The notes: generated by a model from the letters alone, not told the origin. A DNA stretch of 64,000 bases from Elusimicrobiales bacterium (GCA_028713125.1 JAQTOU010000002.1:206583-270582), one strand, 5' to 3'; positions 1-64,000 are shown, numbered from the stretch's first letter. Program-made: numbers and translations.

Positions 1-2
1 GC

Positions 3-2132
3 ATAAGCGCGGAGCAATACCAGGCTATTACTGCCGGCCTCGCTCCTTACGAACTGCGCACCGTGCAGGCGAGGGACCCTAATAACCCGGGCGGCCCCGG
101 CGGCCATCACCCCGGCGGCCCCTCCGGCGCGCGCTTTCAGCGCAACCAGGTGGACGCCCTGGTGGACGTCAAGATGGCTTCTGATTCCGGAGACAAAAAG
201 AAAGCCGAGCAGGCCGTAAATTCGGCTGTGCAGGATTATCCCAAGGACCATTCCGTGCAGACCGCGGCGGCTTCCTATTACAACGAGGCGCGCAATTTCC
301 CGATGGCCGAAAAGACCGCCACGGCCGCCATAGCGCTGGATTCAAAAGATCCGGACGCCTACAAGGCGCGCGCGCTGGCCAGGGCCTCGCTCGACGACCG
401 CAAGGGCGCGATAGAAGATATCAGGAAGGCCATGAGCATCGACCCGCAGGACGAATCCGCGAGGGTGCTCGCCGCGCTCCTTGAAAGCCGCAAGGCCGTT
501 CCCACGCTCAGGTCTATTTCCTCAGTGGACGAGATAAAGCGCGCCATGGGCGCTTATGACGATGCCCCCGATGCGGTAAAGGGCGGGGCCGGCGGCGGGA
601 TGGGAGCTCTTGCGGGCGAGCAGCCGGCCGCCCCCGATTTTGCCAGGTCAAAGGCCTACCTTAAGACGGCTGTCGCCAAGAACAGGCTCGGAGACTATGA
701 GAACGCCGTCCGCTACGCCGGCCAGGCCATAGAAAAAGACCCCGCCAATTACGAAGCTTACCTCGAGCGCGCCAACGCCTATAATTTCCTCGGCCGCTAC
801 GACGACGCCGTGAGGGACGCCGGCTACGTGATAGAGAAAGACCCCTCAAATATGCAGGCCCTGAACATGCGCGCCTGGTCGCTTAACCGCAAGGGCCAGG
901 CCAGGGACGCCGAAGCCGACGCCAGCCGCGCTATCGGCCTCAGCCCCGGCTACGCCGACGCCTGGTTCAACCGGGCCCTGTCCTATGAGAAGCAGGGCGA
1001 CTACAGGCGCATGCTCGAAGATTTTAAGCAGGCGGCGGCGCTGAGCGGCGCCTATTCGACCCGCTACCAGGACGCGGTGGCGCAGTACGGGCCGCGCGTG
1101 CCGGGCTTTAACGGCGGCATAGCTGCGCGCCGGGACGCCACCGCCGGCGGCGGGGCGCAGTCCGGCGAAGGCCGCGCGCCCGTCAGGCGGTTCCTGATAC
1201 TGATGTTCTTCACCCTCACCGGCGGCGGGCTGGTGGCGGCCGGCCTCATGCATATAATGTCCTCCAGGCGCGACGGCGAGGTCTCCGCCGCCCGCGTCAC
1301 GCATCCCGACGTGCTCTCTCCCTCCGTCTTCTACGAGGGCGTGGCTACCGGGAAGTACAAGATCGAGCGCAAGCTCGGCGAGGGCGCGATGGGCGTGGTC
1401 TACGAGGCCACCGACCAGTCGCTCGGCCGCAAAGTGGCCATCAAGAAAATGAGCGAGGAGATAAAGGTGAACGAGCGGGAGAAGCAGCGCTTCCTCGACG
1501 AGGCCCGCACCGTGGCCCTGCTGCATCATCCCGGGATCGTGGAGATCTATACCATCTTCGAAGAAGACGAGAATATTTATCTCGTGTTCGAGCACGTGGA
1601 CGGGCAGACGCTGGACGTGGTTCTGAACAAGGAAGCCCGCCTGTCGTTCGAAAGGGCCCTGCCGATGTTCGGCGAGACCGCCGGCGCGCTGGCCTACGCC
1701 CATTCCAAGAACGTGGTGCACAGGGACCTGAAGCTTTCCAATATCATGCTTTCGGCGGAGGGAGCCATAAAGGTGATGGACTTCGGCCTGGCCAGGCGCG
1801 CCCAGGAATCCCTGGCCCGCGCCTCCAGGAGCGAAGTAGTGGGCTCGCCCGCCTACATGGCCCCGGAGCAGGAGCTCGGTGTTTCCTCGGTAGAATCAGA
1901 CATCTATTCCCTCGGCGTGTGCTTTTACGAGGCCCTCAGCGGGGTTCTGCCCTTCCCGGGGCCGGATTTCCATCATCAGAAAACTCATAAAACCTGTCAG
2001 CGCCTTTCCGATATGATTCCCGGCCTGCCCAAAGGGGTGGACGCGCTGGTGGAGCGCTGCCTGTCGCCGCTCCCCGAGGAGCGCTTCCACAGCGCCGATG
2101 ACTTCCGCCGGGCGCTAAATGAAATAGTTTGA
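3..2132 (+). CDS. TPR-containing membrane Ser/Thr protein kinase, 5' end cut by window
   Basis: The reading frame is open from base 3, so the protein starts before the window; 709 residues are visible. A GTG at 63 could be used, but nothing supports it as the start. Visible residues about 50-370 are helical repeats of TPR type (motifs such as NRLGDYENAVRYAGQAIEKD). A single membrane segment follows at about 394-418. The C-terminal 250 residues are a Hanks-type kinase domain: glycine loop GEGAMG near 459, ATP-binding Lys 481 in VAIKK, catalytic Asp 575 in HRDLKLSN, DFG Asp 593, and an APE-like MAPEQE. All key residues are present, so it should be active. The usual bacterial order is kinase first and TPR after the membrane helix; here the order is reversed. 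The kinase domain is probably on one face of the inner membrane and the TPRs on the other, but the topology cannot be fixed without the N terminus. Confidence 0.9.
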   Translation: MSAEQYQAITAGLAPYELRTVQARDPNNPGGPGGHHPGGPSGARFQRNQVDALVDVKMASDSGDKKKAEQAVNSAVQDYPKDHSVQTAAASYYNEARNFPMAEKTATAAIALDSKDPDAYKARALARASLDDRKGAIEDIRKAMSIDPQDESARVLAALLESRKAVPTLRSISSVDEIKRAMGAYDDAPDAVKGGAGGGMGALAGEQPAAPDFARSKAYLKTAVAKNRLGDYENAVRYAGQAIEKDPANYEAYLERANAYNFLGRYDDAVRDAGYVIEKDPSNMQALNMRAWSLNRKGQARDAEADASRAIGLSPGYADAWFNRALSYEKQGDYRRMLEDFKQAAALSGAYSTRYQDAVAQYGPRVPGFNGGIAARRDATAGGGAQSGEGRAPVRRFLILMFFTLTGGGLVAAGLMHIMSSRRDGEVSAARVTHPDVLSPSVFYEGVATGKYKIERKLGEGAMGVVYEATDQSLGRKVAIKKMSEEIKVNEREKQRFLDEARTVALLHHPGIVEIYTIFEEDENIYLVFEHVDGQTLDVVLNKEARLSFERALPMFGETAGALAYAHSKNVVHRDLKLSNIMLSAEGAIKVMDFGLARRAQESLARASRSEVVGSPAYMAPEQELGVSSVESDIYSLGVCFYEALSGVLPFPGPDFHHQKTHKTCQRLSDMIPGLPKGVDALVERCLSPLPEERFHSADDFRRALNEIV

Positions 2133-2173
2133 TCTTTCCTTGTTTCCACGTTTAAAATACAGAACCACAAAAG

Positions 2174-2203
2174 AGCCGGGCTGGAAAGCGCCCGGCATTT
2201 TAT
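2174..2203 (+). terminator. Intrinsic terminator after the kinase gene
   Basis: A GC-rich stem (gccgggc at 2175-2181 with gcccggc at 2190-2196, 8-base loop) is followed by attttat. It sits 42 bases after the kinase stop and before the chemotaxis cluster, so the two are probably separate units. Confidence 0.65.
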
Positions 2204-2273
2204 ATATAGTCTTTGAAAGGGCGGGAGGCGCTGAAGAGCGTCCGATCGTTTATTCTGCCGCAAAGGATTTTTC

Positions 2274-2825
2274 ATGAAGATACTTGTTGTTGACGACGAC
2301 CGGTTTGTTCTCGAGATGACCAAACTTATGGTGGAGCGCTGCGGCCACGAAGCCATCGCTGTTTCCGACAGCGCGCTGGTCCAGGAGACTATAGCCCGCG
2401 AGGGGATTAGGGTGGTGATAAGCGACTGGGTCATGCCCGGGCTTTCAGGTCTCGACCTGGTACGGGCGCTGCGGGCCAATCCTCTGCAGCCGTACGTCTA
2501 TTTCATAGTTCTGACGGGCACGAAGCTGGGGAGCCTGAATTTCATGGAGGCCATGGACGCCGGGGCCGACGACTACATGGAGAAGCCTGCGGAAAAGGAC
2601 CTGCTGAGGATCCGGCTGAGAGTGGCCCAGCGGATACTGAAACTCGACACCGAGCTGAACGACCTGATAAAAATAATCCCTATCTGCTCGCACTGCAAGC
2701 GGGTCCGGCGCGACGATAAGGCGTATGAGAGCATAGAGGCCTATATCTCCAAGAATTCCGCCGTGAGATTTTCACACGGGATCTGCCCGAAGTGCGTCGA
2801 GAAGTATTATCCCGAGATCAAGTAG
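2274..2825 (+). CDS. Response regulator with C-terminal Cys-rich motif
   Basis: The first 120 residues are a CheY-like receiver: acidic pair DDD at 7-9, phospho-acceptor Asp in ISDWVMPG, conserved Thr in VLTGT, and Lys in MEKP. The last 55 residues hold two Cys pairs, CSHCKRVR and GICPKC, joined by a short linker. This pattern is often seen at the tail of receiver or PAS proteins that feed signalling enzymes, and it probably binds a metal. There is no DNA-binding or enzyme output domain. The next gene, cheR, begins 38 bases downstream, so this is probably the first gene of the chemotaxis operon. Confidence 0.88.
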   Translation: MKILVVDDDRFVLEMTKLMVERCGHEAIAVSDSALVQETIAREGIRVVISDWVMPGLSGLDLVRALRANPLQPYVYFIVLTGTKLGSLNFMEAMDAGADDYMEKPAEKDLLRIRLRVAQRILKLDTELNDLIKIIPICSHCKRVRRDDKAYESIEAYISKNSAVRFSHGICPKCVEKYYPEIK

Positions 2826-2863
2826 CCCCGGTCCTGACCGTTCGCGCTGTAGCTAAATACCTT

Positions 2864-4162
2864 ATGAACGACGCAGCCGTTATTGTCGCCTCCGCTCTGG
2901 CGCGGAAAACCGGTTTGGTCTTTTCCCGCGAGCAGCTCGCGGAGCTTGAGGACTTTCTCAGGGAGCGCTTTGCCGCCCTCGGGCTGGCGTCGGCCGGGGA
3001 CTACCTCGCCCGCCTGGAAGAACCGGAGGAATTCAGGGCGGCGCTGGACCGCCTTACCGTAAAAGAAACTTTTTTTTACCGCCACGAGGCGCAGTTCGAC
3101 GCCTTTATGAAGTATCTCCTCCCGGGTTTTCTGGACCGTGCGGCCGGAAAAAGGCCGGTGCGGCTGTGGAGCGCCGGCTGCTGCACCGGGGAGGAGGCCT
3201 ACACGCTGGCCATCCTGGCGGCCGAAGCGGGCTGCCTGGAGCGGGTGGAGATCCTGGCCACGGATATACACGAGGGCTACCTGGAAGCCGCCATGGCGGG
3301 GGCCTATTCCAGGCGCTCCGTGGAAAAGCTGCCGGCGGAGGTCCTGGAAAAATATTTTACCAGGGAGAAGGACGAATTCATCCTGAACGAGCGGATCCGC
3401 AGCAGGGTTAGTTTTAAATACCTGAATCTCGGGGCTCCTTGCTTCCCCTCGTATCTGAACGGGACGAGCTCGCTGGACGCCGTCTTCTGCCGGAACGTCC
3501 TCATCTATTTCGAGAAGGAGAAGCTGCGTGAAATAATCCTGCGCTTCGCGGATTGCCTCGCCCCGGGCGGGGTATTGGCCCTGGGTCATTCCGAAATGCT
3601 CCCGCGCGACTGGCCGCTCGCGGCAGAGATGCACGGCGAGGCTTTCTTTTACAAGCTTCGGAAAGCTGAGGCGCCGAAGATGCCCGAAGCCGCCTGTTCC
3701 CGGCCGGAAGGCGCGGTAAAAGCCGGTCAAAAAACGGTTAAACTTCCGCCTTCACTTCCGGGAGCCGAAGAAAAAAAAGATCTTATAGAAAAGGCGGAGA
3801 AACTGGCCGATGCCGGCAAAGCCTCCGAGGCGGCCGCCCTTTGCAGGGAGCTCATAAAAGGGGACAGTTCCCTTGAGCGCGCGCATTACCTGCTGGGGCT
3901 GCTCGAGCTCTCCCGGCCGCAGGCGGCCCTCGAGCATTTCCGAAAGACGGTCTACCTGAATGCGGGCCACCTCCAGGCGCGCCTGCATCTCGCCCAATGC
4001 GAAGAGCGGCTGGGTCTCGTGCGGGAGGCGGTGCGCGAATACGGGAATCTGGAGAAACTCGCCGGCGCGAGGCCGGCCGGCGAGGTTTTTGACGCGGGGG
4101 AAGGGATAACCTACGGGATACTTGCGCTGATCAGCCGCCGGGCGCTGGAAAAATACCGGTGA
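2864..4162 (+). CDS. cheR: Chemoreceptor methyltransferase CheR with C-terminal TPR-like repeats
   Basis: CheR transfers methyl groups from S-adenosylmethionine to glutamates of chemoreceptors. The ATG at 2864 gives 432 residues; the frame is open further upstream but that would overlap the receiver gene, and the CheR N-terminal helical domain starts here. The SAM-binding core is visible at about residues 98-115 (LWSAGCCTGEEAYTLAI), followed by ILATDIH and FCRNVLIYF, all typical of CheR. After about residue 300 the chain changes to a charged linker and TPR-like helices (AHYLLGLLELSRPQAALEHF), a known CheR variant in which the repeats bind partners. It belongs to the che cluster running to 11.1 kb. 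Confidence 0.93.
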   Translation: MNDAAVIVASALARKTGLVFSREQLAELEDFLRERFAALGLASAGDYLARLEEPEEFRAALDRLTVKETFFYRHEAQFDAFMKYLLPGFLDRAAGKRPVRLWSAGCCTGEEAYTLAILAAEAGCLERVEILATDIHEGYLEAAMAGAYSRRSVEKLPAEVLEKYFTREKDEFILNERIRSRVSFKYLNLGAPCFPSYLNGTSSLDAVFCRNVLIYFEKEKLREIILRFADCLAPGGVLALGHSEMLPRDWPLAAEMHGEAFFYKLRKAEAPKMPEAACSRPEGAVKAGQKTVKLPPSLPGAEEKKDLIEKAEKLADAGKASEAAALCRELIKGDSSLERAHYLLGLLELSRPQAALEHFRKTVYLNAGHLQARLHLAQCEERLGLVREAVREYGNLEKLAGARPAGEVFDAGEGITYGILALISRRALEKYR

Positions 4163-4191
4163 CCTTGCCTGCCGGAGCAAAATGATAATAT

Positions 4192-4749
4192 ATGCCTATG
4201 CTGCGGGACGATAAAAACAACATCATTTCCAGGGAGGAACTCAGGGCCAGGGCCGCTGAATTGAGCCTGGTACCCCCGGCCGGGAAGAAAGGGCTGGATA
4301 CCGCTCTCCTGGTGCTGAAGACGGGCAGCGACTGGTACGGCCTTCCGGCCCTCCTCGTGCAGGAGATAGCGGCGGATCCCGCGGTGGCGCAGCTGCCGCT
4401 GACGCCGGAATTCGTCGCCGGAGTAATGAACCTGCGCGGAGAGCTGATAGGCGCCATAGACCTGGCTTCCCTGTTCGGGCTGCCGCGCCCGGCCGGGCCT
4501 CTTTGCGCGGCCGTAGTCCGCAGCGGGGCCGCCGTGTTCGCCCTGCTCGCGGAAAAGGCGCTGGGCGTGGAGCACTTCGCGTCCGCCGACCGGGAGCCGG
4601 TGGTTCCCACTTTGCACGGGGAGGCCGCCCGCTACTTTGACGGAGCGTTCAGGGCCGACAGCAGGATAATTACCGAAATAAACATAGACAGGATTCTCGA
4701 CTGCCCGCGGCTTAAAAGCTTTTGCGGGGCCGGAGAACCGGAGGTATAA
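4192..4749 (+). CDS. cheW: CheW-like coupling protein
   Basis: The protein has 185 residues. After about 30 residues of N-terminal extension there is a CheW domain with the hallmark segment FVAGVMNLRGELIGAIDL. CheW bridges chemoreceptors and the CheA kinase in the signalling array. The gene ends three bases before the receptor gene, which argues for a dedicated receptor-coupling pair. A gataat hexamer lies just upstream of the two possible ATGs (4192 and 4198), so an internal, nearly leaderless promoter is possible but unproven. This is the more divergent of two CheW genes in the cluster. Confidence 0.88.
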   Translation: MPMLRDDKNNIISREELRARAAELSLVPPAGKKGLDTALLVLKTGSDWYGLPALLVQEIAADPAVAQLPLTPEFVAGVMNLRGELIGAIDLASLFGLPRPAGPLCAAVVRSGAAVFALLAEKALGVEHFASADREPVVPTLHGEAARYFDGAFRADSRIITEINIDRILDCPRLKSFCGAGEPEV

Positions 4750-4752
4750 AGT

Positions 4753-6231
4753 ATGGAATGGACAATAGAGAACAGGATAAAAGCGGGCCTCGGCGCAGCG
4801 ATGGCGCTGATGCTGCTCCTGGGCGGGTCGTCTTATTACGCGACGATGCGCTTTCAAAAGGCGCAGAAAGAAGTGGATTATTCCGGAACGGTCATACGCG
4901 CGCTGGACGAGATCCTGGTCCTGATGCGCGAGGCCCAGTCCAGCGAGCGCGGGTTCATGATAAGCGGCATGGACAGTTCCCTTGAGCCTTTCCGCTATGC
5001 CGTCGCCCACGTACAGGAGAATATCGCCGAGCTGAGGCGTCTTACTTCCGGGGACCCGCACCAGGAAAAAAATGCCGTGCTCCTGGAAGCCCAGCTTAAC
5101 AAGGAGCTGGAGCGCATGGGCGCGATCATAGAACTCCGGCGGGATAAGGGCCTCGAGGCCGCCAGGGCCGCCGGCTCCGGCAAGGCGACGCATGTCGCGG
5201 GGTTTTCACAGCTCCCCCAGATGCGCGAGCACGAGATCGGATCCCTCAAGGAGGAAAAGGCGGTTACGGACGCTCTCGCGAAGAGGCTGAACCTAACGAT
5301 CCTCCTTCTTTCAGCGTTCAGCATAGCAGGCATATTCTTTTTCGGCCTGTATATAGTGCGCAGCGTCGCCGAAACGCTCAGGGACAATGCCGAAGCCATC
5401 AAGAACTCCCTGCGCGCCTCGGCGCAGACTATCAGGAGCGCCGCCACCCAGCTTACCGCCACCGCCGAGGAGCACCGCAGGACGGTTTCCGAGCAGTCCT
5501 CGGCCGTAAGCGAAACCACCGCCACGGCCTCCGAGCTCTCCGCCTCGCAGAAGCAGGTGGTAGAGAACGCCACCGCTCTTTCGGCGCTGGGCGGAAAGAC
5601 TTTCGAAGCCGTGGAGACCGGCCAGGGCTCTATCCAGGGAACTCTGAAAGGGCTGGCCGACATAATGCAGAAGACTGACGCCACTTCGCAGCGCATCCTC
5701 GCCCTGTCCGACAAGTCGCAGCAGGTCGGGAAGATAGTCGTCACGATCAAAGATATAGCGGACCAGATAAACCTGCTCGCCATAAACGCCGCCATCGAAG
5801 CCGCGCGGGCCGGGGAGCAGGGCAAGGGGTTCGCCGTAGTGGCCGGGGAAGTCAGGAAACTGGCCGAGCGGACGGGCAAGTCCAGCGAGGACATCGTGGG
5901 CATAGTGGAGGACATGCAGAACACCACCAATGCCGCCGTCCTGGCCACCGAGGATACCAAGAGAAGCGTGGAGGAAGGCAACAGGCTTTCCGCCGGTACC
6001 GGCAAAGTTTTCGAGAATATCTCCCGGCTGGTCTCGGAGACGGCCGATTCAGTGAAGCAGATACAGATCTCCTGCCGCCAGCAGGACAGCGCCACCAGCC
6101 AGATCGTGGGCGCGATGACCCAGATAAATTCCGGCATGAAGCAGACCGTGGCCGCGGTCGAGCAGACGGCGGCGTCTACTGCCAGCCTCAAGGATATGGC
6201 CGTGCGCCTGCAGGAGATGGTGATAAAATGA
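4753..6231 (+). CDS. Methyl-accepting chemotaxis protein with CHASE3-like sensor
   Basis: The chemoreceptor has 492 residues. Membrane segments are at about 10-30 and 178-200. Between them is an all-helical region of about 145 residues with [10 protein letters not shown], typical of CHASE3-type extracytoplasmic sensors. After the second membrane helix I see no clear HAMP domain; the chain runs straight into coiled coil. The signalling hairpin tip is unmistakable at about 335-375 ([20 protein letters not shown], then [18 protein letters not shown]). It binds CheW and CheA there. Glu/Gln-rich and Ala-rich heptads flank the tip and would hold the methylation sites for the neighbouring CheR and CheB. 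Its stop overlaps the cheA start by four bases (ATGA), which suggests translational coupling. Confidence 0.95.
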
Positions 6232-9176
6232 ACGAAGCCGAAAGGCTGGAGCTGCTGCAGCATTTCAGGGAGGAAGCCGCGGAACATTCCGAGGCGGTCT
6301 CCCGGGCCCTGCTTGCGCTCGAGGGCAGCCCCGGGAATGAGTCCCTGCAGGGAGAGATCCTGCGCAGGGCGCACAGCCTGAAGGGAGCGGCCAGGGTCAT
6401 CGGGATGACGGCCGTAGAGGGAGTAGCGGCTGCCTTCGAGACCGTGATGGCCGAGGTGAAGGCCGGCAGGCTGCCGCTGGACAGGCGCGTGATGGACCCG
6501 CTGTTGGCGGCGCTGGACGCGGTAAAGTCCTGGGGGGATTCCGCCGCGGGGGATTCCGGTCTCGAGGAGATCGCCCACCGGCTTATGTCCCTGGCTTCGC
6601 TGACGCTGGGTTTGGAGGAAAGCCTGTCGCGCCTGCTGCCCGGGCTTGATCCGGAAACGCGGGAAGTTTTAACCGAATACCAGAAATCCCGCCTTATCTC
6701 GGCGCGCGACGGAGGCAAATCCTGCTGGGAGGTCCTCCTGTCCGTCGCCCCTGTGGAATTTTCCGCGCGGGCCGACGCCGCCCGGGCGGGGCTCAGGAAT
6801 ATCGGCGAGTTAGTGGGCTTTTCCGGGCTCGCCCCGCTGTCCGACGGAACCCTGCGTTTTAAATTTCTGATAGTTACCAGGCTGGCGCCTGAAGCGGTAA
6901 GGGAAGCCGCTGCCGGCCTTGCTTTGGAATTCGCCGACCCCGCCGTACAGCGGGCGGAGCCCCCGGCAGGGGACGGGCGGCAGGTTTCTGCGGAGGACGC
7001 CGCCGCGGAGGCCGCTTTTGAGAAAGAGGTGGCGGGGCTGTTCCAGCAGTATGTGTCTATCGAATCGGAAAAGGTTGACGACCTGCCACGGCTTATAGTT
7101 TCAGCGGAAGGAAACCCGGAAGACCAGGAGCTGGTGAACGAGCTTTTCCGCGCCGCGCATAATTTGAAAGGTTCCGGGGCGACTTTCGGGCTTGACGCCG
7201 TTTCCGGGCTCGCCCACCAGATGGAGACGGTGATAGCGGCCGTAAGGGACGGGAAATTTAAAATGACCTCCCGCGCCGCGAACGCGCTGCTTAAGGCCGC
7301 GGACGTTCTTAAAAAGCTCTTCGCCGAAGTGCGGGCCGGCAAGCCGCCCGGGGCCCTCCCCCCGGCCGTTCTGAGGGACCTGGAGACCGCCTTTCAGCCG
7401 GAGTACGCGCCCGAGGCGCCGAAAATAGCCGCGGCGGCCGCCGCTTCCCCGCCCAGGGAGACCATACGCGTAAACCTGGGCAAGCTGGACCGCCTGGCTA
7501 ACCTGGCCGACGAGCTGACCATCAGCCGGAATACGCGCAACACCGCGGTAAAGGAAATAGAGTCGCTGGCCGAGGACTCGAAAAACGCGCTGCGCCGCTG
7601 GAGGATGCTGCGCGACAGCCTCCGCTCTTCCGGGAGCCTGGGCGGGGGGCTGCTGGAAAAATACGACGCCGCCGGAGCCGGGCTGGCCGCCCTGAAGGAC
7701 GGCCTTGACGATATCTGGAACCGCTTCAGTTCCACCACTTTGCACTCCGAGAGCGTGGCCGGGGCCATACAGGAAGACGTGATGCGCATCCGCATGGTTC
7801 CGGTGGCCACCTTGTTCGACACCGCGCCGCGGCTGATACGGGACCTCACCTCAGACCGCGAGAAATCGGTGACGCTCCGGATCTCCGGCAGCGATACGGA
7901 GGTAGACCGGCGGGTGCTGGAAATGATGTCTGACCCGCTGCTTCACCTGCTGCGTAACGCCGTGGACCACGGGATTGAGCCTTCCTCCGACCGGCTTAAG
8001 GCGGGCAAACCCCCGGCGGGGACCATAGAGCTTTTCGCCGGGCACCGCGGCAGCCACGTCGTGGTGGAAGTGCGCGACGACGGCGGCGGGCTGGATCCCG
8101 CGCGCCTGGCCGCCAAAGCGGTCGAGAAAAAACTTATTTCCCCGGAAGAGGCCGCGCACCTGACTCCCGAGCGGGCTTACTCTTTCATCTTCCACCCCGG
8201 CTTCAGCACCAGGGAGCAGGTTACCAGCATTTCCGGGCGCGGCGTGGGCATGGACGTGGTGAAGAGCAATATAGACGCTCTGAAGGGGCGCATAGAGATA
8301 GAAAGCTCCGTCGGGCGCGGCACCACTTTCAGGCTCTATCTGCCGCTTTCTATTTCCGTGATACAGGCGGTGCTGGTCGACGCGGCCGGAAGGAATTTCT
8401 GCTTCCAGGCCGGGGACGTTTCCGCCATAGTAGGCGTCGGCGAGGAAGATATCCGCAGCGAGGACGGCAAGGCCTGCATTTTTCACCGCGGCGCCACGCT
8501 TCCCCTGGTCCGCCTTTCCGACCTGCTGGCCCTTAAAGGCGGCCCGAGGCGGGAGGGGCGCTTTACGGTGCTGGTGGTCAGCGGCGGCGCCGGAGCAATG
8601 GGGCTCGCCGTGGACAGGGCCATACGCGAGGAGACGGTGGTGCTGAAGGACATCAAGCCCCCTTTCAGGCGCGCGCCTTTCGTGGCCGGGGGGACGATCC
8701 TGGCCGACGGGAAACTTTCAGTGATCCTCGATACGGCCGGCCTTGTGGCGGCTGCCGTAGATTCCGGGCCGGCCTGGGCGGGGGAACAGCGGCAGGCGAA
8801 ACCGGCGGCGAAGCGCCGCGTCCTGGTGGTGGACGATTCTCTTACCACGAGGCAGCTGCTGCGCAGCCTGCTCGAGGGCGCAGGTTATATAACGGAGCTG
8901 GCCAGCGACGGGGCCGAAGCCTGGGAGCTGCTCGGGCGGAAGAATTTCGATATCGTGGTTAGCGACGTTTCCATGCCGGGGCTGGACGGCTATGAGCTGA
9001 CCTCCAGGATAAAATCCGACCCGCGCTTTTCAGGCCTGCCTGTCGTGCTGGTAACCTCCCTCGAAAAGGAAGAGGAGCGCCTCCGCGGCCTCAGGGCGGG
9101 GGCGGACGCCTACATAGTTAAAGGGGCTTTCGACCAGAACGGGCTTCTGGCGAGAATAAAGGAACTGGCTGGCTAA
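6228..9176 (+). CDS. cheA: Hybrid chemotaxis histidine kinase CheA with two HPt domains and a C-terminal receiver
   Basis: CheA phosphorylates itself and passes the phosphate to receivers. This 982-residue form has an unusual layout: HPt-1 with His 49 in [15 protein letters not shown]; a spacer; HPt-2 with His 311 in [13 protein letters not shown]; the dimerisation region and ATPase domain (N box [13 protein letters not shown] near 577, then DDGGGLDP and [12 protein letters not shown]); a CheW-like regulatory domain at about 690-830; and a receiver with Asp 913 in VVSDVSMPG. Both histidines are in intact motifs, so both could be phosphorylated. The fused receiver may act as a phosphate sink or as an output in parallel with the separate CheY. 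The gene overlaps the receptor by four bases and is one base from cheB. Confidence 0.95.
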
Positions 9177-9177
9177 A

Positions 9178-10242
9178 ATGGAAAACGGTATCCTGAGAGT
9201 GGTAATAGCCGATGATTCCCGGACCATTAGGGCCCTGCTCCGCCAGTGGCTCGCCCCGGAGCACGGCTTTGAGGTGGTCGGAGAGGCCGCCAACGGCAGG
9301 GAATGCGCCGAGCTGGTAAATCGCCTCCGGCCTTCCATAGTGGTTACGGACATGGAGATGCCGGAGATGGACGGCGTGGCCGCCACGCGGGAGATAATGT
9401 GCACCCGTCCGACGCCCATACTGATATTCACTTCTTCGGACGTGGACGAGCGCCGCGGGGTTTTCGCCGACGCCCTCGCGGCCGGGGCCCTTGACGTTTT
9501 TCACAAGCCCAGCCTCACTTCGGACGCCGAGATGGAGGAGGCGGCGGTCCGCTTCCGCAAGCTTCTGCGGATACTTGCCCCGATAATGCTCATCCGGCGC
9601 TGCGCGCCTATCCGGGCGGCTATCGCTCCCCCGCCGTCCCCGATACTGCCGCCCCGGGCGGGGGGGCCCGTCCGCGTGCTGGCCCTGGCGGCCTCCACCG
9701 GCGGTCCCGCCGCGCTGGTCAGCGTATTAAAGAAGCTGCCGGCCGGCTTTCCGGCTCCCGTGCTGGCCGTGCAGCATATGTCGCCGGAATTCGTGGCCGG
9801 CTTCGCCGAATGGCTGGGCCAGAATATAAATCTCCCGGTAGCCATACCGGCGCAGAACGAGGCGCTGCGCCCCGGCGTGGTTTTTGTCGCCCCCGGCGAC
9901 ACGCATATGCGGCTGGGCGGCGGCTGGCGCGTGAACCTTGACCGGTCAGCCCCGCTCAATTCCTGCCGTCCGTCCGCCGACGCGCTTTTCAGCTCGGTGG
10001 CCGACGTCGCGGGGCCGGAAGCCGTAGGCGTTATACTGACCGGGATGGGCGAGGACGGGGCGAGGGGGCTCCTGCAGATGCGGCGGAAGGGGGCGGTTAC
10101 GGTGGCCCAGAGCGAGGGCACCTGCGTGGTCTACGGCATGCCCAAAGCCGCCGCCGACGGCGGCGCCGCCGCCAGGGTGCTGGACCTGGAAGAGATCGGC
10201 GGGTTCCTCGCTGAAAGTTTCGCGCGGGAGGCCGGAAGATGA
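9178..10242 (+). CDS. cheB: Chemotaxis protein-glutamate methylesterase CheB
   Basis: CheB removes methyl groups from chemoreceptors, the reverse of CheR, and is activated by phosphorylation from CheA. The 354-residue chain has an N-terminal receiver (phospho-acceptor Asp 58 in VVTDMEMPEMDG), a proline-rich linker at about 150-162, and a C-terminal esterase domain with the catalytic triad Ser 173 (AASTGGP), His 200 (VQHM) and Asp 293 (GMGEDGA). Family length is about 350, so it is full size. It starts one base after the cheA stop and ends with a four-base ATGA overlap into the second cheW. Confidence 0.95.
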   Translation: MENGILRVVIADDSRTIRALLRQWLAPEHGFEVVGEAANGRECAELVNRLRPSIVVTDMEMPEMDGVAATREIMCTRPTPILIFTSSDVDERRGVFADALAAGALDVFHKPSLTSDAEMEEAAVRFRKLLRILAPIMLIRRCAPIRAAIAPPPSPILPPRAGGPVRVLALAASTGGPAALVSVLKKLPAGFPAPVLAVQHMSPEFVAGFAEWLGQNINLPVAIPAQNEALRPGVVFVAPGDTHMRLGGGWRVNLDRSAPLNSCRPSADALFSSVADVAGPEAVGVILTGMGEDGARGLLQMRRKGAVTVAQSEGTCVVYGMPKAAADGGAAARVLDLEEIGGFLAESFAREAGR

Positions 10243-10718
10243 GCCTCCAGCTTGTGCGGTTTACGCTTGGCGGCAACTTTTACGCCCTCCCCGTCTCCGA
10301 GGTTACGGAGGTCGTCAGGATGGTGGAAGTTACCCCTCTGCCTGACGCCCCCTCCTTCGTGGAGGGGGTTATAAATCTGCGCGGCGCGGTGATACCGGTG
10401 CTGGATATGCGCAAGCGGCTGGGCATGGCGGCGGCGCCCTATACTTACTTCACGCGCATCCTGGTCCTCGCGATGCACGGGCATACCGCCGGGATGATCG
10501 TGGACGCGGTGGACGGAGTCGCCGAGATCGAGCCGGGGGATATGGGGGCGGACCCGTCCGAATCCCTGGGAGCGCACATGCACCATTATGTGTCGCGCGT
10601 GGTGAAAGCCGGCGGCCAGCTGATAGTGGTTTTAGAGGCGGGAAGGCTGATCACGGAGGAAGAGGGCGGCACGCTGCGGGACTCCGCGGGCAGGGCGGCG
10701 GGAGGCGGTCATGAATGA
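10239..10718 (+). CDS. cheW: CheW coupling protein, second copy
   Basis: The protein has 159 residues and is a single CheW domain of canonical length. It begins with LQLVRFTLGGNFYALPVSEV and has the diagnostic VEGVINLRGAVIPVLDMR. It lies between cheB and cheY with overlaps of 4 and 8 bases, so it belongs to the core of the operon. It is clearly different in sequence from the CheW at 4192. Two coupling proteins may let the single CheA serve more than one receptor set. Confidence 0.93.
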   Translation: MSLQLVRFTLGGNFYALPVSEVTEVVRMVEVTPLPDAPSFVEGVINLRGAVIPVLDMRKRLGMAAAPYTYFTRILVLAMHGHTAGMIVDAVDGVAEIEPGDMGADPSESLGAHMHHYVSRVVKAGGQLIVVLEAGRLITEEEGGTLRDSAGRAAGGGHE

Positions 10719-11097
10719 AACAAAGGCGAAGGTCCTTCTCGTCGACGACCAGACTGTCGTGCGCGGCGTGCTCCGGGCTTACCTGGAAACCGTCCTTCAG
10801 TGTTCGGTCTCGGAAGCCGCGAACGGCCTGGAGGCGGTGAAGCTGCTTGTTTCCGCGGATTTCGACCTGATAATCACCGACCTGGTGATGCCCGAGATGA
10901 CGGGTTTGGAACTGATCGGGTATTTAAAAAAAGATCCCAGGCTTAACCGCATCCCGGTGGTAATGCTTACCAGCCAGGAAGAGGAGGCGGACCGCCGCAA
11001 GGCCGCCGCGTTCGGAGTGAGCGAATACCTGGTGAAGCCGTTCAATCCCGTTTCGATGCGCGCGGTCCTGGCGCGCTGCCTGCGCCTAAACCCTTAG
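10711..11097 (+). CDS. cheY: CheY-like single-domain response regulator
   Basis: The 128-residue stand-alone receiver has the acidic pocket DDQ at the N terminus, phospho-acceptor Asp in LIITDLVMPEMTG, Thr in VMLTSQ, and Lys-Pro in YLVKPF. There is no output domain, so it should act by binding a target when phosphorylated by CheA. In flagellar systems that target is the motor switch, but no motility gene is in this window. The start overlaps the upstream cheW by eight bases. It is the last gene of the cluster. Confidence 0.9.
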   Translation: MNETKAKVLLVDDQTVVRGVLRAYLETVLQCSVSEAANGLEAVKLLVSADFDLIITDLVMPEMTGLELIGYLKKDPRLNRIPVVMLTSQEEEADRRKAAAFGVSEYLVKPFNPVSMRAVLARCLRLNP

Positions 11098-11142
11098 GCC
11101 TGCCGGAATCCCGGCGCGCGGGCGGGCGCTCGCTTTGTTTTA

Positions 11143-11176
11143 TATAATCTTTCTAGCGGCGGGCCGGCCGCCGCGC
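11143..11176 (+). promoter_or_regulatory. Probable -10 box and leader hairpin of tdh
   Basis: A perfect TATAAT is at 11143-11148, about 50 bases before the tdh ATG; no good -35 box is seen. Between them, gcggcgg (11156-11162) can pair with ccgccgc (11168-11174) to form a very stable leader hairpin. A strong ribosome site (GGAGG) follows. The hairpin could also be the end of the chemotaxis operon, though it has no U-tract. Confidence 0.45.
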
Positions 11177-11197
11177 TGAATTTCTGGAGGACCTACC

Positions 11198-12232
11198 ATG
11201 ATAGCTCTTGTCAAAGCTAAAGCCGAGAAAGGCCTGTGGCTGCAGGACGTGCCGAAGCCGGTTATCGGCGATAACGACGTCCTTATAAAAATTAAGAAGA
11301 CCGCTATCTGCGGCACCGATATCCATATTTACCAGTGGGACGACTGGGCTCAGAAGACCATCCCGGTGCCGATGCACGTGGGCCACGAGTTCGTGGGCGA
11401 GATAGCGGAGCTGGGCAAGTTCGTACAGGGGCACTTCGTCGGGGAGCGGGTCTCGGGCGAGGGGCACCTGGTCTGCGGGCACTGCCGCAACTGCAAGGCG
11501 GGGCACCGCCACCTCTGCATAAATACGAAGGGGGTGGGGGTTAACCGCCCGGGCTGCTTCGCGGAATACCTGGCCATACCGGCGGAGAACGTTTTTTCCA
11601 TCCCCGAGGGGGTTTCCGACGACGAAGCCGCCATCCTGGACCCGCTGGGCAATGCGGTGCACACGGCGCTTTCTTTCGACATGATCGGCGAGGACGTGCT
11701 GATAACGGGCGCGGGCCCGATAGGCATAATGGCGGGAGCGATAGCCAATCATGTGGGTGCGCGGCATGTGGTGATCACGGACGTGAACGAGTACCGGATG
11801 GGCCTGGCCCGCAAGCTTGGGATAAAGACGGTGGTGGATTCGCGCACGGAGAAGCTGCCCGACGTGATGAAGGCGCTCGGGATGACGGAGGGCTTCGACG
11901 TGGGGCTGGAGATGAGCGGGAACGCGCAGGCTTTTAACGACATGATCGCGGCGGTGAAGATGGGGGCGCATATTTCGCTCCTGGGGATATTGCCGGCGAA
12001 TACTACTATTCCGTGGAACCAGGTTATTTTCAAGGCGCTGTTCCTGAAGGGGATCTACGGGCGCGAGATGTTCGAGACCTGGTACAAGATGTGCGCGATG
12101 CTGACGAGCGGCCTGGACATCAAGCCGGTGATCACGCACCATTTCCCGGTGAAGGATTTCAAGGAAGGGTTCGAGATAATGTCCTCGGGGAAGTCCGGGA
12201 AGATTATTCTGGATTGGACGGGGATCAATTGA
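11198..12232 (+). CDS. tdh: L-threonine 3-dehydrogenase
   Basis: This zinc- and NAD-dependent medium-chain dehydrogenase oxidises L-threonine to 2-amino-3-ketobutyrate, the first step of threonine breakdown to glycine and acetyl-CoA. It has 344 residues, the family length. Catalytic zinc ligands are Cys 38 (AICGTDIH) and the His-Glu of GHEFVGEI; structural zinc cysteines are in [10 protein letters not shown] and HLC. The NAD site is [12 protein letters not shown]. The end motif [11 protein letters not shown] is typical of Tdh. The usual partner, 2-amino-3-ketobutyrate ligase (kbl), is not next to it. A strong GGAGG ribosome site lies seven bases before the ATG. Confidence 0.95.
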
Positions 12233-12235
12233 GAC

Positions 12236-12422
12236 GCGGTTTCGCTTTAACTCACGTCATCGAAGCGTAGTCGGGGTCCTGTCAGGGGTTTTGCCCCGCG
12301 AACCCTGGAAGATGGAAACCGTTGCGCGGTTTCCCCCCAGCCGGGGAAATTAGGCTGGGGCCCCCCCTTCCCCAAAGGGTTCGCGAAACAAAACCCCTGC
12401 CACCCCTCCGAAGCGAAACCGC
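12236..12422. repeat. Cloverleaf-like nested palindromic element
   Basis: The space between tdh and the next gene is a set of nested inverted repeats. Outer arms of 12 bases are identical (gcggtttcgctt at 12236-12247, aagcgaaaccgc at 12411-12422). Middle arms of 25 bases (12281-12305 and 12377-12401) pair except for about five positions. Inside are two perfect 8-bp hairpins, 12314-12321 with 12327-12334 and 12335-12342 with 12353-12360. The result is a four-armed figure. It has no coding potential of note. It may be a small non-autonomous repeat, a structured RNA, or a large transcription barrier after tdh. Confidence 0.75.
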
Positions 12423-12441
12423 AGTTTCCTTATTTAAATTT

Positions 12442-12942
12442 ATGAAATACAGCGAGAATTTTGAGAGGTTTTGCGAGGGGCTGGAGGGGCCGGGGTCTTT
12501 TTTGGTGGTGGAGGATAAGAAGGGGCGGGTGAACGTGATGACGATAGGGTGGGCGCAGGAGGGGTTTATCTGGGGGGAGCCGGTAATGACCGTCCTTGTG
12601 CGGCCCTCGCGCCATACGCATGCCATGATGGAGAATGCGGCGCATTTCAGCGTCTGCGTGCCGCGCCGCGGGGAGATGAAGAAGGAACTGGCTTTCTGCG
12701 GCACGAAGTCCGGCCGCGAGTACGACAAGATACGCGCGTGTGCGCTTAAGCTTAAAGAGGGGGCGGCCAAGGACTTGAAATATATAGAGGGCTGCGGTCT
12801 GGTTTACCAATGCGAGATCCTCGGGAAGACGGTCCTTAAGAGGGAAAACCTGTCCGCAGGCGTCCTGAAAAAATATTATCCCGAGGCGGATCTCCACACG
12901 CTTTATTTCGGGAAGATACTGAAAGCGGAGAATTTTAAATGA
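12442..12942 (+). CDS. Flavin reductase-like protein
   Basis: The protein has 166 residues. The sequence VNVMTIGWAQEG followed by PVMTVLVRPSRHTHAMMENA is the FMN-binding split-barrel pattern of the flavin reductase / flavoredoxin family, which uses FMN to move electrons. The start at 12442 is chosen because the family fold begins here and the frame upstream runs through the palindromic element. No Shine-Dalgarno sequence is visible; the leader is AT-rich. It overlaps the next gene by four bases (ATGA). The exact substrate is not known. Confidence 0.85.
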   Translation: MKYSENFERFCEGLEGPGSFLVVEDKKGRVNVMTIGWAQEGFIWGEPVMTVLVRPSRHTHAMMENAAHFSVCVPRRGEMKKELAFCGTKSGREYDKIRACALKLKEGAAKDLKYIEGCGLVYQCEILGKTVLKRENLSAGVLKKYYPEADLHTLYFGKILKAENFK

Positions 12943-14168
12943 AGACTTCAAGGCTGGCTTCTTTGCTTCTCTCCGCGCTCGTTTTTTCCGGCTGCGGGAT
13001 GTTCAGGCAGAAAGCGGCGGAGTACTATCTCGGCAGGGCCCGGAAAATTGCGGAGGCCCGGAACCCGGCGCAGGCCGCCGTGGAGGGGGCTTTCGCCGAT
13101 ATCGAGAAGGCTCTGTCTTACGCGCCGGATTCAGGGCAGGCCGTGGAGCTCCTGGGCCGCCTCGCCGACTCGGCCTCGAACAACGGTTTTGCCGGGGCGC
13201 AGGAGCTGGAAGCCGCCGCGCTTAAAAAAGCCATTGCGGCCAGCCCTCTCAACTGGAGCGCGCGCGAGTCGCTTATCAATTATTTCGCCTCGAGGGGCGA
13301 TACCGGGGGGCTTGAGGCCATGGCTTCGCAGGCGCAGGAGCTCGGCGCCTCCGGCGGCGCGGGGCAGCGCTATTGCGCCCTGCTGGCCGGCCTGGCCGCG
13401 CGCGCTTCGGCGCTGCCCTGGCTGGAGTCGGAGGCCTACCTCAGTCTTAACAAGTCCCCGGAAGCCCTTTTTGAAAAGGCCGCGGCCTATGAATCTGGCG
13501 CGGCCAGGGTGCAGGCTATGAAGACCGAAGCGGAAAAAATTGCGGCCTCCGATCCCGGCGTAAAGAAATACGCCCCGGCCGCGCTCGTCTCCGCTTCCGA
13601 AGTGGCCGCCGCCGACGCGCTGCGCGAGCCGGAGGCTATAGCGGCCATAGCCGGCTTTAACGCGAAGGCCGGGTCCGACAAGGCTTTCCGCAAAGCCGTG
13701 GAGATGACCGTGCAGGGGAATTCGGCGCTGGTAAAGAAGGAATACTCGCAGGCGCGGGCTTTCTACCAGGGCGCGCTTAACCATTACCCGGCGCTGGTAG
13801 AGGCGCGGCGGCAGCTTGCCGAGACTGATTTCCAGGAGGGCGCTTCGCTGGCCGCGGCGGGGCAAAATCCCAAGGCGGCGGCGCAGCTTCTGTATAAAGC
13901 CTACGGCGGGGCCTCCTCGGTAATCGCGGAAGCCCTGAAAACCGGGAATCTGATCCCGTTCATAAAGCCGGCTAAATTCCTGGGAGAGACTTATTCTCTT
14001 AAGGCCGCGGACCTGGCGGCGCTGCGCGCCGTCGAGGGCAAGCGTCTGAAGAACACGGCCAGGCTCGAAGCCGATTTTAAGGGCGCCCTCGATGAGGCTT
14101 TAAAGCTGAACCCTGAGGGCCGCCTGGCCAGGGAACTGCTCGAGCGCTATACAAAAGAAGGGTTTTAA
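12939..14168 (+). CDS. Predicted lipoprotein with TPR-like helical repeats
   Basis: The protein has 409 residues. The N terminus is a lipoprotein-type signal (hydrophobic stretch LLLSALVFSGCG with Cys 20), so it is probably anchored in a membrane facing the periplasm. The rest is Ala-rich and helical, with several TPR-like units (for example the segment with YSQARAFYQGALNHYPALVEAR). I do not recognise a named family. It overlaps the flavin-reductase gene and lies eight bases before another secreted protein, so the three probably form one transcript. A role in envelope complex assembly is possible but only inferred. Confidence 0.75.
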   Translation: MKTSRLASLLLSALVFSGCGMFRQKAAEYYLGRARKIAEARNPAQAAVEGAFADIEKALSYAPDSGQAVELLGRLADSASNNGFAGAQELEAAALKKAIAASPLNWSARESLINYFASRGDTGGLEAMASQAQELGASGGAGQRYCALLAGLAARASALPWLESEAYLSLNKSPEALFEKAAAYESGAARVQAMKTEAEKIAASDPGVKKYAPAALVSASEVAAADALREPEAIAAIAGFNAKAGSDKAFRKAVEMTVQGNSALVKKEYSQARAFYQGALNHYPALVEARRQLAETDFQEGASLAAAGQNPKAAAQLLYKAYGGASSVIAEALKTGNLIPFIKPAKFLGETYSLKAADLAALRAVEGKRLKNTARLEADFKGALDEALKLNPEGRLARELLERYTKEGF

Positions 14169-14176
14169 CTGGGAAA

Positions 14177-14902
14177 ATGCGGAGTAAAAACTGCTACGCC
14201 GGCCTGCTTTTTGCCGCGCTTTGCGCGGGCGCCCCTTTTTGCCGCGCGCAGGGCACGGCTTCTTCCACCTCCGCGCCCGCCGGAGTCCAGAGTCCTCTGA
14301 TGCTTACCTTCTCGAAAGACGCGTACTCCTCCAGGGTCGGGGTGGACTATTCCCTGAGATGGGATTTTTCGGACCTGGCTTCCTTCAAGCCGGGGCTCGG
14401 CACCGTGTACTCGGGGATAAAAGCTCTCACGAACTGGGATATAACGGAGAACACCCGCCTGGACTACTACGGTTTCAGGACCAACCCGTGGCGGCTTATA
14501 ATCGCCAAAGAGAAAAAGAGCGCTGCGCCCGCCGCGCCGGCGGCCGCGGGCGGCGTCAGCCCGGTGGTGAGCGCCGAAACCCCCGAGTACCGCAAGCGCA
14601 TAAGGCTTTCCGTCTCGCCGCTGGTGGACGATATCAAAAGGAATTTTGACGACGGGCTGCGGAATTTCCTGCTGAGCAATTCGCTTAGGAAGTTCTCCCC
14701 GGAATGGCAGAGGATGGGCGAGGCCAATAGAAAAACTTTCGTGAAGGACGTCCTGTCCGTTGATATCTGGGGCGTGCCGCTGCCGGGCGTGAGCGAAGCG
14801 AAAGAGGGGCTGGAATATCTGAGCGAGCCGGGGAAGAAACCGGCAGGAAAAATATTGGAGCCCTTGACCATCAGCACCCGGCCTTCCGTCAACAACCATT
14901 AA
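14177..14902 (+). CDS. Secreted protein of unknown function
   Basis: The protein has 241 residues with a signal peptide (CYAGLLFAALCAGAPFCRAQ) and probable cleavage after the Ala-Gln region. The mature part has a segment with VGVDYSLRWDFSDL, a Pro/Ala linker near 120, then a charged helical half. I recognise no domain. The alternating Tyr/Arg pattern in the first half could belong to a small beta-barrel or envelope protein, but this is weak. It follows the TPR lipoprotein by eight bases, in the same direction, and its end is convergent with the large minus-strand gene that follows. Confidence 0.7.
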   Translation: MRSKNCYAGLLFAALCAGAPFCRAQGTASSTSAPAGVQSPLMLTFSKDAYSSRVGVDYSLRWDFSDLASFKPGLGTVYSGIKALTNWDITENTRLDYYGFRTNPWRLIIAKEKKSAAPAAPAAAGGVSPVVSAETPEYRKRIRLSVSPLVDDIKRNFDDGLRNFLLSNSLRKFSPEWQRMGEANRKTFVKDVLSVDIWGVPLPGVSEAKEGLEYLSEPGKKPAGKILEPLTISTRPSVNNH

Positions 14903-14923
14903 CCGGCGCCCGGGGCTGACCGG

Positions 14924-17872
14924 CTATACGGCCACCGCGCCCTTGCCCTCTGAGCCGTCTATGCGGATATCCAGCGGCGCGTCGAAGCGCAGGTGGCGGA
15001 TGTAGGTGAATTCTTTTTCCGGCTTGTGAGCCTTTATCCGGTCCCAGTTGATGAACGACTCGGGGCCGGTTTCATTTATAGTGAAATAGCCGATGCCGAG
15101 CGAAGTCACGTTGTGGAAGAAATGGGTGCCGTAGGATGGGTCCACCGCAAGGTCGCCATAGGACGCCTCGATTATGATCCTGGAATTGGAGATATGATGC
15201 CATTTTACCGGGATCCCGAGCAGCGGGTCGCTCGAGCCCCAGCGGCCGGGCCCGACGATGATATAGGAGCGGCCCTCGGCGCGCAGCTGCGCGTTAAGCT
15301 CGCCGATCTCCTCGGCGATGTCGCGGGTCTTCATCACGTCAAAGCTTTCCGGGGTCACATAGACGAGGTCCGTGATGTCGCGGTGCGAGCCGTTGCCCAG
15401 GGCCTGGGCGCTGAGGAGCAGCAGGTTCTCGTGTTTCAGGTCCTTCAGCGAGACTTTCTTTATCTGGCTGCGCGAGACCATCGGGCGCATCTGCAGGATG
15501 TTGAAGGCCGCCGCGCCGGAGACCGGGTCGTAATCGCAGGCGAATTCCATTTCGATATTGCAGCCCATGGCCTCCCTGCCCAGCGCGGAAAGCGTGTTCA
15601 GGATCTCTGAAAGCGGCAGCGCCTCGTTCTTGAGCACGGGGGCGAAGGTGATCAGGCGGCGGCCCGGCTCCGAGATATTGTCCGACACCCGGTCGTTCTC
15701 GGCGGAGTAGGTGGAGCCTACCAGCTCGAGCGACCCGTCGCGCTCCGCTTCTTCGATGCCGGCGGCTTCGAGCGCGGGCTCCTCCTCGTAGCTCAGCGTG
15801 TTCTCCGAGGGGGCCGTCTTAAGGGCGATGAACTTTTTCTGCGAGTTGGCCAGGAAATCCGGGATGGTGCAGAACTGGTGCAGATTATGGGGGTGGCTGG
15901 GCGAGAAGCGCAGCGCATTGTAGCCCTCCACTATGGTCTTGCCCAGGCCCAGCGCTATATGGGAGATAGGGTCCTCCGCCCTGAGCGGGGGCACCGGGTA
16001 ATAGTTGTAGGACTGCACGACCCCGGCGAAGGCCGGGTAATAGCGGCCGCTCTGGTAGTCCCGTCCCACCACGCGCTGGATCACCACGGCCATCTTTTCA
16101 TCGTCCATCATTAGCGGGTTGAGCCTGCGGTAGCCGCGCGCCTCGCGCGAGAACACCGAGGCGTACACGAATTTCACCGCCCTGGCCAGTTCGTCAAGGC
16201 GGCGGGCGGGGTCGGGGTTGTTATTGGCCAGCATGTAAGTTTTGTAGACCCCGGCGAAAGGCTGCGTCTTGGAATCTTCCAGGAGGGAGGAGGAGCGGAC
16301 GGCCAGCGGCCCCTGGAGTTTATCCAGCAGGGCCGCCAGGTCCTGCATCACGTAGTCGGGCAGGCGGGCCTTTTCGAAAAAAGCGGCGGTCTGTTCGTTG
16401 GTATTGTTTTCGTTTATCAGCGAATCCATCCCGTTCTGTTCCATGAAAAAATCGAAGACGTCGGAGGCTATCACCACGGTGTTGGGGACGGCCACCGTGA
16501 CGCCGGGCCAGCGCTGCTCCAGGTCAGTCTTGCTCAGCAGGAAATCCACGAAGGCCAGGCCCCTGGCCTTGCCGCCGATGGAGCCGGAGCCGATCTTGGA
16601 GAAAGGGGTGGAATCGTCGAAGAGCTTGCGGTCGAACTTCAGCACGGTGCCAAGCTGGGTCTTGTAGACGAACTGGTGCAGGGCCTCGATCAGGTACTTG
16701 CGCAGTTCCTCGGGGTTGTTGAACTCCGAGATCCTCCAGGGCCTGATGTGGTAGGCCATCTCGAACTCGGTGCGCGCGAACAGCCACTTGGAAAAGTGGT
16801 TGCGGCCGGAATGGTACAGCACCGACTCGATGGGCACCACCTTCAGCAGCCTGAGCATGGTGCTGAGGTCCGCCGCGCGGGCCAGCTCGACGCCGTTCTT
16901 GTCGGCGAAGACGAAATCCCCGAACCCGAAATAGCGCAGGATGAAGGCGCGCAGCTGCTTTGAGAGGTCGGCCGCCGACTTGTGCATGAAGGAGGCGCCC
17001 AGCGCGGTGGCCGCGGGGGCGAACTTTGCGCTGAAGGACTGGAGCAGCACCGGCATGTCGGGGTTGTCCTTCTTTATATTGCGGGTCAGGGTGAGGCCGG
17101 CCTCCTGGTCCGAGACTTCGCCCATGGGGTACTCTATATCGGTGATGACGCCCAGCAAATTGGATTTGTATTTTTCGTAGATCTCCCAGGCCTCTTCGTA
17201 GGTGCTGCAGAAAAGAACCTTGGGCCGGGCGCGCATGCGCATCAGTTTCTTGGCGGGGTTCAGCTCCTCTGTCATCACTATCTGCGTCTGCTTCAGCAGC
17301 TCGGTATAGATGACCGGCAGGTAGGAGGAGTAGAACTTTATATTGTCCTCCACCAGCAGCACGGCCTGCACGCCCACTTTCGAGTCCTGCTCGAAGTTGC
17401 GCCTGTCCTCTATGACGTTTATGATGGCCGAGAAGATCCTGGTGTCGCCGCTCCAGAGGTAGACCCCGTCGGCGAGCGCGAGAGTTTCCTCCGGGATGGT
17501 CTTTATGTCCTGGATATTGAAGGAAAGCATCACCACCGGCAGAGTCTGGCGCCCGGCTTTAAGGCTGCGGAAGAACTCCGCCATGTCGTTTTCGCCCACC
17601 TGGATCATGGCTATGACCAGGTCGTAGGAGCCGCTCTCCAGCTTCTCGATGGCCTGCTCGGCCGTGGCCACGCGGGTTATCCTGGGGGCGGAGCGGGGGG
17701 AATAGTTCTGCATCGCGCCGAAAAGGGCTTCGTTCAGGCGGTCGTCGTCGGCCAGCAGGAAGGAGTCGTAAAGCGAGGCCACCAGCAGGACGTTCTTGAT
17801 CCTGTACGGCATAAGCTTCTCGAAGCCGCCGAATTCCACCTCGTAGTCGCCAGGGCGTTTAGCAGTGTTCAT
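14924..17872 (-). CDS. PEP synthase/PPDK N-terminal-domain protein with receiver-like N-terminal domains
   Basis: The protein has 982 residues. Residues about 25-160 and 165-315 look like two receiver-type folds (VLLVASLYDSFLLADDD; AVLLVEDNIKFYSSYLPVI with TDIEYPMGEV). Residues about 430-840 match the ATP-grasp, pyruvate/PEP-binding domain of pyruvate phosphate dikinase and PEP synthase: IGGKARGLAFVDFLL, then PLAVRSSSLLEDS, AGVYKTYMLAN and ILQMRPMV. The phosphohistidine swivel domain and the PEP TIM barrel of a full enzyme are absent, so it cannot run the complete PEP synthase reaction as known. A late segment (YIIVGPGRWGSSDPLLGIPV) is conserved in this protein type. It probably phosphorylates another target or senses ATP, under receiver control. 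It is transcribed divergently from serC. Confidence 0.82.
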   Translation of the reverse strand: MNTAKRPGDYEVEFGGFEKLMPYRIKNVLLVASLYDSFLLADDDRLNEALFGAMQNYSPRSAPRITRVATAEQAIEKLESGSYDLVIAMIQVGENDMAEFFRSLKAGRQTLPVVMLSFNIQDIKTIPEETLALADGVYLWSGDTRIFSAIINVIEDRRNFEQDSKVGVQAVLLVEDNIKFYSSYLPVIYTELLKQTQIVMTEELNPAKKLMRMRARPKVLFCSTYEEAWEIYEKYKSNLLGVITDIEYPMGEVSDQEAGLTLTRNIKKDNPDMPVLLQSFSAKFAPAATALGASFMHKSAADLSKQLRAFILRYFGFGDFVFADKNGVELARAADLSTMLRLLKVVPIESVLYHSGRNHFSKWLFARTEFEMAYHIRPWRISEFNNPEELRKYLIEALHQFVYKTQLGTVLKFDRKLFDDSTPFSKIGSGSIGGKARGLAFVDFLLSKTDLEQRWPGVTVAVPNTVVIASDVFDFFMEQNGMDSLINENNTNEQTAAFFEKARLPDYVMQDLAALLDKLQGPLAVRSSSLLEDSKTQPFAGVYKTYMLANNNPDPARRLDELARAVKFVYASVFSREARGYRRLNPLMMDDEKMAVVIQRVVGRDYQSGRYYPAFAGVVQSYNYYPVPPLRAEDPISHIALGLGKTIVEGYNALRFSPSHPHNLHQFCTIPDFLANSQKKFIALKTAPSENTLSYEEEPALEAAGIEEAERDGSLELVGSTYSAENDRVSDNISEPGRRLITFAPVLKNEALPLSEILNTLSALGREAMGCNIEMEFACDYDPVSGAAAFNILQMRPMVSRSQIKKVSLKDLKHENLLLLSAQALGNGSHRDITDLVYVTPESFDVMKTRDIAEEIGELNAQLRAEGRSYIIVGPGRWGSSDPLLGIPVKWHHISNSRIIIEASYGDLAVDPSYGTHFFHNVTSLGIGYFTINETGPESFINWDRIKAHKPEKEFTYIRHLRFDAPLDIRIDGSEGKGAVAV

Positions 17873-17966
17873 GAAAACTATTTTACAATACTTGCGCAGC
17901 GCCGTGACGGGCGTTAAATCAACGGACGAAGCGTTTTTAATCCGGTGGGCTTTTGATATTAGCGGG

Positions 17967-17995
17967 TTGCCAATTTGAACGCATATATTTATAAT
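17967..17995 (+). promoter_or_regulatory. Sigma-70-type promoter of the serC operon
   Basis: TTGCCA (17967-17972), 17 bases, then a perfect TATAAT (17990-17995). Transcription would start near 18002, giving a 30-base leader that ends in the ribosome site aggagaat before the ATG at 18032. Confidence 0.75.
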
Positions 17996-18031
17996 GCTTA
18001 TTATAGGCTACAATGCTTTCAGGAGAATAAT

Positions 18032-19210
18032 ATGGAAAAACCCACCTTAAAAACCAAATGCCCCAACTTTTCTTCCGGACCCTGCGCCAAAAGGCCGGGC
18101 TGGACCGTGGACGCGCTTAAGAACGCCCTCGTGGGCCGTTCGCACCGCTCCAAGGAAGGCAAGGCCCGCCTGCAGGAAGTTTCCGACCGCATGAAGAAAG
18201 TCCTCGGCCTGCCCGCGGATTACCGCATAGGCGTGGTGGCCGCCTCGGATACCGGCGCGGTGGAGCTCGCGATGTGGACCATGCTCGGCTCCCGGCCCGT
18301 CGATATCTTCGGCTGGGAATCTTTCGGGAAGGGCTGGATCACCGACGCCGTGAAATATCTTAAGCTCCCCAAGGTCAACGAGTATAAAGCCGACTACGGC
18401 AAACTCCCGGACCTGAAAAAGGCCAACCCCGCCAATGACATAATTTTCACCTGGAACGGAACCACCTCCGGAGTGAAGGTTCCCAACCTCGACTGGCTGC
18501 CCGCGAACCACGAGGGCATCGTCATCTGCGACGCCACTTCCGGCGTCTTCGCCATGGAAATGGATTTCACCAAGCTCGACGTGGTCACCTTCTCCTGGCA
18601 GAAAGTCCTGGGCGGCGAGGCCGCGCACGGCGTAATAATCCTGTCGCCCAAAGCGGTGAAGCGCATGGAAGAGAACGAGCCTGAAGTCTCCTGGCCCGTC
18701 CCGAAAATATTCCGCCTTGCCGCCGAAGGCAAGCTGAAGCCGGGCGAGCTGGAGTACAATACGGTCAACACCCCGTCCATGCTGTGCGTCGAGGACGCGA
18801 TAGACGCCCTGAAATGGGCGGAAAGCATCGGCGGCAGCCCAGCGCTGGTGAAGCGCTCCAACGCCAACCTTGCCGCTTTCGAAAAATGGGTGGCCAAGTC
18901 CGACTGGATAGATTTCCTGGCCGAGTCGAAGGAGATCCGCTCGAACACCTCGGTCTGCTTTAAAATAAAAGCCGGCTGGTTCCTGAAGCTGTCCGACGAG
19001 GAGAAGACCAAGGCCGCGAAGAAGATCACCTCGCTGCTCGACAAAGAGGGCGTGGCCTACGATATCAACTCCTACGGCAAAGCCCCGGCCGGCATCCGCG
19101 TCTGGTGCGGCGCCACCGTGGAGACTTCGGATATCGAAGCGCTGACCCCCTGGCTCGACTGGGCCTATGATGCCGTTGCCAAAGAATACGCCAAGGAGGC
19201 CGTGAAATGA
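18032..19210 (+). CDS. serC: Phosphoserine aminotransferase
   Basis: This pyridoxal-phosphate enzyme converts 3-phosphohydroxypyruvate and glutamate to phosphoserine, the second step of serine synthesis. The 392 residues begin [22 protein letters not shown], the N terminus of the longer SerC type found in many anaerobes, archaea and alpha-proteobacteria rather than the E. coli type. The PLP-binding Lys is 191 in SWQKVLGG. The ATG at 18032 is chosen over an upstream in-frame start because the promoter (TATAAT to 17995) and a clear AGGAGA site place the message start just before it. Its stop overlaps the serA ATG by four bases. Confidence 0.93.
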
Positions 19211-20157
19211 AAAAGGTCCTTATAGCCGACAAAGCCGATCCCCTTTGCGAGAAAGTCCTGAAGGACAGGGGCCTCGAGGCCGTGGTAAAGACCGGCATGA
19301 AGCCGGAGGAGCTTAAGGCCTGCGCGCACGAGTTCGACGCTATCATCGTCCGCTCGGCCACTACCCTCACCCGCGAGATCATCGAGGCCGCCAAAAACCT
19401 GAAGGCCGTGGCCCGCGCCGGTTCCGGAGTCGATAATATCGACGTCCTCGCCTGCATCGAGAAGAAAGTACTTGTAATGAACACCCCCTTCGGCAATACC
19501 GTCTCCACCGGCGAGCACGCGATAGCCATGATGATGGCCCTGGCCCGCCATATCCCGCAGGCCAACGCCTCCACCCACGCCGGCAAATGGGAGAAGAAGA
19601 AATTCGAGGGCGTAGAGATCACCGGCAAGACGCTGGGCGTTATCGGCTGCGGCAATATCGGCGCCGTGGTGGCCGACCGCGCCAGGGGCCTGAAGATGAA
19701 CGTGATCGTTTTCGATCCCGTGATGAACGCCGAGCGCTCCCGCGAGCTGGGCGTGAAGATGGTGACCCTGGACGAACTGTATGCGAAGTCTGATTTCATA
19801 ACCTACCATGTGACCATAAACCCGGCCACCAAGGGCATGCTTAACAAGGACGCTATCGCCAAAATGAAAAAAGGCGTGCGCCTGATCAACTGCGCCCGCG
19901 GCGGCATCATGGTGGAAGAGGACATAAAGGCGGGCATCGAGAGCGGCCAGATAGCCGGCTTCGCCTGCGACGTCTACGCCAAGGAGCCCGCCACGGACCA
20001 TATCTTCTTCGGGATGGAGAAGGTGATCTGCACCCCCCATATCGCGGCTTCCACCAAGGACGCCCAGGTGACCGTGGCCAGGCAGGCGGCGGAGCAGATA
20101 GCCGATTACCTGCTGAGCGGCAAGCGCACCCACGCCGTCAACGGCGATAAAATATAG
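19207..20157 (+). CDS. serA: D-3-phosphoglycerate dehydrogenase, short form
   Basis: SerA oxidises 3-phosphoglycerate with NAD, the first step of serine synthesis. The 316 residues make the short form without a C-terminal ACT domain, so serine feedback through ACT is not expected. The NAD-binding motif is [18 protein letters not shown]; catalytic residues of the family are in [11 protein letters not shown] (Arg), the following Glu region, and CTPHIAAST (His). It overlaps serC by four bases and is seven bases before the DUF1015 gene, making a compact serine operon. No phosphoserine phosphatase (serB) is next to it. Confidence 0.94.
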
Positions 20158-20164
20158 GCGCATT

Positions 20165-21421
20165 ATGACAAAGCTGCCTTTATTCACCCCGATCTACGGC
20201 ATCCTGCCCGCGAAAGGCAAGGCGCAGGAAATAATCGCGCCGCCCTACGACGTGCTTGATTCGGAGGAGGCCCGCGAGCTCGCCAAGGGCAAGCCGCTCA
20301 GCTTCCTGCACGTTTCCAAGGCGGAGATAGACCTGCCTCCGGGCACCGACGTGCATTCGGAGGCGGTCTATAAGAAAGCGGCCGAGAACTTCGGAAAAAT
20401 GCTGGCGGAGGGCGCGCTGGTCAGGCAGAGCAAGCCCTGCTTCTACGCGTACCGCCTGCAGATGGGGGCGCATATCCAGACCGGCCTGATGGTGGGGGCC
20501 TGCGTCGACGACTACGACGCCAACCGCATCCGCAAGCACGAATTCACCCGCCCGGTAAAGGAAGACGACCGCGTCAACCAGATAAAATACGTGAAGGCCC
20601 AGACCGGCCCCGGCATCATCGCCTACAAGCAGGTCCCGGAGATCGACGCCGTCATCAGGAAGAACGTGAAGAAAGACCCGCTGTTCTCCGCCACCGGGCA
20701 GGGCGGCGTGATCCACACGCTCTGGCTGATCGACGAGGCCGCCGATATCAAGGCCATCTCGGACGCTTCCGAAAAACAGAAGACCGTCTACATCGCCGAC
20801 GGCCACCACCGCTCGGCGGCCGCCAGCCGCGTGAAGAAACTCATGGTGGAGCAGCGCGGCGCGGCCCATACCGGCACCGAGCCCTACAACGTCTACCTGG
20901 CCGCGGCCTTCCCGGTGAACGAGATGAAGATCTGGGATTATAACCGCGTAGTGAAGGACCTGAACGGCCTTGCGCCGGAGGCCTTCCTGGCGGCGGTGAA
21001 AAAAAGTTTCGAAGTGAAGGAGACGAAGGGCCAGGCCAAGCCCGCCGCGCGGCGCGAATTCGGCCTTTACCTGGGCGGCAAGTGGTACCTGCTGAAGCCC
21101 GTGGTGAAGACCCCGTCGAAAGAAGAGGACCCCGTGAAGGCGCTGGACGTCAGCGTGCTGTCCGACCTGGTGCTGGATAAAGTGCTGGGCATCAGGGACC
21201 TCCGCAAATCCGACCGCGTCGACTTCGTCGGCGGCATCCGCGGCCTGGGCGAGCTCGAGAAGCGCGTCGACTCCGGGGAAATGGCGGCCGCTTTCGCGCT
21301 GCACGCCACCTCGCTCGACGAGCTTATCTCCGTGGCGGACGACAACCAGGTGATGCCGCCCAAGTCCACCTGGTTCGAGCCTAAGCTGGCCGACGGCGTT
21401 GTTTCCAACCCGCTCCTGTGA
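20165..21421 (+). CDS. DUF1015 family protein
   Basis: The protein has 418 residues. The family DUF1015 is recognised by the start LPLFTPIYGILPAKG followed by APPYDVLDSEEAREL and by the central IADGHHRSAAASRV. It has no proven reaction; the conserved His-Arg-rich centre resembles ParB-like nucleotide-binding folds. Genes of this family often sit beside serA and serC in anaerobic bacteria, as here. A link to serine or phosphoserine metabolism, for example a kinase-like or phosphatase-like step in place of SerB, is an inference from context only. Confidence 0.88.
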   Translation: MTKLPLFTPIYGILPAKGKAQEIIAPPYDVLDSEEARELAKGKPLSFLHVSKAEIDLPPGTDVHSEAVYKKAAENFGKMLAEGALVRQSKPCFYAYRLQMGAHIQTGLMVGACVDDYDANRIRKHEFTRPVKEDDRVNQIKYVKAQTGPGIIAYKQVPEIDAVIRKNVKKDPLFSATGQGGVIHTLWLIDEAADIKAISDASEKQKTVYIADGHHRSAAASRVKKLMVEQRGAAHTGTEPYNVYLAAAFPVNEMKIWDYNRVVKDLNGLAPEAFLAAVKKSFEVKETKGQAKPAARREFGLYLGGKWYLLKPVVKTPSKEEDPVKALDVSVLSDLVLDKVLGIRDLRKSDRVDFVGGIRGLGELEKRVDSGEMAAAFALHATSLDELISVADDNQVMPPKSTWFEPKLADGVVSNPLL

Positions 21422-21480
21422 AGCGGATATTTATCCCCGTCTTATAGTAAAATACAGGCGGGGGACAAAACCGGAATATC

Positions 21481-21906
21481 ATGACGCATAAAATACTTAT
21501 CGTGGATGACGAAGAGAACGTGCTCTTTATCATTAAACAGGCTTTCGTAGGCCACTGCGAAGTCCTGACCGCCGCGAGCGGAGAGGCCGGCCTCGAAATG
21601 ATCCGGAAGGAAAAGCCCGCTATGGTCTTCCTGGATATCTCGATGCCGGGGCTATCCGGGATAAGGGTGCTCGAGATGATAAAGGACACGGGCCAGGCGC
21701 CCATAGTGTGGATGCTTACCGGCAACGAGGACCTCGAGACCGCGGCCCTTACCCTTAAAAGCGGCGCCAGCGGCTACATCACCAAGCCTTTCGAAATAGA
21801 GAGGATGCGCGCCGTGGTGCTTAACACCCTGAGCGACCTCGAAAAAACGAAGAACGAGTCCAAGGCCGAAGACAAGCCCTGGCACGTTGAAAAAAAACCC
21901 AAGTAA
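21481..21906 (+). CDS. Single-domain response regulator
   Basis: The protein has 141 residues: a CheY-like receiver with acidic pocket DDEE, phospho-acceptor Asp in VFLDISMPGLSG, Thr in MLTGN and Lys-Pro in YITKPF. A charged, Lys-rich tail of about 20 residues follows and there is no output domain. A TAAAAT hexamer at 21448-21453 could be its -10 box. The next gene begins directly after its stop, so the two are probably co-translated. No histidine kinase is adjacent, so its partner is unknown. Confidence 0.9.
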   Translation: MTHKILIVDDEENVLFIIKQAFVGHCEVLTAASGEAGLEMIRKEKPAMVFLDISMPGLSGIRVLEMIKDTGQAPIVWMLTGNEDLETAALTLKSGASGYITKPFEIERMRAVVLNTLSDLEKTKNESKAEDKPWHVEKKPK

Positions 21907-22596
21907 GTGAAAAAGAATCAGGCCTTCTCTTGTTTCAGCGCGGAGCACCTGTCCGTTTTGCGCCGTCTCGATACCCCGCGCAAGGTCCAGGATTACCTGG
22001 ATTACGAACTTTCCTACAATGACGGCAAGCCGAACACCTGCTTCTCCCCGCTTAAGGTCCTGAAAGAAAAGAAAGCCCACTGCATAGAGGGGGCGATGTT
22101 CGCCGCCGCGGCCTTCCTTTTTCACGGCCGGCGCTCTATGCTCCTGGACCTGCGCGCCAATCCCCGCGACGACGACCATGTGATAGCGCCCTTCGTGAGT
22201 AACGGCCGCTGGGGGGCCGTCGCCCAGTCGCATTTTTGCGGCCTCCGCTACCGGGAACCGGTCTATAAGTCCTTCGGCGAACTGGCCCGCAGCTACTTCG
22301 AATTCTATTACAACGGCGGCGGGGAGAAAACGCTGCGCGAATTCTCCGGGCCGCTGGACACCGCGGCGCTTAAGCCGGAGTGGCTCTGCTCGGAGAAGAA
22401 CGTTTTTTTCGTGAGCAGGAAGCTGGACTCCGTCCGGCATTACAGGATGCTCGGGCCCCTGCCGGAAAAAGAGCTGCGCCGCGCCGATTCTTTGCTGCTC
22501 GAAGCGGAAGTGCTCGGCGGTTCGCGGGCGCCTCTCATCCGCCGCCGGCCGCGCCCGTATTCCGAATTAAAAGGAAAGCATGCAAACGCGGTCTGA
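21907..22596 (+). CDS. Transglutaminase-like cysteine protein
   Basis: The protein has 229 residues and starts with GTG immediately after the upstream stop codon. The middle holds a likely catalytic Cys in KAHCIEGAMFAAAAF and a His in DDDHVIAPF, about 50 residues apart, which is the spacing of the papain-like transglutaminase superfamily. Such proteins cleave or cross-link peptides or act as amidases; the substrate is not known. It has no signal peptide and so is probably cytoplasmic. Its 3' end overlaps the following gene by 17 bases. Confidence 0.7.
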   Translation: MKKNQAFSCFSAEHLSVLRRLDTPRKVQDYLDYELSYNDGKPNTCFSPLKVLKEKKAHCIEGAMFAAAAFLFHGRRSMLLDLRANPRDDDHVIAPFVSNGRWGAVAQSHFCGLRYREPVYKSFGELARSYFEFYYNGGGEKTLREFSGPLDTAALKPEWLCSEKNVFFVSRKLDSVRHYRMLGPLPEKELRRADSLLLEAEVLGGSRAPLIRRRPRPYSELKGKHANAV

Positions 22597-22921
22597 TCTT
22601 CCCGGCGAGCCGGCTCCGCGCCCCTGCTGGTCCTGCGGAGCCTTAATCGGGGGGCGCGACAATTATTGCCGGAACTGCGGCAAGGGGCAGGACGGACATG
22701 TGCCCTGGCAGTATAAGCACTGGGGCGTCATAGCTGTCACGCTTTTAGGACTGGGGCCGATCAGCCTGATCTATGTCTGGCGGTCGCCGGTAATTTCGCG
22801 CAATGCCAAAATAGCGTATACCGTCGGGATAATCATCATCACCTGGTTCTTTATAAGTTCGCTTTACGGCATGTGGAACGCCGTCCAGGCCATGCTGGGC
22901 GGCGGGGCGCAGCAATATTAG
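22580..22921 (+). CDS. Small membrane protein with zinc ribbon
   Basis: The protein has 113 residues. Near the N terminus there are two Cys pairs, CWSCGALIGG and CRNCGKG, forming a short zinc ribbon of about 20 residues. Two hydrophobic segments follow at about 50-68 and 75-100. This layout is common in small bacterial proteins of unknown function. It overlaps the preceding gene by 17 bases and is nine bases before the acetyltransferase gene, so it is part of the same run of genes. Confidence 0.75.
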   Translation: MQTRSDLPGEPAPRPCWSCGALIGGRDNYCRNCGKGQDGHVPWQYKHWGVIAVTLLGLGPISLIYVWRSPVISRNAKIAYTVGIIIITWFFISSLYGMWNAVQAMLGGGAQQY

Positions 22922-22930
22922 GGGCTACCA

Positions 22931-23509
22931 ATGGAAATATTGAAGATAGCGGATGTATTCGGCGACCTGCCTGAGCTTGAAACGCCGCGCCTCCGGCTGA
23001 GGAAATTGAAGGCTGAGGACGCCCCCGAGATGTTTGAATACGCTTCAGACCCCGAGGTGGCCCGGGACGTTACCTGGGAGGCGCATCGGACCATGGAGGA
23101 CTCGCGTGGTTTTTTAAATTCGGTGGTACAGAAATACGCAAAGAAGGAAACCAGCGAATGGGGCCTGGTCCTGAAAGAGACCGGGAAGCTGGTCGGGACC
23201 TGCGGTTTTGTCTGGTGGAGGCCGGAGCACGCCAGGGCCGAATTCGGCTACGCCCTTTCCCGCAAATATTGGGGGCGCGGCCTTATGACCGAGGCTGCGG
23301 CCGCGGTCATCGCTTTCGCTTTCGGGAGAATGAAGCTGCACCGCCTGGAAGCCCGGTGCATAACCACCAATACGGGCTCCGAAAAAGTAATGCTAAAGAA
23401 CGGGATGAAGTACGAGGGATTGCTGCGCGACGTTGTATACGAGAAAGGCGGCTTCAAAAGCCTGAAGCTGTACTCTTTGCTGAAAGACGAATACCGGGGC
23501 GGCGTCTGA
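22931..23509 (+). CDS. GNAT acetyltransferase, RimJ/RimL type
   Basis: The protein has 192 residues. It opens with LETPRLRLRKLKAEDAPEMF and has the acetyl-CoA loop in LSRKYWGRGLMTEAAAAVIAF (the RGLMTEA segment), followed by RLEARCITTNTGSEKVMLKNG. These are hallmarks of the RimJ/RimL group, which acetylates N termini of proteins or small amines. The true substrate cannot be told. Its stop codon overlaps the probable start of the esterase gene. Confidence 0.9.
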   Translation: MEILKIADVFGDLPELETPRLRLRKLKAEDAPEMFEYASDPEVARDVTWEAHRTMEDSRGFLNSVVQKYAKKETSEWGLVLKETGKLVGTCGFVWWRPEHARAEFGYALSRKYWGRGLMTEAAAAVIAFAFGRMKLHRLEARCITTNTGSEKVMLKNGMKYEGLLRDVVYEKGGFKSLKLYSLLKDEYRGGV

Positions 23510-24459
23510 AAGTTATTTCCTTTTTTTTAGCCGCTTCGCTCTGCGGTCAGGCCCGCGCCGGGGTATCCTCCGGCGGCCTTAAACTGTTCACGCTTGAAGC
23601 CGGCGGGTATTCCCGCTCATACCGGGTTTACGCCCCGAAAGACCTGGAAAAAACAAAGAAATACCCGCTGCTCGTCATCCTTCACGGCGGGGGCGGGACA
23701 GGCAAAGGGATGCCCAGGCTTACCCGCGGCGGCTTTGAAAAACTCGCCGACAAGAACGGAGCGATACTGGCCTATCCCGACGGGATAGACAAGAACTGGA
23801 ACGACTACCGCGCCGATAAAAGCCGGAAAGCCCAGCGGGAGAACATAGATGATGTCTCTTTTATAAACAGCATGCTCGACGAGATCGGGAAAAACTATCC
23901 CGTAGATCCCGCGAGGGTTTACGCCGCCGGCATCTCCAACGGGGCGATGATGAGCTATACCCTGGCCTGCCGCGCTTCGGACCGGTTCGCGGCCGTAGCC
24001 CCCGTGGCCGGGGCTATGCCGGAGAACCTGGTTCCGCTCTGCGGTCCTTCGCGGCCTGTGCCGGTCCTGATAATAAGCGGGACTAAGGACGATCTGGTGC
24101 ACTGGGAGGGCGGGTACGTGACCGGGCCCTTCGGAAAGAAAAAACTTGGGAGGACCATCTCCGTAGAAAAAAGCCGGGACTTCTGGCTCGGGAAAGATTC
24201 CTGCGACGCGGGGAAAAAAGAAGTCTCGAAAGAGGATTCCGACCACGGGGACGGCACGGCAGTGGTCCGGGAGACCTATTCTTCCTGCGCGGCGGGCGGC
24301 GCCGTTGAATTCGTAAAGATAGACGGCGGCGGGCATACCTGGCCGGGCGGAATGCAATACCTGCCGGAGCTTGTAATAGGTAAAACTTCCCGCGAGCTGG
24401 ACGCTAACACCGAGATCTGGAACTTCTTTATGAAGCATCCTATGCTGTCTAAACCCTGA
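23506..24459 (+). CDS. Secreted esterase of the PHB-depolymerase / LpqC type, probable CTG start
   Basis: The mature part is an alpha/beta hydrolase of the LpqC / feruloyl-esterase group: oxyanion region LVILHGGGGTGKG, nucleophile Ser in GISNGAMMSY, Asp region in SGTKDDLVHW, and His in GGHTWPGG. It should hydrolyse an ester of a polymer or plant phenolic outside the cytoplasm. No ATG, GTG or TTG lies close to the coding start in this frame. A CTG at 23506, overlapping the upstream stop as cTGA, gives 317 residues beginning KVISFFLAASLCGQARAG, a perfect signal peptide. I therefore place the start there. Confidence 0.8.
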   Translation: MKVISFFLAASLCGQARAGVSSGGLKLFTLEAGGYSRSYRVYAPKDLEKTKKYPLLVILHGGGGTGKGMPRLTRGGFEKLADKNGAILAYPDGIDKNWNDYRADKSRKAQRENIDDVSFINSMLDEIGKNYPVDPARVYAAGISNGAMMSYTLACRASDRFAAVAPVAGAMPENLVPLCGPSRPVPVLIISGTKDDLVHWEGGYVTGPFGKKKLGRTISVEKSRDFWLGKDSCDAGKKEVSKEDSDHGDGTAVVRETYSSCAAGGAVEFVKIDGGGHTWPGGMQYLPELVIGKTSRELDANTEIWNFFMKHPMLSKP

Positions 24460-24500
24460 AAAGCCAGGTTTTTGCTAGAATATTCATATTCCCTCAGATT

Positions 24501-24569
24501 AAAGGAGGCGCAAATATGAAAAATATATACACTCAGATCATTAAAACCACCGCGGAAGCCGCCTCCTTT
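24501..24569 (+). promoter_or_regulatory. Inverted repeat that can hide a ribosome site
   Basis: The strong Shine-Dalgarno segment aaaggaggcg (24501-24510) is matched perfectly by cgcctccttt (24560-24569). The second arm lies inside the short reading frame that the ribosome site serves. The pair could switch translation of the leader, and perhaps of the RIO-kinase gene that follows. Confidence 0.5.
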
Positions 24570-24584
24570 TCACGCCTTAATTAA
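24516..24584 (+). CDS. Possible 22-residue leader peptide
   Basis: The frame begins with ATG six bases after a near-perfect ribosome site and encodes MKNIYTQIIKTTAEAASFSR plus two more residues before TAA. It lies in the 212-base gap between the esterase and the RIO-type kinase. Its coding sequence contains the arm that pairs back to its own ribosome site, so it may be a regulatory leader and not a functional protein. There is no run of one amino acid that would point to amino-acid attenuation. Confidence 0.4.
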   Translation: MKNIYTQIIKTTAEAASFSRLN

Positions 24585-24671
24585 TTGAATTAAACCGAAG
24601 AACTGACGGCTCCGCCACGGAGGCCGCCGCGCTTTGCCGCGCAGGCCCCGCTTATCTAAAACGGAGCTTAA

Positions 24672-25433
24672 ATGAAATATATAGAAGAGTCGTACCCCGG
24701 CGGCGCCTGCGCCTACCCGGAAGCGCTGAGGCAGTATTTCGACGACGGGACGATAGACGCTTATGAGCGCGTCCTGAGCGAGGGCAAGGAGGCGGTGGTG
24801 CACGTCGTCTCGAAAAGCGGCAGCGGCGGCAAAGTTTATTACGCCGCCAAGGTCTATAAGAAAAGGGAGGAGCGGGGTTTCAAGAACAGGGCGGATTATT
24901 TCGTGGAGCAGAACATGTATAAAAGGAGGGCCATGCTGGCCGTGCGCAAAAAGACCCGCTTCGGCCGGGAGGTGGAGGAGTCGGTCTGGCAGAACCGGGA
25001 GACGGCCTACCTGGAGGAGTTGCTCGCTGCCGGGGCGGATGTGCCCGCGCTGGTGAAAGCGGGACAGGACTCCTTCGTCATGGAATACCTGGGCGAAGGG
25101 GAGGAGCGCGCCCTCAAGCTTATTGAGGCGAGGGGGGAAATAAGCGACCCGCGCGCGACTTTCGCGCGGCTGATGAGCAATGTGGAGCTGTTCCTGCGCT
25201 GCAACATAGTGCACGGCGATCTTTCTCCATACAATGTGCTGTATCACAGGGGCAGGGCGGTCATAATAGACTTCCCGCAGGCTTCGGACCCAAGGAGGAA
25301 CCCGAATGCGAAAGCGCTTCTGCTTCGTGACCTGCGCAATCTCTGCGCTTTCTTCGCAAAGTGCGGCGTAACCGCCGACCCCGAGGCCGTCTTTGATGGG
25401 ATCTGGGACAGGTATCAGCTGAACAGGCTATAG
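24672..25433 (+). CDS. RIO1-type serine protein kinase
   Basis: The protein has 253 residues. The sequence has the RIO pattern: ATP-binding region GKEAVVHVVSKSG with Lys in YYAAKVYK, catalytic VHGDLSPYNVL, metal-binding IDFPQASDPRRNPNA, and the closing LLRDLRNLCAFF. RIO kinases act in ribosome maturation in archaea and eukaryotes; the bacterial members are scattered and their targets are unknown. All active-site residues are present. It is preceded by a possible regulated leader and followed by a terminator. Confidence 0.9.
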   Translation: MKYIEESYPGGACAYPEALRQYFDDGTIDAYERVLSEGKEAVVHVVSKSGSGGKVYYAAKVYKKREERGFKNRADYFVEQNMYKRRAMLAVRKKTRFGREVEESVWQNRETAYLEELLAAGADVPALVKAGQDSFVMEYLGEGEERALKLIEARGEISDPRATFARLMSNVELFLRCNIVHGDLSPYNVLYHRGRAVIIDFPQASDPRRNPNAKALLLRDLRNLCAFFAKCGVTADPEAVFDGIWDRYQLNRL

Positions 25434-25438
25434 GTCTT

Positions 25439-25463
25439 AAAAAGGCGCCTGGCGCCTTTTTGA
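25439..25463 (+). terminator. Intrinsic terminator after the RIO-type kinase
   Basis: aaaaaggcgcc at 25439-25449 pairs with ggcgccttttt at 25451-25461. It begins five bases after the stop. Its T-run overlaps the -35 box of the next promoter. Confidence 0.8.
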
Positions 25464-25488
25464 CAAGCGGGCTTTAAATTCGTAGATT
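25460..25488 (+). promoter_or_regulatory. Sigma-70 promoter of the small membrane protein gene
   Basis: Perfect TTGACA (25460-25465), exactly 17 bases, then TAGATT (25483-25488). Transcription would start near 25495; a GGAG ribosome site follows before the ATG at 25522. Confidence 0.8.
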
Positions 25489-25521
25489 AGAGGTATAGAG
25501 AGTTTTTTAAGGAGAAACAAT

Positions 25522-25926
25522 ATGAAGATACTTATTACATTAGCTTTAGTGGCTTTGCCTGCGGCCGCGCAGGCTTGCGGCATGTCCGGCGGCTACGGCC
25601 GCGGCGGCTGCAGCAGCTTCGCGCCCTTTCTTATCTGCGCGCTGATAGCGGCACTCGGCTACTGGGTGGCCCAGCACGCGGCCAAGGAAACCGCCAACTG
25701 CATCAAGAGGATGGGCTCCTGGACCGGAACGATCCTCGTAATTATCGGCCTGCTGGGTATCCTGTGCGCCGCCGGCAGCCATATCAAGCGGAATATGTCC
25801 TGCCACAGCAAGTGCCAGGAGCAGGGTATGGCGATGACTGACAACGATGAGAACGAAAAGAGTGAAATGACGGTGAAAGTCGAGGCCGTGAAAACTACCG
25901 CGCCCGCGAAGAAAGCGGCCAAATAG
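25522..25926 (+). CDS. Small Cys- and Gly-containing membrane protein, unknown
   Basis: The protein has 134 residues. It has a signal-like N terminus (ILITLALVALPAAAQA), then CGMSGGYGRGGCSS, a membrane segment at about 35-50, a second at about 70-87 (TGTILVIIGLLGILCAAG), and a charged C-terminal tail with HSKCQEQG ending in Lys/Ala. I do not recognise a family. It has its own strong promoter and its own terminator, so it is a single-gene unit that may be highly expressed. Confidence 0.75.
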   Translation: MKILITLALVALPAAAQACGMSGGYGRGGCSSFAPFLICALIAALGYWVAQHAAKETANCIKRMGSWTGTILVIIGLLGILCAAGSHIKRNMSCHSKCQEQGMAMTDNDENEKSEMTVKVEAVKTTAPAKKAAK

Positions 25927-25946
25927 TTACCCCGAAGCTAAGGAAA

Positions 25947-25981
25947 GAACAGCCGGCAGGCCGCCGGCTGTTCTTTTTTTT
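25947..25981 (+). terminator. Intrinsic terminator
   Basis: gaacagccggc (25947-25957) pairs with gccggctgttc (25963-25973), followed by eight T residues. It ends the small membrane protein gene. Confidence 0.88.
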
Positions 25982-26022
25982 GGCCGGAAGAACCAGCGCG
26001 GGTGAAATGCTAAAATAGTTCG

Positions 26023-26742
26023 ATGAAAGCGGTTGAAATATCCGGTCTCGTAAAAAAATACTCCGACTTTGAGGCCGTCTCCGGTCTGACTTTCGACGTG
26101 ACGGAAGGCGAGATCTTCGCCCTGGTAGGGCCGAACGGAGTGGGGAAATCCACCACGCTCAAAACCATAGCAACTATCCTCGCCCCTACCTCGGGGTCGG
26201 TGTCCGTTTTCGGCCTCGATACCGCGCGTGAAGCCCACGGCGTGAGGGAAATAATAAGCTATCTGCCGGAGGAAGCCGGCGCCTATAAGAACCTCACGGG
26301 CCGGGAATACCTCGATTTCATGGCGCTTGTCTTTTTGAGGGACAGGCAAAAGGCCGCGGCCGCGGTGGAATTCGGCAGTGAACTCTCCGGTCTTAAAGAC
26401 AGGCTGAAGGACAAGGTCAAGACCTACAGCAAAGGGATGACGCGCAAGCTTCTGCTCGCCCGCGCCGTGATGGTGAAGCCGAGGCTGGCTATCCTTGACG
26501 AGCCCACCAGCGGCCTGGACATAGTGAACGGCTACGAGATAAGGAAAACCATAAAGCAGCTCGCCGCCGGCGGGATGACTTTCCTGATCTCGAGCCATAA
26601 TATGTCCGAGATAGAGTTTCTTTCCGGGCGGATAGGGGTGATAAACAAGGGCAAGCTTCTCGCCTGCGACACCCCGGCCGCCCTAAAGACCCGTTTCGCT
26701 ACCGACGACCTGGAAGAAGTTTTTATAAAGCTCACCCAATGA
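26023..26742 (+). CDS. ABC transporter ATP-binding protein
   Basis: The 239-residue ATPase powers the membrane protein encoded next. Walker A is GPNGVGKSTT, the signature is TYSKGMTRKLLLARA, Walker B is LAILDEPTSGLD, and the switch His is in SSHNMSEI. The variant signature KGM and the pairing with an ABC-2 permease put it with NatA-type and multidrug exporters. A TAAAAT hexamer (26011-26016) ends seven bases before the ATG, so the message may be leaderless. The gene overlaps its permease by four bases. Confidence 0.94.
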   Translation: MKAVEISGLVKKYSDFEAVSGLTFDVTEGEIFALVGPNGVGKSTTLKTIATILAPTSGSVSVFGLDTAREAHGVREIISYLPEEAGAYKNLTGREYLDFMALVFLRDRQKAAAAVEFGSELSGLKDRLKDKVKTYSKGMTRKLLLARAVMVKPRLAILDEPTSGLDIVNGYEIRKTIKQLAAGGMTFLISSHNMSEIEFLSGRIGVINKGKLLACDTPAALKTRFATDDLEEVFIKLTQ

Positions 26743-28034
26743 ACATTTTCTTCGTCCTGGTAAAAAAAGAGATCAAAGAGCTCCTGACGCTCCAGGTCAT
26801 CCTCTCGATAGCCGCGATGCTGCTTATCTTCCAGGTCATAGGGAAGTCGGTCGGCAGCCAGAACAGGACCTCCGCGGCGCACAATGGCGTGGTCACGCTG
26901 GACCTGGACGGGTCCGCTCTTTCCCGGCGCCTGACGGGGGCCCTCGCCAAGGAAGGCTATGAGGTTAAACCCTCCGGGGCCGGCAGCATAGAAGCGGCCC
27001 TGGCCGCCCCGGAGCATGCAGCCGAAAATTCTTTCCTACTGATCCCGGCGGGGCTGGAAAAGATCGTAAATTCAGGCAAAAAGTCGCGGGTCGAATTCTA
27101 CTCCAGGTTTAAAAAGAACGCTTCCGGGCTCGGCCCCGTTCTCGCGGCTTCCAGGACCAGGAAAGCAGCGGCCGTGGTCTCGGGGGAATTGAGCTACCAT
27201 GTGCTCGAGCGCCGGGCGCCGGGCGTTTCCCCTGCCTTCCTCAGGAATCCCGCCCCGGCTGTTGAATTCGCCGTGGTGGACGGGCACGCGGAGGAGGTTC
27301 CGCTGGCGCAGGTGCTCGCTTTCATCCAGTCGCAGACCTATTTCTTCCCGGTAGCGGTTTTTTTCATAGTCATCCTTTCGGCCCAGATGATAATGACTTC
27401 CGTGGCGGGGGAAAAAGAAAATAAAACTCTGGAAACTCTTCTGAGCTCGCCCATAGACCGGAGGATGCTGGTCATGTCGAAGCTCGCGGCTTCGGCCGTA
27501 ATAGCCGCCGCGCTTTCGGCGGCCTACCTGCTGGGGATGCGGTCTTTCATGTCCGGCATTACGGCCGAGACCTCCCTGGGAGCGGCCGCGGGGATTTCCG
27601 CGGCGGGACCCGCGCTCGCTAAGCTCGGCCTCCTGATCTCGCCTTCGGGCTATTTCCTCGTCGGTCTCTCCGTGCTGTTTTGCATCCTCTGCGCTCTCTC
27701 GATAGCGTTCATCCTCGGCGTGCTTTCGGAGGACCTTAAAAGCATACAGGCGATGATGACCCCGCTGATGATGGCGCTGATGCTGTCCTACCTGCTCCCG
27801 ATCTTTATAGACCTGAGCTCCGCGAATTTCGGAATAAAGTTCCTGCTCTACGCCATCCCGTTCACGCACGCTTTCATGGCGCCGCAGAACATGATGATGG
27901 GGAACACCGCGCAGGTTCTGTGGGGCATAGCCTACCAGGCCGCTGTCTTTACCGTCTGCGTACTTTACGCGGCCCGTCTTTTCTCGGGCGAGGCCCTGCT
28001 TACGATGCGGCTGAAGTTCGGGAGGAAAAGATGA
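26739..28034 (+). CDS. ABC-2 type export permease (NatB-like)
   Basis: The protein has 431 residues. There is one N-terminal membrane segment at about 18-35, a large loop of about 170 residues outside the membrane, and a cluster of five or six membrane helices from about residue 205 to the end. The conserved ABC-2 segment AGEKENKTLETLLSSPIDRR is present. This is the NatB / YhaP pattern, which exports sodium or small molecules. The substrate is unknown. The gene overlaps both the ATPase and the barrel-protein gene by four bases, which suggests a three-gene export operon reaching the outer membrane. Confidence 0.9.
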   Translation: MNIFFVLVKKEIKELLTLQVILSIAAMLLIFQVIGKSVGSQNRTSAAHNGVVTLDLDGSALSRRLTGALAKEGYEVKPSGAGSIEAALAAPEHAAENSFLLIPAGLEKIVNSGKKSRVEFYSRFKKNASGLGPVLAASRTRKAAAVVSGELSYHVLERRAPGVSPAFLRNPAPAVEFAVVDGHAEEVPLAQVLAFIQSQTYFFPVAVFFIVILSAQMIMTSVAGEKENKTLETLLSSPIDRRMLVMSKLAASAVIAAALSAAYLLGMRSFMSGITAETSLGAAAGISAAGPALAKLGLLISPSGYFLVGLSVLFCILCALSIAFILGVLSEDLKSIQAMMTPLMMALMLSYLLPIFIDLSSANFGIKFLLYAIPFTHAFMAPQNMMMGNTAQVLWGIAYQAAVFTVCVLYAARLFSGEALLTMRLKFGRKR

Positions 28035-28690
28035 GTTTTCCGGACGTCCTCCGCGAAATATCTTTTCCGCATAAAGGCTGGATAAGAACGGGCCTGCTTA
28101 TTTCAGCGGCGCTGGCCTGCCTGCCCGGAGCGGCTTCCGCGGAGCCACCGCTGAAGACCGAGGCGCAGTCAATTTCTCTTTCCCTTGACGGCGCTTTCGA
28201 CAGGTACGGGACCACGCACAGCGAGTCGCTGCGCGCCGGCGCTGAGTTCGAATGCGCCTCCGAGCTGAAGCTGGGCCGGTCGGCCCTCGACTGGAACCTG
28301 CAGCTTTACTACGCCTACTCCCACAGCGTCACGGATGGGGCGGCCACCAATGCCAGGTCCGAAGGTATCGACTTCGCCAAAATACTGCTTTCCGGCTGGC
28401 GCGGGAGGGAGTTCAAGACCGTTAAACCTTACCTGCTGGCCGGGGTAGAGCTGACCTGGCTGAAAGAGCCGGACACTGAGGAAGAAAGCGGGTATGCTTC
28501 CTCGCGCTTTATTTCGCCCACGCTCGGCTACGGGGTGGAACTCAAGATCAACCACAGCGTCAGCCTTAACGCCGAATACCGCCGGAACCTCTCCGGCGGC
28601 GGCCGGCGCGTCTCCGGCATGACCCTTGGCCTCTCCTACGCCATCCTCGGCGGCGACGAAGATGAAGCTGAAAAAGAGAAGGAAGAGTAG
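28031..28690 (+). CDS. Outer-membrane beta-barrel protein
   Basis: The protein has 219 residues. The ATG at 28031 forms an ATGA overlap with the permease stop and has a ggagg ribosome site. The signal sequence is at about 17-36 (GLLISAALACLPGAASAE). The mature part alternates polar and hydrophobic residues in short strands (LDWNLQLYYAYSHSV, TLGYGVELKIN, NAEYRRNLSGG) and ends in LGLSYAILGG plus a charged tail. This is the look of an 8-strand OmpA/OprF-like barrel. Its place behind an ABC exporter suggests that it may serve the same export path. Confidence 0.8.
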   Translation: MSFPDVLREISFPHKGWIRTGLLISAALACLPGAASAEPPLKTEAQSISLSLDGAFDRYGTTHSESLRAGAEFECASELKLGRSALDWNLQLYYAYSHSVTDGAATNARSEGIDFAKILLSGWRGREFKTVKPYLLAGVELTWLKEPDTEEESGYASSRFISPTLGYGVELKINHSVSLNAEYRRNLSGGGRRVSGMTLGLSYAILGGDEDEAEKEKEE

Positions 28691-28727
28691 GTCCCTGAGA
28701 AATTTTCCCCCTTTGCCTATAGACCTA

Positions 28728-28771
28728 TAGGCCCTTTGGCACTTTAAGGGTCAAGCGGCCTCCCCTATAAT
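28728..28771 (+). promoter_or_regulatory. Promoter with shared CCCTTTGGC box, site 1
   Basis: The box GGCCCTTTGGCA (28730-28741) is followed, 24 bases after TTGGCA, by a perfect TATAAT (28766-28771). The same arrangement occurs at three other places in the window (near 30691, 33145 and 34843). The start point near 28778 supports translation from the ATG at 28805. Confidence 0.55.
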
Positions 28772-28804
28772 ATACTCATGAAAGTAAAAGTCCGGGAGAC
28801 TTCA

Positions 28805-29773
28805 ATGCGCAAGCTTACAGCGGTCATTTCCCTTTTGCTTCTTTCTTCCTCCAGCCTCTGGGCCCAGCTTAACGTTTACTACATAAACGTCGGGCAGGGC
28901 GACGCGACTTACATCGAGCTGCCCAACGGCCATAACGTCCTGATAGACGGCGGCCCCTCCGGGGAGCCGGTGGGAAAATTCCTGAAGGAAAAAGGGATAA
29001 CCAAGATAGACCACGTCGTGCTTACCCACCCGCATAGCGACCACTACCGGGGCCTGAAAAAAGTCTTCGCGATGGTAGACGTGAAAAATTTCTACGATTC
29101 CCGGGCCGAGAACGTCGAGGCCAAAGGCGACAATAACCTGCGCGAACTGGCCGCCGCCGAGCCCAGCTGCAAGACCCATTACCCTGAAGCCGGCAGCAAC
29201 CTCAACTGGGACTCCCGCGTGACAGTAAAGGTCCTCAATACCTGCTCGGAACCCGTGCAGCTCAAATACAATGACGACGTGAATAACTGCTCGGTAGTTC
29301 TGCGCTTCTTTTACAACGGCACGGGCCTGCTGTTCACCGGCGACGCAGAAGCGCCCATAGAGAACGCCATGATGCGCATCTTCAAGTCCGGCCTTGAGTC
29401 CTACGCGCTGAAAGTCGGTCATCACGGCTCGCGCTATTCCTCCACCGACGGCTTCCTGGCCCGCGTCAAGCCAAAGATGGCTATAATTTCCGTGGGCGTG
29501 GACAATGTCTACGGCCATCCCCATAAAGAGGCCCTCGACCGCATCCGGGCGGCCGGCGCGAAGATCTTCTTCACCACCGGCGGGACGCAGACCCTGACCA
29601 TCCCAGCTCCCAGGAAAGGCGTGGAGCCCGTGATAGAGGGACTGGTTCCATATGATCCCGGCGCTCCCGTCCTTCCCCAGGTAGAGGCCGTTATCTACAG
29701 GCCGGAAGTTGAGGCGCCCGGTAACGTGAACGGGCCGGCCCTTGAACAGCTTGAGGAACAGGCCGCGGAGTAG
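28805..29773 (+). CDS. Secreted metallo-beta-lactamase-fold hydrolase (ComEC-like domain)
   Basis: The protein has 322 residues. A signal peptide (KLTAVISLLLLSSSSLWAQ) precedes a metallo-beta-lactamase domain: VGQGDATYIELPNG, metal-binding HPHSDH, later TGDAEAP and VGHHGSRYSS, then GHPH. This matches the C-terminal domain of ComEC, a nuclease-like module, and stand-alone secreted relatives. It probably hydrolyses a phosphodiester outside the cytoplasm. The ATG at 28805 is preferred over the one at 28778 because the -10 box would put 28778 at the transcript start, whereas 28805 has a GGGAG site and directly begins the signal peptide. Confidence 0.87.
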   Translation: MRKLTAVISLLLLSSSSLWAQLNVYYINVGQGDATYIELPNGHNVLIDGGPSGEPVGKFLKEKGITKIDHVVLTHPHSDHYRGLKKVFAMVDVKNFYDSRAENVEAKGDNNLRELAAAEPSCKTHYPEAGSNLNWDSRVTVKVLNTCSEPVQLKYNDDVNNCSVVLRFFYNGTGLLFTGDAEAPIENAMMRIFKSGLESYALKVGHHGSRYSSTDGFLARVKPKMAIISVGVDNVYGHPHKEALDRIRAAGAKIFFTTGGTQTLTIPAPRKGVEPVIEGLVPYDPGAPVLPQVEAVIYRPEVEAPGNVNGPALEQLEEQAAE

Positions 29774-29794
29774 TCCGAGCGCTTAAATCCCGGT

Positions 29795-29830
29795 AAGGCC
29801 GGTCAGGGGTTTTCCCCTTACCGGCCTTTT
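29795..29830 (+). terminator. Strong two-part terminator hairpin
   Basis: aaggccggt (29795-29803) pairs with accggcctt (29820-29828), and agggg pairs with cccct inside it, leaving a tttt loop. T residues follow. It closes the metallo-beta-lactamase gene. Confidence 0.85.
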
Positions 29831-29850
29831 CCATGGCCGAGAGTTTCAAC

Positions 29851-29879
29851 TTGCCACGAGCCCCCCATTGTCGCATAAT
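29851..29879 (+). promoter_or_regulatory. Promoter of the KGEK-repeat protein gene
   Basis: TTGCCA (29851-29856), 17 bases, CATAAT (29874-29879), within the longer string tgtcgcataatat that is also found in the promoter at 32080. Confidence 0.7.
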
Positions 29880-29921
29880 ATATGGACTGCCAACCGGCAA
29901 TGTATTTTTAAGGAGAATCAT

Positions 29922-30578
29922 ATGGTTAAGAAAGCAATTGCGGCCGCGGCGTTCATTTTAGGCCTGGGAATAAGCGTCTACGCGGAGGACCAGGCTGCCC
30001 AGCCGCAGGCCCAGACCGCAGTGCAGAACGAGGCGGCCGCTCCCGCCAATCCCGCGGACGTTAAGCCCGCCGAAGCCGCCCCCGAAGGCGGGGTTATGGG
30101 CTGGTGGCACAGGTTTCGCGGTAAAAAAGAGGAAAAGATAGAGAATGCCGGAGAGAAGAAAGAGGAAGCCGGGGTAAAGGCTGAAGAGAAAGGCGAAAAG
30201 ATGCAGGAGCAGGGCGAGAACCTTAAGGAAGCCGGCGAAAAACGCGAAGAGCGCGGCGAGCGGGCTGAGAACAAGGGCGAAAAGATGCAGGACCAGGCTG
30301 AAAAGATGGACGCGCAGTCAGAAAAGCAGCGCGCCAAAGGCAACGTTAAGGCCGCCAACAAGCTTGAACGCAACGCCGGCCGCAAAGAAAACCGCGGCGA
30401 GCGCCTTGAAAACAAGGGTGAAAAGATGCAGGAACAGGGCGAACATATGAAGGTCCGCGGGGAAAAGCGCGAGAAGCGCGGCGAGCGCATAGAAAAGAAA
30501 GGTGAAAAAAAGCAGGCTAAAGCCGGGCACGCTAAGAAGCGCGGCGGCAAAGGAAAAGGACACGGCAAGGGTAAATAG
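29922..30578 (+). CDS. Secreted highly charged repeat protein (KGEK repeats)
   Basis: The protein has 218 residues with a signal peptide (AIAAAAFILGLGISVYAED), an Ala/Pro/Gln region, a short GGVMGWWHRFRGKK element, then about 130 residues of degenerate 7- and 14-residue repeats built on KGEKMQEQGE, EKREERGERAEN and ENKGEKMQ. The tail is Lys/Gly/His-rich. The repeats should form long, highly charged helix or coiled coil. I know no named family. The ATG at 29922 is set by an aggag site and the signal peptide. It has its own promoter and terminator. A structural or cell-surface role, or binding to a polyanion, is an inference. Confidence 0.8.
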   Translation: MVKKAIAAAAFILGLGISVYAEDQAAQPQAQTAVQNEAAAPANPADVKPAEAAPEGGVMGWWHRFRGKKEEKIENAGEKKEEAGVKAEEKGEKMQEQGENLKEAGEKREERGERAENKGEKMQDQAEKMDAQSEKQRAKGNVKAANKLERNAGRKENRGERLENKGEKMQEQGEHMKVRGEKREKRGERIEKKGEKKQAKAGHAKKRGGKGKGHGKGK

Positions 30579-30593
30579 TTCCCGCCCCTCCCG

Positions 30594-30622
30594 AAAAAAG
30601 CCCGGTTTAACCGGGCTTTTTT
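30594..30622 (+). terminator. Intrinsic terminator
   Basis: aaaaaagcccggtt pairs with aaccgggctttttt around the short centre; the T-run ends at 30622. It closes the KGEK-repeat gene. Confidence 0.9.
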
Positions 30623-30690
30623 ATTGGCCGGGAACGGCTTTTTTCATGCGCTTTGCGGCTGAACCTGGCGGTCCAAAAAACAGGCGGCAA

Positions 30691-30735
30691 GTGGGTCCTT
30701 TGGGCCTGTCTGCCCGCGGTCCTTTATCGTAAGAT
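30691..30735 (+). promoter_or_regulatory. Promoter with shared CCTTTGGGC box, site 2
   Basis: TGGGTCCTTTGGGC (30692-30705) is followed after exactly 24 bases by TAAGAT (30730-30735), matching the spacing seen at the other three sites. The ATG at 30767 lies 31 bases further on. Confidence 0.5.
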
Positions 30736-30766
30736 ATAGTCACGGGGTTTGGAAGCGAGGACAGCT

Positions 30767-30967
30767 ATGACCGAAACATGCAACTTTGATAAAGACGACA
30801 ATGAGCGCCGCAAGAGCGATAAATTAATAGTCCGCGTCCCCGCCGGGAAGATCGCGGCCATCGACGTTCCCGACATGAAGCAGGTCAAGCACGGCGCCTA
30901 CCTTTGGAACCTGAGCCCGCGGCCCCGCTCCGGCAAGAGCTGGCGCGATATCTCTTCGATAAATTAA
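30767..30967 (+). CDS. Small hypothetical protein
   Basis: The protein has 66 residues: charged N-terminal part (NFDKDDNERRKSDKLIVRVP), then AGKIAAIDVPDMKQ and a basic tail ending SGKSWRDISSIN. There is no signal peptide or membrane helix. I do not recognise it. An upstream TTG is in frame, but the ATG at 30767 has a gagga ribosome site at the right distance. The promoter box upstream and the terminator downstream support it as a real gene. Confidence 0.6.
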   Translation: MTETCNFDKDDNERRKSDKLIVRVPAGKIAAIDVPDMKQVKHGAYLWNLSPRPRSGKSWRDISSIN

Positions 30968-31006
30968 ACGGCAGGAAGGAGCCCGGCTCCTTTAACGTGC
31001 GGACAT

Positions 31007-31044
31007 AAAAAAAGACCCGGTCTTTCGGCCGGGTCTTTTTTTTT
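31007..31044. terminator. Two-way intrinsic terminator
   Basis: aaagacccgg (31011-31020) pairs with ccgggtcttt (31029-31038), with A residues on one side and T residues on the other. It lies between two convergent genes and can end both. Confidence 0.9.
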
Positions 31045-31060
31045 GCCTGGTTAAAGCGGC

Positions 31061-31915
31061 TTATTTAGCCGTGGCGTTTATCCAGGTCAGCGCGGCGTTC
31101 ACTTTCGAGTAGACGCCGTACTTGTTGGGGCGGGCGCAGCCTTCTCCCCAGCTCACTACGCCGGCCAGCGCCATATTCGAGCCGCTGCCGGTGAACAGGG
31201 GGCCGCCGCTGTCGCCCTGGCAGGAGTCTTTGCCGCCTTCGGGGTAGCCCGCGCAGATCATGGAGCTGTCGAGGGCGCCGGGATAGGCCGCTTCGCAGGC
31301 TTCAGCGGTGACCAAAGGCACGGTCACTTTCATAAGGTTCTTGGAGATGCTCTGGGAACCTTCGCTGGTGGTGCCCCAGCCGGCGGTGACGAAGCTCACA
31401 TTGCCGGTGAGTTCCGTGGAGTTGAGGGCGATGGGGGCGAATTTGGAGTCGCCGCTGAGCTTCACCAGCGCGTAGTCGTTGAACATGGTGTTGGTGTCCC
31501 AGTTCGGGTTCTTCACTATCTGCAGCACGGTGAACTTCTCGGTGCCGGCGGTGACGCCCTGGGTGTTGAGGCCGACCACTACCGATTTAAGGTAGCCGCC
31601 TTCCACGCAATGGGCCGCGGTAAGCACCCAGTTCTTCTTTATAAGGGAGCCGCCGCAGAAATGGCTGCCGGAGCCGGTCTGCAGGGAAACGATGAAGGGG
31701 AATTCGCCCTTGGAGGCCTGCACGCCGCCTACTATCTTCGGGAAGCCGATCGGGGTGGAAAGATCCCTGTTCGGCACGCTGATCGCGGGAACCTCGAAGG
31801 TCCTGGCGACCGAGGGCAGGTTGAAGCTGCCGGGGTTGTTGAAATCCATGAGGGTGGCAGCGCTGCTGATGCCCGGCGTTACGGCCAGGGCGACCGCTAG
31901 TATCAGTTTTTTCAT
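31061..31915 (-). CDS. Secreted trypsin-like serine protease (S1 family)
   Basis: The protein has 284 residues with a signal peptide (MKKLILAVALAVTPGISSAA), a pro-region of about 40 residues and a mature start at residue 61 (K-IVGG), the classical zymogen activation site. The catalytic triad is His 102 (LTAAHC), Asp 147 (NDYALVKL) and Ser 236 (GDSGGP). Asp 230 in DSCQGDSGG predicts cleavage after Lys or Arg. Cysteines at the usual trypsin disulphide positions are present (HFCGGSL with AAHC). The likeness to animal trypsin is strong, as in the few secreted bacterial S1 enzymes of predatory and soil groups. It would be exported and activated outside the cytoplasm. Confidence 0.95.
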   Translation of the reverse strand: MKKLILAVALAVTPGISSAATLMDFNNPGSFNLPSVARTFEVPAISVPNRDLSTPIGFPKIVGGVQASKGEFPFIVSLQTGSGSHFCGGSLIKKNWVLTAAHCVEGGYLKSVVVGLNTQGVTAGTEKFTVLQIVKNPNWDTNTMFNDYALVKLSGDSKFAPIALNSTELTGNVSFVTAGWGTTSEGSQSISKNLMKVTVPLVTAEACEAAYPGALDSSMICAGYPEGGKDSCQGDSGGPLFTGSGSNMALAGVVSWGEGCARPNKYGVYSKVNAALTWINATAK

Positions 31916-32079
31916 TCAGTCCGTCTCCTAAAGGCTAGTATTGACTTCTGTCATCAGTTTCTCAAAATATTTGATTAATGTCAACAGAAAAATATAGGTC
32001 TAATGACACGGGCGTCCCTGGGCCGTTCGGCCTATTTCCCGGTGAATATGGAGGCTCCGTGTTTACCTGAATTAAAGCC

Positions 32080-32108
32080 TTGGCTAAAGCTTCTTTTTGT
32101 CGCATAAT
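32080..32108 (+). promoter_or_regulatory. Promoter of the PEBP gene
   Basis: TTGGCT (32080-32085), 17 bases, CATAAT (32103-32108), within tgtcgcataatat, identical to the -10 region of the KGEK-repeat gene. The other sequence between 31916 and 32163 holds the divergent protease leader; I see nothing else there. Confidence 0.65.
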
Positions 32109-32163
32109 ATCCGGGGGGGCGGGGCTGAAACAAAAGCGAGGTTAATAGACGGCCCGTTCAGTT

Positions 32164-32748
32164 ATGAATAAAAAACTGTTCATGTGCTGTATTTGCGCGT
32201 TTGCGGTATCCGCCGCGGCCCAAAGCGCCGGAAAAAAGCAAAATAAAGATGTTAAAGAGGCACGTAAAATGACTCTGACCGTAACCAGTCCCGCTTTCAA
32301 ACACAAAGCCTATATCCCCAAAAGGCACGCCTGCGGCGCCGAGGATGTATCGCCGGAATTAAAATGGTCCGGCCTGCCGGACGGCACGGGAAGCGTAGCC
32401 GTCATCATGGACGACCCGGACGCGCCTCCCGGGACCTGGGTGCACTGGATACTGTTCAATATCCCGCCTTCGGCCAAGGGGTTGAAGGAGAATGTCGCCA
32501 AGAAGGAAGTCCTGCCGGACGGCTCCAGGCATGGCCGTGTCTGGGGGGTGAACGAGGACGATTTCAGCCGCATAGGCTATTACGGGCCCTGCCCTCCTCC
32601 CGGGAAACCGCACCATTACTTCTTCAAAGTCTACGCTCTGGACAAGCTCCTTGACCTTCCCGCCGGGACGGCGAAGGGCGCACTGCTGAAAGCCATGGAG
32701 GGACATATCCTGGCCCAGGCCGAGCTGGTGGGGCTTTACAAAAGATAA
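32164..32748 (+). CDS. PEBP-family (YbhB/YbcL-like) protein, secreted
   Basis: The protein has 194 residues. An N-terminal hydrophobic stretch (KLFMCCICAFAVSAAAQSAG) looks like a signal or lipoprotein sequence. The rest is the phosphatidylethanolamine-binding / Raf-kinase-inhibitor-like fold: VTSPAFKHKAYIPKRHAC, LKWSGLPDGTGSVAVIMDDPDAP, WVHWILFNIPPS, then YYGPCPPPGKPHHYFFKVYALD. The anion-binding pocket residues DPDAP and GPCPP are present. The function of bacterial members is not settled. It is followed by a zinc-ribbon gene after 36 bases. Confidence 0.92.
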   Translation: MNKKLFMCCICAFAVSAAAQSAGKKQNKDVKEARKMTLTVTSPAFKHKAYIPKRHACGAEDVSPELKWSGLPDGTGSVAVIMDDPDAPPGTWVHWILFNIPPSAKGLKENVAKKEVLPDGSRHGRVWGVNEDDFSRIGYYGPCPPPGKPHHYFFKVYALDKLLDLPAGTAKGALLKAMEGHILAQAELVGLYKR

Positions 32749-32784
32749 ACCGTTTTCTCCGGGCTGCTTCCGGGAGGTTCTATT

Positions 32785-33147
32785 ATGGCTTATAAATTCA
32801 AATGCACTAAATGCGGCAAGGACATGATAGTCAGGTGGCTTAAGCCGGACGAGATGGCTTTGTGCCACAAATGCGGCACGAACGTAAAAGTCCCCGCTAA
32901 CGCGGCCGAGGTTGAGAACGATCTTTCGCCGCTTCCCGAGCCGGCGAAGAAAGAAGCGGACGCGGAAGTTTGCGCGAATAATTGCCCCGCCTGCGCTTTC
33001 GTGGAAAAGATAAACGCGGCCGAGTTCGAAGAAGCCCTGCCCATGGGGACCTTCGGAGCCTGCCACCGCTACCCGCCCGGCATAGAGGGCCGCTACCCGT
33101 TCGTGACCGCCGCCGACTGGTGCGGCGAGTACCAGCGCAGGGAATAG
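32785..33147 (+). CDS. Cys-rich zinc-ribbon protein
   Basis: The protein has 120 residues. The first 35 contain two Cys pairs (KCTKCGKD and LCHKCGTN) of a zinc ribbon. The second half contains CANNCPACAF, GACHRYPPG and DWCGEYQ, a Cys/His pattern seen in small proteins of unknown function (ACHRYPP with WCGE). It is probably cytoplasmic and metal-binding. A clear GGAGG site precedes the ATG. Confidence 0.75.
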   Translation: MAYKFKCTKCGKDMIVRWLKPDEMALCHKCGTNVKVPANAAEVENDLSPLPEPAKKEADAEVCANNCPACAFVEKINAAEFEEALPMGTFGACHRYPPGIEGRYPFVTAADWCGEYQRRE

Positions 33148-33188
33148 GCCCTTTGGCTCTTGCGGTTTTGCCTCCGGCCTACTAGAAT
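33145..33188 (+). promoter_or_regulatory. Promoter with shared CCCTTTGGC box, site 3
   Basis: TAGGCCCTTTGGCT (33145-33158) is followed after exactly 24 bases by TAGAAT (33183-33188). The first 13 bases are identical to site 1. The ATG at 33227 lies 38 bases downstream. Confidence 0.55.
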
Positions 33189-33226
33189 ATCCTTGCCGTA
33201 TATAAGGCCGCGTTCCTGGAGGCAAA

Positions 33227-34009
33227 ATGTTGCTTAGGCAGACAGCTTTTATCCTTCGCAGTTTTATCGCCGCTTTGATCCTGGCCGCCGGCTTCGCGCC
33301 CGCCGTTCATGCCGGAGAGGCCTTCTACTCCCTGCAGCCCCGAACCGTAAGCGTTAAGGCGCCGGAAGCGCCCGCCCCGGCCGCGGTAGCCGTCGAGCCC
33401 GCCCCGCGTTACCTCTCTCAGTCCGAACTTCAGATCTCCGGTTTCCCCGCCCCGCCCGCGATAGGCTCGGCCGAAGACAAGGCGGACCTGGCGGCGGTGC
33501 TGCAGTGGCAGAAAGACCGCACCGGGGCCCAGTGCGCCGCGGCCATGGCCCAGTCGGACGAAAGCTACCTTTCCCTTTTCGGCGGGGTAAACCCCTTCCC
33601 GGTCCCGCTGCCTCCCGAGGTCGGGGCTTTCTTCAAGCGCGTCGGCACTGAAACCGGAGACGCCGTCAGGAATATAAAGAAGACCTATAAGCGCGAGCGG
33701 CCTTTCGTGCGCTCGGCTGAAGTGCAGCCCTGCCTGGGCCGCGTGCAGGGCCTCTCCTACCCCAGCGGGCACGCCGCCGTGGCGCGCGTGTACGCGCTTG
33801 TGCTGTCGGGCCTGCTCCCGCGCCAGGGCGCTATTTTCAACCGCGCCGCCGACCAGGCGGCGCTTAACCGCGTAATAGGCGGCGTGCACCATCCCACCGA
33901 CGTGGAAGCCGGCAAGAAACTTGGAGAGCTGCTTTTCAGCAAGTTCCGCCAGAACCCGGCCTTCGCCGCAGATATGAGCGGCCTTTCCAAGTATCTCCGC
34001 CGTCAATGA
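33227..34009 (+). CDS. Secreted PAP2-family acid phosphatase
   Basis: The protein has 260 residues with a signal peptide at about 12-34 (FIAALILAAGFAPAVHAGE) and a Pro/Ala linker. The PAP2 phosphatase motifs are in order: KKTYKRERP, YPSGHAA, and NRVIGGVHHPTDVEAG, where the usual Ser-Arg of the third motif is Asn-Arg. This is the layout of class A non-specific acid phosphatases (PhoN type), which remove phosphate from many organic esters in the periplasm. It may instead act on lipid phosphates. The gene has its own box-type promoter. Confidence 0.9.
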   Translation: MLLRQTAFILRSFIAALILAAGFAPAVHAGEAFYSLQPRTVSVKAPEAPAPAAVAVEPAPRYLSQSELQISGFPAPPAIGSAEDKADLAAVLQWQKDRTGAQCAAAMAQSDESYLSLFGGVNPFPVPLPPEVGAFFKRVGTETGDAVRNIKKTYKRERPFVRSAEVQPCLGRVQGLSYPSGHAAVARVYALVLSGLLPRQGAIFNRAADQAALNRVIGGVHHPTDVEAGKKLGELLFSKFRQNPAFAADMSGLSKYLRRQ

Positions 34010-34052
34010 CGGACCCTGCCAGGAAAAGCGCCGCTCCTTCGGAGGACTGACT

Positions 34053-34769
34053 TTGGACCTCGAGCAGAAACAAGAACAATTCAACGCCGCGATGGAGCTG
34101 TACGAGAACAGGGCGGGCTACAAACTGTTCGGCAAGTTCATCGCGGCCGCTAATATCTCGCTTCAGGCTTTCCTGCTGCTGCGGGTCTTTAAACTTTCGA
34201 TAGGACCGGCCGGCCAGCTGGCTGCCATCGCCGGAGCTTACCTCCTGGCGGACTTCGTCAACGGCCTTGTTCATCTGTATGCGGACCATATGGACGACTA
34301 TCAGTCGGCATGGGGCCCGCTGACGGCCAATTTCCACCTGCATCACAAAAGGCCCAGGTACAAGGACAACAGCCTCCCTGTAATGTATTTCAACGAGAGC
34401 GGCTCCAAAGTGTGGCTGGTCCCGTGTCTTTGCGCGCTGGCCTGGCTGTCTGCCCGGCCGGGGGTAAACCCGGTCCTGCTTTATGCCCTTGTCTACGCCG
34501 GGATACTCTCCTCCGTAGCGGAAATTTCCCATTACCTCGCGCATAACTCCAATTCCCCGGCGGCGGCCTTACTGGCCCGGGCCGGCCTCCTGCTGGGGAA
34601 GAGGAGCCACGCCAGGCACCATCTCGAGGACAATGTGAGCTATACCTTCCTCAACGCTTTCACCGACCCGCTCGTGGACCTGATAGCGGCGAGATTCTAC
34701 ACCGGCTACAAGAACGGAACCGACCTCCACTACGCTAAATACACGCTCCCCATAGCTGACAGGGACTAA
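34053..34769 (+). CDS. Lipid desaturase of the CarF/PEDS1 (Kua/TMEM189) family
   Basis: The protein has 238 residues with several membrane segments. The His-rich motifs of the family are DFVNGLVHLYADH, NFHLHHKRP, HYLAHNS and RSHARHH, spaced as in the Kua / plasmanylethanolamine desaturase group. In animals and in myxobacteria (CarF) this enzyme makes the vinyl-ether bond of plasmalogens using a di-iron centre and oxygen. The start TTG at 34053 has a ggagga site; an ATG at 34092 would shorten the N terminus. It follows the phosphatase by 43 bases, so both may be on one message. Whether this host makes ether lipids cannot be told from the window. Confidence 0.85.
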   Translation: MDLEQKQEQFNAAMELYENRAGYKLFGKFIAAANISLQAFLLLRVFKLSIGPAGQLAAIAGAYLLADFVNGLVHLYADHMDDYQSAWGPLTANFHLHHKRPRYKDNSLPVMYFNESGSKVWLVPCLCALAWLSARPGVNPVLLYALVYAGILSSVAEISHYLAHNSNSPAAALLARAGLLLGKRSHARHHLEDNVSYTFLNAFTDPLVDLIAARFYTGYKNGTDLHYAKYTLPIADRD

Positions 34770-34842
34770 AGCTATATTGCGGACGGGAACTTCCCGCCTT
34801 CCCCCTGGTCCCAGCAAGATTCGGCAAAAAACGAGGCCGGGC

Positions 34843-34886
34843 TGGGCCCTTTGACTCTATTTGGGTTCTCGCTATTTTGGGAAAAT
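34843..34886 (+). promoter_or_regulatory. Possible promoter with shared CCCTTTGAC box, site 4
   Basis: TGGGCCCTTTGACT (34843-34856) is followed after 24 bases by GAAAAT (34881-34886). This is the weakest -10 of the four sites, but the box and the spacing are kept. The ATG at 34949 lies 62 bases downstream. Confidence 0.4.
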
Positions 34887-34948
34887 ATGAATATGGGGAT
34901 GCTTATATTTCCTCCCCGCAGCGGACGATATAAAAGGGGACAAGATCA

Positions 34949-35578
34949 ATGAATAAAATTATCCTAGCAGTGCTCGCGGCAGTAGTAAGCTCCGGCGCCG
35001 TAAAAGCCGCCGAGCTGGAAAATATTAGCGCTAAAGATGTCGTTAAAATGGCGCAGGAAGCCCGGGTCGTGGTTCCTGAGCCGGAAACAGGCATCGTAAC
35101 CAAGGCGGCCAAGCCCATTACCGCCGATGTCGATTTTAAAAGCGCTCCTTTCGCCGAGCTGCTGGTAAATTCATTGAACGTAGCGCCTAAGCTCGTGGTG
35201 ATGGCCGGCGGCCAGAGCTATGTGTACAAGGTCGGCGCCGGCCTGACCTGCTACAAAAGCTTCGCCACCGATATCCACGTTCCCAACCAGCCCAATAAAG
35301 CTCATTTTTCCTGCGCTATCAGCCCGGCCGGCGGCTGGAAAGCCATGGGCATGGAGTCTTATGGCGCCGGCGACAACCGCGCTTTCTCCCTGGCCCTCTA
35401 TGCGGCCCTGAAAGTCAAAGAAACCAATGACGAAGGTATCAAGACCAGGTCTATAGAACTGGAGCGCCCTGACGGGGACGGCGGCACGGAGCGGAACCTC
35501 CTCTCCTGTATTAACCCCAGCGCCGAAATGGAAGCCATGGGGTTTCGCCCCACCTGCCAGCTGATCAACGGCCTGTAA
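34949..35578 (+). CDS. Secreted protein of unknown function
   Basis: The protein has 209 residues with a signal peptide (KIILAVLAAVVSSGAVKAAE). The mature chain has VDFKSAPFAELLVNSLN, then two similar Cys-containing segments, AHFSCAISPAGGWKAMGMES and LSCINPSAEMEAMGF, which may be a pair of internal repeats. I recognise no known domain. It has its own promoter box and terminator, so it stands alone. Confidence 0.75.
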   Translation: MNKIILAVLAAVVSSGAVKAAELENISAKDVVKMAQEARVVVPEPETGIVTKAAKPITADVDFKSAPFAELLVNSLNVAPKLVVMAGGQSYVYKVGAGLTCYKSFATDIHVPNQPNKAHFSCAISPAGGWKAMGMESYGAGDNRAFSLALYAALKVKETNDEGIKTRSIELERPDGDGGTERNLLSCINPSAEMEAMGFRPTCQLINGL

Positions 35579-35592
35579 GCTGTCCCTGGATT

Positions 35593-35632
35593 AAAAAAAA
35601 CGGGCGGAGCTTTTTATGCTTCGCCCGTTTTA
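35593..35632. terminator. Two-way intrinsic terminator
   Basis: aaaacgggcggagc pairs with gcttcgcccgtttt across a short A/T loop. It lies between the convergent genes ending at 35578 and 35652. Confidence 0.88.
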
Positions 35633-35651
35633 ATTGGAGGCAGGAAAGAGC

Positions 35652-36068
35652 CTAGCGGCCGGGAGGCAGCTTTGGCGGAGGGGGAGGGACCGGGTTCATC
35701 GGGCGTTCCGCGGAGGCCTTGGCGATCTGCTTTTTTACCTCGGCCATAAGTACCTCGGGGTCCGTGGGCTTCCTCAGGGCGGAAACGTTTATCATCTTGC
35801 TCAGGTCGCCGAGGGTCTCCGGCTTGCCGGTGGAGAAGATTATCGGGACCAGGTCGTTCTGGGCGCGCAGGGTTTCGTAGACGAAGATGCCGCCGCCGCC
35901 GGGGATGTTCAGGTCCTGCAGGATCGCGTCGGCCTTGAACGCCTGCTGGACCGCTATCGCGTCCGGGGCTGTTTCTGCCGTCCGTACCTCGAACCCGGCA
36001 TCCTCAAAAAATTCTTTTGAAAAATCAACTATCGCCGGGATATCGTCCACCACAATTATCTTAGGCAT
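35652..36068 (-). CDS. Single-domain response regulator
   Basis: The protein has 138 residues: a CheY-like receiver with acidic pair in VVDDIPAIVDF, phospho-acceptor Asp in ILQDLNIPGGGG, Thr/Ser in FSTGK, and the usual Lys replaced by Arg-Lys-Pro context (LRKPTD). A Pro-rich tail (NPVPPPPPKLPPG) of about 15 residues follows. There is no output domain. It is transcribed from its own region between two terminators, so it is a single-gene unit. Confidence 0.88.
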   Translation of the reverse strand: MPKIIVVDDIPAIVDFSKEFFEDAGFEVRTAETAPDAIAVQQAFKADAILQDLNIPGGGGIFVYETLRAQNDLVPIIFSTGKPETLGDLSKMINVSALRKPTDPEVLMAEVKKQIAKASAERPMNPVPPPPPKLPPGR

Positions 36069-36107
36069 ACCTTCTCCTCCGGAACGTCCCCCGCTTATAA
36101 TGATACA

Positions 36108-36149
36108 AAAAATAAAACGGGCGGGGCTTTTCGGCCCCGCCCGCTCTTA
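36108..36149 (-). terminator. Intrinsic terminator of gdhA
   Basis: Read on the minus strand, cgggcggggc (36143-36134) pairs with gccccgcccg (36127-36118), followed by ttttattttt. It lies 18 bases beyond the gdhA stop. Confidence 0.88.
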
Positions 36150-36166
36150 TCGGACTCAGGCTGTTG

Positions 36167-37549
36167 CTACACCAGGCCCTGGGCCATCATCGCTTCGGCT
36201 ACTTTCTTGAAGCCGGCGATGTTGGCGCCAGCGACATAGTTGCCGGGGATGCCGGCTTCGTTCGCCGCGGTCACGCAGGCGTTATGGATGTTCACCATGA
36301 TGCCGTGCAGGTGCTTGTCCACCTCTTCGGAGGACCAGCTCATCCGCAGGCTGTTCTGGCTCATCTCCAGGCCGGAGGTCGCCACGCCGCCGGCGTTGGA
36401 AGCCTTGCCGGGGGCGAACAGGACCTTCGCGTTCTGGAAAGCCGTCACGGCCTCCGGGGTGCAGGGCATATTGGCGCCTTCGGTCACGCAGAGCACGCCG
36501 TTCTTGATCAGAACGTTCGCGTCGTTTTCGTTAAGCTCGTTCTGGGTGGCGCAGGGAAGCGCCACGTCAACTTTGATCTCCCAGGGCTTCTTGCCGGCGC
36601 GGAATTCCGCGCCGAACTTCTCGGCGTACGGGGCCACGATATCCTGGCCGGTGGCGCGCAGCTCAAGCATGTATTCCCACTTGTCGCCCTTGATGCCGTC
36701 CTTGTCGTAAATGCAGCCGTCGGGGCCGGAGATGGTGACCACCTTGCCGCCGAGGTCGTTGACCTTCTTCACCGCGCCCCAGGCCACGTTGCCGAAGCCG
36801 GAAACGGCCACGGTCTTGCCCTTGAGGTCGGTGCCCTTGGTCTTAAGCTGTTCCTGGCAGAAATAGACCACGCCGAAGCCGGTGGCTTCGGGGCGGATCA
36901 GGGAGCCGCCCCAGGTGATGCCCTTCCCGGTCAGCACGCCGGTGAATTCGTTCTTCAGGCGCTTGTACTGGCCGAACATGTAGCCTATCTCGCGGCCGCC
37001 CACGCCGATGTCGCCGGCGGGCACGTCCGTGTTGGGGCCGATATGGCGGAACAGCTCCGTCATGAAGCTCTGGCAGAAGCGCATCACTTCGCCGTCGGAT
37101 TTGCCCTTGGGGTCGAAGTCGGAACCGCCCTTGCCGCCGCCCATGGGGAGGGTGGTCAGGGAGTTCTTGAAGATCTGCTCGAAGCCCAGGAACTTGAGGA
37201 TGCTGGGGTTGACCGAGGGGTGGAAGCGCAGGCCGCCCTTGTAGGGGCCGATGGCGCTGTTGAATTCGAAGCGGTAGCCGCGGTTGATCTGGTAGTTGCC
37301 GTTGTCGTCCTGCCAGCAGACGCGGAAGGAGATGGAGCGCTCCGGTTCGACGAGCCTGTCGAGGATCTTGGCTTTAATGTACTCGGGATGCTTCTCGAGT
37401 ATGGGGGTCAGGGTCTCGAGGACTTCCTTGACCGCCTGGTGGAATTCCTTCTCGCCGGGGTTCTTGTTGACCACGTGGGCCAGGAGGCCGTTGATGTAAT
37501 CATGCGCGGACTTCTTGGTCTTCTCCGCTACCGCTGATGTTGTAGCCAT
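36167..37549 (-). CDS. gdhA: NADP-type glutamate dehydrogenase
   Basis: GdhA makes glutamate from 2-oxoglutarate and ammonia and links nitrogen and carbon metabolism. The 460 residues match the 450-residue hexameric class. Signature segments are YKGGLRFHPSVN, the catalytic Lys region LPMGGGKGGSDFDPKGKS, PAGDIGVGGREIGYM, the Rossmann motif VSGFGNVAWGA, and PGKASNAGGVATSGLEM. All of these are intact. It has a strong promoter with an unusual inverted repeat (37567-37650) and its own terminator, so it is transcribed alone. Confidence 0.96.
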   Translation of the reverse strand: MATTSAVAEKTKKSAHDYINGLLAHVVNKNPGEKEFHQAVKEVLETLTPILEKHPEYIKAKILDRLVEPERSISFRVCWQDDNGNYQINRGYRFEFNSAIGPYKGGLRFHPSVNPSILKFLGFEQIFKNSLTTLPMGGGKGGSDFDPKGKSDGEVMRFCQSFMTELFRHIGPNTDVPAGDIGVGGREIGYMFGQYKRLKNEFTGVLTGKGITWGGSLIRPEATGFGVVYFCQEQLKTKGTDLKGKTVAVSGFGNVAWGAVKKVNDLGGKVVTISGPDGCIYDKDGIKGDKWEYMLELRATGQDIVAPYAEKFGAEFRAGKKPWEIKVDVALPCATQNELNENDANVLIKNGVLCVTEGANMPCTPEAVTAFQNAKVLFAPGKASNAGGVATSGLEMSQNSLRMSWSSEEVDKHLHGIMVNIHNACVTAANEAGIPGNYVAGANIAGFKKVAEAMMAQGLV

Positions 37550-37566
37550 AGTTATTTCCTTATCCT

Positions 37567-37650
37567 TTTAGGTTTGATTTTGAGGCCGAAACTAAAGAAC
37601 TTAACAAAATCCTATAGCTTCATATTACAAACCTAAATATGCATTGTCAA
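37567..37650 (-). promoter_or_regulatory. gdhA promoter with flanking inverted repeat
   Basis: On the minus strand TTGACA (37650-37645), 17 bases, TAATAT (37627-37622) form a sigma-70 promoter. A perfect 10-base inverted repeat, tttaggtttg at 37567-37576 and caaacctaaa at 37628-37637, places one arm between the -35 and -10 boxes and the other in the leader just before the gene. It could be a regulator site (operator pair) or, less likely, a DNA loop or RNA switch. Confidence 0.6.
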
Positions 37651-37800
37651 CCCGGGCAAAAAAGCCCGATATTCCGCTTTTAACCAATGGTATTGAGAGT
37701 CTTGAGAGTTGGCAAGAAGGGGATTGATAATCCGCATATTTCCCGCGGCGGCCTCCCGCGCTCCATAGTCCTTCCCGCCCCTAATTTGTACAATTTAAGC

Positions 37801-38835
37801 ATGAATTACGTCCTGGCGCTCGGCGCCGCGCTCCTGTTCGCCGTTTCAGTGCCGGCCGGGAAGACGCTTCTGGCGCATTTAAAGCCGCTCGAGCTTTCGG
37901 CGCTCTGCTACCTGGGCAGCGGCCTGGGCCTGCTGGCCTGGCGCTTCATTTCCGGGGCGGGGGGGAAGGCCGCGGAGGCTCCGCTCGACAGGCGGGATAT
38001 CCCTTATACCGCCGGCTTCGTCCTGGCCGGCGGCGTCCTGGCCCCGCTGCTTCTGTTCACCGGTCTGAACCTCACTTCCTCCTCCTCCGCTTCCATTTTG
38101 CTTAATTTTGAGCTGGTTTTCACTTCCCTGATAGCCGTCGTAGTATTCCGGGAGCACGGGGGCGCGCGCTTCTGGGCGGCCGCAGGGCTTATTACCGCCG
38201 GAGCCCTGGCGCTTTCCTGGGAGGGCGGCGGCTTCGGTTTAGGCCTGGGCGCGGTCCTTGTGCTGGCTTCCTCGTTCATGTGGGGGGTGGACAATAATCT
38301 GACCGCGCGGGTCTCCATAAAGAACCCGGTCACGCTGGCCGCGATAAAAGGTCTGGCCGGAGGTTTTATAAACGCTTGCCTGGCCCTCTATTCATACCGC
38401 TCCCTGCCGCCGCTCGACTGGGCCGCCGCGGCGCTGCTGCTGGGTTTTGCCAGCTACGGGATCAGCCTGGTCCTTTTTATCCTCGCGATGCGCGGCCTGG
38501 GAGCCTCTCGCGCTGGAGCCTTCTTCGGCTCCTATCCTTTCATCGGCGCCGCCCTGGGCGTCGCTTTCCTGGGAGAGCCGCTTACGGCGCGGCTGCTTTG
38601 GTCCAGCGCGCTGATGCTTTGCGCTTTTCTGCTTCTGGCTTTCGAGCGGCACGGTCACGCGCACCGGCATGAGCCGCTGGAGCACGACCACAGCCATGGC
38701 CACGACGATGACCATCATGGCCACGCCCATGAACGCGGCCCGGCCGGGAGCCATTCTCACCCGCATACCCATGAGCCCCTGGAACACGAGCATCCCCACC
38801 TGCCGGACGCCCATCACAGGCATCAGCACGGCTGA
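37801..38835 (+). CDS. EamA/DMT-family transporter with His-rich C-terminal tail
   Basis: The protein has 344 residues. The first 285 hold about ten membrane segments in two EamA repeats (LLFAVSVPAGKTLLAHLKPL; LTSSSSASILLNFELVFTSL; ASRAGAFFGSYPFIGAALGV), the drug/metabolite transporter fold. The last 60 residues are a His/Asp-rich tail with blocks such as HGHAHRHEPLEHDHSHGHDD and a second HEPLEHEH block. Such tails bind Ni, Co or Zn, so the carrier may move or sense a metal, although EamA proteins usually move metabolites. The ATG at 37801 is used because the frame upstream lacks transporter character. Confidence 0.88.
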   Translation: MNYVLALGAALLFAVSVPAGKTLLAHLKPLELSALCYLGSGLGLLAWRFISGAGGKAAEAPLDRRDIPYTAGFVLAGGVLAPLLLFTGLNLTSSSSASILLNFELVFTSLIAVVVFREHGGARFWAAAGLITAGALALSWEGGGFGLGLGAVLVLASSFMWGVDNNLTARVSIKNPVTLAAIKGLAGGFINACLALYSYRSLPPLDWAAAALLLGFASYGISLVLFILAMRGLGASRAGAFFGSYPFIGAALGVAFLGEPLTARLLWSSALMLCAFLLLAFERHGHAHRHEPLEHDHSHGHDDDHHGHAHERGPAGSHSHPHTHEPLEHEHPHLPDAHHRHQHG

Positions 38836-38842
38836 AATATTG

Positions 38843-38879
38843 AACTTAACTTGATGTGACTTAAGTTACAATATATTCT
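38843..38879 (+). promoter_or_regulatory. Promoter region with inverted repeat
   Basis: aacttaa (38843-38849) and ttaagtt (38861-38867) form an inverted repeat with 11-base spacing. TTGATG (38851-38856), 17 bases, TATTCT (38874-38879) is a possible promoter inside it. A repressor could block it by binding the repeat. Confidence 0.4.
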
Positions 38880-38908
38880 ATACTCTAATAATTGTAACAG
38901 TGGACGCT

Positions 38909-40540
38909 ATGAAGAAATTGTTTTTTATCTGCGCGGCCTTCTTTCTCGCTTTGCCCCTTTGCGCCACCGCCGGTGAATTCAAGGACAAAGGCGAGATCAT
39001 CGCCGTTGATTTCCCGTCCGGCTGGGGCCCCGGCAAGACCGACGATCCCGCGGTCACCCTGAAGCTTGAGAAAGGCAAATCTTTTTTCGAATTCTCCAAA
39101 CAGGATTCGGAGCTGGGCGACTATTACCTGAAAGCACGCGTCAAAGAGCAGGTCGACTCGCTGCGCAGCAAGGGCAACCAGCTCTCCGGCGAGATAAAGA
39201 CGGTCAGTCTGCACGGCGTTTCCGTCTCCTATTACACTTCCTACGAGTCCATGGGCGCAGACGGCTACATAGGCTTCCTGACCTATAACGGGGCCTCCTA
39301 CGCGATTACCGCGCGCGGCCTGTCCGACGGAGATTTCCGCGGCGTGCTCTCCAGCGTCAGGAAGCCGGGCGAAAAAATAGAGCTCCCCAAACCTAAAAAG
39401 ATAAAAGTGGTCCGCCGCAAGAAAGAGAAGGACGAGTTCGACGAGCTGCAGGCGCAGATCCTGAAGACCGACGCCTCTACGGCGGCCGTGGCCGGGTCCA
39501 CGGATTCGGTCATGAACGCTTTTGCCGCTTCGACCGTCCCGGTGGTCGAGGCCGAAGCCTCCACGCAGGCCGCGGCGCCCGCGGCGGCGCAGCCCGAGCA
39601 CAGTTTCCTTTCCGACCTCGCGAAAAAGCAGGAGTCCGACGCCCTGCCGCCCTATTTCCCGCGCAAGCCGCTGCCGCTCGCCGTCTGGCTGGTCCTGATA
39701 GGCGCCTGGGTGGCCGGCTCTTTCGCCGCCAGGGCCGCGGCGGCAGCTTACACCAATCCCAAGCTGCCGCCTCCTCCCGCTGACGTGCCGCCCGACTTCT
39801 TTTTTCCTTTCGTGATCTCGAAGTTCTCCACGTTCAAGGACGTGACATACAACGTGCTCACCAGGCAGCGGCAGCTGCTGCTGGCCGATTTTCCCAGCGA
39901 GCATGAGCTCTATGTGGCGGGCTCCGTCTACGGCTGCCTCTTCTTCCATATGCTCTGGAGCCTGCTGGCCTTCATCGGCCGCGGCGACGCCGTGACCAAC
40001 GCCCTCGTTAAGTTCCCTCTGCTGGGCCGCGCTTTCGCCTCGCTGCCGGAGATCTTCTTCATCGTTCCTTTTATCATCGGGCTTTCCATGTACTTCACCA
40101 AGGAGCGCGCGCTGCAGGTCTTCGACGCCCAGTCCGCGCCCGTGATGGCCGTGCATCCAGAAACCGTCTACGGCATGATCAGGGACGGGTCGGGCAAAGA
40201 AGTGGCCCGCCTGGTAAGCAAGGGAACCTTCCTGAACCGCCGCTGGGAATTCGTGGATACCGACAACCAGGTCGTGTTCTCCATCCGCGACGATTTCCCC
40301 AAGGGCCTCCTGCTGCGCAAGCTGTTCGGGAATCTGGGCGGCGCGCTGCGCTCGCATTATGGTATTTTCGCGCAGGAAAGGCGGGCCGGCTTCATCTTCC
40401 TGGACCCGTCCTCCGCCGACCGCTTCCAGATACATATGGATTACGCGTTCGCCCGCCTCGGCCACCCGGCCCAGATACTAGCGGCCGTGCTGTATATCAT
40501 CTCCAAAGAAAAAGACCCGATCTATCCTTCGCCGTTCTAG
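38909..40540 (+). CDS. Secreted/membrane protein with C-terminal scramblase-like region, unknown
   Basis: The protein has 543 residues from the ATG at 38909; a GTG at 38900 is also in frame. A signal peptide (KKLFFICAAFFLALPLCATAG) leads into a domain of about 120 residues with KGKSFFEFSKQDSELGDYYL. A Lys-rich linker and an Ala-rich spacer follow. Membrane segments are at about 248-268, 335-355 and 378-398. The last 130 residues (RLVSKGTFLNRRWEFVDTDN ... GIFAQERRAGFIFLD) alternate like the beta-barrel of LURP/Tubby/scramblase proteins; this likeness is by eye only. The gene lies 13 bases before pfkA. Confidence 0.75.
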   Translation: MKKLFFICAAFFLALPLCATAGEFKDKGEIIAVDFPSGWGPGKTDDPAVTLKLEKGKSFFEFSKQDSELGDYYLKARVKEQVDSLRSKGNQLSGEIKTVSLHGVSVSYYTSYESMGADGYIGFLTYNGASYAITARGLSDGDFRGVLSSVRKPGEKIELPKPKKIKVVRRKKEKDEFDELQAQILKTDASTAAVAGSTDSVMNAFAASTVPVVEAEASTQAAAPAAAQPEHSFLSDLAKKQESDALPPYFPRKPLPLAVWLVLIGAWVAGSFAARAAAAAYTNPKLPPPPADVPPDFFFPFVISKFSTFKDVTYNVLTRQRQLLLADFPSEHELYVAGSVYGCLFFHMLWSLLAFIGRGDAVTNALVKFPLLGRAFASLPEIFFIVPFIIGLSMYFTKERALQVFDAQSAPVMAVHPETVYGMIRDGSGKEVARLVSKGTFLNRRWEFVDTDNQVVFSIRDDFPKGLLLRKLFGNLGGALRSHYGIFAQERRAGFIFLDPSSADRFQIHMDYAFARLGHPAQILAAVLYIISKEKDPIYPSPF

Positions 40541-40553
40541 CTCAGGAGACTTT

Positions 40554-41666
40554 ATGAAGATAGGCATTCTTACCGGTGGCGGTGACTGTCCAGGCCTTAA
40601 CGCCGTGGTGCGCGGCGTCACGAAATCGGCGCTGCGGTGCGGCTGGGAGGTTATAGGGTTCCGGGACGGCTACCGGGGCCTGGTTGAAAAAGATTTCGTA
40701 CAGCTGCACGACCACGACGTCTCAGGCATAATAATACGCGGCGGCACTATCCTGGGCACCTCCAATACCGCCAATCCTTTCGCCTATACGTTGCCCCCGC
40801 TGGGCTCGTCCGAAAAACCGCGGGACCTTTCAAAGCTGGCTTTCAGTAATTTCAGGGACCTGGGCCTGGGGGCCCTTATAGCCATAGGCGGCGACGGCAC
40901 GCTGACCATGGCCCAGCAGCTGTATAAAAAGGGGATGCCCGTCATAGGCGTGCCGAAAACTATAGACAACGACCTCTCCGCCACCGACGTCACTTTCGGC
41001 TTCGACTCCGCCCTCCATGTGGCCACCGAGGCCGTGGACCGGGTGCACACCACCGCCGAATCGCATAACCGCGTGATGATAGTGGAGACCATGGGCCGCT
41101 ACGCCGGCTGGATAGCGCTGCGCGCCGGCATAGCGGGCGGCGGCGACATAATATTGCTGCCGGAGATCCCCTACCGGGCCGAAGATATAGTGAAGGCGGT
41201 TCTGGAGCGAAAGCGGCGCGGCAAGAAATTCTCCATCATAGTCGTCGCCGAGGGCGCGCGCCCCGAGAAAGGGGAAATGACCGTTACGAAGGTGGTGAAG
41301 GGCTCCCCGGATCCGCTGCGCCTCGGCGGAGTTTCCTATAAAATAGCCGATATCCTGGACAAGAGCCGGATCGGGCTTGAGAGCCGCGTCGTGGTCCTGG
41401 GGCATGTCCAGCGCGGCGGCGAGCCGACGGCTTTCGACCGCTGGCTGGCTACGGGTTTCGGCGTGAAGGCCGCGGAGCTCCTGGCGAAAAAAAAGTTCGG
41501 CCAGATGGTTTCCTTCAGGGATTTCGGCTTCACCTCGGTCAGCATAGCGACCGCGGTGGGCAGGCTGCGCCGCGTCTCCCCTGTCTCACAGGAGGTCAGA
41601 ACGGCCCTGGCCGTAGGGGTCAGCTTCGGTAATTCAAAAATTGTGCGCCAATGCGCCGGCAGGTAA
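40554..41666 (+). CDS. pfkA: 6-phosphofructokinase
   Basis: PfkA phosphorylates fructose 6-phosphate, the committed step of glycolysis. The 370 residues hold GILTGGGDCPGLNAVVRG, the phosphate-donor site IGGDGT, catalytic Asp 138 in PKTIDND, and the substrate site ETMGRYAGW. Two residues decide the donor: Gly 115 in GGDGT is typical of ATP enzymes, while Lys 135 before TIDND is typical of pyrophosphate enzymes. This Gly/Lys mix occurs in the so-called group III PFKs, some of which use ATP and others pyrophosphate. The donor is therefore open. It is four bases before the rlmB ATG. Confidence 0.93.
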   Translation: MKIGILTGGGDCPGLNAVVRGVTKSALRCGWEVIGFRDGYRGLVEKDFVQLHDHDVSGIIIRGGTILGTSNTANPFAYTLPPLGSSEKPRDLSKLAFSNFRDLGLGALIAIGGDGTLTMAQQLYKKGMPVIGVPKTIDNDLSATDVTFGFDSALHVATEAVDRVHTTAESHNRVMIVETMGRYAGWIALRAGIAGGGDIILLPEIPYRAEDIVKAVLERKRRGKKFSIIVVAEGARPEKGEMTVTKVVKGSPDPLRLGGVSYKIADILDKSRIGLESRVVVLGHVQRGGEPTAFDRWLATGFGVKAAELLAKKKFGQMVSFRDFGFTSVSIATAVGRLRRVSPVSQEVRTALAVGVSFGNSKIVRQCAGR

Positions 41667-41669
41667 ATC

Positions 41670-42398
41670 ATGGCAACTGAAATTTTATTCGGAATAAATA
41701 CCGCGGAGGAGATACTGAAGGCCGGCAGGCGCAAGGTCATCCGGCTGGTTATTTCCCGCAATGAAAAAAATCAGCGCGTGACCGACCTGGCCTCCCTCGC
41801 CCGCAAGACCGGGGTGCGGATAGATTTTTGCGACCAGCGCACGATAGAGAAGCTTGCTGAAGGCGGGCATCATCAGGGCGTGATCATAGAGACCGAGCAG
41901 ATGGGCAAGGTGGACGTGGACGAAGCCATCGGGCTTGAGAAAGACCTCAAGAAAACGGTGTGGGCCGGCCTTGACGGGATAACCGACCCGATGAACCTGG
42001 GCGCGATAATCAGGTCCGCCGCCTGCCTGGGCGTCTCAACTGTGATACTCCCCGAGCGCCGCTCCGCCGGCCTCACCCCCACGGCCCACAAAGCCGCGTC
42101 TGGCGCGATGGAGCGGATCAATATTATAGAAGTGGTCAATCTCAACCAGACCATCATCAAGCTGAAGGCGAAAGGTTTCTGGATCTACGGCCTGGACATG
42201 GGCGGCCAGGCGCTGCCCAAAGTGGACTTCACCCTGCCCGCTTTCATAATAATCGGTTCCGAAGGCACGGGCCTGCACGAAAAAACCCGCGAGCACTGCG
42301 ACGTAATCGTCTCCGTCCCCCAGAAAGGCGGCGTAGAAAGCCTGAACGCCAGCAACGCCGCCGCCATAGTCTTCTACGAACTCTCCAAAAAAATATAA
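41670..42398 (+). CDS. rlmB: 23S rRNA 2'-O-ribose methyltransferase, RlmB/TrmH family
   Basis: The protein has 242 residues of the SpoU/TrmH knotted methyltransferase family. An N-terminal L30e-like substrate domain starts ATEILFGINTAEEILKAG, and the catalytic part has the three SpoU motifs: DGITDPMNLGAIIRSA, FIIIGSEGTGLHEKT, and VSVPQKGGVESLNASNAAAI. RlmB methylates G2251 in the peptidyl-transferase region of 23S rRNA. The closest alternatives are TrmH and related rRNA or tRNA methylases, so the exact target is likely but not certain. It probably forms an operon with pfkA. Confidence 0.9.
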   Translation: MATEILFGINTAEEILKAGRRKVIRLVISRNEKNQRVTDLASLARKTGVRIDFCDQRTIEKLAEGGHHQGVIIETEQMGKVDVDEAIGLEKDLKKTVWAGLDGITDPMNLGAIIRSAACLGVSTVILPERRSAGLTPTAHKAASGAMERINIIEVVNLNQTIIKLKAKGFWIYGLDMGGQALPKVDFTLPAFIIIGSEGTGLHEKTREHCDVIVSVPQKGGVESLNASNAAAIVFYELSKKI

Positions 42399-42428
42399 CA
42401 GAAAAGCAGAACCGCGAGATGTGAAGTC

Positions 42429-42560
42429 GGGGCCTACCGCGAGGGCAGGAACGAAAAACACGTTCGGCCACACCGTGGCCTCACTCGGTATTCGCCCGCC
42501 GGGCTATGCAACCGGCGGGCTCAACGACGGTTTTTCTTATCCTGCCCCCGCGGTCTCCCC
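42429..42560 (-). repeat. Structured repeat, copy A
   Basis: A long outer stem (42429-42459 with 42530-42560) encloses two hairpins: ggccac-acc-gtggcc at 42467-42481, and gcccgccgg with ccggcgggc near 42494-42520. A second copy lies at 48892-49005. The hairpin core is nearly identical in both, while the stems differ by paired changes. The orientation is given as minus because copy B lies in the sense of the pfa-ole message. A TATAAT on the minus strand at 42577-42572 could start transcription just before it. Confidence 0.7.
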
Positions 42561-42627
42561 TCCATTAAAATATTATAAGGAAGTCTCTTTATTCCGGCAT
42601 TCTTTTCTCGCGCCGTCAGGCGCCGGA

Positions 42628-42784
42628 GGGGAGGAGGGGGCGTGGGTTCGCAGGGCCTTCTCGGAGGCCGGAGCTTACGTAAGAGCGGGAAAGGCCGGGT
42701 GGCCAGCAGGCCACTGCAGTGAGAGGAGGTGCGGCCACGGTGTGGCCGACGCCGTGCCCTGCGGGCCCACACCCCCTCCTCCCC
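42628..42784. repeat. Second palindromic element in the spacer
   Basis: Arms of 29 bases (42628-42656 and 42756-42784) pair at 26 positions. Between them are several small hairpins, including ggccac-ggt-gtggcc, the exact reverse complement of the core hairpin of copies A and B. The element may be a distant, inverted member of the same family. Confidence 0.65.
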
Positions 42785-42825
42785 GACTTGGCATCTCGCG
42801 GTGCAGTTTCTTTAATTGCCGGAAT

Positions 42826-42909
42826 AAAAAGACGACGCTGGCCCGTGCCAGCGTCTGTCTCCCTCAAAATCCGGAGCAGGAAGCAACCGTCGATAAGGTG
42901 TCCCGCTCC
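42826..42909 (-). ncRNA. Candidate small RNA of about 84 nt
   Basis: A minus-strand transcript from the promoter at 42943-42916 would begin at 42909 with GGAGCGGGA, which pairs with TCCTGCTCC some 20 bases later to form a 9-bp stem with one wobble. It ends in a textbook terminator: GACGCTGGC, loop ACGG, GCCAGCGTC, then GTCTTTTT, finishing near 42826. No open frame fits between. I do not recognise it as 6S, SRP RNA, tmRNA, RNase P RNA or a known riboswitch. It could be a trans-acting regulator. Confidence 0.6.
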
Positions 42910-42915
42910 AAAAAT

Positions 42916-42943
42916 ATTATAGCAGAAAAAACTTATTTGTCAA
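42916..42943 (-). promoter_or_regulatory. Near-consensus promoter of the candidate small RNA
   Basis: On the minus strand TTGACA (42943-42938), 16 bases, TATAAT (42921-42916). Just upstream is the 12-base palindrome ttgacatgtcaa at 42955-42966, a possible regulator site. The promoter reads away from mltA into the gene-free spacer. Confidence 0.75.
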
Positions 42944-42973
42944 GGGGCAAAGACTTGACATGTCAATAGGCGC

Positions 42974-44242
42974 TTACTTTATTATAAAGAGATAGAGCTC
43001 GCCGGGGGCTTTCATGGAGGAAGCCTCGGTCTCCGCCGTGGAGCCCGTGCCCCAGAAGAGGTCCACGCGGCCCGGGCCGCGTATCGCGGAGCCGGTGTCG
43101 TGGGTGGAGATGAAGCGGTTGAAATCCTTGAAGCTTACCCCGGCGCCCTGGGCTACCGGCCGTTTGGACTTAAGCAGTCCGAACAAGCCCAGCGGCACAT
43201 ATTTCGGATCGATAGCGATGGAGCGCCCCGCGGTGAGAGCGCGGCCTATCGCGCCGTAAGGCAGGCTGTCCTTGGGGCGGGATTTGAAAAAGATATAGCG
43301 CGGGTTAAGGTCCGCCAGGCGCTCCTCGCGCGGCCCTTGCTCCGACAGGTACTTTATAAAATCCTTGAAGGACATCCCCGGGATCTCCCCGCAGTCTATC
43401 AGTATCTTCTGCACGCTGCGGAAAGGATGCCCGTTCGCGCCGTCAAAGCCCGCCCGGAGGTAATCCCCGTCAGGGAAGCGCAGCACGCCCGAGCCCTGTA
43501 TCTGCAGAAGCATTATCTGCGACGGGTGGGCAGACCAGACCAGCTCGAGCCCCTGCCCCGAAAGTTTCCCGGAGTGTATCTCCTGCCTTGAATAATGCTG
43601 TACCAGCTTTCCGGCCTCATCAAAGCGGCCGTAGTCGAAGTCGACTCCCATCGCCGGGGTGGTCTTTACCAGGTCCGCCGGTTTCAGGTGCACGGCGTAT
43701 TTGTGCGTCTCGTCCGGCGTCTTTGTTACCTGTATCTCCGCTTCGTAATAGCCGGTGATAACCGTTTTTCCGGTGCCGTCGTCGGCGGAGGCGCGGTAGA
43801 TCCTAAAGCGGCTTTTCAGCGCGGCGAGGAGCTCCTCAGGAGGCAGGCCGGCGGAGAAGAGGTCTGTAAGGGCCTTGATCGTAGCGCGCAGGCGCGCCGC
43901 ATCGTAGGCGTCAGGTCCTAGCTGTATTTTCGCGGAATCCGGGCGCGCGTTCCAGTAGTCCAGGTCGGTCTTTAGAATTTCCAGGATCCCCGCGCGCTCC
44001 AGGTCGTCGGCTGGCAGCGGCAGCTTGATCCCGTCGACTTCGGCCACTTCCTTAACTGCCGGGGCGTCGGTATATTCTTCGGCGGCCTTGAGGGAGTTTA
44101 ATTTGGGGCAGGAGTCCAGCGTATCGGCCGGCTGGTCAGGAGAGGGAAGAATAATATCCGCGCGCTGCGGTGCGTACCAGGGGCCCCGGGAGAAAGCCGC
44201 CGCAGGCAGGAGTACAAGAAGGATAAAGGCGGACAGCTTCAT
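42974..44242 (-). CDS. mltA: Lytic murein transglycosylase A (MltA) family protein
   Basis: MltA cuts the glycan strands of peptidoglycan in the periplasm, leaving anhydromuramic ends. The 422 residues have a signal peptide (KLSAFILLVLLPAAAFSRG), a family-typical VITGYYEAEIQV, VWSAHPSQIMLLQIQGSGVL and the C-terminal 3D domain with the catalytic Asp in HDTGSAIRGPGRVDLFWGTG. There is no lipobox Cys, unlike the E. coli protein, so it may be soluble in the periplasm. It lies 48 bases after oleD in the same direction and may be the last gene of that message. Confidence 0.93.
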   Translation of the reverse strand: MKLSAFILLVLLPAAAFSRGPWYAPQRADIILPSPDQPADTLDSCPKLNSLKAAEEYTDAPAVKEVAEVDGIKLPLPADDLERAGILEILKTDLDYWNARPDSAKIQLGPDAYDAARLRATIKALTDLFSAGLPPEELLAALKSRFRIYRASADDGTGKTVITGYYEAEIQVTKTPDETHKYAVHLKPADLVKTTPAMGVDFDYGRFDEAGKLVQHYSRQEIHSGKLSGQGLELVWSAHPSQIMLLQIQGSGVLRFPDGDYLRAGFDGANGHPFRSVQKILIDCGEIPGMSFKDFIKYLSEQGPREERLADLNPRYIFFKSRPKDSLPYGAIGRALTAGRSIAIDPKYVPLGLFGLLKSKRPVAQGAGVSFKDFNRFISTHDTGSAIRGPGRVDLFWGTGSTAETEASSMKAPGELYLFIIK

Positions 44243-44290
44243 AAAGAAAATACTACATAAAGGGACGAGCTAAATCAATGAGGGGTGGCC

Positions 44291-45286
44291 TCAAGATCGC
44301 GGCGACTTGAACCATTCTTCAAGCCGCCTCATCCCCTGCTCTATTGTCACACCCGGCGCGTAGCCAAGGTCTCGCCGCGCGGCGGAGATGTCGAACCAGT
44401 GGGCGGTGGTGAGCTGCTGCAGCACAAAGCGCGTAAGGGGCGGCTCGGTCTTTATCCCGGCCAGACGCCAGAAGGTTTCCATCGCGGCCGCGGCCGCGTA
44501 AGCCGGGCCGTAAGGGACTTTTTTAACCGCGGGGCCGGTCCCGGCGGCCGCCAGGATCAGGTTTATTATGTCCCAGTTCGGGCGCGGATCTCCCTGCGAA
44601 ATAAAATAGGCCTTCCCGGCGCAAGGCGCGGCGGGCGAAAGTTTCTCCGCGGCCAGCCAGTGGGCCAAAGCGGCGTCGTCGATATAAGTGGTGTCTATCA
44701 GCTTGTTGAAATCACCGATGCGGCGTATTTTCCCGGCCCGGCCTTTGGCTACTATCCCGGAGACAAGGTGGTCGTGTCCGGGGCCCCAGACCAGGTGCGG
44801 CCTTAAAGCGACGGTAGAAAATTCCGGGGAGTTAGCGGCCAGGACCAGCTGCTCGGCGCGGGCTTTGGTTTCCGCGTAATAGGAGTCGAAGCTGGCCGGA
44901 TAGGGTGCGGTCTCATTCCAGCCTTCAACGTCCCCGCCGGCGAAGACCACGCTCGGGGAGCTGGTAAAGATGAAGCGGGAAACCTCGGCGGCCTTTGCGG
45001 CTTCCAGGAGATTGGCCGTGCCGCTCACGTTCGTTTCGTAAAAGTCGCTGTAGCGGCCCCACATCCCCACTTTGGCCGCGACATGGAAGACTGTGTCGCA
45101 GCCCGTGCAGGCGGCGGCCGCCGCTTCCCTGTCGTGGAGGTCTCCTCTCAGGCATTCGACGCCCAGTTTCGCGAGCGGCGGGTATTCCCCGCGCGAAAAA
45201 GTGCGCGCCTGGACGCCCCTGGCGAGCAGGAGTTTTATGATAGCCCCGCCCAGGAAGCCCCCGCCGCCTGTCACCAGCGCTTTCAT
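44291..45286 (-). CDS. oleD: OleD, 2-alkyl-3-ketoalkanoate reductase
   Basis: OleD uses NADPH to reduce the 2-alkyl-3-keto acid made by OleA to the 2-alkyl-3-hydroxy acid, the second chemical step of long-chain olefin formation. The 331 residues are an extended short-chain dehydrogenase: nucleotide motif VTGGGGFLGGAI (residues 5-16), FHVAAKVGMWG typical of OleD, SSPSVVFAG, catalytic Tyr 137 and Lys 141 (YAETK), and LRPHLVWGPGHDHLV. Its ATG overlaps the oleC stop by four bases. It is the last ole gene here. Confidence 0.93.
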   Translation of the reverse strand: MKALVTGGGGFLGGAIIKLLLARGVQARTFSRGEYPPLAKLGVECLRGDLHDREAAAAACTGCDTVFHVAAKVGMWGRYSDFYETNVSGTANLLEAAKAAEVSRFIFTSSPSVVFAGGDVEGWNETAPYPASFDSYYAETKARAEQLVLAANSPEFSTVALRPHLVWGPGHDHLVSGIVAKGRAGKIRRIGDFNKLIDTTYIDDAALAHWLAAEKLSPAAPCAGKAYFISQGDPRPNWDIINLILAAAGTGPAVKKVPYGPAYAAAAAMETFWRLAGIKTEPPLTRFVLQQLTTAHWFDISAARRDLGYAPGVTIEQGMRRLEEWFKSPRS

Positions 45287-46893
45287 GAGCTTAACCCCGT
45301 AGTCTGTTCTTCCGCCCAGGCGGCGAGTTTCTCCCTGGAGATCTTCGCGTTATGCCTTATGTCTACGGGGAAGCCGGGATGGCAGAGGATGTTCTTTATG
45401 TTCCTGGTATGCTCGTGCGCGGCGCCTAAAGCCAGCAGCTCCCCGCGCAGGGCCGGGCGCTCCGGGATGCCCTTTTCAAGCTCCACGCAGAGCACCGGCG
45501 TCTGCCTGCCCGCCGGGCCGCGGCCTACCAGCGCGGTGCGGCGCACTTCGCGGTGGGCGTTGAAAACGGCTTCGCAGGGTATGGTAAAAAGCGTTCCCGC
45601 CGCGGTCGTTACGCGGTGGCTTTTGCGGCCGCAGAACCAAAGCCGCCCTTCGGCGTCTTTCCAGCCGGTGTCCCCCATGCGGTGGTAGAGCTCTCCTCCG
45701 GCGCCGCGTATTTTCGCCAGCGAAGTGCTTTCTTCCCTGCCGAAATATTCCGGCGAGACCACCGGGCCTTTGACCGCTATTTCGCCTATCTCACCGGTCC
45801 CGGCCAAAAGGGCGTCGGACCAGCCCTGGATAGGTTCGTCAGAGATGCGGATTATGAAAGTTTCCATCCCTTCCCATGTCCTGCCGACGCAGATGCCAGG
45901 TAGGCCGGGAGGGAGCGAGGCCAGTTCCGCGCCCGAGATGCAGGAGACCGGCAGCGCCTCCGTGGCGCCGTAAGGCGTGAAGATCTGCGTTTCGGCCGCC
46001 AGCATCTTTTTCATCCGCGCTATTACCGCTGGGGAAACCGGGGCGCCGCAGGAGATGACGCGCTTGAGGGACGGCAGGGCGGCCCCGCGCTTTTCCCCGT
46101 AGCGGCTGAGCGTGTCCAACAGGGCCGGGGAGCCGAAAAGCTGTACGGCTTTGTGGTCATTTATCAGGCCGGAGAGCATCTCGGGGTCTACGGCGGCTGG
46201 GCGGGTAAAGTCCATCCTGGGGATAACGATGGTGAGCCCGAGCGCTACGTCGAAAAGGGCGAAGAGCGGGAAAGTGGGAACGGAATTGAACCCCGGCTCT
46301 ATACTGAAATATTCTTTGAGCATCCTGGCCTGTGCCGAGAACATAGAATGGGTATAAACCGCGCCTTTAGGGGCGCCGGTGCTGCCCGAAGTGAACAGTA
46401 TGGCCGCAGTTTCAACGGCGCTTCCCGGGGCTGCCGCTCCTTCGCCGAGGCGCCGGATATCCGCCAGGGTGAAGCCGCCCCAGAGCCATTTTCGGCCTAC
46501 AGTTATGCGGACGCGAATTGACTTGGCGGCCCAGCGCAGAAGCAGGCGCGCGGCGTGCGCTTTCGGTACGCCTATAAAAGCTTCCGGCTTCGATTCTTCG
46601 AGGCAGGCCCGCATATTGGCGGGCCCTATGCCCGGGTCTATCAGCACTATGACGGCGCCGGCGCGGAAAAGGGCGAAAGTGAGGGCCACGAATTCTATGG
46701 AGGGCGGGACCATGAGGGCCGCGCGGAGCCCCGGCTTTATCCCGGCGGCGGAAAGGCCGGCGGCCAGGCGCGAGATCTCAAGTTCGAGGTCCCTGAAGGA
46801 AATGGCCCTGTCGCCGTCTATCACGGCGGGGCTGTCCGGCATAGCGGCGGCCAGTTCGGAGATCAAAGACGAAATATTTTTAAGCTCAGGCAT
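45283..46893 (-). CDS. oleC: OleC, beta-lactone synthetase
   Basis: OleC uses ATP to close the 2-alkyl-3-hydroxy acid into a beta-lactone. The 536 residues are an AMP-forming ligase: P-loop LFTSGSTGAPKGAVYTH, the TPYGATEALPVS motif characteristic of OleC, and YHRMGDTGWKDAEGRLWFCG followed by RKSHRV. The combination ATEALPV with FCGRKSHRV separates OleC from ordinary acyl-CoA synthetases. It starts 24 bases after the oleB stop and overlaps oleD by four bases. Confidence 0.94.
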   Translation of the reverse strand: MPELKNISSLISELAAAMPDSPAVIDGDRAISFRDLELEISRLAAGLSAAGIKPGLRAALMVPPSIEFVALTFALFRAGAVIVLIDPGIGPANMRACLEESKPEAFIGVPKAHAARLLLRWAAKSIRVRITVGRKWLWGGFTLADIRRLGEGAAAPGSAVETAAILFTSGSTGAPKGAVYTHSMFSAQARMLKEYFSIEPGFNSVPTFPLFALFDVALGLTIVIPRMDFTRPAAVDPEMLSGLINDHKAVQLFGSPALLDTLSRYGEKRGAALPSLKRVISCGAPVSPAVIARMKKMLAAETQIFTPYGATEALPVSCISGAELASLPPGLPGICVGRTWEGMETFIIRISDEPIQGWSDALLAGTGEIGEIAVKGPVVSPEYFGREESTSLAKIRGAGGELYHRMGDTGWKDAEGRLWFCGRKSHRVTTAAGTLFTIPCEAVFNAHREVRRTALVGRGPAGRQTPVLCVELEKGIPERPALRGELLALGAAHEHTRNIKNILCHPGFPVDIRHNAKISREKLAAWAEEQTTGLSS

Positions 46894-46917
46894 TTTTTAC
46901 CGCCGTCCGCCCCGCGC

Positions 46918-47835
46918 TTAATAGAGTTCCTTCCTGGCAAGGAAGTTCTTTATCAGCGGGATGACTTCTTTCTGCGCGTCCTCGAGGATATAATGCCCGC
47001 AGTCGGGGAAACTGTGGATCTCGGCGCCCGGGAACCTGCGCGTCCATTCTTCGAGGAAATGGCGGTCGAAAACGAAGTCTTTCAGCCCCCAGCAGATCAG
47101 CATCGGCAGCGAGGAGAGCGAGCCCAGCTTTTCCTGGGTTTCCAGGGCGACGGCGTAGGCTTTGTCGCCCGGGGCGAGCGGTATGTCCTCGACGAAGCGC
47201 AGGGTGGCTATGCGGTTGGCCCAGCTGTTATAGGGAGCGGCGTAGGCGCGGCGGAGTTCCCGGCTCATGCGGCGGCGCTTGCAGCCTACCCAGGCCGCGC
47301 CGCGCGCGAAGGCGTTAAAGCCGCGTATCAGCGCGGCGCCGAGGGGCGTGCGGCAAAGGCGCAGGGCGGCGGGAAAAGATTTTCCCGGCGGCAGCAGGAA
47401 GGCGCCGGTATTCAGGATCACCAGCCTGCTTATCCGCTCCGGATGCCTGGCGGCGTAGGTCAGGCCTATCATGCCGCCCCAGTCATGAACTACCAGGGTT
47501 ATTTTTTCCTTAACGCCAAGGCTGTCGAGGAGGAACTCGAGGTCGTCCACCCGGCTCTTCAAAGTGTAGTCGTAGCGGTCGTCCCCGGGTTTTTCGGAGA
47601 GGCCGCATCCTATATGGTCGGGCGCGATGACCCGGTTGGTGTCGCGGAGGGCAAGAGCAAGGTTGCGGTAATAAAAGGACCAGGAGGGATTGCCGTGGAC
47701 CATTACTACGGGGGCGCCTTTGCCCTCGTCCAGGTAATGCATCTTCAGCCCGCTTTTAAGGGCGAGGAATTTGCCGGTAAAGGGGAAGAGGGCCGCTGTA
47801 ACTCCGTCAGGAAGATAAGGATTCATGTTCACCAT
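46918..47835 (-). CDS. oleB: OleB, beta-lactone decarboxylase
   Basis: OleB removes carbon dioxide from the beta-lactone to give the final cis-olefin. The 305 residues are an alpha/beta hydrolase of the haloalkane-dehalogenase group: oxyanion motif VMVHGNPSWSF (about 45-55), APDHIGCGLSEKP, nucleophile Asp 118 in VVHDWGGMIG, and the general-base His in DCGHYILED. The haloalkane-dehalogenase-like context GNPSW is standard for OleB. It overlaps oleA by seven bases. In some bacteria oleB and oleC are fused; here they are separate. Confidence 0.92.
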   Translation of the reverse strand: MVNMNPYLPDGVTAALFPFTGKFLALKSGLKMHYLDEGKGAPVVMVHGNPSWSFYYRNLALALRDTNRVIAPDHIGCGLSEKPGDDRYDYTLKSRVDDLEFLLDSLGVKEKITLVVHDWGGMIGLTYAARHPERISRLVILNTGAFLLPPGKSFPAALRLCRTPLGAALIRGFNAFARGAAWVGCKRRRMSRELRRAYAAPYNSWANRIATLRFVEDIPLAPGDKAYAVALETQEKLGSLSSLPMLICWGLKDFVFDRHFLEEWTRRFPGAEIHSFPDCGHYILEDAQKEVIPLIKNFLARKELY

Positions 47836-48848
47836 TTTACCCCGAGCATTATAGTGTTCAGACCGCTGCCTATGCCCAGGAACGCCACGGTATCTCCGGC
47901 GGCCAGGAATTCCCTCTCGTCCGCTATCGCGGCCGCGGCGGGCAGGGCCACGGTGCCCATATTGCCCAGGTACTCGTAGGTGGAAAAATCTTTGGACTCG
48001 GGTATGCCGAGCGCGTTCAGGACGTTCTTCTTATGCGCGCCTCCTACCTGGTGGCAGATGACTTTGCCGAAGTCCTCCGCGCTAAGGTTCAGCTCGGCCA
48101 GGAGATCTTTCCAGGTCTGCTGCCCTAGGGCGACTCCGTGCTTCAGTACCGCCGTCGCGTCGGTGGACATATGGTCGCGGTGCCAGATGCAGAGCTTGTT
48201 ATGTTCGCAGGCCGAGCGGTAGACGCCGCCCAGCAGCCTGTGCTTTTTGTGGGGGCCGCCGAAAGAGCCGTCGGTCAGGACTACTGCGACGGCGCCCGAG
48301 CCGCCGGTGAGCGTGGCCAGTGAAAGGCGGAAATTATCGAAAGACCTGTCGACCAGCATGGAGGCTATCATGCTGTCGTTTATTTCCCGGGAGGATTCGC
48401 AGGAGACTACCATGCCGGCCTTGATCTGGCCGAGCTCTATCCGGTTGGCTATATCGAGGATGCCGTTGAGGACGCCAAGGCAGGCGTTGGAGATGTCGAA
48501 GACGGCGGTGGAGGGGTTGACGCAGAGTTTGTGGGCTACGGCGGTGGCGGTGGCGGGTTCGCTGTGCTCGCGGCAGACGCCGGCGTAGATGAGGGCGCCG
48601 AGGTCGGCGGCGTTGAGGTCGGCCTGTTCGAGGGCTTTGCGGCCGGCGCTCGCGGCGCCCTCGGAGAGGGCGAAGCCCTGGTTCCACCAGCGGCGCTCGC
48701 GGATGCCGGTGAGGGCTTCGAGCTGGCCGGGGGGGATATGGAGGGAGTCGAGCATCGGCAATATGCGTTTCTCGAGTTCGGAGGATGTGACCACGTTGGG
48801 GCCGAGCTCATAACCGATAGCGTCTATAAAAACTTTTGAGTATTTCAT
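47829..48848 (-). CDS. oleA: OleA, acyl-CoA head-to-head condensing thiolase
   Basis: OleA joins two activated fatty acyl chains by a non-decarboxylative Claisen reaction to a 2-alkyl-3-keto acid, the first committed step of long-chain olefin or ketone synthesis. The 339 residues are a FabH-like thiolase with Cys 123 (DISNACLGVLNG), the OleA-specific Glu 97 (CREHSEPATATA), His 266 (ICHQVGGAH) and Asn 296 (YLGNMGTV). This Glu is the base that separates OleA from FabH. It is followed by a seven-base overlap with oleB. Upstream is the structured repeat B, then pfaC. Confidence 0.95.
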   Translation of the reverse strand: MKYSKVFIDAIGYELGPNVVTSSELEKRILPMLDSLHIPPGQLEALTGIRERRWWNQGFALSEGAASAGRKALEQADLNAADLGALIYAGVCREHSEPATATAVAHKLCVNPSTAVFDISNACLGVLNGILDIANRIELGQIKAGMVVSCESSREINDSMIASMLVDRSFDNFRLSLATLTGGSGAVAVVLTDGSFGGPHKKHRLLGGVYRSACEHNKLCIWHRDHMSTDATAVLKHGVALGQQTWKDLLAELNLSAEDFGKVICHQVGGAHKKNVLNALGIPESKDFSTYEYLGNMGTVALPAAAAIADEREFLAAGDTVAFLGIGSGLNTIMLGVKW

Positions 48849-48891
48849 TAAAAATCCAGTTTAACGGTTACAAGTTCTGACGCTTTGCGCC

Positions 48892-49005
48892 GCCTGGGCC
48901 GGAACGCAAAACACGCTCGGCCACACCGTGGCCTCGCTCGGTATTCGCCCTCCGCGCTTACGCAAGCGTCGGGCTCAACGACGGTTTTGCTAACCCGGCC
49001 CACGC
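48892..49005 (-). repeat. Structured repeat, copy B, between pfaC and oleA
   Basis: The outer stem (48892-48912 with 48984-49005) encloses the core hairpin ggccac-acc-gtggcc (48920-48934) and a second hairpin whose stem (cgctt with aagcg) replaces that of copy A. About 70 of 84 bases of the core match copy A at 42448-42530. It would lie in the message between pfaC and oleA and may set mRNA processing or relative expression. Confidence 0.7.
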
Positions 49006-49040
49006 GTCGCACGCGGGGCCGCTATAAATACAACGAATTT

Positions 49041-52000
49041 CTAAACCACTCTGACCGCGAAATCTTTCATTTGGTAGATGACCAGGCCGTCGACTATCAG
49101 GAAGCCGTCGGCGCGGAGGATCTTGCGCTCGTCGTCGGCGCCTGTTATGGTGGCTTCTACGGTTACGAGTTTGTTTTTCTGGACGATCTGGCCGCGGTAG
49201 ATCCACTGGTGTTTTTCGTTCAGGGCCATGGCTTCGAAGCGGGAGCCGGGGGGGAGGTTATTCCACCTCTTTGCGGCGGCGACTTTTATTAAATTGATGA
49301 AGGACTCTAGGCCTAGGGAGCCGGGGCAGACGGGGTCCTGGTAGAAATGGGCTTTGAAGAACCATTCGTCGGGGTTGACTTTTTTGAGGCCGCGGAGGAA
49401 GCCCTGGTTCTTGGGGCCTCCTGCGGGTATATAGGTTTCTACGGAGTCGAGCATGATGAGCTTTTCGTCAGGGATGCCGGTGGCGGCGGCGAGGGGTAGG
49501 GCTTCGGCGCGCGCGAGTTCATCGGCCGCAGGCGTATGCCGGGCGGCGCCGCGGACGCCGAGCTGCTCGGAAAGGGATTTTTTCGAGAAGAAGCCGAACT
49601 GGGTTATTCCTTTGTAGACGGTAGTGCGGCCGCAGAGGACTTCCAGGTCGTAATCCTGTATTATCATCCCGCCGGACTGCGAGACTTTCGTTATTTTGAC
49701 TTTCGTGGTCAGGACGCCTGCGTCGGGAAAAACTTCGGCGTATTGGACGGCGGTCCCGCCCAGGTTCCTGAAGGAGAGGTCGGTGGGGCTGGTCAGGGCG
49801 CTGCCGAGGTAGGCCGCGAGCCAGCCGCAAGGCTGCAGGGCGACCTCGAGGAGCACGGCGAAGGGCATGGAGGTCTGGGCGCCGGACTTGAAATACCATT
49901 CGCCGGGAGGAACGTCGTATTCGGCCTCTATGGTTCCGCCGGCGGCGAGCTCCCACTGGCGGCAGTTCTCTATTTTGACTATGCGGTCGAGGAATTTATA
50001 AGGCGCGCCGGGGAGCCTGGCTATCACCCGCTCTGAATCGAAGATCTTATATTTGTCGCCGAAAGCTTCGGAGGGTTTTCCTACGGCGAAAGCGGTTATG
50101 CTTGCATTGTCGAAGATAGCCGACTTTGGCGCGGCGGACGTTTCCGCTCCGCGGCCTGTCCACAGGCGCTCAATTTCCTGCCGGTTCGTGCCGCCCATCT
50201 TTATGGACATGTCGTGGATATGGATGATGCGCTTGCCGTCGGCGTACATGAAAGCGTCGGCTATGGCGTAGGGGCTGCCGTCGCCGGCCTGGTAGCCTAT
50301 TTCTTTTACGATGATCTCGTACATCGCTTTCTTCGTGGAGGGGAGCACCTGCCCGCGGCATTCGAGGCGGCTGGTGACTCCGGGCACCGGCTCGTACCAG
50401 CAGCTGCCGGCCTCGGCCACCCAGCCCAGGCGCAGCAGGAAAATGCGGAAGGTGTGCAGGCAGCATTCGTACATCAGCGTGCCGGGCATCACATGGTCGT
50501 CTATGAAATGGCAGGCGAGATGCCAGTCGTCGGGATGGATATCCATCTCGCCCTGTATGCTTCCCAGCCCGTAGCGCCCGCCCCGCGGTGAAAGTTCCAG
50601 CACCCGGTCTACCAGCTTCATCCTGCCGCCGGGCAGCCCGAGGGGGCTGGCCAGGGGGAGGCCTTCGAAAGCGGGTCCGAAACATTCCGCGTACCTGCCT
50701 TCGCGCAGGGCCGCCACGGCGGCGTCGCTGAAAGACCCGGTCCCGCCGTCCATGGGCGAGGGGGCTTTCCAGCCCGCTGAAGTCACGCCGGGGGTCGGGG
50801 CGGTTTCTTCGTCCGTCAGCACCACGCCTTTGCCTTTGGCCAGCTCTTCGTCGGTGAAGAAGCCGGCGCAGCCTTTTTTCATGCTCAGGAGCGGCTTGCC
50901 GTCCACGGTGCTCTCGTAATTGAAGAAGAAAAGCCAGATGTCGCCGTGCTGCGCGAAGCGCTCGATATTGATATCGTAATGGATGACCTGGCCCGGGAGG
51001 GGCAGGCCCTGGTGGAAAGTTACTTCGGCGTCAAGCAGGCGGTAAACGGCCTTGCCCTTTGTGCGGTCGTCGATGCCGAGGTAGCCGCAGAGGAACAGGT
51101 CCGCCTGGCCGGCCTCGACGGCGATGCAGGTCGGGATGCGGCCGCAGTCCAGGTACCAGGACCCGGGTTTAACGTCATGCTCGGTGACCACTTTGCCAGA
51201 GGTCATGGAACCCGCTTCTCCGCGCACGCTCAGGATCCTGTCCACCAGCATCAGCGGCTCGTCCGGGAGTCTTACCCGGGTGGGATAAGTATCCGCCGAG
51301 GCGAATTTCGCGCCCAGGACTTTGGCGATAGAGCCTGTGGCGAATTCAAGGCACTGTTCGCGGGTCATGAAAACTTCCGCCGGAGCTTTTGCCTGCGGGC
51401 TGGTAAGGACCGGTGAAAGGGCTAAAACGGGAACAGGCATGGTTTCGCCCATGGAGTTCAGAAGCGTATTCTGGAAGGCTATGTTCTTTGACTGGATCTC
51501 GGTAAAATTATTTGACAGCCTTAAAAAGACTTCGTGAGCCCTGGCTTTAGCGGCGGTAGCGGCGGAAAAATTATGAAGGTAGGCCGGGGCGGAAGCCGGC
51601 TGAGCGGCCGGAGGGGAGGCCTGTCTGACGGCCGGAATTGGAGCCGGAGCGGTCTTAGGCGAGGTTTTAAGCGCCGGCGGCTGCGCCGGAGGAGGCAGGG
51701 AGGTGGCCGGGGCTTCGGCGACAGCTGCCCAGGCTTTGCCGGGCTGCCAGTTAAATTTTACAGGGGGCGGGACAGAGAGCGCGGCGCGCAGCATCGGTTT
51801 CTCAGGCGGCGCGTCCCGGTGGCCGGCCGCCATCGTCGCGCGCCCGTAAAGCGCTTCCAGGTCCACCGGGGCTCTCTCGGCTATTAGCCTGGCGAGCAGG
51901 CGCAGGATCGTTCCCGTTTCGCCCTGGTTCTTCACGCAGGCGGATTTAGCCAGGTGGGGCTGGGCGCCGAGGATCTTGTCTATCATCCTGGTGCAGGAGG

Positions 52001-55000
52001 CCTGCGGGCCGAGTTCTATGAAGACCCTGGCGCCGTCCTCGTAGGCGCGGCGCACCAGCGAGGGGAAATCGAGGCTGTGGATGGCTTGCGCCACTATCGA
52101 GTCGGCCGCGCTCTCGCGGGTGACTTCGTAGGCTTTCTTCCAGGCGCCGCTGTAAAAGCGGACGCCCGGCGGGGGAGTCGTAGGGAAGAGGTGAAGATCG
52201 CGGTATTTTTTTTCGACCAGCTTCGCCGCCGCGAAATGCACGGTGGAAACGCCCTGGAGCGGCAGGAAAACGCAGCCTAGCCCTTCAACGAGGGAGTTGA
52301 CCGCCTGCCTGTAGCCGCCCACGACGCATTCGAGCGGGGCGTTCACTATCAGCAGCGCCGCGCGCTCGGCGCCTTTTAAAGCCATGCGGACATTTTCAGC
52401 GGGGCGGTCTATCACGCCCAGGACCCAGTCCACCTTCTCGTCCTTCGGCATGTTCCAGAAGCGGCGGGCCACGTCGCACGGGCCGGCGAGGTCGCTTACG
52501 AAAAGGCTGGATTCGTTTATGCGCCTGAGCATCTCGTCGCGCGCGGTCCAGGTCCGCGTGGCGAAAAGCCCGGCCGTTTCGCCAAGGCTGTAGCCCACGA
52601 TGAAGGCGGGTTCCACGCCGAGGGCTCGCACCAGGTCGCTGACCGCCGCCCCGTGGGCCACCGAGCCGAAGATCATCGATTTATAATCGTCCACTATCTC
52701 CCGTTCGGTCTCCTCCTGCCAGCCGGCGTCCCAGATCAGCCGCCACGGCACAAAATAGTTCGGGACCAGCTGGCTGCGCAGATAGCCGTTCTCCGCGTCG
52801 AGGCGGCGGGGGATCTCCGGCCACTGGGTCCACAGCTCGCGGCCCATGCCTATGTACTGGTTTCCGGAGCCGGGGAAAACGAAAGCGATATTCTCCTTCC
52901 TCGCCTGCCCGGCGGGGGAGTAGAAGATCCTGTCGCGGAATAAAGTTTTATCGGGCGCGGCCCGGAGGCCGGTTTCGGCCGATTCGGCGAGGGACGCAAG
53001 TTCTTCCCGGCCGCGGGCGAGCAGGACGCAGGCGCATTTTTTCCCGGGCCGCGCGCCGGTATGGGCGAACCAGGCCCGGGCCAGCTTTTCAATATTGGCT
53101 CCGGGCGCCTGCCGGGAAAGCCAGGAGCGCAGGTCCCCCAGGCCGGCCAGTATCCCGGCGCAGTCGTCGTCCTCTAGGGAGAAGAGCGCTTCCTCGCGCG
53201 CCCCCAGCGGCTGGCGCCGCTCCAGGAGGGTCTGTTCATTGTCGGCGGCTATCTCCAGGCCCTCCATCACTACATGACCGCAATTGCCGTCGCGGCCCAG
53301 CGCGCTCACGCCGGCCCGGCGCGGGCCTTCGGCGCGGTTGCGCAGCCAGTATTGCGGCTGCAGCGGGATATGGAATCTTTTTTTTGCCCGGGCAAGTTCG
53401 GCCAGAGGGGAGATCTTCATCAGCGGCGGCAGGATCTCCTGGTAGAGAGCGAGCGCGGTCTTGACCACCCCCGCCAGTCCGCAGGCGGCGCCGGTATGGC
53501 CTATCACGGGCTTGGCCGAGCCCAGGGCGCAGGGCAGCTGGGCGGAGGAGATCCCGTAAAAATCCGTAAGCGCTTCCGCTTCCACCGAGTCTTCGGCCGG
53601 AGTTCCGCTGCCGTGGGTTTCGAGGTAGCCGATAGTGGACGGGTCTACCTGCGCTTCGCCGTAGGCCTCCCTGAGCGCGGAGGTGTAGGCCTGCGCGCCG
53701 GGAGCGTTCTTGTCGACTCCGCCCCCGGAGGCGAACCCCAGCCCCTTTATGACGGCGTAAACGCGGTTGCCGTCGCGGACGGCGTCATCGAGGCGCTTTA
53801 AAACAAGGGCGGCGGCGCCTTCGCCCGCGCAGGTTCCGGCGGCGGCGCCGTCGAAAGGCCGCGGGGCGGCACGGGGGGAGCCGGGATCAGCGGCGCGGGG
53901 GTCTCCGTCGATGGAGACCGCGCCTACGATGGCGGTGTCGAGCTCCCCGGCGCGCAGCGCCCTTACGCCGGCTTCGAGGGCCCGCAGGCCGGAAGTCTCC
54001 TCGCTGGAAATAGTGAAGCTGGGGCCTCCGACGTGGAATTCCCTGGCGATCCGGCTCGCGACTATGCCGCCCAGGGCGCCCATGGTGCGGTTCGCCGTAA
54101 GTTCCGGGCCGGCCATCTCGCGCAGCCCCGTCACAAGATCTTTTTCTTCTTTTTCGGAAAGGGTCCAGCCCTGCTCCGCGGCGTGCTTGCGCGCGGTCTC
54201 CAGCAGGGACCAGCGGAAATGGAAATTGGTCGTGTTCAGGTCGAGGCCGAGGCCGATAAAGACGCCGGCGTTCTCCAGGCCTTTCTCCCCGGGCGTGCTG
54301 TCGGCCACCGCCTTCGCGGCCACGTCGAGCATAAGCTGCTGCTGCGGCAGCATCTCCTCCAGCTCCCTGGGAGGGATCCTGTAGGCGTCCGCGGCTACTC
54401 CGACTTCGCGCAGGAAAAAGCCTTTATCCGCCTCGGGCAGGCCGCGGCGCCGCTCCGCGGGCAGCTCCGCCGGGAATCCAGCGGAGCCTCCCAGGACGGC
54501 CTCCTGGAATTCCCTCAGGCCGGCGAGCGAGCCGAAGCGGGCCTCCATGCCCACTATCGCCACAGGGGCGGGAGCGGCCGGAGCGGCTTTTACGGCGGGC
54601 AGCCGGGCCGCGGGCGAGAAAGTGCCGGCGTATTCTTCCACCAGCACATGGGCGTTTATGCCGCCGAAGCCGAAAGCGCTGACGGCGGCGCGGCGCGGCG
54701 TTTTGCTGTCGCGGGCGGCCCAGTCCTCGCAGACGCTCTGCACGCGGAAAGGGCTGCCTGCGATCTTTACTTTCGGCCCGGGCTTCGAGAAATTCGCGGT
54801 CGGGGGCAGGCTCTTGTTCTTGAAGGCCAGCAGGACCTTCATCATCCCGGCGGCGCCGGCCGCGGTGAGCAGGTGGCCGACATTGGACTTTACCGAGCCA
54901 AGCGCGCACTGGCCCGCGCTCCAGCCGCGTTCGCCCCAGAGAGTTTTCAGGCTTTCGACTTCCACGGGATCACCGGTAGGAGTCCCGGTGGCGTGGCACT

Positions 55001-55973
55001 CGATGAAATCTATCTGCGAAGGGGAGAGCCTGGCCTGGCGGTAGGCCGCGCGCATGGCGTAAAGCTGGCCGGCGGTATTCGGGGCCAGCAGGCTGCCGCC
55101 TATATCGTTGGAAAGGCCAATGCCGGTTATGACGCCGTAGATCTTGTCCCCGTCGCGCACCGCGTCGGAAAGGCGCTTGAGGATGAACATGCCGGCGCCC
55201 TCGCCCACTACCAGCCCGTCAGCGGCGGCGTCGAAAGGCGACGGCAGGCCGGAGGGGGAGAGCGCGCGCAGCTGTGAAAAGCCCATCTGGGTGTAGAGGC
55301 TGGCCGGGCGGGAGACGCCGCCGGTAAGCATGGCGTCGGCGCGGCCGGAGCGCAAAGCGTCGACGGCCAGCTTGATCGCGTAAAGCGAGGAGGCGCAGGC
55401 GGCGTCCAGCGTGAAGCTGCCGCCGGAGAGGCCGAGCGCGCGGGCTATGACCGCGCCGGGGAGGCCGGCGGCGCAGCGGTTGAGGGGATCCGTCTTTGTG
55501 TTTAAAGAGGTCAGGGTGCGGCCGAAAGCCGCCTTTTCGAAAGCCGGCAGCAGGGTTTCCCTGGCAAGGGCAGAAACCGAGTCCGTGGGGAGGACAATAT
55601 TGCCGATGATGACGCCGGTGCGGGCGCGGTTTATCTTTTTCTGGTCCGCGTCGTAGAAAGCCTGCTTTGCGGCGTGAAGGGCCAGGTGGAAGACCGGGTC
55701 GAGTTTCTCGATAAAGGTCTCGCGCAGGTCCAGCCCGGACGGGTCCAGCTTGAAATCCTCCACGAAACAGGCCTTAAGGGAATAGACCTTGTCCGGGGCG
55801 CCCTTCCGCGGGTCGAAGACGTCCGCGGGGGAAAGGCTCCAGCGGCCCGCCGGGGCGTCTTTAGCCGAGCAGGTCCCTTCGGAAATATTCTTCCAGAAGC
55901 GCGCAAGGTCGGGCGCGCCGGGGAAAATCCCCCCGGCGCCGACAATGGCTATGGGCTGCTGTTCGGTCATCAT
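49041..55973 (-). CDS. pfaC: PfaC-type polyunsaturated fatty-acid synthase: KS-CLF-AT-DH-DH
   Basis: The protein has 2310 residues. An active ketosynthase (Cys 193 in LDAACASSLY, then ECHATGTPTGD and KSNVGHLLTAAG) is followed by a chain-length-factor-like second ketosynthase from about 480 to 915, whose active Cys is replaced by Glu (FTISSEETSGL near 661). An acyltransferase follows with VGYSLGE near 1128, then an Ala/Pro linker with ALPP-type repeats at about 1400-1490. The last 750 residues are two FabA-like double-hotdog dehydratases; catalytic His motifs are in HFIDDHVMPG near 1823 and HFYQDPVCPG near 2211. In Shewanella the AT is a separate PfaB; this fusion matches myxobacterial Pfa3 without its final AGPAT. 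A second ATG is at 55970. Confidence 0.93.
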   Translation of the reverse strand: MMTEQQPIAIVGAGGIFPGAPDLARFWKNISEGTCSAKDAPAGRWSLSPADVFDPRKGAPDKVYSLKACFVEDFKLDPSGLDLRETFIEKLDPVFHLALHAAKQAFYDADQKKINRARTGVIIGNIVLPTDSVSALARETLLPAFEKAAFGRTLTSLNTKTDPLNRCAAGLPGAVIARALGLSGGSFTLDAACASSLYAIKLAVDALRSGRADAMLTGGVSRPASLYTQMGFSQLRALSPSGLPSPFDAAADGLVVGEGAGMFILKRLSDAVRDGDKIYGVITGIGLSNDIGGSLLAPNTAGQLYAMRAAYRQARLSPSQIDFIECHATGTPTGDPVEVESLKTLWGERGWSAGQCALGSVKSNVGHLLTAAGAAGMMKVLLAFKNKSLPPTANFSKPGPKVKIAGSPFRVQSVCEDWAARDSKTPRRAAVSAFGFGGINAHVLVEEYAGTFSPAARLPAVKAAPAAPAPVAIVGMEARFGSLAGLREFQEAVLGGSAGFPAELPAERRRGLPEADKGFFLREVGVAADAYRIPPRELEEMLPQQQLMLDVAAKAVADSTPGEKGLENAGVFIGLGLDLNTTNFHFRWSLLETARKHAAEQGWTLSEKEEKDLVTGLREMAGPELTANRTMGALGGIVASRIAREFHVGGPSFTISSEETSGLRALEAGVRALRAGELDTAIVGAVSIDGDPRAADPGSPRAAPRPFDGAAAGTCAGEGAAALVLKRLDDAVRDGNRVYAVIKGLGFASGGGVDKNAPGAQAYTSALREAYGEAQVDPSTIGYLETHGSGTPAEDSVEAEALTDFYGISSAQLPCALGSAKPVIGHTGAACGLAGVVKTALALYQEILPPLMKISPLAELARAKKRFHIPLQPQYWLRNRAEGPRRAGVSALGRDGNCGHVVMEGLEIAADNEQTLLERRQPLGAREEALFSLEDDDCAGILAGLGDLRSWLSRQAPGANIEKLARAWFAHTGARPGKKCACVLLARGREELASLAESAETGLRAAPDKTLFRDRIFYSPAGQARKENIAFVFPGSGNQYIGMGRELWTQWPEIPRRLDAENGYLRSQLVPNYFVPWRLIWDAGWQEETEREIVDDYKSMIFGSVAHGAAVSDLVRALGVEPAFIVGYSLGETAGLFATRTWTARDEMLRRINESSLFVSDLAGPCDVARRFWNMPKDEKVDWVLGVIDRPAENVRMALKGAERAALLIVNAPLECVVGGYRQAVNSLVEGLGCVFLPLQGVSTVHFAAAKLVEKKYRDLHLFPTTPPPGVRFYSGAWKKAYEVTRESAADSIVAQAIHSLDFPSLVRRAYEDGARVFIELGPQASCTRMIDKILGAQPHLAKSACVKNQGETGTILRLLARLIAERAPVDLEALYGRATMAAGHRDAPPEKPMLRAALSVPPPVKFNWQPGKAWAAVAEAPATSLPPPAQPPALKTSPKTAPAPIPAVRQASPPAAQPASAPAYLHNFSAATAAKARAHEVFLRLSNNFTEIQSKNIAFQNTLLNSMGETMPVPVLALSPVLTSPQAKAPAEVFMTREQCLEFATGSIAKVLGAKFASADTYPTRVRLPDEPLMLVDRILSVRGEAGSMTSGKVVTEHDVKPGSWYLDCGRIPTCIAVEAGQADLFLCGYLGIDDRTKGKAVYRLLDAEVTFHQGLPLPGQVIHYDINIERFAQHGDIWLFFFNYESTVDGKPLLSMKKGCAGFFTDEELAKGKGVVLTDEETAPTPGVTSAGWKAPSPMDGGTGSFSDAAVAALREGRYAECFGPAFEGLPLASPLGLPGGRMKLVDRVLELSPRGGRYGLGSIQGEMDIHPDDWHLACHFIDDHVMPGTLMYECCLHTFRIFLLRLGWVAEAGSCWYEPVPGVTSRLECRGQVLPSTKKAMYEIIVKEIGYQAGDGSPYAIADAFMYADGKRIIHIHDMSIKMGGTNRQEIERLWTGRGAETSAAPKSAIFDNASITAFAVGKPSEAFGDKYKIFDSERVIARLPGAPYKFLDRIVKIENCRQWELAAGGTIEAEYDVPPGEWYFKSGAQTSMPFAVLLEVALQPCGWLAAYLGSALTSPTDLSFRNLGGTAVQYAEVFPDAGVLTTKVKITKVSQSGGMIIQDYDLEVLCGRTTVYKGITQFGFFSKKSLSEQLGVRGAARHTPAADELARAEALPLAAATGIPDEKLIMLDSVETYIPAGGPKNQGFLRGLKKVNPDEWFFKAHFYQDPVCPGSLGLESFINLIKVAAAKRWNNLPPGSRFEAMALNEKHQWIYRGQIVQKNKLVTVEATITGADDERKILRADGFLIVDGLVIYQMKDFAVRVV

Positions 55974-56041
55974 TATCCGTTCGGTCTTTACTTACAAAGG
56001 CGGCGTTGCGGCGCCTTTACCGGCGCGTACCGTCCTTCCGT

Positions 56042-59000
56042 TTAAACCGCCGCTTCCGTCAGCGTTTTTTTCAGGAAAGCCGCGTTAAGTGATTTATCTA
56101 TGGTGCATTCGTAGCCTTCCATGCGGGCCACGAGAGTCCCTTTATCGTCTACAAAATCGATATCGGCCGCGGCTCCGTACTCCGCGGAGCGCGTTACGCG
56201 GGCGATGACCCGGACGCCGCCGGCCGGGAAGGCGCGGAACTGCCTGTAGGCGGCCGCGGAGTTCGGCAGCGAGCAGGCGCCGGAATTTTCTACGGTCCAG
56301 AGTATCATGCCCTGGAAAGCGGCGTCGAGCGCGGCGGGATCGGCCAGCCAGCGGTCGCGCAGCGGGTGGCGCGTCCAGGAACCGGGCGGCAGCGAAGCGG
56401 AAGCGTCCAGGACTATCCCCTTGTCCGAAACGCCCGCTACCGAGCGGATGAAGCGCATGTCCTCGCCGTGGAAAAGGATCTCCCCGTAAACCTGCTCCAT
56501 CGAGCGGGCGTAAGGCTTGAGGGCGAATTCAGGCGCCGGGGCGGCTGCTTGCGGAAGGGCCGCGGCGAGGATTATTTCAGCCCCGGCGTGGAGTTCCCCG
56601 TTCGAACCTCTCAGTTCCGCCGCTACCGCGAAAAAGCCGTCTTTCTTTACGGCTTTGCCCGCCCGGGCCGAGAGTTTACAGGGCGCGGCGCCGAGTATTA
56701 TCCCCTTGTAGATCTTCAGATTATTGAACCCGTGGAAGAGCAGGCCGGGATTGCCGTGGAGGGCGCCGTGCGCCAGCCACTCGGAGATGATAGCGGTGGG
56801 GACCACCGCCTTGCCGTTGATCACATGAGAGCGCAGAAAAGGGTAATCCTCGACTGAAACCGGGACTTCGAAGGCCGGCGCGGAGCCGGCGGCCGCCGGG
56901 GTGTCCGCCGAAGCGGTTCTTGCCGGGCGCGCGACAACTACCACCTCTACCGCGCCGCTATTGGAGGCGAGTTCGTTCACGAGGAATTTCCCGCCTTCCT
57001 CCAGTCCGATGACGCCGACGCCCTCTTTAGCGAAAAGGGCCTTGAGGCCGTCGTTCACCATGCCGCCGTCCCACGGGCCCCAGTTGAACGAAGCCACGCG
57101 GCAGTCGGGCAGGCGGCGGGCTATGAGCCGCGCCGTTTTGTTAAGGACCTCGTTGGCCATCGCGTAATCGCACTGGCCGGTGCGCCCGAAGCGCGCCGTG
57201 GAAGAGGAGTAGAGCGCCAGCACTTTGAGCTTTTGCAGGTCCAGGGCGGCGAGGATATTGCGCAGCCCCCCTACCTTGGTGTCGAAGACGGAGTCGAACT
57301 GTTCCGCCGTCTTGTCCAGGATGAATTTATCGGCCAGCACTCCCGCTCCGTGGACGAAGCCGCGTACAGGGCCAAGGTCTTTATTTATCTTTTCGATAGC
57401 CGCCCGGACGGCTTTCGCGTCCCTTATGTCGGCGGAAAAATAGACCGCGCGGGAGCCGGCGGCTTCAAAGCGGTTCAGCTGGGTCCTGACTTCCCGGGCC
57501 GCCGTTATCGCGCGGCACTGCTCGCCGGCGGCCTTGGGCGTCATCGAGGGATTGCGGGAGATAAGCGTCCTTTTTATATCGTTCTCCGTGCGGCAGGCGG
57601 CCAGCCAGGTTTCTTCGGCGGCCGGCAGCGGGCTGCGGCCCAGGATGGCCAGCTTCGGCCCGCAGGCGTCGGCCAGGGCGGCGGCGGCTTCGGCCGTGAC
57701 GCCGCGGGCGCCTCCGGTGATAAGGACCACGTCGCCTTTTTCAAGCGGCAGCTTTCCTCCTTTCGCCTGCTCGGACGCGCTGGTCAGAACTACCTTGCTG
57801 CCCGTTTCCGAGATGCCCATCTCTACCGGGCTTTTGAAGAAAAGCTCGTCGGCTAAGGTCTGCGCTACGGACACGGTGTGGCTCCAGTCCGATGCCGCGT
57901 CCAGGGCGCGGCAGGAAACTTCAGGCCATTCGCGCGCCGCGGTCTTGGCCAGGCCGGCAAGACCGCCGTAAACGGGGTCCTGTTCCGATTTCAGGCCCGG
58001 GATGCCGAAAGCTCCGTCGAGGCGCGAGACCGTCATCAGGCAGGCGCCGGAGTTCTTCCCTGCCGCGCGCAGCGCGGGTCCCGCCAACTGGGCCAGGCGG
58101 AAAGCTTTCTTGAGGAAAGCTTCGGAATCCCCGGTCCAGAAAGACTTCTTCGCCAGTTTCGCGGCGGGGGCGAGTATGACCAGTCCTGCCAGGCCGTCCC
58201 TGGCTTTAAGCGTGTCCGGGTCGGTCACTGAAACTTTTTGCGCCTTATAGCCGCGTTCGGAGAGATTCCTGACGACAGCTCCGGCGAGTTCCGAGCCGTC
58301 GTCGGTTACCCAGACCGGCAGGTTCTTGTTCAGCGCCAGTTTCTCCCTGGTCTCGGCAGGATCGAGATCGGCGAGCTTCAGGATCTCCCTGGTTATTTCG
58401 CCCGCTTCAGCTTTGATAGTGGAGGCGGGCGCGGCCGGCAGTTCGGCCGCCGGCGCCTGCGGCGCTCCGGCGGTGAGGAAAGCGGCAACCTGGCGGAGCG
58501 TGCGGATGGAGCCGAGCTGCTCCGGGGTGATGCGCGGGGCGGAGGGCAGTTTTTCCTGGAGCTCCGAGAGGATGGCTACGCGCTTGATGGAGTCGATGCC
58601 CAGGTCGGATTCCATGTCCATGTCCTGGTTCAGGGACGCCGCGGGGTATCCGGTCTGCGAGGAAACTATGGAGAGGAGCGCATGCGAGATCTCGTCGGAG
58701 CCGGCTGCGGCGGGGGCCGGCTGCGCGGGGGCTGTCGGCATTCCCGCCGAAAGGAAAGCGGTCACCTGGCGGAGCGTGCGGATGGAGCCTAGCTGCTCCG
58801 GGGTGATGCGCGGGGCGGAGGGGAGCTTCTCCTGGAGCTCCGAGAGAATGGCTACGCGCTTGATGGAGTCGATGCCCAGGTCGGATTCCATGTCCATGTC
58901 CTGGTTCAGGGACGCCGCGGGGTAGCCGGTCTGTGAGGAGACTATGGAGAGGAGCACCTGGGAAACCTCCGCTGAATCCGCGGCGGCGGGGGCCGGCTGC

Positions 59001-62000
59001 GCGGCGGACGTAGGCATTCCGGCGGAAATATAGGCTGTTACCTGGCGGAGCGTGCGGATGGAGCCGAGTTGCTCCGGGGTGATGCGCGGCGCGGAGGGAA
59101 GTTTCTCCTGCAGTTCAGAGAGAATGGCTACGCGCTTGATCGAGTCTATGCCGAGGTCGGACTCCATGTCCATGTCCTGGTTCAAAGACGCGGCGGGGTA
59201 GCCGGTCTGGGAAGAGACTATGGAAAGGAGCACCTGCGAAATATCCTCGCCGCCGGAAGGGGCGGGGGCCGGGGCGCTGGCGGCGACAGGGGGCGGCTGC
59301 TGCGGCGCCGCAAAGGCGGGGGCGGCCGCCGTGAACTGCATTGCCGGAGCGGGAGTGAAAACGGGCAGAGCCGCGGCGGGGGCGCCGCTGAAAAGCTGCT
59401 GCTGCTGGTCCACCAGCGCCTGGAAAGAGCGCTGCGCCGCTTCCTGGCCCTCGAGGAACCTGGTATGCAGCATCGCGGTCTGCTCCTGCATTCTCTGCAG
59501 GGCGGCCATGCTTTCCTGCGCTATGCGGAGCGCGTCGGAGGCGAAGGCCTGCGCCGGCGCGGAAGGCTGGAAGGTCCGGGCCTGCGGATGCGCGCCGGCC
59601 TGGGGCTGGAACGCGGCTATCTGCCGTACCGGTTTTTTAGCGGCGGCCGGGCGGGGCGAGCGGTAATTTGCGCCGGTCAGCTTTACGGCCAGCGGGGAAA
59701 CTTTCTTGCCGAGCACGTCCTTAACGCCGGCCTCTCCGTTTTCCCAGGCTGTCAGGTTCAAGCTGCAGCCGAGGGAGGCCAGGCGGGCCAGGGCGCGTGC
59801 GGCGTCCGCGATGCCCGAGCGTTTGCCCGAGGAGGCGTCCAGGGCGAAGGCGGTATGCTCGCGTCCCGTCAGAATGGAAGCCGTAAGCCCGGTAAGGCGC
59901 GAGCCCGGGCCCACTTCCAGGAATATCCGCGCGCCGTCGGCGTACATCTTCTCCACCATCGCGGTGAATTCCACCGGCGAAGCAAGCTGCCAGGAGAGGA
60001 TCTCGCGCACCCTGTCCGCGGAGTCCGGGTACGCGGCTCCGGTTTTATTGGCATAAACCCCGGCCTGCGGTTTGTTGAATTCAACTTTTTCCAGCGCCGC
60101 GGCGAATTCTTTCTGCGCCCCTGCCACCAGCGGGCTGTGGAAAGCGGCCGAGACCTGGAGGGGGGTGTTCTTCAGGGAGCGCTTTGTGAAGCACTCAGCG
60201 GCCCTTTTAATTTCTTCGGTGCGCCCGGACAGCACGAACTGGGCGGGGGCGTTCTTATTGGCTATAACGAGGTCGAGCTTTTCCTCTTTCATCACTTTTT
60301 CTATATCGGACAGGGCGGTCTGCACCGCAAGCATGCCGCCGCGGTCGCCGTCGCCGCGCGCCATCAGGCTGCCGCGCAATTTGGAGAGAGAGAACAGCGC
60401 TGCCGTATCGAAAGCGCCCGCGGCGCAGAGCGCCGTCAGTTCGCCGTAGCTGTGCCCGGCGAAAGCGTCGGGGGACAGGCCGAAGCCGGCCAGGACCCGG
60501 TACGCGGCCAGCTCGGCCGCGCCGAGCGCGGGCTGCGCTATCTTCGTGTCGCGCAGTTCGTCCGCCTGCTTTTGCTTTCCTTCCGGGGTGAAAGCGGGCC
60601 TGGGGTAGATGAAGTCTGACAGGGGCTTGCCTCCGCCGAACTCTTTGTCGGCGGCGCCTACGGCGTCGAGCGCCGCGGGGAAGCGGCAGACCAGGTCGCG
60701 CTGCATACCGGTGTACTGTGCTCCCTGGCCGGGGAACAGCACGGCCAGCTTTTCAGGAGCGCAGGAGGAGAAGAAAATGCCGTCGGGGGTGGTCCAGGTC
60801 TTGTTCGCTTTCTGGGCGTCCAGGTTCGAAAGGGCGGAAGCGATGAGTTTGTCGGCGTCCTGCTTCTCACGCTCGAGCACGAAAGCAAGGCGCGCGGCGT
60901 CGGAGGATTTGAAAGACGCGCGGGAGCGCATCGCTTTTACGCGCAGACCGGCCCAGTCGAGGCCTTTCCAGGAAGCCAATTCGCGCTTCAGGGTTTCAAT
61001 ATCGGCGCCCGATAGAGCGGCTATCTGCGCGTCCCCGTCCCAGTCGGGGTGAAGTTTCTCGGAGGAGTACTCCTCCAGCACGGCGTGGAAATTTGCGCCG
61101 CCGAAGCCCAGCGCGCTTACGCCGGCGCGGCGCGGGTGGTCTTTCTTTATCCACGGGCGCAGCTCGGTGTTCAGGTAAAAAGGCGTGGCGCCGCCGGCCA
61201 GCTGCTTCAGGGGGGCGTTCACCTTTATCGTGGGGGGGAGGGTTTTATTGTAAAGAGAGAGGGCCGCCTTGATGATGCCGGCGGAGCCCGCCGAGGCTTT
61301 GGTGTGGCCTATCATCGACTTTACGGAGCCGAGCGCGCACCATTCGCCTTCTTTCTTCGCGTCGCGGTAAACCTCGGCCAGGGCGCCGAGCTCCACCCCG
61401 TCGCCGACGGTGGTCCCGGTGCCGTGCGCTTCCACAAGCTCCACCGTGGAGGGGGAGACGCCGGTCACTTCATAGGCGTTCCTGAGCGCGCGCGCCTGGC
61501 CTTCCGAGCTGGGCGCGTAGATCGCTTTGCCTTTGCCATCGGAGGAAGACCCTACGCCTTTGAGCAGCGCGTAGATCCTGTCCCCGTCTTTCACGGCGTC
61601 TTCCAGGCGCTTCAGGACTATCATGCCCAGGCCTTCGCCCAGCGCGGTTCCGTCGGCGGAGGAGTCGAAAGGCTTTGCGTCCCCGGAGGCGGAGAGCGCC
61701 GGGGTCTTGCTGAAGCACATGTACATGAAAATATCGTTGAAGCAGTCCACCCCGCCGGTGACCACCATGGAGGAGCGCCCGGCGGCGAGCTCAAGCGAAG
61801 CCATGTGCACGGCGGAAAGGGAGCTGCCGCAGGCCGCATCCACCACGCTGTTGGTCCCGCCCAGATTGAACCGGTTGGCTATGCGGCCGGCCACCACGTT
61901 GCCGAGCAGGCCGGGGAAGGAGCTTTCCTGCCAGGGGACATAGTCCTCCTGCATCCGGGAAATAATAGCTTCGGCGTCCTCGCCGGTGATGCCGAATTCT

Positions 62001-62461
62001 GACAGGGCTTTGCGCCATTTGGGATGGCCGAGGCGCGCGCCCAGCGGTATGACAAGCTCCAGGGCCCCGGTAACGCCGAGCACTACGCTGACGCGGCTGC
62101 GGTCGAAGTCCCTGCCGGGGCCGTAGCCCGCGTCCTCGAGGGCCATCTTGGCCGCGAGGAGGCCGAGGAGCTGGGCGCTGTCGGTGGCTTCAAGCGCATT
62201 TGGCGCCAGGCCGAATTCGGAGGGGTCGAAATCAACGGGCAGGATGAAGCCGCCGCGGCGGGCGTAAGTGCGGTCGGGGCTTTTCGGGTTCTTGTCGAAA
62301 TAATCCCCGGGCAGCCAGTGGGAGGAGGGCACGTCGGTAATAGCGTCCACGCCGTTCTTTATATTGGCCCAGTAGCGGCCGGCGTTTTCCGCTTTGGGAA
62401 AAAGGCAGCCTATGCCTACGATGGCTATGGGGGACTGAACGGATTTATCTTTTGCGCTCAT
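56042..62461 (-). CDS. pfaA: PfaA-type polyunsaturated fatty-acid synthase: KS-AT-3xACP-KR-DH
   Basis: The protein has 2139 residues from the ATG at 62461, chosen because MSAKDKSVQSPIAIVGIGC is the normal start and lies 11 bases after the pfaD stop; the open frame further upstream runs through pfaD. Domains: ketosynthase (Cys 211 in VVDAACGSSLS, EAHGTGTTVGD); malonyl-type acyltransferase (LFPGQGAQYTGM, then GHSYGE near 672); three nearly identical acyl-carrier domains near 1104, 1190 and 1290, each with DMESDLGIDSIKRVAIL; ketoreductase (VLITGGARGVTAE near 1582); and a C-terminal hotdog dehydratase with HVINGKAVVP near 1884, the HxxxGxxxxP motif. This is the PfaA order. The serines that would carry phosphopantetheine are intact in all three carriers. 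Confidence 0.95.
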   Translation of the reverse strand: MSAKDKSVQSPIAIVGIGCLFPKAENAGRYWANIKNGVDAITDVPSSHWLPGDYFDKNPKSPDRTYARRGGFILPVDFDPSEFGLAPNALEATDSAQLLGLLAAKMALEDAGYGPGRDFDRSRVSVVLGVTGALELVIPLGARLGHPKWRKALSEFGITGEDAEAIISRMQEDYVPWQESSFPGLLGNVVAGRIANRFNLGGTNSVVDAACGSSLSAVHMASLELAAGRSSMVVTGGVDCFNDIFMYMCFSKTPALSASGDAKPFDSSADGTALGEGLGMIVLKRLEDAVKDGDRIYALLKGVGSSSDGKGKAIYAPSSEGQARALRNAYEVTGVSPSTVELVEAHGTGTTVGDGVELGALAEVYRDAKKEGEWCALGSVKSMIGHTKASAGSAGIIKAALSLYNKTLPPTIKVNAPLKQLAGGATPFYLNTELRPWIKKDHPRRAGVSALGFGGANFHAVLEEYSSEKLHPDWDGDAQIAALSGADIETLKRELASWKGLDWAGLRVKAMRSRASFKSSDAARLAFVLEREKQDADKLIASALSNLDAQKANKTWTTPDGIFFSSCAPEKLAVLFPGQGAQYTGMQRDLVCRFPAALDAVGAADKEFGGGKPLSDFIYPRPAFTPEGKQKQADELRDTKIAQPALGAAELAAYRVLAGFGLSPDAFAGHSYGELTALCAAGAFDTAALFSLSKLRGSLMARGDGDRGGMLAVQTALSDIEKVMKEEKLDLVIANKNAPAQFVLSGRTEEIKRAAECFTKRSLKNTPLQVSAAFHSPLVAGAQKEFAAALEKVEFNKPQAGVYANKTGAAYPDSADRVREILSWQLASPVEFTAMVEKMYADGARIFLEVGPGSRLTGLTASILTGREHTAFALDASSGKRSGIADAARALARLASLGCSLNLTAWENGEAGVKDVLGKKVSPLAVKLTGANYRSPRPAAAKKPVRQIAAFQPQAGAHPQARTFQPSAPAQAFASDALRIAQESMAALQRMQEQTAMLHTRFLEGQEAAQRSFQALVDQQQQLFSGAPAAALPVFTPAPAMQFTAAAPAFAAPQQPPPVAASAPAPAPSGGEDISQVLLSIVSSQTGYPAASLNQDMDMESDLGIDSIKRVAILSELQEKLPSAPRITPEQLGSIRTLRQVTAYISAGMPTSAAQPAPAAADSAEVSQVLLSIVSSQTGYPAASLNQDMDMESDLGIDSIKRVAILSELQEKLPSAPRITPEQLGSIRTLRQVTAFLSAGMPTAPAQPAPAAAGSDEISHALLSIVSSQTGYPAASLNQDMDMESDLGIDSIKRVAILSELQEKLPSAPRITPEQLGSIRTLRQVAAFLTAGAPQAPAAELPAAPASTIKAEAGEITREILKLADLDPAETREKLALNKNLPVWVTDDGSELAGAVVRNLSERGYKAQKVSVTDPDTLKARDGLAGLVILAPAAKLAKKSFWTGDSEAFLKKAFRLAQLAGPALRAAGKNSGACLMTVSRLDGAFGIPGLKSEQDPVYGGLAGLAKTAAREWPEVSCRALDAASDWSHTVSVAQTLADELFFKSPVEMGISETGSKVVLTSASEQAKGGKLPLEKGDVVLITGGARGVTAEAAAALADACGPKLAILGRSPLPAAEETWLAACRTENDIKRTLISRNPSMTPKAAGEQCRAITAAREVRTQLNRFEAAGSRAVYFSADIRDAKAVRAAIEKINKDLGPVRGFVHGAGVLADKFILDKTAEQFDSVFDTKVGGLRNILAALDLQKLKVLALYSSSTARFGRTGQCDYAMANEVLNKTARLIARRLPDCRVASFNWGPWDGGMVNDGLKALFAKEGVGVIGLEEGGKFLVNELASNSGAVEVVVVARPARTASADTPAAAGSAPAFEVPVSVEDYPFLRSHVINGKAVVPTAIISEWLAHGALHGNPGLLFHGFNNLKIYKGIILGAAPCKLSARAGKAVKKDGFFAVAAELRGSNGELHAGAEIILAAALPQAAAPAPEFALKPYARSMEQVYGEILFHGEDMRFIRSVAGVSDKGIVLDASASLPPGSWTRHPLRDRWLADPAALDAAFQGMILWTVENSGACSLPNSAAAYRQFRAFPAGGVRVIARVTRSAEYGAAADIDFVDDKGTLVARMEGYECTIDKSLNAAFLKKTLTEAAV

Positions 62462-62472
62462 GGTTTTTACCT

Positions 62473-64000
62473 TTAGGCGAAGTATCGGGACAGCTGGTCC
62501 CTTGTCTGCGGCTCCTGCCGCGCCAGCCGGGGATCTACGGCTATCCCCTGGCAGCGCAGCGCGTGCAGGCGGGTAAGGACCGCCGCACCGGCGAGTAAAT
62601 TGTGGGCGACCGTGACCGCGTCGCGGGCCTCGGGCTTCTCGAGGAAGGAGCCTTTTGCCCATTCGTTGAAAGCTCCCATCGCGGGGCCGCACCAGACCTG
62701 GTAATCAAGCTTGCGGCTTTCGTCCCCGGCCAGCGGCCAGCGGGAAGACTGGCCCAGGTACCAGCGGAACACCAGGGCCATTTTATATCTGGCTTCTTTA
62801 TCAGCGCGCTCGGCTTTCGCAGGGTCCCTGCGCATGAAATACTCGCGCGTGCTCTGCCAGATCTCTCCGAGCGGGGCGCGGAAATAATCCCTCTCCAGCG
62901 TGGCGCGTATGTCGGCGGGGAGCTCTTCAAAACTGTTATAGGCCCGGTAATAATCGTAAAGTTTGTTCGCTCTCATTGCGAACATCGTCCCGCGCTTCAG
63001 GACCTGGACCTTCACGCCCATCTCGAACATATCGGCGGCCGCGGCCATCGCGATGTCGGCCTGCTCCGCTTCGGCCAGGATCTTCTTGACCGCGGCGGTG
63101 GTTCCGGATTCCACGCAGGCCTGGTTCACCGAGCCGATGACCACATAGGCGGCGCCCATCATGAAAGCGGCGGCTGCCGCCTCCGGAGTGGCTATTCCGC
63201 CGCCGGCGCCGACACGCGGGGCCTGCGGATACAGGTAGCGCGCCTGCAGCCTGTCGCGCAGGGCTATCATGGTGGGGAGCAGGTTTATCAGGGGGCGATT
63301 GTCCGTATGCCCGCCTGAATCCCCTTCGGCGGTCACGTCTTCGGCGACCGGGATCCCGGAGGCCAGTTCGGCCTGTTCGGAGGTGAGCTCGCCGCGCGAT
63401 ACAAGCTCTTTTAAGAATTTATCCTCGGGCGGGGAGAAGAAGCGGGCGGCTACCTCGGTACGCGAAACTTTGCCTATCACGCGGTTGGGGGTTTCTATTG
63501 CCCCGGCGGAATTCCGGCGGATGCCGGCCGTCCGGAACCTGATCAGGGGGAGCGTAAGGTTGATGAAGGCGGAGGCTTCTATAAGGCGTACGCCGCGCCG
63601 CAGGTAGAGGTCGACCAGCGCGGTCTCGAGCGCGGACTCGGCCGGGCTGTGGATAAGGTTGAAGCCGCAGTTGAAGGCGGGACCGGACTGTACCCGGTCT
63701 ATGGCTTTTTCTACTTCCTCGAGGGGCTGGCCTGCGGCGCCGTAGAAGCCCAGCATGCCGGCCCGGCCCAGCGCTTCCGCAAGCTGCGTGGAACTGATGC
63801 CATTCGCCATGGAGCCGCCGACATAGGCGTATTTCAGGTTATGCGCCCTGAGAAAGCACGGATCGCCCAGGTTTTGCGGGCGGCAGGCCGGGATAACCGC
63901 CGTCGGGGAGGAAAGGCCGGGGGTTAAAGCCAGGTTCCCGGCGGCGCCGCCCAGGGAGAAAGGCGTAAAAATATCGCGCAGGGAGGCCAGCGCTTCCGCC
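62473..64000 (-). CDS. pfaD: PfaD-type trans enoyl reductase, 5' end cut by window
   Basis: The frame is open from the right edge; 508 residues are visible, and residues before the first in-frame ATG at 63810 are clearly part of the family (LGDPCFLRAHNLKYAYVGGS joins MANGISSTQLAEALGRAGML). PfaD is an FMN-dependent enoyl reductase of the nitronate-monooxygenase type that acts in trans on the PfaA carriers. The FMN-phosphate region is seen in RVGAGGGIATPEAAAAAFMM and VIGSVNQACVESGTT. The family length is about 540, so only a few dozen residues are missing. It is the first known gene of the pfa-ole row, in contrast to Shewanella, where pfaD follows pfaC. Confidence 0.95.
   Translation of the reverse strand, partial: AEALASLRDIFTPFSLGGAAGNLALTPGLSSPTAVIPACRPQNLGDPCFLRAHNLKYAYVGGSMANGISSTQLAEALGRAGMLGFYGAAGQPLEEVEKAIDRVQSGPAFNCGFNLIHSPAESALETALVDLYLRRGVRLIEASAFINLTLPLIRFRTAGIRRNSAGAIETPNRVIGKVSRTEVAARFFSPPEDKFLKELVSRGELTSEQAELASGIPVAEDVTAEGDSGGHTDNRPLINLLPTMIALRDRLQARYLYPQAPRVGAGGGIATPEAAAAAFMMGAAYVVIGSVNQACVESGTTAAVKKILAEAEQADIAMAAAADMFEMGVKVQVLKRGTMFAMRANKLYDYYRAYNSFEELPADIRATLERDYFRAPLGEIWQSTREYFMRRDPAKAERADKEARYKMALVFRWYLGQSSRWPLAGDESRKLDYQVWCGPAMGAFNEWAKGSFLEKPEARDAVTVAHNLLAGAAVLTRLHALRCQGIAVDPRLARQEPQTRDQLSRYFA

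What the first reader, a model, noticed from the sequence alone, without database searches (positions are those of the whole stretch)
28728..34886. A shared promoter architecture: CCCTTTGRC box, 24 bases, -10 hexamer
Four gene starts (28728, 30691, 33145, 34843) carry T(A/G)GG(C/T)CCTTTG(G/A)(C/G) followed, exactly 24 bases after the TTGGCA-like end, by TATAAT, TAAGAT, TAGAAT or GAAAAT. Ordinary -35 boxes sit at 16-18 bases. The extra distance would put the box just upstream of a weak -35, as for an activator site, or would mark an unusual sigma factor. Three of the four target genes encode secreted proteins (metallo-hydrolase, phosphatase, unknown).
Basis: seen in the sequence. Interest (0 to 1): 0.62.

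Follow-up and report, generated by a model that had tools for sequence, protein, structure and literature searches.

The report
Elusimicrobiota activator box for secreted-protein genes
The four sites are real promoters sharing a binding box, most likely for a LiaR/NarL-type response regulator, that sits just upstream of the RNA polymerase site and marks a large, previously undescribed set of mostly secreted-protein genes across much of the phylum Elusimicrobiota.

Summary
All four sites have the box exactly 24 nt before a TANNATAT-type -10. The strict pattern occurs only five times in the 3.48-Mb genome, four of them here, and 60 shuffled windows never reach the scores given by a matrix trained in another family. 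The box is not a -35 of an odd sigma factor. The true -35 is a weak TTG-like hexamer 17 nt from a housekeeping -10, and the box (TRGGYC-N4-GRCNCT, centre -42.5) abuts it: class II activator geometry. A second copy often lies 23-24 bp upstream. The 16-bp repeat resembles T(N4)C(N4)G(N4)A, the published motif of LiaR/VraR response regulators. The architecture is essentially confined to Elusimicrobiota (178 of 285 genomes); about 30 sites in a genome matching Elusimicrobium minutum in size precede genes of which 23/26 encode signal-peptide proteins. A VraR-like response regulator, encoded beside a Cache-domain histidine kinase and a receiver-kinase hybrid, co-occurs with the box (39 of 40 box-bearing genera) and has a nearly invariant recognition helix. 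CRP-type regulators and a second NarL-type clade do not fit. I found no published description. The activator-site reading is strong; the regulator's identity is inferred.

The parts
28728..28743 (+). Proximal activator box 1, TAGGCCCTTTGGCACT
   Evidence: E 1.4e-10; 34.5 bits
28712..28727 (+). Possible second box abutting box 1, TTTGCCTATAGACCTA (fits T-N4-C-N4-G-N4-A; 16 rather than 24 bp from box 1)
   Evidence: offset -16 class; weak on its own
28743..28748 (+). Weak -35 hexamer TTTAAG, 17 nt from the -10
   Evidence: sequence; logo
28766..28771 (+). -10 TATAAT (continues TATAATAT)
28805..29773 (+). Target 1: secreted metallo-beta-lactamase-fold hydrolase (ComEC-like)
   Evidence: Pfam PF00753 1.4e-19; signal peptide
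30692..30707 (+). Proximal activator box 2, TGGGTCCTTTGGGCCT
   Evidence: E 8.3e-12
30669..30684 (+). Degenerate upstream box of site 2 (CGGTCCAAAAAACAGG), offset -23
30730..30735 (+). -10 TAAGAT (continues TAAGATAT)
30767..30967 (+). Target 2: 66-aa protein CNFDKDD...KHGAYLW...RSGKSWR, no Pfam match, conserved with its box in many relatives
33145..33160 (+). Proximal activator box 3, TAGGCCCTTTGGCTCT (overlaps the stop codon of the upstream gene)
   Evidence: (E 1e-8)
33183..33188 (+). -10 TAGAAT (continues TAGAATAT)
33227..34009 (+). Target 3: secreted PAP2-family phosphatase
   Evidence: PF01569 2.4e-10
34843..34858 (+). Proximal activator box 4, TGGGCCCTTTGACTCT
   Evidence: E 2.4e-8
34819..34834 (+). 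Degenerate upstream box of site 4 (TTCGGCAAAAAACGAG)
34881..34886 (+). -10 GAAAAT (continues GAAAATAT; weakest of the four)
34949..35578 (+). Target 4: secreted protein of unknown family (209 aa)
31995..32034 (-). Possible fifth, weaker member: two boxes exactly 24 bp apart (TAGGCCGAACGGCCCA at 32034-32019, CGTGTCATTAGACCTA at 32010-31995) upstream of the secreted trypsin-like protease 31915-31061; -10 poor
   Evidence: (12.4 bits, inside the shuffle range); low confidence

Best explanation
The box is the operator of a DNA-binding activator, most likely a LiaR/VraR-type (NarL/FixJ family) response regulator, here called X. X would bind as a dimer to a 16-bp inverted repeat, TRGGYC-N4-GRCNCT, centred at -42.5 and abutting a weak -35, usually with a second dimer 23-24 bp upstream. 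From there it would recruit the housekeeping RNA polymerase to a good TANNATAT -10 (class II activation). X (REC plus GerE, own copy G000:C35:217525) is encoded beside a Cache-domain histidine kinase and a receiver-kinase hybrid, so an external signal relayed by phosphorylation would switch on many genes for secreted hydrolases and other exported proteins. Shown here: the box, its fixed spacing, its conservation, the target bias, and the co-occurrence of X. Inferred: binding by X, activation rather than repression, the phosphorelay and the signal.
For: Fixed spacing of 22 (40/52) or 21 (6/52) nt to the -10. Logo with box at -50 to -35, TTG-like -35, TANNATAT -10. Upstream copy above the 95% null in 57% of 67 sites, concentrated at offsets -23 to -25. 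Ordinary TTGACA promoters in the window share the -10. 28 of 30 fetched own-genome hits intergenic. Signal peptides in 23/26 targets against 15/39 background in G033 and 21/28 against 14/64 in the own genome. Box in 178 of 285 phylum genomes and nearly absent from other families. X in 170 of those 178; genus table 39/1/8/43, Fisher 2e-16. GerE recognition helix nearly invariant across box-bearing families. Best PDB matches of X are VraR, 3.8e-38. The box resembles T(X)4C(X)4G(X)4A, the LiaR motif reported in PMC7191749. Conserved kinase / hybrid kinase / X order in two families.
Against: Eight box-bearing genomes lack a detected X, including G011 (99% complete), G131, G128 and G112; MAG gaps may explain this. 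Twelve genomes have X but no box hit, several with weak X matches. X and box share one clade history, so co-occurrence is not many independent events. Other regulator families (OmpR, TetR, AraC, MarR and so on) were not profiled. X and Y genes carry no box themselves. The proximal box ends in CT, not the A of the T-N4-C-N4-G-N4-A frame, and an 8-bp direct repeat scores at least as high as the dyad for that box alone. No binding or expression data.
Confidence: 0.72

Rival explanations
1. The box is the operator of an activator of another family, for example CRP/FNR (also class II at about -41.5, 16-bp palindrome) or a regulator not profiled here.
For: The geometry (-42.5, dyad) also fits CRP/FNR class II sites; only GerE and Crp HTH families were profiled.
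Against: No Crp HTH above the Pfam cut-off in nearly all f2 genomes, although they carry many boxes; G030 has none at all. The second NarL-type clade Y is missing from 18 of 40 box genera. X fits better and its relatives use the same 16-bp frame.
Confidence: 0.2
2. The box is the -35 element of an alternative sigma factor with an unusually long spacer.
For: The 24-nt spacing is fixed and the box is highly conserved.
Against: The -10 equals that of ordinary TTGACA promoters in the same window; a TTG-like hexamer lies at the normal 17-nt spacing; the element is 16 bp with dyad character and a displaced second copy. Sigma-54 is reported absent from E. minutum (PMC3162934).
Confidence: 0.05
3. The box is a repressor operator overlapping the -35 rather than an activator site.
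For: Position -50 to -35 can also block polymerase; a LiaR-type regulator is reported to repress a target, hrcA in S. mutans (PMC4447274).
Against: The -35 is weak and the box-to--10 spacing is rigid, which an activator needs and a repressor does not.
Confidence: 0.1
4. Chance similarity, or one local duplication of a promoter within the 6-kb cluster.
For: Four of the five strict genome hits lie here.
Against: A matrix from another family finds the same four; the targets are unrelated families; the architecture recurs across the phylum.
Confidence: 0.01

Closest known systems
E. coli NarL at the ogt and yeaR-yoaG promoters (tandem 7-2-7 sites)
   Same: Inverted-repeat 7-2-7 type sites; one abuts the -35 (centre -44.5) and a second lies upstream; NarL alone suffices (PMC7419079).
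   Different: NarL centres are -44.5 and -77.5 (33 bp apart), here -42.5 and about -66 (23-24 bp apart); half-site sequence differs; here the targets are mostly secreted-protein genes.
LiaR / VraR / CesR cell-envelope response regulators of Bacillota
   Same: 16-bp inverted repeat T(X)4C(X)4G(X)4A with primary and secondary sites (PMC7191749; CesR TCAGHCTnnAGDCTGA in PMC4447274); VraR is the closest solved relative of X.
   Different: GG/CC-rich half-site TRGGYC; proximal copy ends in CT; partner is a Cache-domain kinase plus a receiver-kinase hybrid; regulon is broad and mostly exported proteins; PliaI primary site lies at -76 to -52.
CRP/FNR class II promoters
   Same: Palindromic site centred near -41.5 overlapping a weak -35 (general knowledge).
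   Different: Half-site not TGTGA or TTGAT; Crp HTH proteins not detected above cut-off in most box-rich f2 genomes.

Membership tests
Operator of a LiaR/VraR-type (NarL/FixJ) response regulator | 16-bp inverted repeat T-N4-C-N4-G-N4-A | tested here: inconclusive
   Proximal box keeps T (91%), C (100%), G (97%) but ends in T (94%), not A; many upstream copies fit fully, e.g. TAGGCCCTAGGGCCTA in L053. Motif from PMC7191749.
Operator of a LiaR/VraR-type (NarL/FixJ) response regulator | Site next to or upstream of the -35 with a secondary site | tested here: met
   Centre -42.5; second copy mostly at offset -23 to -25
Operator of a LiaR/VraR-type (NarL/FixJ) response regulator | Cognate REC+GerE regulator present wherever the box is | tested here: inconclusive
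   170 of 178 box genomes, 39 of 40 genera; eight genomes without it
Operator of a LiaR/VraR-type (NarL/FixJ) response regulator | Phosphorylation-dependent binding to the box | not testable with these tools
   Needs EMSA or footprinting
LiaR/VraR proteins (X as a member) | REC and GerE domains, closest sequence relatives LiaR/VraR | tested here: met
   PF00072 4e-31, PF00196 1.9e-20; VraR best in PDB, 3.8e-38
LiaR/VraR proteins (X as a member) | liaF gene and LiaS/VraS-type kinase in the operon | tested here: not met
   Neighbours are a dCache-HAMP-HisKA kinase and a REC-HisKA hybrid; no liaF seen among the neighbours
Alternative sigma promoter | -10 element different from the housekeeping one | tested here: not met
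   Same TANNATAT as TTGACA promoters of the window
Sigma-54 promoter | TGGCAC-N5-TTGC at -24/-12 | tested here: not met
   No GC-type -12 element in the logo; TANNATAT -10 instead
CRP/FNR operator | A CRP/FNR regulator in box-bearing genomes | tested here: not met
   Only one of 16 f2 genomes has a match above cut-off; G030 has none

The most novel reading that the evidence does not exclude
A single two-component response regulator, conserved across one large clade of Elusimicrobiota, is a dedicated master activator of the exported proteome: it uses paired operators at -42.5 and about -66 with rigid spacing and responds to an external ligand through a Cache-domain kinase and a hybrid kinase.
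Probability: 0.5. Interest if true: 0.68.

Novelty: new member of a known kind. Interest (0 to 1): 0.56.

Why it matters
I found no published regulon or regulatory motif for Elusimicrobiota. This gives a concrete operator, a candidate regulator with its kinases, and a list of some 30 target promoters in what appears to be the cultured Elusimicrobium minutum, so the control of secreted hydrolases in a poorly known phylum becomes directly testable. The box can also be used to predict exported-protein genes of unknown family, of which most E. minutum targets are examples.

Tried and rejected
Reading the box as a -35 at 24 nt: rejected because a TTG-like hexamer sits at 17 nt and the -10 is the ordinary one. 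Sigma-54: no -24/-12 signature. CRP/FNR: regulator missing from box-rich genomes. NarL-type clade Y, at first attractive because its gene lies 5-10 kb from box promoters in some genomes: missing from many box-rich genomes. Clade Z: not found in f2. Autoregulation of X or Y: no box upstream. An exact 16-bp palindrome scan of the window is hardly above chance (16 against 9.6), so a lone palindrome is not evidence; only the box with its spaced -10 is.

Full report
OBSERVATION. The four sites are exactly as described. Box starts are 28728, 30692, 33145 and 34843; from the end of CCTTTGRNN there are 24 nt to TATAAT, TAAGAT, TAGAAT and GAAAAT. They lie 75-106 nt upstream of start codons at 28805, 30767, 33227 and 34949. 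A pattern with 2 mismatches finds only these four in the window (expected 0.45). In the whole 3.48-Mb genome the strict pattern has five hits, four here, and the longer pattern with 3 mismatches 18 hits against none for the reversed control. To avoid circularity I trained a matrix only on sites of another family (f2) and scanned this window: the four sites score 34.5, 34.5, 25.7 and 25.5 bits; the best score in 60 dinucleotide shuffles is 18.5.

WHAT IT IS. In 32 genomes of the same genus a pattern allowing 7-37 nt between box and -10 gave 52 hits, 40 at 22 nt and 6 at 21 nt, counted from the end of the ..CT. Many precede orthologous genes: secreted metallo-beta-lactamase-fold hydrolases and a 66-aa protein. 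An exact scan of 84,980 species returned 35 stretches, one in Legionella (no plausible target, probably chance); most of the others are titled Elusimicrobia, Elusimicrobiota or Elusimicrobium, and a few are unnamed bacterial MAGs. The logo of 67 sites gives TRGGYCCTTTGRCNCT at -50 to -35, a weak TTG/TGG/TAT at the -35 position 17 nt from the -10, TANNATAT at -10, and a second region of conservation upstream. That region is a second copy: in 57% of sites a copy scores above the 95% null, concentrated at offsets -23 to -25, in either orientation. Some are perfect palindromes, such as TAGGCCCTAGGGCCTA in L053. In the size-matched E. minutum genome the consensus is an inverted copy followed by TAGGNCTTTTGRCCCTTG. 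For the proximal box alone the dyad and an 8-bp direct repeat both score, so the palindrome claim rests mainly on the upstream copies. In the window the upstream copies are degenerate (sites 2 and 4), displaced (site 1) or absent (site 3).

WHY NOT A SIGMA FACTOR. Ordinary promoters in the same window, for example TTGACA-N16-TATAATAT at 42943 on the minus strand, use the same -10. The -35 of the box promoters is only weak, and the box lies where class II activators bind.

TARGETS. A sequence-only covariance model (R1) finds 69 hits at E<=1 in the own genome; 28 of 30 fetched hits are intergenic. With a crude hydrophobicity rule for signal peptides, 21 of 28 own targets and 23 of 26 targets in G033 carry one, against 14 of 64 and 15 of 39 background genes (Fisher 4e-6 and 8e-5). 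G033 is a single contig of 1,643,562 bases; I take it to be Elusimicrobium minutum from its size, which is from memory. Own-genome targets include clostripain-type (C11) and M14 peptidases, an Endonuclease I, a PAP2 phosphatase, metallo-beta-lactamase-fold hydrolases and a protein with an ADP-ribosyltransferase exoenzyme domain; most G033 targets scanned match no Pfam family.

THE REGULATOR. GerE-domain (NarL/LuxR) regulators are in 41 of 41 relatives, with only two in several small f2 genomes; Crp HTH proteins above the cut-off are absent from nearly all f2 genomes. A tree gives two widely conserved GerE clades, X and Y. Over 285 phylum genomes the box (E<=0.01) is in 178 and X in 182, both in 170; by genus the table is 39 both, 1 box only, 8 X only, 43 neither. 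Y is missing from 18 of 40 box genera. Box hits are nearly absent from families without strong X (f3-f8 and other classes), which also serves as a negative control for the model. The X recognition helix (KTxKNHLNxxFxKL) is nearly invariant over box-bearing families. X is REC plus GerE, its best solved relatives are VraR, and the published LiaR motif T(X)4C(X)4G(X)4A (PMC7191749) has the same 16-bp frame. In two families X lies beside a dCache-HAMP-HisKA kinase and a receiver-HisKA hybrid.

LIMITS. Co-occurrence follows one clade, so it is fewer than 40 independent events. Eight box genomes lack a detected X, four of them at least 90% complete. Only two regulator families were profiled. Binding, activation, phosphorelay and signal are inference. 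E-values from the model are rough by the tool's own statement.

COMPARISON. The closest described architecture is NarL at ogt, with 7-2-7 sites at -44.5 (abutting the -35) and -77.5 (PMC7419079). This case works like it, with closer sites and a different half-site. It is best filed as a new regulon and operator of the LiaR/NarL kind, not a new kind of promoter.

Noticed in passing
window 31995-32034, minus strand: Two box-like 16-mers exactly 24 bp apart upstream of the secreted trypsin-like protease gene; a possible fifth regulon member in the same cluster, with a poor -10.
   Followed up: partly
window 29868-29881 and 32097-32110: Two promoters between the box promoters share TTGTCGCATAATAT; not tested against the genome.
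   Followed up: no
window 49041-55973 and 56042-62692, minus strand: Two giant proteins (2310 and 2216 aa) with ketoacyl synthase, acyltransferase, ACP repeats and FabA-like domains: polyketide / polyunsaturated fatty acid synthase-like.
   Followed up: partly
window 29922-30578: Secreted low-complexity E/K-rich repeat protein between box targets, without Pfam match.
   Followed up: no
L132:1576-2397 (own genome, C14): Box target with a signal peptide and an ADP-ribosyltransferase exoenzyme domain (PF03496, 4.7e-11).
   Followed up: no
L131:1640-1987 (own genome, C26): Box target that is a stand-alone response regulator receiver (116 aa), one of the few non-secreted targets.
   Followed up: no
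L222 and L223, next to X: Genes downstream of X look like TadE/TadG-type pilus proteins in both families, judged by eye only (no Pfam match).
   Followed up: partly
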